IMG/VR virus record: IMGVR_UViG_3300025828_000126
Location: 1 to 29,318 of that record
Length of the DNA stretch: 29,318 nt
Direction: 5' to 3' (one strand)
Source: a virus
In this document: piece by piece, positions 1-29,318 of the stretch
How positions within the stretch are numbered: position 1 is the first letter of the stretch
Layout of the letters: the number at the start of each line of letters is the position of its first letter
Notes under the pieces: model-generated
Told to the model about the DNA's origin: nothing
The model's database searches: none
What the model saw: the letters and a program-made list of their open reading frames with translations, nothing else
Position numbers and translations under genes: made by a program

Positions 1-67
1 AGCTGTGTTCCTTTAAAATGAAGATAGCCTGTTCTTCTGTGCTTACGCAGTTTACTATTCTTGCCAT
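1..67 (-). CDS. Small cysteine-rich protein, N-terminal fragment (cut by window edge)
   Basis: Only the first 22 or so codons are present; the ATG is at 67-65 and the frame runs off the left edge. The visible residues begin MARIVNCVSTEEQA and match the complete copy at 28464-28688 apart from minor changes. The truncation is the end of the window, not a biological break. Function is unknown; see the full copy for its cysteine pairs. Confidence 0.8.
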   Translation of the reverse strand, partial: MARIVNCVSTEEQAIFILKEHS

Positions 68-92
68 TTCTCTGTGTTTCTAAATGTTTCCA

Positions 93-125
93 CGAATATA
101 CAATAACACGTTGATAACTTCCAAA
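93..125 (-). promoter_or_regulatory. Candidate Bacteroidota-type promoter (left copy)
   Basis: On the minus strand a TTTGG (125-121) is followed after about 20 bases by TATATTCG (100-93), one mismatch from the Bacteroidota -7 consensus TAnnTTTG. It lies about 25 bases before the ATG of the cysteine-rich gene. The aligned position of the other copy reads TAGTTTCA. The pattern is seen; promoter activity is inferred. Confidence 0.4.
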
Positions 126-170
126 TAAATGCACATAAAATTTCACACGTTGATGCTAACGTGCTGATAA
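106..170. promoter_or_regulatory. Three repeated operator-like motifs (left copy)
   Basis: The plus strand reads ACACGTTGATAACT at 106-119, ACACGTTGATGCTA at 145-158 and ACGTGCTGATAA at 159-170. The first motif sits between the candidate -33 and -7 boxes, where a bound regulator could block or assist polymerase. The same three motifs are kept in the diverged right copy. No regulator gene is identified. Confidence 0.4.
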
Positions 171-191
171 TCAACTGAATAATTTTAACAA

Positions 192-422
192 CTAATTAAC
201 AGACAGCCACGTGTCATCATCATCTGATTGGCTGCTGATGATGTGCAGATACATTTCTTCTGTATTGACCAACGTGTTGTGATAGGCATCCATTTCATCT
301 TGAATGGCCTTGTTCCTTTCGCTGATTCGCCACAGAATGTAAGCTGATATAATTGCCCAGAAGACAAGGACCAACAACAGAACCATTGCAATAATCAGCA
401 GGTTGATGATAGTCTGCATCAT
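192..422 (-). CDS. Small single-span membrane protein (left copy)
   Basis: This 76-residue protein has a hydrophobic segment at roughly residues 4-32, rich in Ile, Leu and Val. A charged C-terminal region follows, with an acidic DDDD run near residue 70. The ATG at 422 overlaps the upstream phosphoesterase stop as ATGA, so translation is probably coupled. The second copy at 28813-29043 encodes an identical protein despite several base changes, so the protein is under purifying selection. It could be a membrane anchor, an accessory lysis protein or a superinfection factor; nothing in the sequence decides. The membrane prediction is firm, the function unknown. Confidence 0.8.
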   Translation of the reverse strand: MMQTIINLLIIAMVLLLVLVFWAIISAYILWRISERNKAIQDEMDAYHNTLVNTEEMYLHIISSQSDDDDTWLSVN

Positions 423-1453
423 CTTACTTTGCCCTTGATGATTCGCAGATTGTCAACTTCAAAGTCACCATTGCCATCAACACGAATGATGGCGAACCCG
501 TGATTCCACTTGTTCACAGGCATATATCCTGGATGCAATTCACATAGGCATCCTGTGGACCAAGTTGTCACAACCTTGCCATCCAGATTGCTTTCTGAAT
601 GTTCTGATGTCTGATGGTTGTGGCCACAGATAACGCTTGCCTTTGCTCTCATGTAGTAGCCACGTGCAGGATTCACAGGTGAAAAAACAGACCTTCCAAA
701 TTCGTGTCCATGCATAATGGACAGCTTGCCTGCTTTAATCACACGTTTGTCCTGTATCAATTCACATCCAAGCTCACCAAATCGCAGCAGTTGGTCCATA
801 GTGAAGTCTGCTGTGCCAATCAGTTCTGGTGCCTTGGTTCGCAGGTATGCTTCATATCTTTCTTCGTGATTGCCTAACTTAAAGTAGAATGGCACACCAT
901 CAAATTCATTCCGGAACACTTGCAGCAATTGCCGTGTTGCTTCCAATTCTTCAGCGAATCCACGCTTTCTTGGATCACGTTCATAACGTGACAATGCATA
1001 GCAATCAACTGTGTCACCATTGAACACAATGGCATTCACATTCTGTTCCTTTCCATACTCAATTGCCTTGGTGATGGCATCAATATTATGGAATGGCACA
1101 TGGATGTCCGACAGCAGCAATATTCTTGTTGCAGCTTTCGGCAACACAAATGGTTCCCATTCAGATTCATCTGATTCTGGAAGACCAAATGGATTTGCAA
1201 CACCTAATGCTCTGGCCTGTTGTGCCTTCTCTGTTGTCATGTATTCCTTGTTTTGCAAACTTGCCCTATCTGCGTCACCTGTCTGTCCACGGTAGTAGCG
1301 AATAATCCTTCTGACATTCTCCACATCCAGGAATGCTGATTTGTTCCTTTTGTATATCAACTTAGCCAATGACGTTGATGGCAGATGTGACCAATGCTTC
1401 AGATATTCTTGCACGATTTCGCCCTTGATGGATTGCTTCTTCATTCTTTTCAC
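419..1453 (-). CDS. Calcineurin-like metallophosphoesterase with N-terminal helical domain
   Basis: This 344-residue protein carries the full two-metal phosphoesterase motif set: DIH at 116-118, GD at 146-147, GNHE at 194-197, HGH at 248-250 and GHNH at 277-280. The fold hydrolyses phosphomono- or diesters, including nucleic acid ends. The first ~60 residues are basic and helical and look like a helix-turn-helix, which suggests a nucleic acid substrate (inference). A second ATG lies three codons in. It heads a short operon with the membrane gene overlapping its stop, and it lies just downstream of a leader element with 7-bp repeats. Related phage proteins are annotated as phosphatases or SbcD-like enzymes. 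The catalytic assignment is secure, the substrate is not. Confidence 0.9.
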   Translation of the reverse strand: MKRMKKQSIKGEIVQEYLKHWSHLPSTSLAKLIYKRNKSAFLDVENVRRIIRYYRGQTGDADRASLQNKEYMTTEKAQQARALGVANPFGLPESDESEWEPFVLPKAATRILLLSDIHVPFHNIDAITKAIEYGKEQNVNAIVFNGDTVDCYALSRYERDPRKRGFAEELEATRQLLQVFRNEFDGVPFYFKLGNHEERYEAYLRTKAPELIGTADFTMDQLLRFGELGCELIQDKRVIKAGKLSIMHGHEFGRSVFSPVNPARGYYMRAKASVICGHNHQTSEHSESNLDGKVVTTWSTGCLCELHPGYMPVNKWNHGFAIIRVDGNGDFEVDNLRIIKGKVR

Positions 1454-1519
1454 TCAATTAGTGTTCTATACCGCACGATTCAACTTAATTCTATTTAAAT
1501 TCGCGATTCGCGATTCGCG
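1454..1519 (-). promoter_or_regulatory. Leader element A with ATTCGCG heptad repeats
   Basis: On the plus strand three exact tandem copies of ATTCGCG lie at 1499-1519. They are followed toward the phosphoesterase start by an AT-rich stretch and a CACTAATT-type sequence. The whole block resembles element B at 2001-2070, upstream of another gene, which suggests a shared promoter or mRNA leader. Here the repeats also encode the C-terminus (SRIANREF) of the preceding gene. The similarity is seen directly; the role is inferred. Confidence 0.45.
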
Positions 1520-1712
1520 ATTTCTCTAAGATACGTTCCATCTGTTTCATCTGTCTGCTCCAGTCAACAGTTCCGCGTTCTGCTGACTCCGCCTTTCTGA
1601 TAAACTCTTCAGCTTCGTCTCCTTCAAGTGTTGGGATGAACACCGTTACCTTCTGCATTGAGCAGCTCAGTTTATGGAAGCCTACTTTATGGCATACCGG
1701 GCATTCGATCAT
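1491..1712 (-). CDS. Small protein with N-terminal zinc-knuckle-like cysteines
   Basis: This 73-residue protein begins MIECPVCHKVGFHKLSC, giving a CxxC and further Cys and His residues that could bind one zinc. The rest is charged and helical, with a tail encoded by the ATTCGCG repeats. A purine-rich stretch precedes the ATG. It lies between the gene at 1755-2000 and the phosphoesterase and is likely co-transcribed with the former. I do not recognise the family. It may be a small nucleic acid-binding or host-modifying protein. Confidence 0.65.
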   Translation of the reverse strand: MIECPVCHKVGFHKLSCSMQKVTVFIPTLEGDEAEEFIRKAESAERGTVDWSRQMKQMERILEKSRIANREFK

Positions 1713-1754
1713 CTCAACTTCTTCTGACTCAAAGCAGAAACAGGTCTGTTTGTC

Positions 1755-2000
1755 CTATTGCTTCTCCGAAGGTAATTCCGAATGCTCAATACCTTTGGCA
1801 TCAAGGTTTTCATAGCTTTTCCCGTTTGTTAATTCCGTAGCTTGTTCAACGCAGAATCCACAGGTATGCTTGTTCTGTTGCATTTCATCCCATCCTTGTA
1901 AGTATGCTTCTCTGAGTTCCTTCAATCTGTCAACGTCAAACTCTTCATAAATTGGATATAACTCCAACGCTCTTTGTTCTGCTTGTTCTCTTGTTTTCAT
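1755..2000 (-). CDS. Hypothetical phage protein, CxxC-containing
   Basis: This protein of about 81 residues begins MKTREQAEQRALELYP. The frame is open to a TTG at 2009, but the ATG at 2000 is the likelier start. The N-terminal helical half resembles small phage proteins with a YLQGWDEMQ-like segment. The middle carries HTCGFC, a possible metal site. It is the first gene after the terminator at 2072-2093 and leader element B, so it probably begins its own transcription unit. Function unknown. Confidence 0.65.
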   Translation of the reverse strand: MKTREQAEQRALELYPIYEEFDVDRLKELREAYLQGWDEMQQNKHTCGFCVEQATELTNGKSYENLDAKGIEHSELPSEKQ

Positions 2001-2070
2001 TGCTCTCAAATTAGTGTGCTTTATCGCACTATTATACTCTATTCTGTTTCAATTCGCGATTCGCGATTCG
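2001..2070 (-). promoter_or_regulatory. Leader element B with ATTCGCG repeats and TATAAT
   Basis: The plus strand has ATTCGCG at 2052-2058 and 2059-2065 and a partial third copy to 2070. On the minus strand this is followed by GTATAATAGTGCG and a GTGC-GATAAA-GCAC hairpin, then CACTAATTTGAGAG before the ATG at 2000. Element A shares the repeats, the spacing and the CACTAATT end. A TATAAT lies downstream of the repeats, and the repeats occupy about the -35 region. This is a promoter or leader candidate by pattern only. Confidence 0.45.
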
Positions 2071-2071
2071 A

Positions 2072-2093
2072 AAAGTGCGTTATTCCGCACTTT
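2072..2093 (-). terminator. Candidate intrinsic terminator
   Basis: The sequence forms a perfect 8-bp stem, AAAGTGCG with CGCACTTT, around a 6-base loop. On the minus strand it ends in TTTT followed by CG. It lies directly at the stop codon of the gene at 2093-2317 and before leader element B, where a transcription unit would end. The T tract is short, so strength is uncertain. Confidence 0.6.
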
Positions 2094-2317
2094 CATTGGT
2101 GCTGTGCCATAATTCGTTCACGGTAGAACTTTGGGTCGATTTCGCGAATCTTCACAGCCAATTCCATCCATTGCCTTTTCGCTTCTGCTCTTTCTTCCTT
2201 GGTGCTTTCAATACCAAGGTTACATTGTATCAATGCATTCTGATGCAGAAGTTCATCAATCTGCTTCCGGACATCATCATCTGTGTGATAATAGTAGTTT
2301 GCGCTCATCTCTGCCAT
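2093..2317 (-). CDS. Hypothetical small helical protein
   Basis: This 74-residue charged protein begins MAEMSANYYYHTDDD and is predicted to be mostly helical, with no cysteine motif or membrane segment. Its start overlaps the end of the spanin-candidate gene by 13 bases, and its stop abuts the hairpin at 2072-2093. It is therefore the last gene of the late lysis unit. I do not recognise the family. Confidence 0.65.
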   Translation of the reverse strand: MAEMSANYYYHTDDDVRKQIDELLHQNALIQCNLGIESTKEERAEAKRQWMELAVKIREIDPKFYRERIMAQHQ

Positions 2318-2907
2318 AGTTTACGGCCAACGGTAATGCCAACATAATGGTCACCATTGAACTTGTAGTTTGCCGTAAGATACATTTTTTTGATGTCACC
2401 GTGTACACCAATACCAAACAATGGTGTGACCTTTTCGCTGAAATCAGTCTGTGCTTCGATGGATGCATGCACACCGACACCATACATTGGTGCCTTCTGG
2501 ACATTGGATGTGTATGTGAATGCTGCTTCTTCTGTAATGTTCTGATAATTGTACCAAGTTGCATTCAAGCTGCCATCAGCCAATGTGATGGTTGTGTCGT
2601 ATCGGTTCACTTCTGTCAGCCATGCTTGGATGATTTTGACTGTGTCAACTTTGAGAACTTCACGTTCCTGGATGATGGTGTTGGTGATTGTGTCCGTGAT
2701 AGTTACACGCTCCACGAATCTGACTGTGTCGGTCTTCCATCGGTCCACATATTCAGTCCGATATATTGGCTTTTCAATTTCAATGGTTTCTGTGATGACC
2801 TTGGCACCTGTTCCACAGCCTTGCCATGCAACAAGGACACCCAGAAGAAACGTGACCATGTATGGCCACACAGATTTGAACAGATGAATCAGCAATTCCC
2901 TGTCCAT
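2305..2907 (-). CDS. Membrane-anchored protein after the lysozyme; spanin candidate
   Basis: This 200-residue protein has an N-terminal hydrophobic segment (about 15-28) ending in WQGC at 28-31, a weak lipobox-like site. A charged segment rich in Thr, Val and Ile follows, with repeated KTDTV/VDTVK-type patterns (about 35-95). The C-terminal third alternates like outer-membrane beta strands (GVGVHASIEA, FGIGVHGDIK, YVGITVGRKLW). It follows holin-like and lysozyme genes, overlapping the latter by 19 bases, where Gram-negative phages carry Rz-type spanins that disrupt the outer membrane. The topology, an inner anchor plus an outer-membrane-like end, would suit a one-gene spanin. The position and topology are seen; the function is inferred. 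Confidence 0.5.
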   Translation of the reverse strand: MDRELLIHLFKSVWPYMVTFLLGVLVAWQGCGTGAKVITETIEIEKPIYRTEYVDRWKTDTVRFVERVTITDTITNTIIQEREVLKVDTVKIIQAWLTEVNRYDTTITLADGSLNATWYNYQNITEEAAFTYTSNVQKAPMYGVGVHASIEAQTDFSEKVTPLFGIGVHGDIKKMYLTANYKFNGDHYVGITVGRKLWQR

Positions 2908-3368
2908 AGTTCAACTTCATCTTCTCGTCTGCGAATCAATCCGCGCAATATTTTGCCGCCACCTTTGGTCCATCTGCGAAATTCATCCGGAATGTTCTGG
3001 TCATCCGGACAATGATTGACCTTTCGCAGCAATGTCGATTTGCTAAAGTTTCCAATGCCTACATTGTACACGAACGAAATCAATGCAGCCTTCTGGTGTG
3101 ATTTCAACTTCACATCCAGGACACCATTCACCTGCTTCTCCACCTTCTTGATATGGTTCAGCAGTTCTTCTTCTGCTCTAAATTCATCAATTGCAGCATC
3201 ATCCATTGACACCTTGGTGCCATCTGAATATATGGTTGTGCCATAGCCAATTGTTGGCACATTAGCCGGACACAGATATGGTGCAGCTTCAAAGCCTTCA
3301 AACTTCTTGATAACTTCTGCTGCTTGCTTTGCTGCGCTTTTTCTTGTTGCTTTCTTTTCTTTTTCCAT
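2889..3368 (-). CDS. Endolysin, GH24 T4-type lysozyme
   Basis: This 159-residue lysozyme would hydrolyse the peptidoglycan glycan chain for host lysis. The catalytic triad pattern E-x8-[D/C]-x5-T is present as E24, C33 and T39, in KKFEGF and PTIGYGTT. The C-terminal RGLIRRREDEVELW motif is typical of the family. Cysteine replaces the T4 aspartate, a known variant in other phage lysozymes. There is no signal peptide or membrane anchor after the lysine-rich N-terminus, so export should depend on a holin, and a holin-like gene lies just upstream. Length is normal for the family. Confidence 0.93.
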   Translation of the reverse strand: MEKEKKATRKSAAKQAAEVIKKFEGFEAAPYLCPANVPTIGYGTTIYSDGTKVSMDDAAIDEFRAEEELLNHIKKVEKQVNGVLDVKLKSHQKAALISFVYNVGIGNFSKSTLLRKVNHCPDDQNIPDEFRRWTKGGGKILRGLIRRREDEVELWTGNC

Positions 3369-3422
3369 TGCAGTTTCCGTCTATGCATTCACATCTGATT
3401 GGCCTCCATGCACACCATTCAC

Positions 3423-3650
3423 CTACATCTTGCACTTATTTCCTTTCAATTCTCCACGCATTTCAACCAATGCTTTGGTGTTCTCTGATATCACATCTGC
3501 GAACTTCTCCACATGCTTGTCGTTTGCATCTTGCCATTCTTTCCTTTCATCACGATGGATGTCTGTAAGTTTGTTCAAGTAATAAACCAATACCGCGAGG
3601 AATATTCCCGCGATTCCGTAACTCGCAAGTGCTTCTAAAATTGCATCCAT
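3423..3650 (-). CDS. Holin-like protein (one membrane span plus coiled coil)
   Basis: This 75-residue protein has one membrane helix at about residues 9-25 (YGIAGIFLAVLVYYL). A charged helical or coiled-coil tail rich in Lys, Glu and Asp follows. The layout resembles BhlA/UviB-type small holins. Its place directly before the lysozyme supports a role in making the inner-membrane lesion at lysis. The membrane span and context are clear; assignment to a specific holin family is recalled, not tested. Confidence 0.65.
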   Translation of the reverse strand: MDAILEALASYGIAGIFLAVLVYYLNKLTDIHRDERKEWQDANDKHVEKFADVISENTKALVEMRGELKGNKCKM

Positions 3651-3668
3651 AGCTTACCGTTTATGTCG

Positions 3669-3875
3669 TTATACGTCGTTGCAAGACTCTTCTTCAGTTT
3701 GCTTGCATCTCTCCAACTGTTCCTTGCTCAAACCTTTGCCATCTTCACAATGCAATATTAAATCCTCACCACACTCCGTAGCATTAAGATAGTAACGCAA
3801 TGGAATAATCGTATCCTTCAACGCTTGAAACGTGAACATATCCTCAGCTTCTTGTCTTGTAACTTTCAAGTACAT
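3669..3875 (-). CDS. Hypothetical small protein after the receptor-binding gene
   Basis: This 68-residue protein begins MYLKVTRQEAEDMFTFQALKD. It has three cysteines and an acidic C-terminus (TEEESCNDV). Its ATG overlaps the stop of the receptor-binding gene as TAATG, so translation is coupled. This position can hold a fibre chaperone or a small lysis accessory gene, but there is no motif to decide. Confidence 0.65.
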   Translation of the reverse strand: MYLKVTRQEAEDMFTFQALKDTIIPLRYYLNATECGEDLILHCEDGKGLSKEQLERCKQTEEESCNDV

Positions 3876-4951
3876 TAGTATATGGTATAAATTGCGTTTA
3901 ACAATGTTTCGATTGCAGCCCTATTTGAACTTTCATCTGAAAAACCGACAACCATCTGAACATCTCCCGTAAAGTCAATGCCTCCATATCCGGCGTGTCT
4001 AAACACATCCCATACTTCGGTAGATGCTCCTTGATGAATGTTTAACGTGAAACCATCCAGAGCTTGATACACGTCATCTTTTGTAGATACCGCTTCAAGA
4101 CTTCCATTGACGTACAATGATGGCGAACCGTAATTGTTCAAGATTCCAGTTCCACTACTTCCAGATTGCGCTAAGTAACTCCAAGTGTTTGGGTCCCAGT
4201 ATTGAAGATACAACGTGTCCGATGTTTCCATTATATTGTAAATATCAAGCGTTTCTCTGAATTGCAACCCGGGAACTTCCATTCTATCGTTCGCTTGAAA
4301 TGTCCAACAAGCAAGACCATTTGAAGCCGTGTTCAATACTCCCGAACTCACAACAACCGGTTGTAATGAATTTACGACCTGAAAGTATCGAAATCCGTTT
4401 CCGCTTTGGTCATAAACTTGATATAAGTAAGCATCGTTAGCACCTGTCCAAGTACCTAGCGAAGTGCCTGAACCATCTTCTGATGTCAATGAAAGGTTGC
4501 CACTTGCATCTGGATAAAAGTCTTTCAGTGCGTTGTCTGAGCTTCGTCTTAATTCACACAATGGGCCGCTATATCCTAGCCTCAATTGTTTCAATGCGAA
4601 AACACCATAATCTGCATTATAATCATCAAACACCAATCCGCTAACGGTTATGGTTTCAGGTTCAGAATAAACTTCATCTGTTCCATCTGTTGCAAGCACG
4701 TAAATTTCGGTGCTTCCAGTCGAACCCGAAACAACCCAACTGATGACATTTACAGCTTGTTCGCCAATTAAAGTAATCACATCGTCTGAATCTTTAGAAA
4801 AGAAAAGGTAAGACGTTGGAGTTATACCTGTTGGTGTTGCTGTTATCTGAATAGTATCACCAATGTCTGGTGTTGAATCATCAACGGAAACAGCAATCGA
4901 AACAGAAAATGCCGCCCCGCCTCCTGATGGTCTTGTTAAAATAGACGGCAT
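3875..4951 (-). CDS. Receptor-binding/adhesion protein: Ig-like domain plus arabinofuranosidase-like lectin fold
   Basis: This 358-residue protein begins with a Gly-rich turn, then an Ig/PKD-like beta domain (about 15-105) with SVDDSTPDIGDTIQITATP. From about residue 112 it resembles the catalytic-type domain of alpha-L-arabinofuranosidase B: SGPLCELRRSSDNA, WTGANDAYLYQVYDQSGNG and a QPVVVSSGVLN-like strand. In phages this domain occurs in virion proteins that bind or trim surface glycans. It lies between virion genes and the lysis cassette, a usual place for a tail fibre or spike. By eye its codon use (more ATA, TTA, CGA) differs from the capsid and portal genes, suggesting exchange. Enzymatic activity is unproven; binding alone is possible. 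Confidence 0.75.
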   Translation of the reverse strand: MPSILTRPSGGGAAFSVSIAVSVDDSTPDIGDTIQITATPTGITPTSYLFFSKDSDDVITLIGEQAVNVISWVVSGSTGSTEIYVLATDGTDEVYSEPETITVSGLVFDDYNADYGVFALKQLRLGYSGPLCELRRSSDNALKDFYPDASGNLSLTSEDGSGTSLGTWTGANDAYLYQVYDQSGNGFRYFQVVNSLQPVVVSSGVLNTASNGLACWTFQANDRMEVPGLQFRETLDIYNIMETSDTLYLQYWDPNTWSYLAQSGSSGTGILNNYGSPSLYVNGSLEAVSTKDDVYQALDGFTLNIHQGASTEVWDVFRHAGYGGIDFTGDVQMVVGFSDESSNRAAIETLLNAIYTIY

Positions 4952-4954
4952 AGC

Positions 4955-5221
4955 TTATTGATTGTATATGATAACGCTTCCGCTTGACATTGTAATAGCA
5001 GTTATGGCATCACTTGCAGGCACCACAATGTATGCGCCCGCCTTTACTGTTGCGCCCGTCAATCCAAAGTCTGCAAGGGCATCAACGCCACTAACTTCAA
5101 ACGTAGTGAACACCGTGTCTTCTTGCGATATAACAGCATAGCCTTTCAGCGATGTGAATGCGCCTGTGCCGGTCAGCAATTTACAGCCTCGCGTTCCAAT
5201 TAGTTTCTGTGATTCGGTCAT
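4955..5221 (-). CDS. Small virion-type beta protein
   Basis: This 88-residue protein begins MTESQKLIGTRGCKLLTG. It alternates in Val, Gly, Ala and Thr like a small beta barrel or decoration protein, ending SGSVIIYNQ. It is 3 bases upstream of the receptor-binding gene and shares its codon style. It could be a fibre adaptor, a decoration protein or an attachment domain. No named family is recognised. Confidence 0.65.
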   Translation of the reverse strand: MTESQKLIGTRGCKLLTGTGAFTSLKGYAVISQEDTVFTTFEVSGVDALADFGLTGATVKAGAYIVVPASDAITAITMSSGSVIIYNQ

Positions 5222-5231
5222 TTCTTAAATT

Positions 5232-5663
5232 TTAACTTGTTGGTATTTGACAACGATCATAGGCAAATGGCTGTGTAATTGACAGCACACAACTATGTCC
5301 GCTAACTTTATCTGTGAATCTTTCTGTGAATGGTTCAAACTGAACTGATGTTTGGATGCTCAACTTCTCCGTGTGCAGTTGTCTGAAGTATGCCACGAAA
5401 TCCATCAGAATTAAGATCGTGTCGCTCATCACTTCGTGTTCATTTTCTTCACCTGGAAGCACCCTGTCCATGCATATCAGTCTGATGTCATAGGTCAATG
5501 TTCGTTCAGTCACAGATGCACCTTGTTCGATTGCCCATAGAACAACGTAGTCCAATTCTTCTGGCTGAAGTTCCCACACATCACCTTGTCCGTACTGCCT
5601 TATCTGCAGATGGCTGTTGGCCTGTGTTTCGATTATTTCGAATATGTTGTTCAGAGTATACAA
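5232..5663 (-). CDS. Tail terminator/completion-like protein
   Basis: This 143-residue protein begins (M)YTLNNIFEIIETQANSHLQ at a TTG codon at 5663. A stop codon lies two codons upstream and the next in-frame ATG is near residue 72, so TTG is the best start. The segment IRQYGQGDVWELQPEELDY and the YDIRLICMDRVLPGEEN region resemble a family common in Bacteroidota phages beside the connector gene. Position after portal and connector suggests the tail terminator or a head-tail joining protein. Function is inferred from order and recalled similarity. Confidence 0.65.
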   Translation of the reverse strand: MYTLNNIFEIIETQANSHLQIRQYGQGDVWELQPEELDYVVLWAIEQGASVTERTLTYDIRLICMDRVLPGEENEHEVMSDTILILMDFVAYFRQLHTEKLSIQTSVQFEPFTERFTDKVSGHSCVLSITQPFAYDRCQIPTS

Positions 5664-5709
5664 ACTTTTTCAGCTTTTCTAAATTCTTCTTGTTGATTCC
5701 TTTTGCCAT
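5581..5709 (-). CDS. Possible 42-residue micro-ORF overlapping the tail terminator start
   Basis: The ATG at 5709 overlaps the connector stop as TAATG, as at many real junctions here. The encoded peptide begins MAKGINKKNLEKLKKF and is very basic. The ORF runs about 83 bases into the next gene in another frame before a TGA. It fills the otherwise empty 5664-5708 gap. The junction is genome-like, but the long overlap leaves it uncertain. Confidence 0.35.
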   Translation of the reverse strand: MAKGINKKNLEKLKKFVYSEQHIRNNRNTGQQPSADKAVRTR

Positions 5710-6278
5710 TAGTAGTCAATGTAACCATCTCTGTACTTGTCCTGCAAACTTCTGACCTTGTACCTATTTCCAAGGAAGATACCTGTGCTGTACACATCTT
5801 TTTCTGGAAGAATCACATCCAATCCAGAATCTGGTGATTGGTATGCCGGATAATCTGATGCATTTTCACACAGGAATCTGACCAATCGTTCTGTGTACCA
5901 TTCAGCTTTGTCACGATATTTCTGACTGATGAAATTGATTTCATCCAAGGAAGATGTGCTTGCATTTTCAGATGACTGCTGCATCAAGCCTTTATTCAAG
6001 AACTTGTATGAAATAGCTGTTGGTGCTTCTGATTCAATCCAATACCTAAGACATGGTTGAATGTAGTCATCCAACAAGGTCTGATTTGCAACAGTCAATG
6101 TGCTGTTGATAATCTGTGTCTTTATTTCATCGTACAATGTACTGCCTAATTTTGGCTGAACATAGATGTCCTGACACATGATGATGATAGGACGAAGATA
6201 CTTGAAGTCAATATTCTCGTGCAGCAATGTGCTGTCCTTCAGATAGCTTTCTGATATGAATAATACAGGTGTTGCCAT
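5709..6278 (-). CDS. Head-tail connector (DUF6712-like)
   Basis: This 189-residue protein begins MATPVLFISESYLKDSTLL. The segments FKYLRPIIIMCQDIYVQP, GSTLYDEI and LLDDYIQPCLRYW match my recollection of the DUF6712 family. Members sit directly after the portal in Bacteroidota phages and are likely head-tail connector proteins. The ATG overlaps the portal stop as TGATG. The C-terminal part (RYKVRSLQDKYRDGYIDY) is charged and may be flexible. Virion location is inferred from family and order. Confidence 0.75.
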   Translation of the reverse strand: MATPVLFISESYLKDSTLLHENIDFKYLRPIIIMCQDIYVQPKLGSTLYDEIKTQIINSTLTVANQTLLDDYIQPCLRYWIESEAPTAISYKFLNKGLMQQSSENASTSSLDEINFISQKYRDKAEWYTERLVRFLCENASDYPAYQSPDSGLDVILPEKDVYSTGIFLGNRYKVRSLQDKYRDGYIDY

Positions 6279-8236
6279 CAGTTTGCTTGCTTAGTAATCA
6301 GAACTTGCCGCCATTCGTGTCTGCAATGGATTGATTTGCCCCACCATCCACCGCCACGATTCCATACATTGCGGCCTTCTTGCATTCCCAACCTTTGGAT
6401 TTCTTCCAAGGTCCACACTTTGCCTGTGTAATTCGGACCAATTTCTTGAACATCTTCTGAACGCCAATTTGATGGTCTGCTTTCACGTAGCAAATCAATG
6501 CAGAAATCACGTGATGTTGGAATGGTCAATGCTTCGCCTTTCTGCTTCAATTCTGGCCGTAGGTCATAAACGTAACCGATGCCAAATTCTTCTTCAACAG
6601 GTTCGATATCTTCGATTATCCGCTTGCCTTCAGCAGTCACGTCAACAACTCGCTGTGTGCTGCCTGCAATTTCCTTGATTACAATGTTGATGGCATTCGC
6701 TTCATTCAATGTCTGAATGGCTGTCATCAATCTTTCATTCGTGATCTGCAAACTTCTTGCAATTGCAAGGAATGGTGTTGATGGTTCCTTGACCAAGATG
6801 TCCAGGATTGCTGATTCTATTGGTCCTATTTCGCTGAACCAATACTTCAGACATTCAGATTCACGGATGTGTGCAGTTTCAAAACTATCGAATTTGAATC
6901 TTCTGTCAGCCACAACTTTATGCTCAAAGCTGCCTGTGTTTCGCAGGTATTCAAGAACACGTTCATCATCTTCCTTGCTGTCTGATGATTTGCAGCAGAT
7001 GTGTGCTGATGCTTCAATTTCAACCTTCTGTTCTTCTTCTAATTTTGGAAGACCAACACGTTCACGGATTTCATCCTGTGTCATCACAGATATGATGGTT
7101 GATTCAGAGAACTGAACACTTATTGGTTCCGTGTCAGATATGGTCAACCTTCCTTCCAGTCCTTGCAATGCTGCTAAGTCATTGAATGTCCTTTCAATGA
7201 ACTGCTGCCGTGCGTTGACATAGGTGTTCTGGAATAATTCAAAGCTGTCAACCAATTGGTTCCGTGAACTGAAGATTCCTTCTTCCTTTATTCCGAACAA
7301 CGCAGGATCTGAAATCTGATGACCTGCGTACAATTCCTGTTGAATCGTCTTGTTCAATAGGTCAAAACGCTTGTCAAAGTCATTGCTGTTCAGTTGCTGT
7401 ATTTCAGCAGACCTGTCACGTGAATCAGAAAAGTTCAGAAGAATGCTGTTGGCATTGTCTGTGCCTGTGAACTTGGCTTTGACCATTCGTTCAATTTCCT
7501 GTTGCTCGCTTTCGGTCGGAATGCCAGAATTGAAATTCAAAAGTGTTCCGGCCATGAAACCATTGGAAATGCCCTTGTTGAAATAGTCACTTACTTTTCT
7601 ATCAAGATCAATGTAATTGATGGCACCCAAGTATGATGGCAAAGGATAATATTGGCAGTTAGGCTGATAGCTTTTCACGTACAGTAACTGCTTGCCACCT
7701 GGTTCCTTCCAATTGAATGCTTCTATCTTCTCAACTTCTGGATTGTATTTGCTCCAATCATCAGAATAGTAATAACAATACCCATCATCTGAAACACGAT
7801 ACTTTGCGAAATCAGCATGATAGATGGCTGCAATCTTTTCACCTATGCTGTCATATATAACTTCCAATGCATAGCCGCCATAAAGTTCCAGGTCATGTGC
7901 CACCTTCACCAAGATGTCATCCAAAGATTCATAAGGATTTGGATGTTTGACGAATTGGTCCATCTTAGCCTTCATCACAGTTGTCATTCCATCTGTGTCA
8001 ATGGACCATCCACGACCACAGATGTAATCACGTTTGCTGTTGATTATAGCATGATGCTTTGCGCTGTTTCTGTACAATTCCAACAGGAAGTCTGGATAAC
8101 GATTCTTATAATCGCCTTCGGAGCCATACAGAATCCAATCCTTGCCACGCTGTTCCTTAAATTCCGGAACTACGTTTGCTTCAAAGTTCAATATTGATAA
8201 GCTATTCGCCATAGACTGTGTAAGTTTGATTGCCAC
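6278..8236 (-). CDS. Portal protein with winged-helix and Cys/His-rich C-terminal extension
   Basis: This 652-residue protein should form the ring through which DNA enters and leaves the capsid. The first ~400 residues look like a PBSX/SPP1-type portal: AKHHAIINSKRDYICGRGW, DLELYGGYALEVIYD, a Tyr-rich wing and a NGFMAGTLLNF stem region. The rest is unusual. Residues about 490-565 resemble a winged helix (ILDILVKEP, AIARSLQITNERLMTAIQTL). The C-terminus ends with VWNRGGGWWG and HCRHEW, seen in head-morphogenesis tails of other phages. ATG 8236 overlaps the previous gene by 35 bases; ATG 8212 (MANSLSIL) is an alternative. The portal call is strong, the role of the extension unknown. Confidence 0.85.
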   Translation of the reverse strand: MAIKLTQSMANSLSILNFEANVVPEFKEQRGKDWILYGSEGDYKNRYPDFLLELYRNSAKHHAIINSKRDYICGRGWSIDTDGMTTVMKAKMDQFVKHPNPYESLDDILVKVAHDLELYGGYALEVIYDSIGEKIAAIYHADFAKYRVSDDGYCYYYSDDWSKYNPEVEKIEAFNWKEPGGKQLLYVKSYQPNCQYYPLPSYLGAINYIDLDRKVSDYFNKGISNGFMAGTLLNFNSGIPTESEQQEIERMVKAKFTGTDNANSILLNFSDSRDRSAEIQQLNSNDFDKRFDLLNKTIQQELYAGHQISDPALFGIKEEGIFSSRNQLVDSFELFQNTYVNARQQFIERTFNDLAALQGLEGRLTISDTEPISVQFSESTIISVMTQDEIRERVGLPKLEEEQKVEIEASAHICCKSSDSKEDDERVLEYLRNTGSFEHKVVADRRFKFDSFETAHIRESECLKYWFSEIGPIESAILDILVKEPSTPFLAIARSLQITNERLMTAIQTLNEANAINIVIKEIAGSTQRVVDVTAEGKRIIEDIEPVEEEFGIGYVYDLRPELKQKGEALTIPTSRDFCIDLLRESRPSNWRSEDVQEIGPNYTGKVWTLEEIQRLGMQEGRNVWNRGGGWWGKSIHCRHEWRQVLITKQAN

Positions 8237-8594
8237 CTGTGTACACTTCAGATGGTGCAGGTGTGCCGATGACCTTCACGATTCCTTGTTCTAACAAGGC
8301 CAGACCTGTTGGATCAAGATTTGAAGATGAACTGTTGGAATAGATGTAATAACGCCATTGGCCATCATTGCCCAACTTCACTTCACCTGCTGTTGGTGTT
8401 GGTGTGCCGCTTCCAACTTCTGTGATTTCGAACTTGTTGAATCTGTTCGGAAATGTTGATGTGTCCTGTGCCACACAATATTGCACACCTTCTGTTGTAT
8501 CACTTCTTAATTCAAACAAGTAATAGGTTGCTGTGCCGTATTCGGTCAATGTCACAGCCACTTCATTGGTGCTATTTCGTTCGATGTTTATCAC
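8202..8594 (-). CDS. Virion-associated beta protein of unknown function
   Basis: This 130-residue protein begins MINIERNSTNEVAVTLTEYG. It has alternating polar and hydrophobic beta patterns, including TYYLFELRSD, QWRYYIYSNSSSS and a C-terminal QTYTVYGE. It lies between another structural-looking gene (4-base overlap) and the portal. Similar small beta proteins are common in virion clusters of marine phages. It may be a head decoration or attachment component; no domain name is assigned. Confidence 0.65.
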   Translation of the reverse strand: MINIERNSTNEVAVTLTEYGTATYYLFELRSDTTEGVQYCVAQDTSTFPNRFNKFEITEVGSGTPTPTAGEVKLGNDGQWRYYIYSNSSSSNLDPTGLALLEQGIVKVIGTPAPSEVYTGGNQTYTVYGE

Positions 8595-9043
8595 ACCGAA
8601 AGAACAACATATTCAATGTCCACATCTGCTGTATCAGATTGTGCGCTGATGTTGTCGATGTCAACGAATGCGCTGAATGCACCTGCGGCCGTGTCTGCAT
8701 CCATGCTGCCAGATGATAGCATAAATGTGGCACCTGCATCAACTTTCACGTCAGCAGTTTCTGCTCCACTTTTCTTGAATCTTACACGGATGAAGTTGGT
8801 GTTGTCCAGGTTCGTGATACGAATGTACTTGATTGAACTTCTGACAAACTTGCCTTGGCCATTGTCGCTGTTCAATTCAATCAAATCAATTTCATTGGAA
8901 GAATCGACAGTCATCACACGCCTGTCAGCTTCTGCAATATTTTCAATTGTACGAGTATGCGACCCACCACGATCTATTCCCGCAAGGTTTAGACCTTCTG
9001 AAATGGTGATTGTTGCCGTGCTTGGTGTTACTGTGCTTGCCAT
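8591..9043 (-). CDS. Virion structural protein, beta-rich
   Basis: This 150-residue protein begins MASTVTPSTATITISEGLNL. Strand-rich segments include KYIRITNLDNTNFIRVRF and VKVDAGATFMLSSGSM, the type of beta sandwich seen in small virion decoration or tail proteins of aquatic phages. It is preceded by a strong RNA hairpin and a TTTGCTATTTAA motif, so it may have its own transcript or a processed 5' end. Exact role unknown. Confidence 0.65.
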   Translation of the reverse strand: MASTVTPSTATITISEGLNLAGIDRGGSHTRTIENIAEADRRVMTVDSSNEIDLIELNSDNGQGKFVRSSIKYIRITNLDNTNFIRVRFKKSGAETADVKVDAGATFMLSSGSMDADTAAGAFSAFVDIDNISAQSDTADVDIEYVVLSV

Positions 9044-9060
9044 TGTTGTTGTGCTTTTCT

Positions 9061-9072
9061 TTAAATAGCAAA
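9061..9072 (-). promoter_or_regulatory. Recurrent TTTGCTATTTAA motif, copy 1
   Basis: The minus strand reads TTTGCTATTTAA 17 bases before the ATG at 9043. Close copies precede two other genes, at 11420-11431 (TTTTCTATTTAA) and 19935-19946 (TTTGCTATTTAA), at 14-17 bases. Fixed position and sequence suggest a phage promoter box or a translation-enhancing leader. No test is available from sequence alone. Confidence 0.35.
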
Positions 9073-9096
9073 TGGTTCAGATTGTGCCAAAACGCA

Positions 9097-9126
9097 GAAA
9101 GGTGCAGCAGAAACGCCACACCTTCC
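9097..9126 (-). terminator. Strong intergenic RNA hairpin
   Basis: In the minus-strand transcript GGAAGGTGTGGCG and TGCTGCACCTTTC can pair along 13 positions around a TTTC loop. Four pairs are G-U wobbles, which pair only in the minus-strand RNA. It lies in the 110-base gap after the putative tail tube gene. The following T tract (GCGTTTTGG) is weak, so it may be a partial terminator or an mRNA-processing or stability element. Confidence 0.5.
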
Positions 9127-9153
9127 TAACACAGAGAGAGAAAAGAAAATTTC

Positions 9154-9693
9154 TTAGTTGCTGATTGTTGCAATCATATCGTCAACAGTTCCGCTTGTTG
9201 GTGTTAACTTCAAGGACATTGCAGGTTCCATTCCAGAGAATGTCAACGTGTATCCTTGCAGATCACCAAATGCAGTTCCTGTTGCTGCTGTTCCGGCAGT
9301 TATTTCAAGACCATTTGACCTTCCAACAACAAACGTGTTTGGCGTTTCGTCATTGGTTGTGTACATAATCACAACACGATTCTGCGCCAACAGCTTGATT
9401 TCGTCACGTGTCGCAGTTGCCAATTTTGGAAGGACAACAGTCACTTCTGGTGCCATATAAACAGTGCCATTCTGAATGGATGCCGTGATTGTCTCTGTCA
9501 CCGCTGATGTTTCCTTCAGTTGCTCATACGATTGGAAAACCAAAGATGCAGTTGCAAAAGCTGTGATGTCTCCACCGCTGACTGTTTCACCTAATGATTC
9601 GTAATCAGCCAATGTTGCAATGTACAATTTGGAAATTCCACCTACACTGTCTCTACATGGCAGCGCAAAATTTGATGTTAACGGGCAGCTCAT
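9154..9693 (-). CDS. Virion structural protein, probable tail tube
   Basis: This 179-residue protein begins MSCPLTSNFALPCRDSVGGI. With TASIQNGTVYMAPEVTVVL, ATRDEIKLLAQNRVVIM and a C-terminal GDLQGYTLTFSGMEP, it matches my recollection of an abundant Bacteroidota phage protein usually labelled major tail or structural protein. The GYTLTFSG ending resembles tail-tube proteins. It directly follows the capsid gene, and abundant proteins often cluster there. Structural status is likely; tail tube rather than head decoration is a moderate inference. Confidence 0.6.
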   Translation of the reverse strand: MSCPLTSNFALPCRDSVGGISKLYIATLADYESLGETVSGGDITAFATASLVFQSYEQLKETSAVTETITASIQNGTVYMAPEVTVVLPKLATATRDEIKLLAQNRVVIMYTTNDETPNTFVVGRSNGLEITAGTAATGTAFGDLQGYTLTFSGMEPAMSLKLTPTSGTVDDMIATISN

Positions 9694-9716
9694 TTGCTAA
9701 TTGTTTTTTTAGTGAT

Positions 9717-9740
9717 GGTGATGGCATTTCTGCCACCACC
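9717..9740 (-). ncRNA. GAAA-tetraloop hairpin after the capsid gene
   Basis: In the minus-strand transcript GGTGGTGGCA pairs with TGCCATCACC over ten pairs (one G-U) closed by a GAAA tetraloop. It lies in the 68-base gap after the capsid stop and is followed by an A-rich, not T-rich, stretch. It is therefore unlikely to be an intrinsic terminator. It could stabilise the capsid mRNA 3' end or mark a processing site. Listed as an RNA structure element, not an independent gene. Confidence 0.4.
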
Positions 9741-9761
9741 TTTGAATCAATTCAATGCAGA

Positions 9762-10724
9762 TTAAACTGCTACTTTACCAACCTGATCTGGAAAGGCCAC
9801 CTGTGTTCCCATGATGAACTCACAGGCAACACGGATGGTTCTGTTATCCTTGCTGTACCATACTTCAAGACCTGCATCTGATGTGTCAGTATCAAGATCA
9901 AGACCAAGAACAAGGTTGTTCAATGATGCACCATAAACGCCATTCAATCCGGTCAATCCGTTCACACCGATAACTTCAATGTTGGTTCCTGGATAAACAA
10001 GTCTGAATGGATCGAAGTCAGATGCATAGTTCGCAAGCTGTCCACCTGTTGAAGTCAATCCGCTTCCATCAAGGATTCCTGCTGCAAGTAGTCTGAATTT
10101 GTCAAGGCCAACGAAGATTTTGAAATCTGGCTGTGCTGCTGCTGCTGATGGAGTCAATGCATATACACGCTGAACTGCTTCAACCATTTCCGCAACAGTC
10201 AATGGTGAAGATAGTGTTGAACCGTTGTAAGCTGCCACGTTGCAATCTGTGAACGATGCAGCATTCTGAAGTATACCATCGAACATGTCCAAGTTCGTTC
10301 CAGAAGAACCTGCTCCATCACCTTGCCAGATGATTTTTTCAATCTCGTCTTGGATTTTCTCAACAAGGTAATTGCTGAACACTTCTTCAAATGGCATTGA
10401 ATCTTGAATTGCTCCAGGTGCCAATTGAGTAGAAAGGTAGTAGTTCTCCAATTTCTTTGGGCAGAACTCCATGTTGATTTTCACGTGCTTTGCATCAATT
10501 GTCTGCTGTGTGAATGTCACATCACCATCAGCAGCAAATGAACAAGTTGCACCTGCTTGTGCCATGTTCACATCAACATCCATCAAATTCACAGTTGTTG
10601 GTCCTTTCACACCCAACTGCTTTCTCATTAGTTCAGCAGTTCTTCCACCTGCCAATGCCTTGGTCAGCAATGGGAATTGCTGCTCGTTTACGAATGGGCT
10701 TAATGCCGTTACATCAAATGCCAT
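9762..10724 (-). CDS. Major capsid protein, HK97-fold type
   Basis: This 320-residue protein begins MAFDVTALSPFVNEQQFP. It shows the expected order of capsid segments: an N-terminal arm, a KHVKINMEFCPKKLENYY strand, an EEVFSNYLVEKIQDEIEKIIWQG spine-helix region, PDFKIFVGLDKFRLL, and a C-terminal LEVWYSKDNRTIRVACEF strand. No cleavage site is obvious by eye. Scaffold and protease genes lie immediately upstream, as expected for capsid assembly. A strong hairpin follows the gene. Confidence 0.85.
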   Translation of the reverse strand: MAFDVTALSPFVNEQQFPLLTKALAGGRTAELMRKQLGVKGPTTVNLMDVDVNMAQAGATCSFAADGDVTFTQQTIDAKHVKINMEFCPKKLENYYLSTQLAPGAIQDSMPFEEVFSNYLVEKIQDEIEKIIWQGDGAGSSGTNLDMFDGILQNAASFTDCNVAAYNGSTLSSPLTVAEMVEAVQRVYALTPSAAAAQPDFKIFVGLDKFRLLAAGILDGSGLTSTGGQLANYASDFDPFRLVYPGTNIEVIGVNGLTGLNGVYGASLNNLVLGLDLDTDTSDAGLEVWYSKDNRTIRVACEFIMGTQVAFPDQVGKVAV

Positions 10725-10756
10725 GATTTTTGTTTTTTATGGTTTTAATTTCTTGT

Positions 10757-11404
10757 TTACTTCTTCAATGCTTTTCTCATCTTCTCCACGATGTCAGCAT
10801 CAGATGTTGCTTTCGCGAATGGATTGTTGACCTTCTTGGTTGGTTCAACAGATGGTTTTGCCGCCATCTTTTCCACGATGTCTGTGATCATTCCAATGGC
10901 TTTTTCCATTTCATCGAATCTGGAATTGATGCCTTCAACTACTTCAGCAGATGCAAAATTGTGTGCGGCAACAATATCAGCAGCAATGGCCGCCATCTTA
11001 ACATCAACATCAACATCTTCTTCTTCAGTTGACTCTTCTGATGCCATTTCTTCCTTCTCTTTTTCATCTTCTTCTGCTTCAACTTCTTCTTCTTCAGCTT
11101 CTGGTGCCATCACTTCAACAATGACTGCACCTTCTGTTCTGATGATTGTGCCATCTTCAAGTTCGTGATCACCATCTGGTGCGTCAATTTCATTGGCTGC
11201 TTCATCAATTACTTTGACAGATGCACCAACTTCAACAGCAGGTTCAACTCGTACAATGGTGCCATCAACTAATTTGGCATCCAGGAATGCAGCTTCAACT
11301 GCTGCTTCTTCTGTTGTTTCAACTGTCTCTGTTGTGTCATCTGATCCGAATAACACCTTCTTGATTTCTGGCAACTTATCGCCAACTAATTCTGAAATGT
11401 TCAT
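10757..11404 (-). CDS. Acidic scaffold-like protein
   Basis: This 215-residue protein has two related beta motifs (LVDGTIVRVE near 45-55 and LEDGTIIRTE near 81-91). A very acidic middle of Glu/Asp runs (about 100-135) and a helical C-terminus ending EKMRKALKK follow. Acidic, low-complexity, helical proteins between protease and capsid genes usually act as scaffold and are removed or degraded in maturation. The duplicated DGTI motif is typical of partners of XkdF-like proteases in related phages (recalled). A TTTTCTATTTAA motif precedes the start. Confidence 0.7.
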   Translation of the reverse strand: MNISELVGDKLPEIKKVLFGSDDTTETVETTEEAAVEAAFLDAKLVDGTIVRVEPAVEVGASVKVIDEAANEIDAPDGDHELEDGTIIRTEGAVIVEVMAPEAEEEEVEAEEDEKEKEEMASEESTEEEDVDVDVKMAAIAADIVAAHNFASAEVVEGINSRFDEMEKAIGMITDIVEKMAAKPSVEPTKKVNNPFAKATSDADIVEKMRKALKK

Positions 11405-11419
11405 AGCTGTGCTTTTTTG

Positions 11420-11431
11420 TTAAATAGAAAA
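11420..11431 (-). promoter_or_regulatory. Recurrent TTTTCTATTTAA motif, copy 2
   Basis: The minus strand reads TTTTCTATTTAA 15 bases before the scaffold ATG at 11404. It has one base different from the copies before the genes starting at 9043 and 19920. The shared position is the main argument for function. Confidence 0.35.
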
Positions 11432-11449
11432 AGAATTGATGTGTGCCAC

Positions 11450-12037
11450 TTACTTCTGAATGGCATCAATAACTGCATCAATCACTTCCTGGTCCATTGT
11501 CATTTCCTTGTCTTCTCTGAAGATGCCTTCAACTGAAAAACCTTTCAAAGTATAGCCATCATCTTCCTTGATTTTCTGCCAGACAGCATCATTCTCCACA
11601 CGCATACTTCCGAACCAACTGCCTTGCGGAACATCTTGAAATCCTTCCGGCACACCTTTGACATCATCCACAATCCAAGATTCGAAGATGAACACACCAT
11701 CCACAGGTGTTTCATGCATCTCATTTACAGCCTTCGTCAATCCATTCTTCATGAACTTGTAGACGATTTTGCGAATGGTTTCTGCTGTGAATACAACATA
11801 CCATTCTTTATCGGACCATCTTCTGTAAATTGGAAGCGATGCGATCATGAAAGGACCGGTTATGATACGTTTTTCTTCATCTTTCACTCTGAACTTGTAT
11901 GGTTCCTTCACTTTGCTGAAAGCCATAAAGTCACGTTCAATGGCAGGTTCATCCACTAAGCTGACGAAATCCACGCCACTTTCATCATCATCATCGATGG
12001 TCAAATAGACCAAGGGAATCTTTTTGTCTTTTTCCAT
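11450..12037 (-). CDS. Prohead protease, XkdF-like
   Basis: This 195-residue protein resembles the PBSX XkdF/S78-like phage protease family. Key segments are VDFVSLVDEPAIERDF near the start, VNEMHETPVDGVFIFESWIVDD in the middle with a candidate catalytic His, and PQGSWFGSMRVENDAVW and LKGFSVEGIF in the second half. Such enzymes process scaffold and capsid proteins during head assembly. It lies directly before scaffold and capsid, the canonical order. The serine nucleophile is probably in the GSW or GFSVEG region, but I cannot fix which. Confidence 0.8.
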   Translation of the reverse strand: MEKDKKIPLVYLTIDDDDESGVDFVSLVDEPAIERDFMAFSKVKEPYKFRVKDEEKRIITGPFMIASLPIYRRWSDKEWYVVFTAETIRKIVYKFMKNGLTKAVNEMHETPVDGVFIFESWIVDDVKGVPEGFQDVPQGSWFGSMRVENDAVWQKIKEDDGYTLKGFSVEGIFREDKEMTMDQEVIDAVIDAIQK

Positions 12038-12039
12038 TG

Positions 12040-13650
12040 TTATCCGGTTAATCCAAATGTTGCTTGGTTTTGTATCTGTTGAATATTTTCTTGACTGCCA
12101 GACAGTTGTGATTCCACAACGAATGCCTGCACAGGTGCCAACTGTGCTGCTTCTGCATTAGTTATTTCAGTTGTGCTTGTCGTAACAGGTGCAACAGATG
12201 GTGCTGATGGTGCTGATGCAGATACTGTTCCTGCACTTGGTCCAGGTGCTGTGTTCAATATCTGTGTTGCCTGTACCATTGCTCCAACAACTGCACCAAC
12301 CATAGATGCAATGTACGCCACTTGCAGGAATGGTGCAGCAGGTCCACCTGATGAAGCTGCCTGTGTTGCACCTGCAATTGCTGTTGATATTGCCACAGCC
12401 GTGTTGATTGCTAATTCTGCAACTGCAAATGCTTTGGCTGCTGCAACACCTTCTTCACCTTGCTGCTCCAAGAATCCTGCAATCTGTCCCAATGCACTTG
12501 CAGTTTGTTGTGCTGCCAGGATTTTTGCATTCTTCACTTTTTCCGCTTCAAGTTCAGCCAATGAAATCTGCTTGGCTGCGTATGCTTGCTCCAAACGAAT
12601 CATCTCTTCGTGATTCTCAATCTGTTCCGCAGTCATCTCGGCATTGGTGTACTTCAGATATTCACGCATTGCATCAAGATGTTCGTGATATTCATCTTCT
12701 GCTGCGCTTAATTCTGCGCCTATTCCGGCATACCAAGGATTCTCAATGAATATCATGTATTCACGTGCATTGGTGAGGCCTTCAGACCTTTCTTCTGACA
12801 ATGCCTGTTCTTCTGCTCGCAATGCTGCCGCATTGGTTTTCTGTTCAGAGTAGATGCCATTGATTCTTTCCAGAACATCAGCCTGTTCTGCCTGTGCATC
12901 AATCAAGGCTGCTTGTGCAGGAATGGATTCTCTGTTCATTGCCAATTCTGCTTCACGCAGACTGATACGCAATGCAGAAATCTTCAATTCTCCACGTGTC
13001 TGTGCTTCCAATATTTCAGCAATGGCGTCATTGGCTTTCATTCGTGTTTCAATATCCAATTCGATATTGTCACGAATCTGTCGTTGAATTTCTGCTTGGT
13101 TCTGCATTTCCAACATGAACTTCCTTTGCTGCGCTTCAGCCAATTGCAGTTCATTCCGCATCTTCACAATGCTGTCAGCCTGTGCCAATGCGCCATCTGC
13201 ACCATGCAACAATGCATTTCCAAAGTCTCTGAACTTCTGGATGATCTCATCCATGTTCATGTCCTTGATGCCTTGCAATCCATCAACCAAATCCTGCACA
13301 GCACCTGCAACATTGCCAAAGATAACTTCCAATGTCACCATTGCCTTGCTTAATCCATCGGTAATTCTTTGGTTGCTTCGAAGTAGGTCTGCAAGTTTTT
13401 CAAAAATCAGAAGAACAACAGACAGCTTGCCAATCATCTTGATGGCATTGCCAACTGATCCGCCAAACTTCTTGACACCTTTGGACGCACCTTCCGCACC
13501 TTTTTCAGCAGATTTGAATCCGCCTTCCATTTTCTTCTTCAGGTCATCAGTTGTGGCCTTCAGTTCTTCCATCTGCTGCTTCAGATCATCAATCTCAGCA
13601 GTAGCATCTTTGGTTTTTACGTCAACTTCAACAGCTATCTTTGTGGCCAT
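12040..13650 (-). CDS. Tape measure protein (short)
   Basis: This 536-residue protein begins with a coiled-coil segment (IDDLKQQMEELKATTDDLKKK), then a Gly/Lys linker and a hydrophobic stretch around 72-92. A long helical centre rich in Ala, Glu and Gln and an Ala/Gly-rich hydrophobic region near 395-465 follow. The end is low in complexity (GPSAGTVSASAPSAPSV). This composition is typical of tape measure proteins, which set tail length and line the tube. At roughly 0.15 nm per residue it would suit a tail of about 80 nm (rule of thumb). Its ATG is next to the fibre-like gene stop. A membrane-active segment may aid DNA entry. Confidence 0.8.
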   Translation of the reverse strand: MATKIAVEVDVKTKDATAEIDDLKQQMEELKATTDDLKKKMEGGFKSAEKGAEGASKGVKKFGGSVGNAIKMIGKLSVVLLIFEKLADLLRSNQRITDGLSKAMVTLEVIFGNVAGAVQDLVDGLQGIKDMNMDEIIQKFRDFGNALLHGADGALAQADSIVKMRNELQLAEAQQRKFMLEMQNQAEIQRQIRDNIELDIETRMKANDAIAEILEAQTRGELKISALRISLREAELAMNRESIPAQAALIDAQAEQADVLERINGIYSEQKTNAAALRAEEQALSEERSEGLTNAREYMIFIENPWYAGIGAELSAAEDEYHEHLDAMREYLKYTNAEMTAEQIENHEEMIRLEQAYAAKQISLAELEAEKVKNAKILAAQQTASALGQIAGFLEQQGEEGVAAAKAFAVAELAINTAVAISTAIAGATQAASSGGPAAPFLQVAYIASMVGAVVGAMVQATQILNTAPGPSAGTVSASAPSAPSVAPVTTSTTEITNAEAAQLAPVQAFVVESQLSGSQENIQQIQNQATFGLTG

Positions 13651-14228
13651 TACGCAGGTATTAATCTATAGTGAACGTAAACGGTTATGTCAGAATCACC
13701 TGCTGTTGGATTGCCGGAATCAACTTTGACCAATAGGTCGGCATTTGCAAGTAGTTGCGTAGATGTCGCAAGAGCCGGCGTTGATTTGTCCATACAAATA
13801 ATGTTACTTACAGATGAATTAATACGAGCCTGTGCTTGCACAGATGTTGATGCGCCCGAAGTAATCAGTTGCAAGTCTATGTTCGTTGCATACGGTGTTG
13901 TGTTGAAATCTACCTTTCTACTTGCAGATACAACTTCAATTGCATAGCCAGGAACAGCAGACACAATGGTCAATGGTGTGCTGTTCAATGTCAGCACATC
14001 TGCTGATGCAATGGTCAGTTCAGCACTTCCACCGATACAAAAAACGCCACCATCTCCACGTGACCAAACTACATTGTCAGCTTGGTTGATGAATAGTTCG
14101 CCTTTATAAATGTCAGTTGCTGTCCACGCAGGTGATGGTTGTGTGTGATCATCTGATGGTGCCACAGTTGGAACAGTTCCGGAAACTGTGGACCTTTTAA
14201 TCTTTATTCTTGAATCTTGTGTTGCCAT
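13650..14228 (-). CDS. Fibre-like tail protein, two-part
   Basis: This 192-residue protein begins MATQDSRIKIKRSTVSGTVP. The segment IYKGELFINQADNVVWSRGDGG is typical of phage fibre N-termini that attach to the tail. The C-terminal half, from about residue 90, is a beta domain ending AGDSDITVYVHYRLIPA. Codon choice changes by eye near 13930, with more varied codons in the C-terminal half, similar to the receptor-binding module at 3.9-5.2 kb. The stop overlaps the tape measure start as TAATG. It could be a fibre adaptor or a short fibre. Confidence 0.65.
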   Translation of the reverse strand: MATQDSRIKIKRSTVSGTVPTVAPSDDHTQPSPAWTATDIYKGELFINQADNVVWSRGDGGVFCIGGSAELTIASADVLTLNSTPLTIVSAVPGYAIEVVSASRKVDFNTTPYATNIDLQLITSGASTSVQAQARINSSVSNIICMDKSTPALATSTQLLANADLLVKVDSGNPTAGDSDITVYVHYRLIPA

Positions 14229-14231
14229 TCG

Positions 14232-16961
14232 TTAGTTTATGTTTTGGCCGCCATCTATCGTATAAATAGATGAATCGCCATATTGTATCTGCACTTCATC
14301 TTCCATTCCATCCAAAACGTAGATGGTGCCACCTGCATCTGTTGCTCTGATTTCATCTTCGCCACCTTCAATGATGTAGCCATTCATCTGTTCTTCTCCA
14401 TTGATGATGGTAACATTGGACCTGCTGACCTTGGCACCATCTGTGCCGATGATTCGGACATTGTGCAATCCTGCACCAACTTCGTTTCTGTCACCAATGA
14501 TGGTGATGTTGCTGCTTCCTTCACCAACTTTGTTGTCACTACCTTGGACCAAAAATGTTGTTGTGCTGTCACCGACACGGTTGCGCTTTCCGGACACCTT
14601 GCCGCCATTGAATTGTGGAAACACATTGCCACTTCTCTGGACCTTCTTCACAACAGGTGCATTGACCTTCGCCAATCCATCTGCCACCTTCTTCGGTTGA
14701 CCAACTTGGAATGTGTCCACTTCCAATGGTTCCTTCACAATGACCTTGAACAGCTCCACTTTGGTCAACTGTTCCTTGAATGGATTGTAATCTTTGATCT
14801 CATTGATGCGCCAATAGCTGTTGTCAATTTGAATCTGCTCACGGAAATCAAGATTCATAATGTCCAAAGGTTCCAGATAGAACATTGCTGTCATCAGCTT
14901 ACTGTCCTTATTGGTGATTTCAATCACGTGATTCCGATGGAATACATTGAACAGATTGGCATTGGTGTACAGAAGATTGCCTGTGTATGCATTGCCAGAA
15001 TAGAACAATTGCTTTGGAATGCCAAAGTTGATATCCTGCTGTGGAATGATGCCACCTGTTCCTGGATGTGTCAAATGACCTGCATACGGATAACTTGATT
15101 GTGCCACATCAATGGTGACGAATCCATTTTGTGTTGCTTGCCGATATCTGAAGATCCAATCTGGATTTGATGGAATCAATCCACCAAAGTACAGCAGTCT
15201 TATGTTGTGTTCAGTTTCGGCCACACCATCTTCAAGGTCTTCATTGTATATCTTGCCAATGATTCTGTTGCTTGGATTGTCATTGACCATTGGTGTTGCG
15301 CTGAAGACAACTTCCATTTCATTGGTACCAAGTTGGAAGTCATTGTCAACTTCTGCCTTTGCTCTACCATACACGTGACCAAAGCTGTCATTATATCGCT
15401 TGTTGTATAAGTCATCATCTTCTGCGTAGGTGTACAGGAATTCATTTCCTGTCAGAAGACCCAAAGGCTGCAATGTCACATCCTTGTCACGTGCCATCTT
15501 ATGCGTCCAATCCTTGACCTTTCCGGACGCATAGAACGTGTCACGTGTTTCAATCAATAGATTCCGTTCATCATTCGGATCAATGGTGACGTATAGGTTG
15601 AACATCTGAATGATTGACAGCAGCAAGTCCTTCATTTCAACTTCTGGCACAAAGCTATTCATTGGAATCAACTGACCTTCCACGATGCCAAGGTCACCAG
15701 ATGTCACTTCAATGGTTGATGTGTTGTTCAATGTCAGTTCACATTGGTCGAATAGGAACAACGCCACGTTCGGTTCCATCCACATTTCCATGTACAACCT
15801 GTCACCAATTTCCATAAAGATATTTTCGGAAAATGTGCTAACCAATGTTGTTGCTGTTGCGCCAATGGTTGATGATGCAGGTATATCAATGGTTACGATG
15901 AATGACTGCTCAAGCTGAACAGCACCATTCACACGTTGAACGTACACATTCAAGACGGCATTGAATTGTCCGGTCACAACAGGATTGCTTCCAGATGGTG
16001 CGCTGACGCGCTCAACTGTAAATGATGGCACAGATGTCACGTTGAACCATCCATCAGATGGTGCTTCGTAGTAATCACCTGCGTCATTCCACAGGTCGAA
16101 TGGATCAATATTGCTGTCGAAGTCCAACAGCACATTCTGATTGAATCCAGGATTTGGATAGTTAGGCGCAAATGCTGTTCGCAATGGCTGACCAGGTGAA
16201 ATGGCCGTTGCTGTCCTTGCAGCAACTTCTGATTCACTCAGTTGGAATCCTTCATTGGTCCACGGAATAATAAGTCTTTGAAAGAATGCCGATGACAGGA
16301 ATGTGGATGTGTAACTGAAGTCTGCAAAGCTGAAGATTCGGTCAACGATATCGTGCAGGAATACAGCAGGCCGAAAGTCATTCACACGATAGATGCGCTC
16401 TGTCGTTTGCAGATACGATGGTTCATTCACGCCATAGTCAAGCATTGGATAAACATAGCCATCTGTGTTTGACCAACTGTTGACGATTTCGCTATAATTA
16501 TAATCGTGATCAAGGTCTGAAAAGTCAATCAATGGATTGCCATTGTCATCAAGACCATTCAGTTCTGCGTCTCCCAATTCATTGAAGATGTTGGCCATCT
16601 TGCCGATGAATATGATTTCATAGATCAATTGGTCCTTCTTCGCAGTTATCTGTCGCAACTGCAAGGTGCCATCCATCACTTCAATGCCATCTGTTATGAT
16701 TCGCGCATTCGCTCTCTTATTCGGATTGAAATTTGCTTCAATGTTAGCAGCAGAAGAATTGTAAGCATTGCTGATGTTTACGTCATAGATTTGTCCGAAG
16801 ATGGCATCATTCCGCTGTGTTCCTGGACATTGGATTGTCTTGGAATATTCTGTCTTACGCTCATCCGGATGCCGAATGTCAGCAATCGCATAATTGAACG
16901 AAAAGTCAAATTGAAAAATGTCAATTGGTCGGCCTTCAACCAACACCTGCACATCAGCCAC
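14232..16961 (-). CDS. Large tail-tip/hub-like protein with C-terminal beta-helix
   Basis: At 909 residues this is the largest gene. The N-terminal ~170 residues (MADVQVLVEGRPIDIFQF, EYSKTIQCPGTQRND) match a tail-tip type I associate with Bacteroidota phages. The middle is beta-rich. From about residue 780 short repeats such as NKVGEGSSNITIIGDRNEVG and NVTIING resemble a right-handed beta helix, a fold often used for surface glycan contact. It overlaps the upstream 432-residue tail gene by 8 bases. A baseplate or tail-tip host-contact role is likely. No catalytic site is recognised. Confidence 0.7.
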   Translation of the reverse strand: MADVQVLVEGRPIDIFQFDFSFNYAIADIRHPDERKTEYSKTIQCPGTQRNDAIFGQIYDVNISNAYNSSAANIEANFNPNKRANARIITDGIEVMDGTLQLRQITAKKDQLIYEIIFIGKMANIFNELGDAELNGLDDNGNPLIDFSDLDHDYNYSEIVNSWSNTDGYVYPMLDYGVNEPSYLQTTERIYRVNDFRPAVFLHDIVDRIFSFADFSYTSTFLSSAFFQRLIIPWTNEGFQLSESEVAARTATAISPGQPLRTAFAPNYPNPGFNQNVLLDFDSNIDPFDLWNDAGDYYEAPSDGWFNVTSVPSFTVERVSAPSGSNPVVTGQFNAVLNVYVQRVNGAVQLEQSFIVTIDIPASSTIGATATTLVSTFSENIFMEIGDRLYMEMWMEPNVALFLFDQCELTLNNTSTIEVTSGDLGIVEGQLIPMNSFVPEVEMKDLLLSIIQMFNLYVTIDPNDERNLLIETRDTFYASGKVKDWTHKMARDKDVTLQPLGLLTGNEFLYTYAEDDDLYNKRYNDSFGHVYGRAKAEVDNDFQLGTNEMEVVFSATPMVNDNPSNRIIGKIYNEDLEDGVAETEHNIRLLYFGGLIPSNPDWIFRYRQATQNGFVTIDVAQSSYPYAGHLTHPGTGGIIPQQDINFGIPKQLFYSGNAYTGNLLYTNANLFNVFHRNHVIEITNKDSKLMTAMFYLEPLDIMNLDFREQIQIDNSYWRINEIKDYNPFKEQLTKVELFKVIVKEPLEVDTFQVGQPKKVADGLAKVNAPVVKKVQRSGNVFPQFNGGKVSGKRNRVGDSTTTFLVQGSDNKVGEGSSNITIIGDRNEVGAGLHNVRIIGTDGAKVSRSNVTIINGEEQMNGYIIEGGEDEIRATDAGGTIYVLDGMEDEVQIQYGDSSIYTIDGGQNIN

Positions 16962-18252
16962 GTTGTCTTCTGTTAGTTAGTGAATAGTTCAATTCGAATG
17001 TGTACTGCATCAACTTATCATTCAATGATGTCTTCTTCTGGATGCTGTTGCCTGTGATGTTCATGGCAATCAATTCATTGTTCACTTCTCTGTACACAAC
17101 AGGTGATGTGAACAGGTCATTCATCCATGTGCTTTCAGCTTCGGTTAAATAATCTGTGTTCACGGTCAACTTCTCGGTCATCTGAACATCATAGTCTGTC
17201 TGGCCACGTGATGCTTTCGTGTAATCATACACGAATCCTGTGAATGTGTGATGCTGCTGATGATACGATTCACGCTTCACATCTGTCTTGTTCATTGATT
17301 TCAGATTGAAGTTAAATGAATCTATGCCACCAAGTCTGTTCAACCAATGCAGACGCACAGGTTCATACTTCGAACATTGTTGGTCCAGGTTGAATGTCAC
17401 AGCTTCTGATTCCTGAACATTGGTGCTGTTCAGCAGCATAATGGTGTAACTTTTGGCACCATTCAGAACAGTTGATGGTGTGCTGCCTGTCATCAATGCA
17501 GGATCTATGTTTGCAATGTCCTGTGGACCAATGGCAATCCGCCAATATTGTGCATCGTAATTGTTTGAAATTAGATATGGTGATGTCACGAATCCAGAAG
17601 ACAGCAATGTTCCTGTGCCATCCACATCATCATACGCGTTGATCAGATACTTGTTTGCGCTCAACTTGTCATTCACAATGTAGTACAGCCATGCAGATTG
17701 TACAGAATCAATGTTCCGGATGCTTGGCGCATCTGTCAGAAATCGCTTGGTTGTAGATGGTCCGTTGATGATGAAATCATTGTAGTCAAAGTCAACCCAA
17801 TCAACAAGGTTCCTGACACCATTCCAAACTGACTTCTGCTTGAAGAATGTCAAGTCAACTTGCTCATATCTGTCCGTGTCCGGATTGATGTCTTCTTCCT
17901 TTATGAAGATGAAATACTCAAAATGACTATTGCCATTCTGAAAGAATGCTTGATGGTTAGCAGCAGGAATGGACACATCATGTGTCAACTGTGATTGTGT
18001 GATTCTGGACACATCGAACCATGCATGATTCTCAAATGGCGCACCTTGGTAAATTCCAACAGATGGATAAACAACCAATGTTGCAACTGGCAAGTCACCT
18101 GTCACATACGGATATTTCAGAACATTGATTCTGAACCGAAGTGTTGGTGTGTAGTTTGTGCTGCTGATGACATACCTGTTATCATTGTATGCCAATGAAT
18201 AGTCAGTTGGTTCTTGGCTCTCGCCATTTGCGTAGACAATTAGTGTTGCCAT
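16954..18252 (-). CDS. Tail-tip component
   Basis: This 432-residue beta-rich protein begins MATLIVYANGESQEPTDYSL. The segments PVRLHWLNRLGGIDSFNF and FNLKSMNKTDVKRESY and the C-terminal MQYTFELNYSLTNRR are features I associate with a conserved Bacteroidota phage tail protein next to the large tip protein. It has no signal or membrane segment. Its ATG is adjacent to the stop of the 181-residue neighbour. A distal tail or baseplate ring role is inferred from order. Confidence 0.65.
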   Translation of the reverse strand: MATLIVYANGESQEPTDYSLAYNDNRYVISSTNYTPTLRFRINVLKYPYVTGDLPVATLVVYPSVGIYQGAPFENHAWFDVSRITQSQLTHDVSIPAANHQAFFQNGNSHFEYFIFIKEEDINPDTDRYEQVDLTFFKQKSVWNGVRNLVDWVDFDYNDFIINGPSTTKRFLTDAPSIRNIDSVQSAWLYYIVNDKLSANKYLINAYDDVDGTGTLLSSGFVTSPYLISNNYDAQYWRIAIGPQDIANIDPALMTGSTPSTVLNGAKSYTIMLLNSTNVQESEAVTFNLDQQCSKYEPVRLHWLNRLGGIDSFNFNLKSMNKTDVKRESYHQQHHTFTGFVYDYTKASRGQTDYDVQMTEKLTVNTDYLTEAESTWMNDLFTSPVVYREVNNELIAMNITGNSIQKKTSLNDKLMQYTFELNYSLTNRRQRG

Positions 18253-18797
18253 TATCCTTGTGATTCTATAAATTCCTTAAGCTGTTCCATTGTCAATGCC
18301 ACATCATCGGCAATGGCTTCTTCAATTTCAGATGGAACTGCTCTGTTGATTGGTTCCGTATACGGATCAATCCAATTCCTTGGTCGCATTCCGTAGTTAG
18401 CCAGATTCCTTGAAATGACAAATGCCAATCCGCGGTGCTTGGATTCCGACCATTGTGCTGTGTCTGAATCACCTTTGAATCCACCTATCTTGTCACGTAC
18501 AGTTGGAATCTTCAGCCAATCATAGATGTCCTTGTAATTGTCAGCGAATGTAAAATTGTTTGGTCGCTTACCTTGTGGCCTTGTTCCTTCGTCCAGGTCC
18601 AGACCATAGTCTTCCATCGTAATCTGCATCTGATAGATGCTTCCGAACACTTTGACCTTTGGCTGCTTTGGAAGACTGACAGATGTACCAAGTCTACCTG
18701 TGGCAACAAGATTGTTGTCCTTGATAGATTTTCCCAAGGCATTGGTGTATGCCTTCCGGAAACCATTCAATGTATCAACCAATTTGTCAAATGCCAT
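18252..18797 (-). CDS. HK97 gp10-like or tail-completion protein
   Basis: This 181-residue protein begins MAFDKLVDTLNGFRKAYTNA. The segments LVATGRLGTSV, YGLDLDEGTRPQGKR and the C-terminal WIDPYTEPINRAVPSEIEEAI are reminiscent of head-tail joining or tail-completion proteins of the HK97 gp10 type. Those begin with a Leu-rich helix and contain a GxLxxS-like segment. It lies right after the tail chaperone, whose -1 frame ends inside its first codons (stop at 18787). Function is inferred. Confidence 0.55.
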   Translation of the reverse strand: MAFDKLVDTLNGFRKAYTNALGKSIKDNNLVATGRLGTSVSLPKQPKVKVFGSIYQMQITMEDYGLDLDEGTRPQGKRPNNFTFADNYKDIYDWLKIPTVRDKIGGFKGDSDTAQWSESKHRGLAFVISRNLANYGMRPRNWIDPYTEPINRAVPSEIEEAIADDVALTMEQLKEFIESQG

Positions 18798-19068
18798 TTT
18801 TCAGTCTTGCTTGCTGTTGAATGTTTTGTTGACGATCATGCGCCTGTTTTTCGCGATAGAAAGTAATGACGTTAAATAGTTCTCTGATCCGAAGATTGAA
18901 GAAATGGTCCCATTTGCTATGGTCATTGTTTGCCAGATTGTTGACCAGGTCGAGCCATCCAAATCTGGTTTCATACGTTTCAACTGCTTTTCCGCTTCCT
19001 TCAGATTCTTCTTGGCCATCAGACCCAAATAAACCTGCATATTCTGAACGTAGTTCTTGTAACTTTCG
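18787..19068 (-). CDS. -1 frame extension of the tail assembly chaperone (frameshift part)
   Basis: After the T9 run, the -1 frame stays open for 93 codons from 19068 to a TGA at 18789-18787. It begins RKLQELRSEYAGLFGSDGQ and includes GWLDLVNNLANNDHSKWDHF and NLRIRELFNVITFYREKQ, which look like the C-terminal domain of phage tail chaperones (G/GT type). Joined at the slippery site, it gives a product of about 263 residues beside the 258-residue zero-frame form. It overlaps the next gene's start by 11 bases. A missing T in the run is the main alternative. Confidence 0.65.
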   Translation of the reverse strand, partial: RKLQELRSEYAGLFGSDGQEESEGSGKAVETYETRFGWLDLVNNLANNDHSKWDHFFNLRIRELFNVITFYREKQAHDRQQNIQQQARLKNGI

Positions 19069-19577
19069 AAAAAAAAAGCAGTCAACGGATAAACGACATT
19101 CATCTTGGCATCCTTCATATCAGCAGCAACTTCGCTGTGCTGCTCTGAATCATAGGTGCCATCCTTCCATCCAAACCAAGTTTTCTTGCTTGGAATACAG
19201 AACAAGGCCAGAATGTCGGCCATATTGTCCATCACTTTATCTTGGTCCTTCATCAGATGCATCAATGTGATATATTGGCCACCTGTCAGCTTCTCCACAT
19301 CACTTTCAATTCTGTATTTCTTACCATTGGCCATCATGTACTTCTGCAACTTTCCTTCAACTGCTGAAGAAAGGAATGCCAATGATTTCATCACATTCGT
19401 GTAGGATTTCAGAGACAGTTCTTTGACTGCTGCTTCTGACCATCCAGACATGATGCTGATGATGGCCACGTTCTTTTCATATTCGTGCAGGTCATCGTGC
19501 TTCATCACATTCTGCAATGCGGCAAACTGCTCCACAGTTACTTCTGACCAATCGCTTGGAAGTTCAATTTCGTTCAT
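18801..19577 (-). CDS. Tail assembly chaperone, zero-frame form
   Basis: This 258-residue protein begins MNEIELPSDWSEVTVEQFAAL, then KYRIESDVEKLTGGQYITLMHLM and NVVYPLTAFFFESYKNY. This resembles Bacteroidota phage tail assembly chaperones, which keep the tape measure soluble while the tube is built. The FFF at 168-170 is encoded by a nine-T run with an in-phase T TTT TTT site. A -1 shift there makes a second product with a different C-terminus (18787-19068). Both frames are open downstream. The ATG overlaps the neighbour at 19564 by 14 bases. Confidence 0.75.
   Translation of the reverse strand: MNEIELPSDWSEVTVEQFAALQNVMKHDDLHEYEKNVAIISIMSGWSEAAVKELSLKSYTNVMKSLAFLSSAVEGKLQKYMMANGKKYRIESDVEKLTGGQYITLMHLMKDQDKVMDNMADILALFCIPSKKTWFGWKDGTYDSEQHSEVAADMKDAKMNVVYPLTAFFFESYKNYVQNMQVYLGLMAKKNLKEAEKQLKRMKPDLDGSTWSTIWQTMTIANGTISSIFGSENYLTSLLSIAKNRRMIVNKTFNSKQD
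19071..19077 (-). promoter_or_regulatory. Slippery site T TTT TTT for -1 ribosomal frameshift
   Basis: The minus strand carries nine T residues (19077-19069) read as GCT TTT TTT TTC in frame. The heptamer T TTT TTT fits the X XXY YYZ rule for simultaneous tRNA slippage, and the -1 frame after it is open for 93 codons. I see no obvious stimulatory hairpin directly downstream by eye. A homopolymer-length error would produce the same picture. Confidence 0.6.
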
Positions 19578-19920
19578 TCTCTTTTCTGATCTGTTCTATT
19601 TTTCTGATTGCCCAATTTACACCTTCATCACCGCCCCATGCAAGCCACATCAAACGGCCACATCCTTCGCCAAGTTTGCGCTTGCTGTTCCTTTTGTGTC
19701 TGATAAATGCCGCCATTCGTTCAATTGTCTCCACGCTTATTGGTTCACGCTTTGCCAATTGCCTTGCTCTGGCTTTGCCAACAGGTGTGCCACAGCTTTT
19801 CCATCCATACTTTTCCGCATACCTTAATGCTTTCTTCGCATTCTCGGACGCAGCCTGTGGATAATCATTGTATGCTTCCTGCATCTTCCATACACGTCCA
19901 AGTCTTTCAAGGATGTTCAT
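19564..19920 (-). CDS. Conserved phage domain of the prohead-protease-associated type
   Basis: This 118-residue protein has ENAKKALRYAEKYGWKSCGTPVG, KARARQLAKREPISVETIERMAAF and a C-terminal GRLMWLAWGGDEGVNWAIRKI. I recall these features from a small domain often found fused to prohead proteases or portal-like proteins in other phages, where the AWGGD signature is conserved. Here it stands alone after terminase and before the tail chaperone. The role is unknown; a head assembly or DNA-contact function is possible. A TTTGCTATTTAA motif precedes it. Confidence 0.65.
   Translation of the reverse strand: MNILERLGRVWKMQEAYNDYPQAASENAKKALRYAEKYGWKSCGTPVGKARARQLAKREPISVETIERMAAFIRHKRNSKRKLGEGCGRLMWLAWGGDEGVNWAIRKIEQIRKENERN
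19856..19864. promoter_or_regulatory. Consensus DnaA box, site 2
   Basis: The plus strand has TGTGGATAA, the exact complement of TTATCCACA, inside the 118-residue gene. A second exact copy lies at 25783-25791. Alone it may be chance. Confidence 0.2.
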
Positions 19921-19934
19921 CTGTTGTCTTTCAA

Positions 19935-19946
19935 TTAAATAGCAAA
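19935..19946 (-). promoter_or_regulatory. Recurrent TTTGCTATTTAA motif, copy 3
   Basis: The minus strand reads TTTGCTATTTAA 14 bases before the ATG at 19920, in the gap after the gene ending at 19951. It is identical to copy 1 at 9061-9072. Confidence 0.35.
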
Positions 19947-19950
19947 AAGG

Positions 19951-20157
19951 TCAATTTGTATCTATAGCGAAACGCAGCAGCAGCAATCTGTCGTAATATG
20001 GCATAAATACCCTGTTGCCTGGATTGTTCTGGAGAATCTTGATGTGGCTGTCAATCATCTTTGGCACATTGGTCACAACTTCACACTTGCTGATTCGCAC
20101 CTGTTCTGGAAAGGTCATAGCCTTCAGTTCCTTTTCAAGTCTGTCCAATGGAATCAT
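19951..20157 (-). CDS. Conserved small phage protein
   Basis: This 68-residue protein begins MIPLDRLEKELKAMTFPEQV and contains DSHIKILQNNPGNRVFMPYYDRL, a pattern (SHI, NPGN, PY..RL) that I associate with small proteins of Bacteroidota phages and islands. It has no metal site or membrane span. It follows a 35-residue zinc-knuckle-like gene after terminase. Function unknown. Confidence 0.65.
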   Translation of the reverse strand: MIPLDRLEKELKAMTFPEQVRISKCEVVTNVPKMIDSHIKILQNNPGNRVFMPYYDRLLLLRFAIDTN

Positions 20158-20165
20158 TCGTCAGT

Positions 20166-20273
20166 TTATTGGTTGACAGTTTTGTTGGTTTTGTCAGTCT
20201 TCATGCAGACCTGACACACCTTGCCACCATTAATGTAGTCTTTTCGCCATACGTGATTGCATTGCTTTTTCAT
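20166..20273 (-). CDS. 35-residue zinc-binding micro-protein
   Basis: The frame starts at ATG 20273 and overlaps the large terminase stop as ATGA, as at many real junctions here. It ends at TAA 20168-20166. The peptide begins MKKQCNHVWRKDYINGGKV and contains CNH plus CQVC, a possible four-ligand zinc site (C5, H7, C20, C23). The tail is Lys, Thr and Asn rich. It is short enough to be missed by length cut-offs, but the junction and the metal-ligand spacing support it. Confidence 0.6.
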   Translation of the reverse strand: MKKQCNHVWRKDYINGGKVCQVCMKTDKTNKTVNQ

Positions 20274-21433
20274 CTGACTGCATAGGTGCCTGTTGACATT
20301 GATTTGCTCATAATGGAATAACGTGCTGCATCAATCGCGTGATTTGAATGGTCCACAGGAATGTTCAATGATGCACCTGTCTTGTCTGTCTGCCAGACAT
20401 AGCCGCGCAGTTCCTTGATCAGATTGGTTGATGATGATGTCACCATCAATGGCACCTGCTGCATCTGGTTGATGCCGTACATTATGCTGTCCTTTCCTTT
20501 GACTGCTCCACGGATACGATGGCCGTATCTTCGCAGTTCGTCAATGCTTTTCGGTTCAGAAGAATCTGCAATGATTTCAATGCCCTTGAATCCATCCAGG
20601 ACATTGCTGATGTCCTTGTTGCTCATTCCTGTTGCATAATGTATTTCATGCATCCACAGCTTGCCATCTGATTGCCTTACTTCAACAATGGCAGTTGCAT
20701 CATTGGTATATCCCCAATCAAGGCCAATGCATCTCCATCGGTAGTTGTCTGGCAGTTGGTCACATTGATTCCAATTGTCGAACACAACACCTTGCAATGC
20801 TCCGATTCTTCCAAGGCCATAGACATTCCACCAATTTTGCCAATAGACTGAATGCTTGGCTTTTTCTTCTGCCTTCTCAATATCCTTTCTGATTGTGTCC
20901 GGCAATGCTTCGTTGTCCTTGAATGTCAATATCAAATGTTCAGAATCATCTTCTTGCAGCACTTCGGTGTGCGCCCAAAATTCCATCGTTGGATTGAAGT
21001 CAATGAATATCTCGTCTGATGTTCTGATGGCCAATTGATAGTAAGATTCAAATGGAATGTTGTTTGCTTCGTTCACGTAAAGAATGTTCCTTCTGGCACC
21101 ACGTAGCCTTGCTTCCTGGTCTGCGCTGAAGAATTCGATGTAACTGCCATTGGCAAATGTGTATGTAAGTAGTGACCTGTTCCATCTGCTGTCATTGTAT
21201 CTGCCTGTGATTTGCATCACCTTCAGAAAGTCTTTCATTGCTCCACGCCTAAGATGTGGCACAGATTCGGACACGACAGAAATTTCAAGACCATCAGTTC
21301 TGGCTGCTCTGTCAATTAGTACTGGAAGAATGCCGAATGTCTTTCCGGCTGATGTGCCACCTTGGATGACCTTTTTGCGTTTGGTCAGCTTGCGGATCTT
21401 GCGGATGGCTGTTGTGTAGACGAAATCATTCAT
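20270..21433 (-). CDS. terL: Large terminase subunit
   Basis: This 387-residue motor and nuclease packages DNA into the prohead. The ATPase has Walker A GGTSAGKT at 25-32 and Walker B ILYVNE at 117-122 with catalytic E122, followed by a DFNPT coupling motif near 145. The RNase H-like nuclease has D239 in LDWGYTNDAT, D290 in IIADSSEP and D368 in HAIDAARY. Length is short but normal for this group. The ATG overlaps the small subunit stop as ATGA. Confidence 0.96.
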   Translation of the reverse strand: MNDFVYTTAIRKIRKLTKRKKVIQGGTSAGKTFGILPVLIDRAARTDGLEISVVSESVPHLRRGAMKDFLKVMQITGRYNDSRWNRSLLTYTFANGSYIEFFSADQEARLRGARRNILYVNEANNIPFESYYQLAIRTSDEIFIDFNPTMEFWAHTEVLQEDDSEHLILTFKDNEALPDTIRKDIEKAEEKAKHSVYWQNWWNVYGLGRIGALQGVVFDNWNQCDQLPDNYRWRCIGLDWGYTNDATAIVEVRQSDGKLWMHEIHYATGMSNKDISNVLDGFKGIEIIADSSEPKSIDELRRYGHRIRGAVKGKDSIMYGINQMQQVPLMVTSSSTNLIKELRGYVWQTDKTGASLNIPVDHSNHAIDAARYSIMSKSMSTGTYAVR

Positions 21434-21837
21434 TCATCATCACCGAATAACGGCTGCTCACGATGTGTCACTTCGTGCTTTTCAGTTAGGTTGTTCAGAC
21501 GTTGTGTGATGCTCGTGTTGTAGATGCCGGTCATGCCACCTTCAATCTGGTCCTGTCGGATGCTCTTACGTATACGCGAACAGATAGAAACATATTGGCT
21601 GTATCTTTCATCACGATTGGCAAAGTAATGGTCTAAATTTTCATTCAATCCTTGGTCAGCTACGAAGTTCTCGAATCCTTCCATCGTCAATGGTTTCTGA
21701 AGTTCACGATGCACAGTAATTGCTTTCGGACCAATGAAATCCTTCACAGTTATTGGATGGTCCTTGGTGTGTGCGGCATAGTCCAGGAACAATTGCCACA
21801 TCTTGTCGGGTGTTTCAATGTACTTCTTCTTTGCCAT
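21430..21837 (-). CDS. terS: Small terminase subunit
   Basis: This 135-residue protein lies directly upstream of the large subunit with a 4-base overlap. The first half (TPDKMWQLFLDYAAHTKDHP, LTMEGFENFVADQG) looks like a helix-turn-helix DNA-recognition region. The C-terminal half is helical (SICSRIRKSIRQDQIEGGMTG, TQRLNNLTEKHE) and would make the oligomer and contact the motor. It chooses the DNA start or pac/cos site. The call combines position with recalled family features. Confidence 0.85.
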   Translation of the reverse strand: MAKKKYIETPDKMWQLFLDYAAHTKDHPITVKDFIGPKAITVHRELQKPLTMEGFENFVADQGLNENLDHYFANRDERYSQYVSICSRIRKSIRQDQIEGGMTGIYNTSITQRLNNLTEKHEVTHREQPLFGDDE

Positions 21838-22013
21838 TACTTCTTGAAGTTTCTCAATGCTTCCTGTGGCGTGTTGCCGACACCTTCCTTGAAGTTGCCT
21901 TCATTGTTCCAATACTTGTTTGCATCTTCACGCTTGAAAGCATGCCACTTCATGGTGTAGGTGTTGTGTGTGATATACACACCATAGTTTTCGTGATTTC
22001 TGTTCTGCTTCAT
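21837..22013 (-). CDS. 58-residue micro-gene before small terminase
   Basis: The ORF starts at ATG 22013, overlapping the upstream stop as ATGA, and its TAA overlaps the small-terminase ATG as TAATG. The peptide begins MKQNRNHENYGVYITHNTYT and ends GNTPQEALRNFKK. Alternating strands followed by a short helix suggest a beta-beta-alpha fold, loosely like HicB-type or small nucleic acid-binding domains. Both exact junctions make it very likely real. No function is assigned. Confidence 0.7.
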   Translation of the reverse strand: MKQNRNHENYGVYITHNTYTMKWHAFKREDANKYWNNEGNFKEGVGNTPQEALRNFKK

Positions 22014-22258
22014 TTCTTCCTTCTGCGCTTTGGCCTTGGCTTATTTTCTTCTGCGAACTTCAGCATCACACGTGCCATTGTCTGTGCAGAACTTCCACAG
22101 GTGAAGCACACACGTGCATTTCCGTGAATGGCCTTGTATGTTTCTTCATACTCTTTCACTTCGTTCTTGGTCAATCTTCCGCTGAACCTTCTGGCCGCCA
22201 TCATTTCAAGCTGTTCCTTTCGTTCAGTTATAAATAGCAAAATGTCCTTTTTGTCCAT
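22010..22258 (-). CDS. Small basic protein with CxxC
   Basis: This 82-residue protein begins MDKKDILLFITERKEQLEMM. It is helical in the first half, has VCFTCG in the middle and ends with a strongly basic PRPKRRRKK tail, suggesting nucleic acid binding. It starts at 22258 on a TAATG overlap with the upstream 27-residue micro-gene and ends on an ATGA overlap. It may be a small packaging-site or transcription accessory factor; that is only a guess from charge and place. Confidence 0.7.
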   Translation of the reverse strand: MDKKDILLFITERKEQLEMMAARRFSGRLTKNEVKEYEETYKAIHGNARVCFTCGSSAQTMARVMLKFAEENKPRPKRRRKK

Positions 22259-22341
22259 TAGTTAAAATTTTCACCTTTCAAAATTCGCGCAATCCAGATC
22301 AAAACCAACAGGATGCAGCAGATTGTCAGCACATCATCCAT
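22258..22341 (-). CDS. 27-residue single-span membrane peptide
   Basis: The frame starts at ATG 22341 and ends with TAA 22260-22258, overlapping the next ATG as TAATG. The peptide begins MDDVLTICCILLVLIWIARI, nearly all of which is one membrane span, followed by a short LKGENFN tail. Such peptides can be small holin-like, toxin-like or membrane-sensor proteins. The exact junction and the clean hydrophobic segment support it despite its size. Confidence 0.6.
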   Translation of the reverse strand: MDDVLTICCILLVLIWIARILKGENFN

Positions 22342-22342
22342 C

Positions 22343-22510
22343 TCACATTCCTTTGCGTCCGCCTGTGTTGGCACCAAGTATGGCCACAGGTTTCGTGAAT
22401 ACCTTCTTCATCACCTTATCGCAGCAGGTGAATGTTGGCTTCTCGTTCATTCCATGCACATAGTCTTGGACCATCTTGCATTTGCCTTGGCATTTGTAGG
22501 AATAGGTCAT
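22343..22510 (-). CDS. 55-residue zinc-ribbon protein (FmdB-like)
   Basis: The frame starts at ATG 22510, overlapping the upstream stop as ATGA, and ends with TGA 22345-22343. The peptide begins MTYSYKCQGKCKMVQDYVHG, then FTCCDKVMKKVFTKPVA and a Gly-rich end. Cysteine pairs at residues 7/11 and 29/30 resemble a zinc ribbon of the FmdB type (YxYxCxxC ... CC). Small zinc ribbons often bind nucleic acids or act as adaptors. Missed by length filters. Confidence 0.65.
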   Translation of the reverse strand: MTYSYKCQGKCKMVQDYVHGMNEKPTFTCCDKVMKKVFTKPVAILGANTGGRKGM

Positions 22511-22779
22511 GGCATCCAGAATATTTTGAATCTGTATAAGATTCGTTCGATCAACACAGCCATCAACGCTACCTGGAAAGATGGCCAGACAGCTTCAGTT
22601 GTCGCTGCTCCAACAGCCAATCCAATCCAGAATGACAGACACAGCGAACAGTCAAATGGTTTGATTGATGCCCATTCGTCAATGTTCAGCCATTGTTTAA
22701 TGTAGGTCTGAATGCTGATCACTTCTGTCAGTAGTGATCCGATGACCGCTGCTGATGCAGCGTTGAAGAATAATTCCAT
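22507..22779 (-). CDS. Small membrane protein with FDCSLCLSFW motif
   Basis: This 90-residue protein has a hydrophobic N-terminus (FFNAASAAVIGSLLTEV), then KPFDCSLCLSFWIGLAVGAA and a third hydrophobic stretch (QVALMAVLIERILY), suggesting two to three membrane spans. The CxxCxSFW motif recurs in small phage membrane proteins. Its first 83 bases overlap the end of the sigma-like gene in another frame. It may be an antiholin, a membrane anchor or a superinfection factor. Location in the membrane is firm; the role is not. Confidence 0.7.
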   Translation of the reverse strand: MELFFNAASAAVIGSLLTEVISIQTYIKQWLNIDEWASIKPFDCSLCLSFWIGLAVGAATTEAVWPSFQVALMAVLIERILYRFKIFWMP

Positions 22780-23278
22780 AATAATCTTCTTTTAGTTGGT
22801 CCAATGTTCTCCGGACCGAATTACCAATTGATTTGAATGGAATGTCAACCTTCTTGCTGACCTTCCTGTAACTTCCTTCCTGGAGCCATAACCGCAGAAC
22901 TTCCTTGTCATACCAATGATACGAATCCAACAATGCTTCGATGATCATTATGTCATCTTCCTGATCCCAATCGTAACCATCAGCATCATCTGCAATGTCC
23001 GGCATCTGCTTGCTGTGTGCGAATAGGCCATGCTTTCGTGCAAATGTAGACCTTGGTGATGTTGCCATTGTCATCATGGTTCTGACAACATAATAGCGAA
23101 GATAGCCGCCATCATTGACCTTGTTCCATTTCTGTTCATCCATTTCAAGGATGACCATTGCAGCTTCTTGAATAAGGTCATCAGCATACCTGTGACAAAT
23201 GCGAACTGCCAATTCACGCAGTTCATCATCTGCCAACAGGTCAATTGCCGCTTGTTGTTTAGAATGGCAAGTCATCAT
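22697..23278 (-). CDS. Sigma-70-like transcription factor
   Basis: This protein of about 193 residues starts at the ATG at 23278 (or 23275), since the longer in-frame ORF from 23404 covers the upstream SSB-like gene. ADDLIQEAAMVILEMDE resembles sigma region 2. The C-terminal YDKEVLRLWLQEGSYRKVSKK and SIGNSVRRTLDQLKEDY look like the region-4 helix-turn-helix that reads a -35 element. Phages of Bacteroidota often carry such proteins to direct late transcription (recalled). The last 83 bases also encode the start of a membrane protein in another frame. It could instead be a simple HTH regulator. Confidence 0.65.
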   Translation of the reverse strand: MMTCHSKQQAAIDLLADDELRELAVRICHRYADDLIQEAAMVILEMDEQKWNKVNDGGYLRYYVVRTMMTMATSPRSTFARKHGLFAHSKQMPDIADDADGYDWDQEDDIMIIEALLDSYHWYDKEVLRLWLQEGSYRKVSKKVDIPFKSIGNSVRRTLDQLKEDYYGIILQRCISSGHRITTDRSDQHSDLH

Positions 23279-23552
23279 TTCCGATGGCTGCAGCCTTTGC
23301 CTTGGATTTGGCCACAACCTTTTCTTTGACGCTTCCTTCCTTCTCTGGTTTCCATGTGTCCACGGAAATTGACACATCATTGCCATAGTCATCAAGTTGA
23401 TCACGCAGGTTGATGTTAACCTTCACATACTTCTTGCCTTGGTATTCAAAGGTGTGTTCAGCAGGAATCTTGTCAAGACAGATGGATGCTTTCAACCATG
23501 TGTCACCTTTCTTCTGGCCATTGCCGCAATAGATTGTTTTTTCTTCACTCAT
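23259..23552 (-). CDS. Putative single-stranded DNA-binding protein, short, with DDLPF tail
   Basis: This 97-residue protein has a beta-rich first 65 residues (TIYCGNGQKKGDTWLKASICL, KYVKVNINLRDQL, DVSISVDTWKP), compatible with a compact OB-type or related fold. A basic Lys/Ala linker and a final GNDDLPF follow. An acidic tail ending in a bulky hydrophobic Phe is the classic SSB C-terminal peptide, used to dock partner enzymes. It starts 22 bases after a TATATTTG promoter box. Core-fold membership is not proven by eye; the tail is the best evidence. Confidence 0.6.
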   Translation of the reverse strand: MSEEKTIYCGNGQKKGDTWLKASICLDKIPAEHTFEYQGKKYVKVNINLRDQLDDYGNDVSISVDTWKPEKEGSVKEKVVAKSKAKAAAIGNDDLPF

Positions 23553-23573
23553 TGTGTTAAGTATTGATTTCTA

Positions 23574-23581
23574 CAAATATA
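23574..23581 (-). promoter_or_regulatory. Bacteroidota -7 promoter box TATATTTG
   Basis: The minus strand reads TATATTTG, an exact match to TAnnTTTG, in the 34-base gap before the SSB-like gene and about 22 bases from its ATG. No clean TTTG -33 box is obvious at the right spacing. It would start a transcript of the SSB-like, sigma-like and downstream genes. Confidence 0.5.
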
Positions 23582-23586
23582 CGATT

Positions 23587-24147
23587 TCAAACAATACCAT
23601 TTGACCGGAACCATCTGGTCACAGTTTGTTCATACCTGTTGTCTTCCTGCATCAAGCTGAATCTGCCTTGTGGCTTTTCGTTCGGCAATGCCTTCACTTC
23701 ATTCCTTTCAAGTAGATATTGGTAGAGCAATCCCCACATCGGATATTCCGGCAATCTTCCGTGTTCCTGGATGTAGTTGATGGTCCAATTGTACATGAAT
23801 GGCGCATCAATCGGATCAGAAGCTGCTTCCAATTGTTTTGGTTGAAATTTTGGTTCAGATGCTTTTCTGCGTTCAGTCTGTTGGAATGCTCGCAGCACTT
23901 CACCAACAACCTTTGGTGATAACTGCTGACCATAGGTTGACAATGTCAATGGCTTGTTGTTCAATGATAGGCTGCCAGATGCAGCCTTCTGAAATGCCGT
24001 GACCAATTTGAAGTCATCAATCTGTGGAAATTCAGCATCAACGAATCTTGCAATGATGTCCATCAACATCTGACCATCTGGTGATCTGTCGAATTGTTTA
24101 CAGCCAACCAATAATGGCAGCTTGTGAATAGTAACCTGTTGAATCAT
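23587..24147 (-). CDS. Replication-region protein of unknown function
   Basis: This 186-residue soluble protein begins MIQQVTIHKLPLLVGCKQFD. The first half (LMDIIARFVDAEFPQIDDFKLV, AFQKAASGSLSL) and the stretch LSPKVVGEVLRAFQQTERRK are helical and look like conserved Bacteroidota phage or island proteins near replication genes. The C-terminus has WTINYIQEHGRLPEYPMWGLLYQYL. It sits between the SSB-like gene and a small conserved gene, so a replication accessory or helicase-loader role is plausible. No ATPase or nuclease motif is seen. Confidence 0.65.
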   Translation of the reverse strand: MIQQVTIHKLPLLVGCKQFDRSPDGQMLMDIIARFVDAEFPQIDDFKLVTAFQKAASGSLSLNNKPLTLSTYGQQLSPKVVGEVLRAFQQTERRKASEPKFQPKQLEAASDPIDAPFMYNWTINYIQEHGRLPEYPMWGLLYQYLLERNEVKALPNEKPQGRFSLMQEDNRYEQTVTRWFRSNGIV

Positions 24148-24407
24148 TGCAGTTGGTTTTTTTCGTTCAATGATTTGGCTTCATTCATTTCTCCAATCTG
24201 ATACGGAACACCCATTCCTTCAAAGAATTGTGATGTCCTTCCACCCAAATCACGGACCATCTGAAATTCCAATTTTGCGGAATCAATTATTTCCTTGCTG
24301 ACATCTGCAATGCTCCTAGCAGTTGCATTGTCCATATCACCATCATGCAGTTTTTCCAATGCCAGGAACAGGTGATTTCTTAGATCATTCATTTTGTTTT
24401 TCGCCAT
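24144..24407 (-). CDS. Conserved small phage protein (DLRNHLF family)
   Basis: This 87-residue protein begins MAKNKMNDLRNHLFLALEKL, then NATARSIADVSKEIIDSAKLE. The MNDLRNHLF...L and SIADVxxxIIxSAK pattern recurs in many tailed phages near replication or terminase genes, including those of Proteobacteria. It is short and helical, with no catalytic motif. It overlaps the HNH gene at its start by 23 bases. Likely a small adaptor. Confidence 0.7.
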   Translation of the reverse strand: MAKNKMNDLRNHLFLALEKLHDGDMDNATARSIADVSKEIIDSAKLEFQMVRDLGGRTSQFFEGMGVPYQIGEMNEAKSLNEKNQLQ

Positions 24408-25017
24408 CTCTCGTGTGTTTTTTTAGCTTGGTTAATATACGAATTGTTGATTTGATTTCTTCTGGATAGTTGTGGATCGTGTTCCTTTTCATGTTGTCAG
24501 CTTTGCTGATACATTCCAAGTTGTCAATTGAATAATTGAATGGATTGCCATCTTTGACTGCAATGCAGTAACCTTTTGGAATATCGCCATTGTGCTGCTG
24601 CCAAACATAGTTTTTCATTTCAACCCATTTGCCCAATGACACACGTATCCACGGCCGCTTGGTTCCGTTCTTATCTGTCCTGGTCCGGATAATTCCATCA
24701 TGCAATGTGTTATGCGGTAACTTTCCTTTCTTGAACATTGTCCTTTTCGCCTTCTGGTAAACTGATGAAGACATCTTCCTGCCCTTGTTCCAGGATTCTT
24801 GGCCTTTCTGAAATCTTGTTGCCTTTCCAAGGTCTGCATCCATCACGTGAACATGGTCCTTCAGATATTGAGCTGATTTTTTCAAGTTCAGTTTATCAGC
24901 CATTCCATAAACTGATGACCTGGACCTGTTCAGAGTCTTACAGATGTCATCAGTCTTGGTGTTCGCATACAATTCAACCATTGTTTGCATCTCTTCTTCT
25001 GTCCATATCCGCTTCAT
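24385..25017 (-). CDS. HNH homing-type endonuclease
   Basis: This 210-residue protein begins with a Myb/SANT-like helix-turn-helix (KRIWTEEEMQTMVELYANTK), then repeated Lys/Gly-rich modules of the NUMOD type (FQKGQESWNKGRK, MFKKGKLPHNT). A C-terminal HNH_3-like domain with VWQQHNG and VKDGNPFNYSIDNLECISK follows. The canonical central His before KDGN is replaced by Val in AVKDGN, a variation I have seen in phage relatives. Such genes cut DNA at a target to spread themselves or act in packaging. Insertion between replication genes suits a homing element. Confidence 0.85.
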   Translation of the reverse strand: MKRIWTEEEMQTMVELYANTKTDDICKTLNRSRSSVYGMADKLNLKKSAQYLKDHVHVMDADLGKATRFQKGQESWNKGRKMSSSVYQKAKRTMFKKGKLPHNTLHDGIIRTRTDKNGTKRPWIRVSLGKWVEMKNYVWQQHNGDIPKGYCIAVKDGNPFNYSIDNLECISKADNMKRNTIHNYPEEIKSTIRILTKLKKHTRDGEKQNE

Positions 25018-25661
25018 CCGTTCAGTTTTGGCTGTTCAACTTCAAAGTCAAATTTAAATCCGTTGACATCGTCACCTTTTTCCTTTGCTCGCTTGATCCA
25101 GGACAGAACAGCAGCCTTCCAATTGGTCATTGGCACCTGTCCAACCATCCAACCTTTGCTTTCATAGTAATAAAAGAACTTGTCAGCTTCGTCTTGGTTT
25201 CTGCATCCGCAATGATACATCCATTCTCTAACCTGATCAATTGATGGTGCGCCAACAACATTGACATTTCCATTCTCATTATCATTACCATTTACATTAC
25301 CATTTACATTTACATTAGGTTTTTCAGTTGTATAACCTAAGTCTGTCAATGGTTTGTGTTTGGTTTCAGTTAGGTTATGGTTAGGTTTTACTTTGGTTTT
25401 AGTTAGGTTTTGTTTTGGTTTCGGTTTGGTTTTTTTTGAACTTGGTCGGCCACCTTTTTGACCATTGTTGAATCTTGCAATATTTGCATCCAACTGTGGC
25501 TTAATTAGCCGAAATGCCAACTTTGGTGTGCCTTCCAATGATGGTTCCTTGAAGTTCAATGCATAGTCACAAATGGCATCAAACACCTGACATTTTTCTT
25601 CTGGACACAGGTCTTCAGCAGCTTCGAAGAATGACCTGTAAAAGATAAACGAGTCTCTCAT
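25014..25661 (-). CDS. DUF6291-like replication protein with low-complexity repeat linker
   Basis: This 215-residue protein begins MRDSFIFYRSFFEAAEDLCP, then VFDAICDYALNFKEPSLEG and LAFRLIKPQLDANIARF. This matches the DUF6291-type N-terminal domain found in phage replication proteins. Residues about 76-137 form two low-complexity runs, one of KTKPKP/NLTKTK units and one of NVNGNVNGN units. The C-terminal domain (VREWMYHCGCRNQDEADKFFYYY, WKAAVLSWIKRAKE) resembles helicase-loader or DnaD-like proteins. It lies after the DnaA-like gene. Replication initiation or helicase loading is inferred. Confidence 0.75.
   Translation of the reverse strand: MRDSFIFYRSFFEAAEDLCPEEKCQVFDAICDYALNFKEPSLEGTPKLAFRLIKPQLDANIARFNNGQKGGRPSSKKTKPKPKQNLTKTKVKPNHNLTETKHKPLTDLGYTTEKPNVNVNGNVNGNDNENGNVNVVGAPSIDQVREWMYHCGCRNQDEADKFFYYYESKGWMVGQVPMTNWKAAVLSWIKRAKEKGDDVNGFKFDFEVEQPKLNG
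25270..25431. repeat. Coding tandem repeats in the linker of the DUF6291-like gene
   Basis: The plus strand has repeated CATTTACATTAC-type units (about 25270-25318), encoding Asn-Val-Asn-Gly. Repeated GTTAGGTT and TTTGGTTT units (about 25351-25431) encode Lys/Thr/Pro/Asn. The units are imperfect and in frame, so slippage would change linker length in multiples of codons or cause frameshifts. Confidence 0.7.
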
Positions 25662-26101
25662 TTGATGATGAATTTTGTGCCTTGCTTGAAGAAACGGAAT
25701 CCTAATGTTCGCAGGATTTCTGTCAATTCTGCAACTGTATACTTATCGTCAAACATCAGTTCATTGTCAATGCGCTTGATGTTGTGGATAACACTTGCGT
25801 GGTTCATGAATGCCATTTCTGCAATACGTGTAATGGATAAGCCTGTCTCCATTTCTGGCTGTCTCAATAGCCAAAAGACAACTGCTCTGCACTTCACGAT
25901 GTGTGCTTTCCTGTCTCTTGAATATAGGCTGTTCTTGGTCACACCATAGTAATGCAGGACAGCATTGGTGATGTTCTCCACGTTCACACCTTGCCTATTG
26001 GCAATTGGCGCATTCATCACCTGGTCAGTCAATTCCTGTCTGTACACATCAACCAATTTGTCGATGCTTTCCTTCTCAATTTCTGATAATTCTGTCTTCA
26101 C
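25658..26101 (-). CDS. DnaA C-terminal-domain (domain IV) protein lacking the ATPase
   Basis: This 147-residue protein carries the DnaA box-binding domain without the AAA+ motor. It shows NAVLHYYGVTKNSLYSRDRK, HIVKCRAVVFWLLRQ, LSITRIAEMAFMNHASVIH and NIKRIDNEL. The segment around 88-110 matches the DnaA signature (DHSTVxHAxxxI in cellular DnaA, here NHASVIHNIKRI). It would bind DnaA boxes and mark the phage origin or compete with host DnaA. The gene itself contains an exact DnaA box at 25783-25791. It is directly upstream of a replication gene. Confidence 0.85.
   Translation of the reverse strand: MKTELSEIEKESIDKLVDVYRQELTDQVMNAPIANRQGVNVENITNAVLHYYGVTKNSLYSRDRKAHIVKCRAVVFWLLRQPEMETGLSITRIAEMAFMNHASVIHNIKRIDNELMFDDKYTVAELTEILRTLGFRFFKQGTKFIIK
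25783..25791. promoter_or_regulatory. Consensus DnaA box inside the DnaA-like gene
   Basis: The plus strand reads TGTGGATAA, complement of TTATCCACA. It falls on the codons for VIH, part of the DnaA signature. It could be an origin site or an autoregulatory site, or a by-product of the codons used. Confidence 0.3.
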
Positions 26102-26307
26102 TTCTCTCTGTTTTTTAATGTTAATAACTCGTTCAAAGATACCAAATCATCATCAGATAAGTTGGTGTAAATGTTGAACAGATTGCTTCTGAATCTGCTT
26201 GGTTCGTGTCTGACCTTGCCATCCACTTTCAGACCATTCTGCCTGTATGCAATGGTGTGCCACAATGTTATTCTGTGAATCAATTGTTCACGTTGTCTGT
26301 CTGTCAT
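26098..26307 (-). CDS. Hypothetical small basic protein
   Basis: This 69-residue protein begins MTDRQREQLIHRITLWHTIA. It is helical and basic, with EPSRFRSNLFNIYTNLSDDD in the middle. It lies between a nuclease-like gene and the DnaA-like gene with 4-base overlaps on both sides, so it is an integral part of the operon. Family not recognised; a DNA-binding adaptor is possible. Confidence 0.65.
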   Translation of the reverse strand: MTDRQREQLIHRITLWHTIAYRQNGLKVDGKVRHEPSRFRSNLFNIYTNLSDDDLVSLNELLTLKNREK

Positions 26308-26633
26308 AGCTGTTCAATTAGGTCCATCCAATCTTCAAACTTCATTGCCACATAGTCTGGCTGATGGTTCTTGGTGAACACAACAACAGGAACACGTCCA
26401 TCAATAGCCGCGTCATCCTGTGATTGTTTCAATGCTGACCAAATGTTCAACCTTTCCTGGTTCTTGCATTCAAAGCTGAACTGTGCCAATGGTCCATCAA
26501 GATCAATGATGTCACCTTTGATTGTCATGCCGCCTGACATTGGTGTTCTTCGGACATTGGTGCCGAATCGTTCATTCAGCAGCTTGGCAACTTTGCGTTC
26601 AAATCGTTTGCCCTTGTCGTTTGCGTTCACCAT
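26304..26633 (-). CDS. PD-(D/E)XK nuclease, Hjc/VRR-like
   Basis: This 109-residue protein begins MVNANDKGKRFERKVAKLLN. It has the pattern E12, then GD at 40-41 and ECK at 55-57 in FSFECKNQE. This matches the PD-(D/E)XK nuclease core of archaeal Hjc-like junction resolvases and similar phage endonucleases. RRTPMSGGM and PVVVFTKNHQPDY are further typical segments. It may resolve branched DNA in recombination or cut DNA during packaging. It is the second non-YqaJ nuclease-like gene in the block. Confidence 0.8.
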   Translation of the reverse strand: MVNANDKGKRFERKVAKLLNERFGTNVRRTPMSGGMTIKGDIIDLDGPLAQFSFECKNQERLNIWSALKQSQDDAAIDGRVPVVVFTKNHQPDYVAMKFEDWMDLIEQL

Positions 26634-27061
26634 GTCTTCAAATCTTGCCGGTCAACGAACCAAACAGGACCTTTTCCAAGGTCTTTCTTGCCTGCCTTTT
26701 CAATCATTCCCTTGGTTGCATAGCCAACAAGATCAACTGTGCCGCCATCAACAATGGCCAGAACATAGACATCATGCATCAGCTTTGGAACAACCAAGTT
26801 GCCATGCTTCGTGTATGTTGCTTTGATGTCAATGGTTGCGCCATCTTTGCTGATGAAATCAAACGAATCCTTTTCAAGATTGCTGATGATGTCCAGGTGC
26901 AAATTGAATTGCTTGCTGAATGCATATTCTGCCGTGAATCCAATCCTGCTTGCAATACGTTTATCAATGATTGTTGTATCTGTGCCACAGCCTTGCCAAT
27001 ATCGCATTGATGCAATTATGTCGCACATTGCTAATTCTCTCGGTGATAGTGTGATCTTCAT
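26627..27061 (-). CDS. Restriction-endonuclease-fold protein, PD-(D/E)XK-like
   Basis: This 144-residue protein has the putative core E45, D68 and IDIK at 77-80, then a strand VYVLAIVDGGTVDLVGY and a C-terminal GPVWFVDRQDLKTW. The spacing E...D...DxK fits the PD-(D/E)XK fold. It begins MKITLSPRELAMCDIIASM, with no extra domain. It lies between the YqaJ exonuclease and the Hjc-like gene with 4- and 7-base overlaps. It may be a structure- or sequence-specific nuclease. Catalysis is inferred from residue pattern only. Confidence 0.6.
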   Translation of the reverse strand: MKITLSPRELAMCDIIASMRYWQGCGTDTTIIDKRIASRIGFTAEYAFSKQFNLHLDIISNLEKDSFDFISKDGATIDIKATYTKHGNLVVPKLMHDVYVLAIVDGGTVDLVGYATKGMIEKAGKKDLGKGPVWFVDRQDLKTW

Positions 27062-27684
27062 GGCTTCAGAATATTGTCAAGGTAATCCTTTGCCAACGCC
27101 AACCTTTCTACCAATTCCTGTTGCATTGCAACATCAGCCGGAACATTGATGATGACCATTCTGAATGCTTCATTCTCAATGCGTGGATCAAAACTGATAA
27201 AGTCACACGATGTGGCACCTGTTGCCAACATACAACCTTGCATCTGCCACAAATATTTCTTGTCGATGTCCTGGTTGATGACATTCTTCAGATGATTAGC
27301 TGTGTTGTATGGACATTTGATTTCAATCAGTTTATCTGTGTCCTTCACCTTACCATCTGGAGATCCACCGGAATAGTCTGATATTTCACAGAATCCAAGT
27401 TCTTCAACTTCACATCCTGTGCGCTTTTCGTATTCTTCTCTGGCCACAGATTCGTATTCGTTGCCGTGATCTAATGCGGCACCAAATATCTGGACACGTT
27501 GGCCTGTCAGCTTTTCTGCTGCTACTTCCATCATGTAGCTGATGGCTGTGCCACCGAAGATTTCATCCTTCTTCCTGCCTTTGGTCATCAAATCACCAAA
27601 TCGTGATGCTGTGAACTTTCCAAGTCTGGCAGCAAACCATTCTTCAGTTCGCTGCAATTCGTTGTTTTCTTCAAAGATGTCCAT
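27058..27684 (-). CDS. YqaJ/lambda-type exonuclease
   Basis: This 208-residue 5'-to-3' exonuclease resects DNA ends for annealing. The family start RTEEWFAARLGKFTASRFG is present. Catalytic residues are D110 in GGSPDG and E121/K123 in EIKCP. The later LWQMQGCMLATG segment is typical of the fold. It is next to the candidate annealing protein at 27687-28097, as Exo/Bet or RecE/RecT pairs are. Length is normal. Confidence 0.93.
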   Translation of the reverse strand: MDIFEENNELQRTEEWFAARLGKFTASRFGDLMTKGRKKDEIFGGTAISYMMEVAAEKLTGQRVQIFGAALDHGNEYESVAREEYEKRTGCEVEELGFCEISDYSGGSPDGKVKDTDKLIEIKCPYNTANHLKNVINQDIDKKYLWQMQGCMLATGATSCDFISFDPRIENEAFRMVIINVPADVAMQQELVERLALAKDYLDNILKP

Positions 27685-27686
27685 GA

Positions 27687-28097
27687 TTACTTGCTTTTCT
27701 TTGGTGTGAAATCATCTGATTCATCTTGGCCATACACGTTGTGTTGGTAGAATCCGGACAGCTTCAAACAGACACGTGATAGTGATCGTTTCTCTGCCAT
27801 TGCCACAGGATACTTTTGCCGCGTGTTATCTGGTGCCGATTCTCCGTATGTTTCAACGGTTATGGTGTGACCATCTGGTCCGGCCATCTCGCCAATTGCT
27901 TTGATGACCACGTGCTTGCAGTCATCTGTCATGTGTACCATTTCGTAACGGACACGGATGCCACGATGCTGTTGAATGCGCTCAATGCCTTGCCGTGTGA
28001 TTATGACAAATCCTTGTGGCGATTTGAAGAAATGGTCAGCAGTTAGGCCATTCTCTGTGGCCAACTTTTTCATTGTTTCTCGATCTGTGTTTTTCAT
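27687..28097 (-). CDS. Candidate single-strand annealing protein (SSAP)
   Basis: This 136-residue protein follows the order of a minimal SSAP core. Three beta strands (GIRVRYEMVHMT, KHVVIKAIGEM, HTITVETYGES) are followed by a long helix (YPVAMAEKRSLSRVCLKL). AEKRSLSR...L..SGFY is close to motifs I recall in recombination genes of other phages. It lies two bases upstream of the YqaJ exonuclease, where annealing proteins are expected. The fold order and pairing are seen or inferred; no enzyme has been shown. It could be another ssDNA-binding adaptor. Confidence 0.6.
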   Translation of the reverse strand: MKNTDRETMKKLATENGLTADHFFKSPQGFVIITRQGIERIQQHRGIRVRYEMVHMTDDCKHVVIKAIGEMAGPDGHTITVETYGESAPDNTRQKYPVAMAEKRSLSRVCLKLSGFYQHNVYGQDESDDFTPKKSK

Positions 28098-28108
28098 GAT
28101 CTTGATTA

Positions 28109-28441
28109 TTATTGATTAGTGATTTCTGATTTTGTTTTCAAGGTGAGCATTGCCACATCTGATGTGAATGCCGTCCAATAGAAAGGCATTGTGTCTGATG
28201 GTGTGTGAACACCTTCGTGATGGTCATAGTCTTGGTCCCACAATGCCAACCATCTGGTCACTTCTCCAAGAATGTGACGATCCACAACAATCTGACTATC
28301 TGCAAAAATGATGATGTCATTCTTTGCCATCTGATTGATTGTGTCAATTCGTGTGATGATGTCCAGGACAACCATCTTGGATTCATCAGACAGATATGTT
28401 GTGTCTGATTTGTAGCAATCAAGCAATGATTCGTGCTTCAT
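28109..28441 (-). CDS. Hypothetical early protein
   Basis: This 110-residue protein begins MKHESLLDCYKSDTTYLSDE, then IIIFADSQIVVDRHILGEVT, TRWLALWDQDYDHHEGVHT and AMLTLKTKSEITNQ. It is an acidic soluble protein with no metal cluster or membrane segment and a possible strand-helix fold. It is upstream of the candidate annealing protein. I do not recognise the family. Confidence 0.6.
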   Translation of the reverse strand: MKHESLLDCYKSDTTYLSDESKMVVLDIITRIDTINQMAKNDIIIFADSQIVVDRHILGEVTRWLALWDQDYDHHEGVHTPSDTMPFYWTAFTSDVAMLTLKTKSEITNQ

Positions 28442-28463
28442 TTTTTCTCTGTGTTTATGGTGA

Positions 28464-28688
28464 TTACTTATTGATTACATCTTCGTGAAATGCATCATCA
28501 TCGCCACATGATTCGCAAACGCCAATCAATGCAGCTTGTTCGTGATGCTCTGAATAACCAACAACAGCCTGTGTCTGGCCACATTCACATCTGCATTGTG
28601 AATTGTTGGTGATCAATTGATAGCTGTGTTCCTTCAAAATGAACATAGCCTGTTCTTCTGTGCTTACGCAGTTTACTATTCTTGCCAT
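28464..28688 (-). CDS. Small zinc-ribbon-like protein, complete copy
   Basis: This 74-residue protein begins MARIVNCVSTEEQAMFILKE. It has CRCECG in the middle and CESCGDDD near the end, a possible zinc-binding pair. It ends FHEDVINK. It is the first gene after the promoter region at 28689-28812, and a partial copy begins at 67. It may be an early host-interaction or transcription factor. Confidence 0.7.
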   Translation of the reverse strand: MARIVNCVSTEEQAMFILKEHSYQLITNNSQCRCECGQTQAVVGYSEHHEQAALIGVCESCGDDDAFHEDVINK

Positions 28689-28713
28689 TTCTCTCTGTTT
28701 TAAGATTATGGTG

Positions 28714-28746
28714 TGAAACTACAAAAACACGTTGATAACTTCCAAA
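28714..28746 (-). promoter_or_regulatory. Candidate Bacteroidota-type promoter (right copy)
   Basis: TTTGG (28746-28742) is followed after about 20 bases by TAGTTTCA (28721-28714), in register with the left copy's TATATTCG. It would drive the zinc-ribbon gene and the recombination operon. The neighbouring bases are diverged between the copies, but the spacing is kept. Confidence 0.4.
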
Positions 28747-28791
28747 CAAATGCACAGAAAATTTCACACGTTGATACTAACGTGCTGATAA
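28727..28791. promoter_or_regulatory. Three repeated operator-like motifs (right copy)
   Basis: ACACGTTGATAACT lies at 28727-28740, ACACGTTGATACTA at 28766-28779 and ACGTGCTGATAA at 28780-28791. The first lies between the candidate promoter boxes. All three are kept in both genome copies while bases at 28696-28726 diverge. Confidence 0.45.
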
Positions 28792-28812
28792 TCAACAGAA
28801 TAATTTTAACGA

Positions 28813-29043
28813 CTAATTAACAGACAGCCACGTGTCATCGTCATCTGATTGGCTGCTGATGATGTGCAGATACATTTCTTCTGTATTGACCAACGTGTTG
28901 TGATAGGCATCCATTTCATCTTGAATGGCCTTGTTCCTTTCGCTGATTCGCCATAGAATGTATGCTGATATAATTGCCCAGAAGACAAGGACCAACAGCA
29001 GGACCATCGCAATGATCAGCAGGTTGATGATAGTCTGCATCAC
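28813..29043 (-). CDS. Small single-span membrane protein (right copy)
   Basis: It encodes the same 76 residues as the left copy at 192-422. Here the position equivalent to the left ATG is GTG at 29043, followed by an ATG at 29040, so it starts at GTG or at the second codon. Base differences from the left copy are synonymous. Function is unknown. Confidence 0.8.
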   Translation of the reverse strand: MMQTIINLLIIAMVLLLVLVFWAIISAYILWRISERNKAIQDEMDAYHNTLVNTEEMYLHIISSQSDDDDTWLSVN

Positions 29044-29318
29044 CTTACTTTGCCTTTAATGATTCGCAGATTGTCAACTTCAAAGTCACCGTTGTCATCA
29101 ACACGAATGATGGCGAACCCGTGATTCCATTTGTTTACGGGCATGTAACCTGGATGCAATTCACATAGGCATCCTGTTGACCATGTTGTCACAACCTTGC
29201 CATCCAGATTGCTTTCTGAATGTTCTGATGTTTGATGATTATGCCCACAGATAACTGATGCTTTCGCTCTCATGTAATAGCCACGTGCAGGATTCACAGG
29301 TGAAAAAACGGACCTTCC
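29040..29318 (-). CDS. Metallophosphoesterase C-terminal part (cut by window edge)
   Basis: The frame is open from the window edge to the stop at 29040 and encodes the C-terminal 92 residues, including the GHNH motif. It corresponds to about residues 253-344 of the complete gene at 419-1453, with one amino-acid change (RVDDNG for RVDGNG) and many synonymous changes. The start lies outside the window. Confidence 0.9.
   Translation of the reverse strand, partial: GRSVFSPVNPARGYYMRAKASVICGHNHQTSEHSESNLDGKVVTTWSTGCLCELHPGYMPVNKWNHGFAIIRVDDNGDFEVDNLRIIKGKVR

Follow-up and report, generated by a model that had tools for sequence, protein, structure and literature searches.

A probably frameshifted, chaperone-like phage gene in which the unshifted product carries an overprinted C-terminal extension under purifying selection

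Results

The slip site and the two reading frames

The gene is located on the minus strand of the window (the whole stretch of viral DNA analyzed here, 29,318 nucleotides), and the positions of its features are given in Table 1. The minus-strand codons around the slip site are TTG ACT GCT TTT TTT TTC GAA. No homopolymer in the window other than the T run in this segment reaches nine nucleotides. The zero frame is read through the run and continues to its own stop codon, near the start of the next gene. The −1 frame opens 45 nt ahead of the run, and after the FFF encoded there it has 93 codons before its TGA. The preliminary description of this DNA had placed a nine-T run with an in-phase T_TTT_TTT heptamer here, together with a 258-residue zero-frame product, a 93-codon open −1 frame and a shifted product of about 263 residues. 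The minus-strand codons and the recomputed frames agree with each of these.

Table 1. Positions of the slip site, the two overlapping reading frames and the adjacent gene in the window
Feature	Positions	Strand	Remarks
Nine-T run	19069..19077	−	Contains in-phase T_TTT_TTT (19077-19071) and T_TTT_TTC; invariant in 23/23 sequences
Zero-frame ORF, G with extended C-terminus	18801..19577	−	258 aa; TGA stop at 18803-18801
Shared N-terminal part, G domain (residues 1-169)	19071..19577	−	Has homologs in the wider family
−1 frame T domain (F-RKLQELR...KNGI)	18787..19071	−	TGA stop at 18789-18787; predicted shifted product (GT) 263 aa
Dual-coding overlap	18804..19070	−	89 zero-frame codons (residues 170-258) above the −1 T domain; both under purifying selection
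Next gene	18252..18797	−	181 aa, no function assigned; ATG 3 nt past the zero-frame stop; −1 stop within its start

There are no ATG, GTG or TTG codons in the −1 reading frame of the window, and the relatives have only scattered TTGs in this frame. Independent initiation of T was ruled out, as the window has no start codon in this frame and none is conserved in the relatives. The peptides LQELR and FGWLDLVNNLANNDHSK are specific to GT, and NLKEAEK is specific to the zero-frame tail. For the single sequence of the window, the chance that the zero frame stays open is about 5% given the −1 protein, and the chance that the −1 frame stays open is about 0.1% given the zero-frame protein. This test is weak for the zero frame, and the conclusions presented here do not rest on it.

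Conservation in the close clade

Two scans of IMG/VR identified 22 close relatives of the window, with 80-100% identity, which provide 17 distinct sequences besides that of the window. In each of the 22, the run consists of exactly nine Ts, the zero frame has 258 codons, and the −1 frame is open for 96-97 codons. The segment from the T run through the 14 nt beyond it forms a near-invariant block in the clade. The distance from the zero-frame stop to the next start is 3 nt in all 23 sequences, with GTG as the start codon in one of them (L014). The preliminary description depended on the length of the run and on the conservation of the −1 frame. Runs of 8 or 10 Ts are absent from the 22 clade relatives, all of which have T9, and the −1 frame is kept both in the clade and in distant relatives.

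The T domain in the wider family

In more distant relatives, with 23-28% identity in the G domain, the zero frame ends soon after a T_TTT_TTT heptamer (T_TTT_TTC in one case) located in the same place. Their −1 frames read FFFRW..FI..QYEGLFGK...FKW...L.KELN. A wider scan with the T domains of distant relatives gave 80 loci (L063-L142), two of which (L088 and L106) are cut or off-register and are given no weight. At less than 80% identity the family forms 31 groups, and the slip site is nearly always T_TTT_TTT. This heptamer is found in 77 of the 80 loci. The T run has nine Ts in 71 loci and 8-10 Ts in 77.

The family (L024-L037 and L063-L142) shares with the window the homologous G and T domains, the position of T_TTT_TTT, and the size of the predicted GT product (about 262-275 residues). 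It differs from the window in the zero frame, which stops 4-37 codons (median about 20) after the slip in the wider family, compared to 89 codons in the clade of the window. As a result, G has about 182-212 residues in these relatives.

A profile of the T domain was built from the −1 frames of 28 distant relatives and run against 4362 sequences, including 4000 shuffles. The top-scoring sequence is the −1 frame of the window (E = 6e-5), in an alignment that begins with the FFF at the T run and extends to the end. In comparison, the zero-frame tail of the window has an E value of 0.28, among the shuffled controls. The G-domain profile, also from 28 distant relatives, matches residues 1-169 of the window (E of about 3e-24). 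Moreover, three relatives (L035, L039 and L040) have a G and a T-like domain in a single continuous ORF, which aligns with the shifted product of the window. Based on the choice of the −1 frame by the T profile and on the alignment of the single-ORF relatives with the fusion, the −1 frame of the window is the old T domain, with the change of frame located at the T run. This supports the proposal in the preliminary description that a C-terminal domain is encoded in the −1 frame. As judged from the family, the zero frame of the clade appears to have lost an ancestral early stop, with the 89 codons overprinted on the T domain.

The single-ORF genes are located at L035:3259-3981, L039:3995-4729 and L040:3514-4248, and they contain no shift. 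These phages apparently do without a separate G, or produce G otherwise.

Ribosomal or polymerase slippage

The heptamer T_TTT_TTN is a good site for tandem slippage by the ribosome. The same run could also be a site of transcriptional slippage, in which one U is inserted (or two are skipped) by RNA polymerase at T9, and some of the mRNAs then encode GT directly. Runs of nine As or Ts are reported to trigger such slippage in bacteria, for example in Shigella mxiE (PMC5009743; PMC4256274). The prevalence of nine Ts in the family, which occur in two different phases, is consistent with this mechanism. The presence of a T before the heptamer is negatively associated with that of a T after it (Fisher p = 0.004, for 31 groups that are related by descent). 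In addition, no RNA stimulator was found downstream of the slip site, where the predicted RNA structure is no better than that of shuffles (z = −0.39) and there are no compensatory changes or covariation.

However, in three relatives a ribosomal heptamer is retained although the run is shorter. The run has seven Ts in L110, six in L038 (T_TTT_TTC) and five in L082 (A_AAT_TTT), and the ribosome is therefore favored. The phase pattern could stem instead from constraint on the protein ([VIL]FFS as compared to [NTSGA]FFL), besides the shared descent of the groups, and phage P2 shifts at a T6G heptamer without a detectable RNA structure (PMC3091744). Slippage by the polymerase is considered an unlikely explanation for the change of frame.

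Two further features of the runs were observed. At L082:2498-2510 the T run is replaced in place by A_AAT_TTT, which is another ribosomal slip heptamer. The occurrence of T9 in two phases (with the T before or after the heptamer) across L063-L142 hints at selection on the length of the run.

Identity of the gene and its neighborhood

The gene most likely belongs to the G/GT-type −1 frameshift genes and encodes a tail assembly chaperone, as suggested by its layout. An in-phase heptamer ends the G domain, and it is followed by a conserved −1 T domain that has no start of its own. The match to Phage_TAC_7 (PF10109) has an E value of 0.022 and a score of 15.2 bits, compared to a cut-off of 25; 13 of the 23 members match this family, with a best E value of 0.013. 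A match to phrog_166, annotated as 'tail protein', is also below threshold (E = 0.02). The preliminary description had called the gene a tail chaperone. The G/GT architecture agrees with this call, and the name itself leans on that architecture and on the two below-threshold matches.

The terminase gene is followed by two small genes and then by the chaperone-like gene, and a tape-measure-like gene of 536 residues is located four genes downstream. The chaperone-like gene is not in a clear position between the major tail protein and the tape measure, two genes that are assigned only tentatively in this genome. The terminase of this uncultivated tailed phage is closest to those of Flavobacterium phages. 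A search of the cultured-phage collection gave no matches for either product, for the GT of a distant relative, or for a single-ORF relative. No relatives were found in genome contigs, and a search of the PDB by sequence profile gave no match. The program hhalign found no useful match to gpE of phage P2, which says little because gpE was entered as a single sequence.

The weak family matches, the non-classical synteny and the lack of a cultured relative would also be expected if the gene encoded some other phage protein that uses −1 frameshifting. This is improbable, as the G/GT layout, the T_TTT_TTN site, the stop of T at the next start and the constitutive fusions all fit the G/GT type. Moreover, the best of the weak Pfam and PHROG tail matches are to P2 gpE-like proteins and to a tail protein.

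Several other features of this genome were observed. The two ends of the window (1-697 and 28622-29318) match over about 697 bases with 92.8% identity, which suggests that the genome is circular, with a length of about 28.6 kb, and that the overlapping ends come from two strain variants; the contig of a relative has 28,665 bases. On the minus strand at 5232-21837, the terminase, chaperone-like, large tail-like and tape-measure-like genes precede those of the protease, capsid and portal, which is an unusual order. The portal ORF (6278-8236, minus strand) has 652 residues, with a long C-terminal extension and a weak winged-helix match at about residues 474-539.

Purifying selection on both frames of the overlap

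The minimum numbers of changes at positions 1, 2 and 3 of the zero-frame codons are 38, 23 and 156 upstream of the T run, and 18, 41 and 39 in the overlap. The counts in the overlap indicate that the third positions of both frames vary, while the shared first/second-position base is protected.

Omega values were obtained with a Poisson model on reconstructed substitutions, using parsimony counts on one tree of the 18 distinct sequences. For the zero frame, only changes that create no stops are counted. In the overlap, omega is 0.34 (0.24-0.48) for the zero frame and 0.22 (0.16-0.31) for the −1 frame. The unused +1 frame has an omega of 0.79 (0.49-1.26), which is not significantly different from 1. 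In the shared N-terminal part upstream, used as a control, omega is 0.14 for the zero frame and 1.34 for the −1 frame.

The same analysis was applied to simulated sequences. With the −1 frame alone coding, omega of the zero frame is about 1.03, with a minimum of 0.64 in 150 runs. When such sequences are evolved along the tree, stops appear in the zero frame of a mean of 15.7 of the 18 tips (minimum 9), compared to none observed. With both frames coding, the observed zero-frame omega is typical.

The possibility that only the −1 T domain matters was also considered. In this case the zero frame would be kept open so that unshifted ribosomes re-initiate downstream, and the identity of its residues would be irrelevant. 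The 3-nt distance between the zero-frame stop and the next start, kept in 23 of 23 sequences, is consistent with such an explanation, and so is the −1 stop in the wider family, which usually overlaps or abuts the next start. However, in simulations with a coding −1 frame and a zero frame that is merely kept open, the mean omega of the zero frame is 1.05 (range 0.67-1.77), and none of 300 runs gives a value as low as 0.34. Stop avoidance as the sole cause of the open zero frame is rejected by these simulations, and this explanation for the overlap is considered improbable.

Both frames of the overlap are under purifying selection. The overlap is therefore dual coding, and G has an overprinted C-terminal extension. 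The selection is not uniform along the extension. Omega of the zero frame is 0.25-0.55 in windows over codons 171-235, 0.77 (0.48-1.23) over codons 236-248, and 0.52 over codons 249-257. Due to this rise over codons 236-257, selection on the zero frame is considered to be strongest for the first two thirds of the tail. All 18 distinct sequences encode a basic tail, with a net charge of +4 to +11, and the G part has a mean charge of −4.8. An analysis of the hydrophobic moment of the tail gave no convincing result. As the selection on the zero frame acts at the level of the amino acids, the 89-residue extension probably has a function in the unshifted product. The preliminary description had proposed two C-termini of equal size. 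Both frames are indeed open and conserved, and the selection on the zero-frame tail comes from the present analysis.

A single ORF broken by a miscounted T, or a decayed gene, can be dismissed even though homopolymer runs are generally prone to sequencing error, because 22 contigs of diverse metagenomic origin share the identical T9, which is also typical of about 80 distant loci, the point of the shift coincides with the slip heptamer across the family, and both frames are conserved and under purifying selection.

Discussion

A model for the expression of the gene

The preferred reading is a G/GT-type, chaperone-like gene with a −1 slip that gives GT and an overprinted, selected extension of G, and its probability is estimated at about 0.75. 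The anatomy of the locus and its conservation, the homology of the −1 frame, the need for a change of frame to reach it, and the selection on both frames are the observations on which this model is built.

For translation, most ribosomes would read GCT TTT TTT TTC GAA in frame and produce the 258-residue G. A fraction of them would slip back by one base, with two Phe-tRNAs on T_TTT_TTT, and produce the 263-residue GT that ends in the T domain. A chaperone function is suggested by analogy to phage lambda, where the tape measure is the binding partner of G and the tail tube protein that of the T domain in GT, and where the ratio of the two products is important (PMC5009743). Infectivity is absent in TP901-1 when the fusion is fixed (PMC4493119). 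By the analogy to lambda, the role of G would be to coat the tape measure protein and that of the T domain to recruit the tail tube protein, and a set ratio of both products would be needed.

The basic 89-residue extension would overprint almost the entire T domain and end 3 nt ahead of the next gene, such that ribosomes in both frames may reach the start codon of that gene. The rate test implies that G has gained a selected domain with the extension. A second role of the extension, in bringing unshifted ribosomes to the next gene, is a guess from the spacing. A more specific form of the model has about even odds. Here, the gene would produce two full-length chaperones of equal size from a single start, each with a functional, selected C-terminal domain, the zero-frame domain having arisen de novo as an overprint on the T domain, and their ratio would possibly be set by both polymerase and ribosome slippage at T9.

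If the model is correct, the frameshift chooses between two selected C-termini of equal size, rather than merely lengthening the protein. One of these C-termini would be a recently overprinted domain, in a compact natural case. The state with the early stop persists in the distant relatives, and the origin of the extra domain is therefore open to comparative study. The wide T9 family also makes the question of ribosome or polymerase in tail chaperones directly testable. Since the ordinary ORF looks complete, gene callers would miss the conserved T domain.

Comparison with known frameshifted genes

Shigella mxiE and Citrobacter tssM (PMC4256274) resemble this gene in the expression of two products driven by a homopolymer. 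Slippage by the polymerase is proven for both of them (PMC4256274), whereas the gene here has a conserved ribosomal heptamer and is a candidate for either mechanism.

In phage lambda (PMC5009743), a −1 frameshift yields gpG and gpGT from one start, as proposed here. Its slip site is G_GGA_AAG, the zero frame ends 5 codons later (compared to 89 here), and gpGT is much longer than gpG. The contrast with lambda that was drawn in the preliminary description is borne out by the sizes of 263 and 258 residues here. No sequence homology between gpG/gpGT and the products of the window tested positive.

The gpE and gpE+E' products of phage P2 (PMC3091744, PMC3931495) share with this gene a T_TTT_TTN site (T_TTT_TTG in P2) and the lack of a detected RNA structure. 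Like T, the E' extension has no start signal of its own, and its stop overlaps the next gene. The family that includes gpE, PF10109, is the best weak match for the gene in the window. In P2, however, only 6 zero-frame codons follow the slip, the products have 91 and 142 residues, and there is no clear homology to gpE.

The closest precedent for the long zero frame is in phage SPP1. Of its two tail chaperones, gp17.5 has 173 residues and gp17.5* has 297, with only the first 112 residues shared (PMC6316719). As here, there is a predicted −1 shift (at UUUUUUC), a common N-terminus, and a long zero frame past the slip (61 codons). The shifted product of SPP1 is far longer than the unshifted one, in contrast to the 263 and 258 residues here, and the 89-codon overlap in the window covers nearly the whole T domain. 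Selection on both frames was tested in the clade of the window. The arrangement had been called unusual in the preliminary description. This holds for the equal sizes of the two products, while a long zero-frame overlap has a precedent in SPP1 (PMC6316719). In the open-licence literature, equal-sized products with selection on both frames across nearly the whole T domain were not found described. The gene is thus of a known kind, G/GT frameshifting, and what is new is the selected 89-codon extension of the zero frame, which gives two products of equal size.
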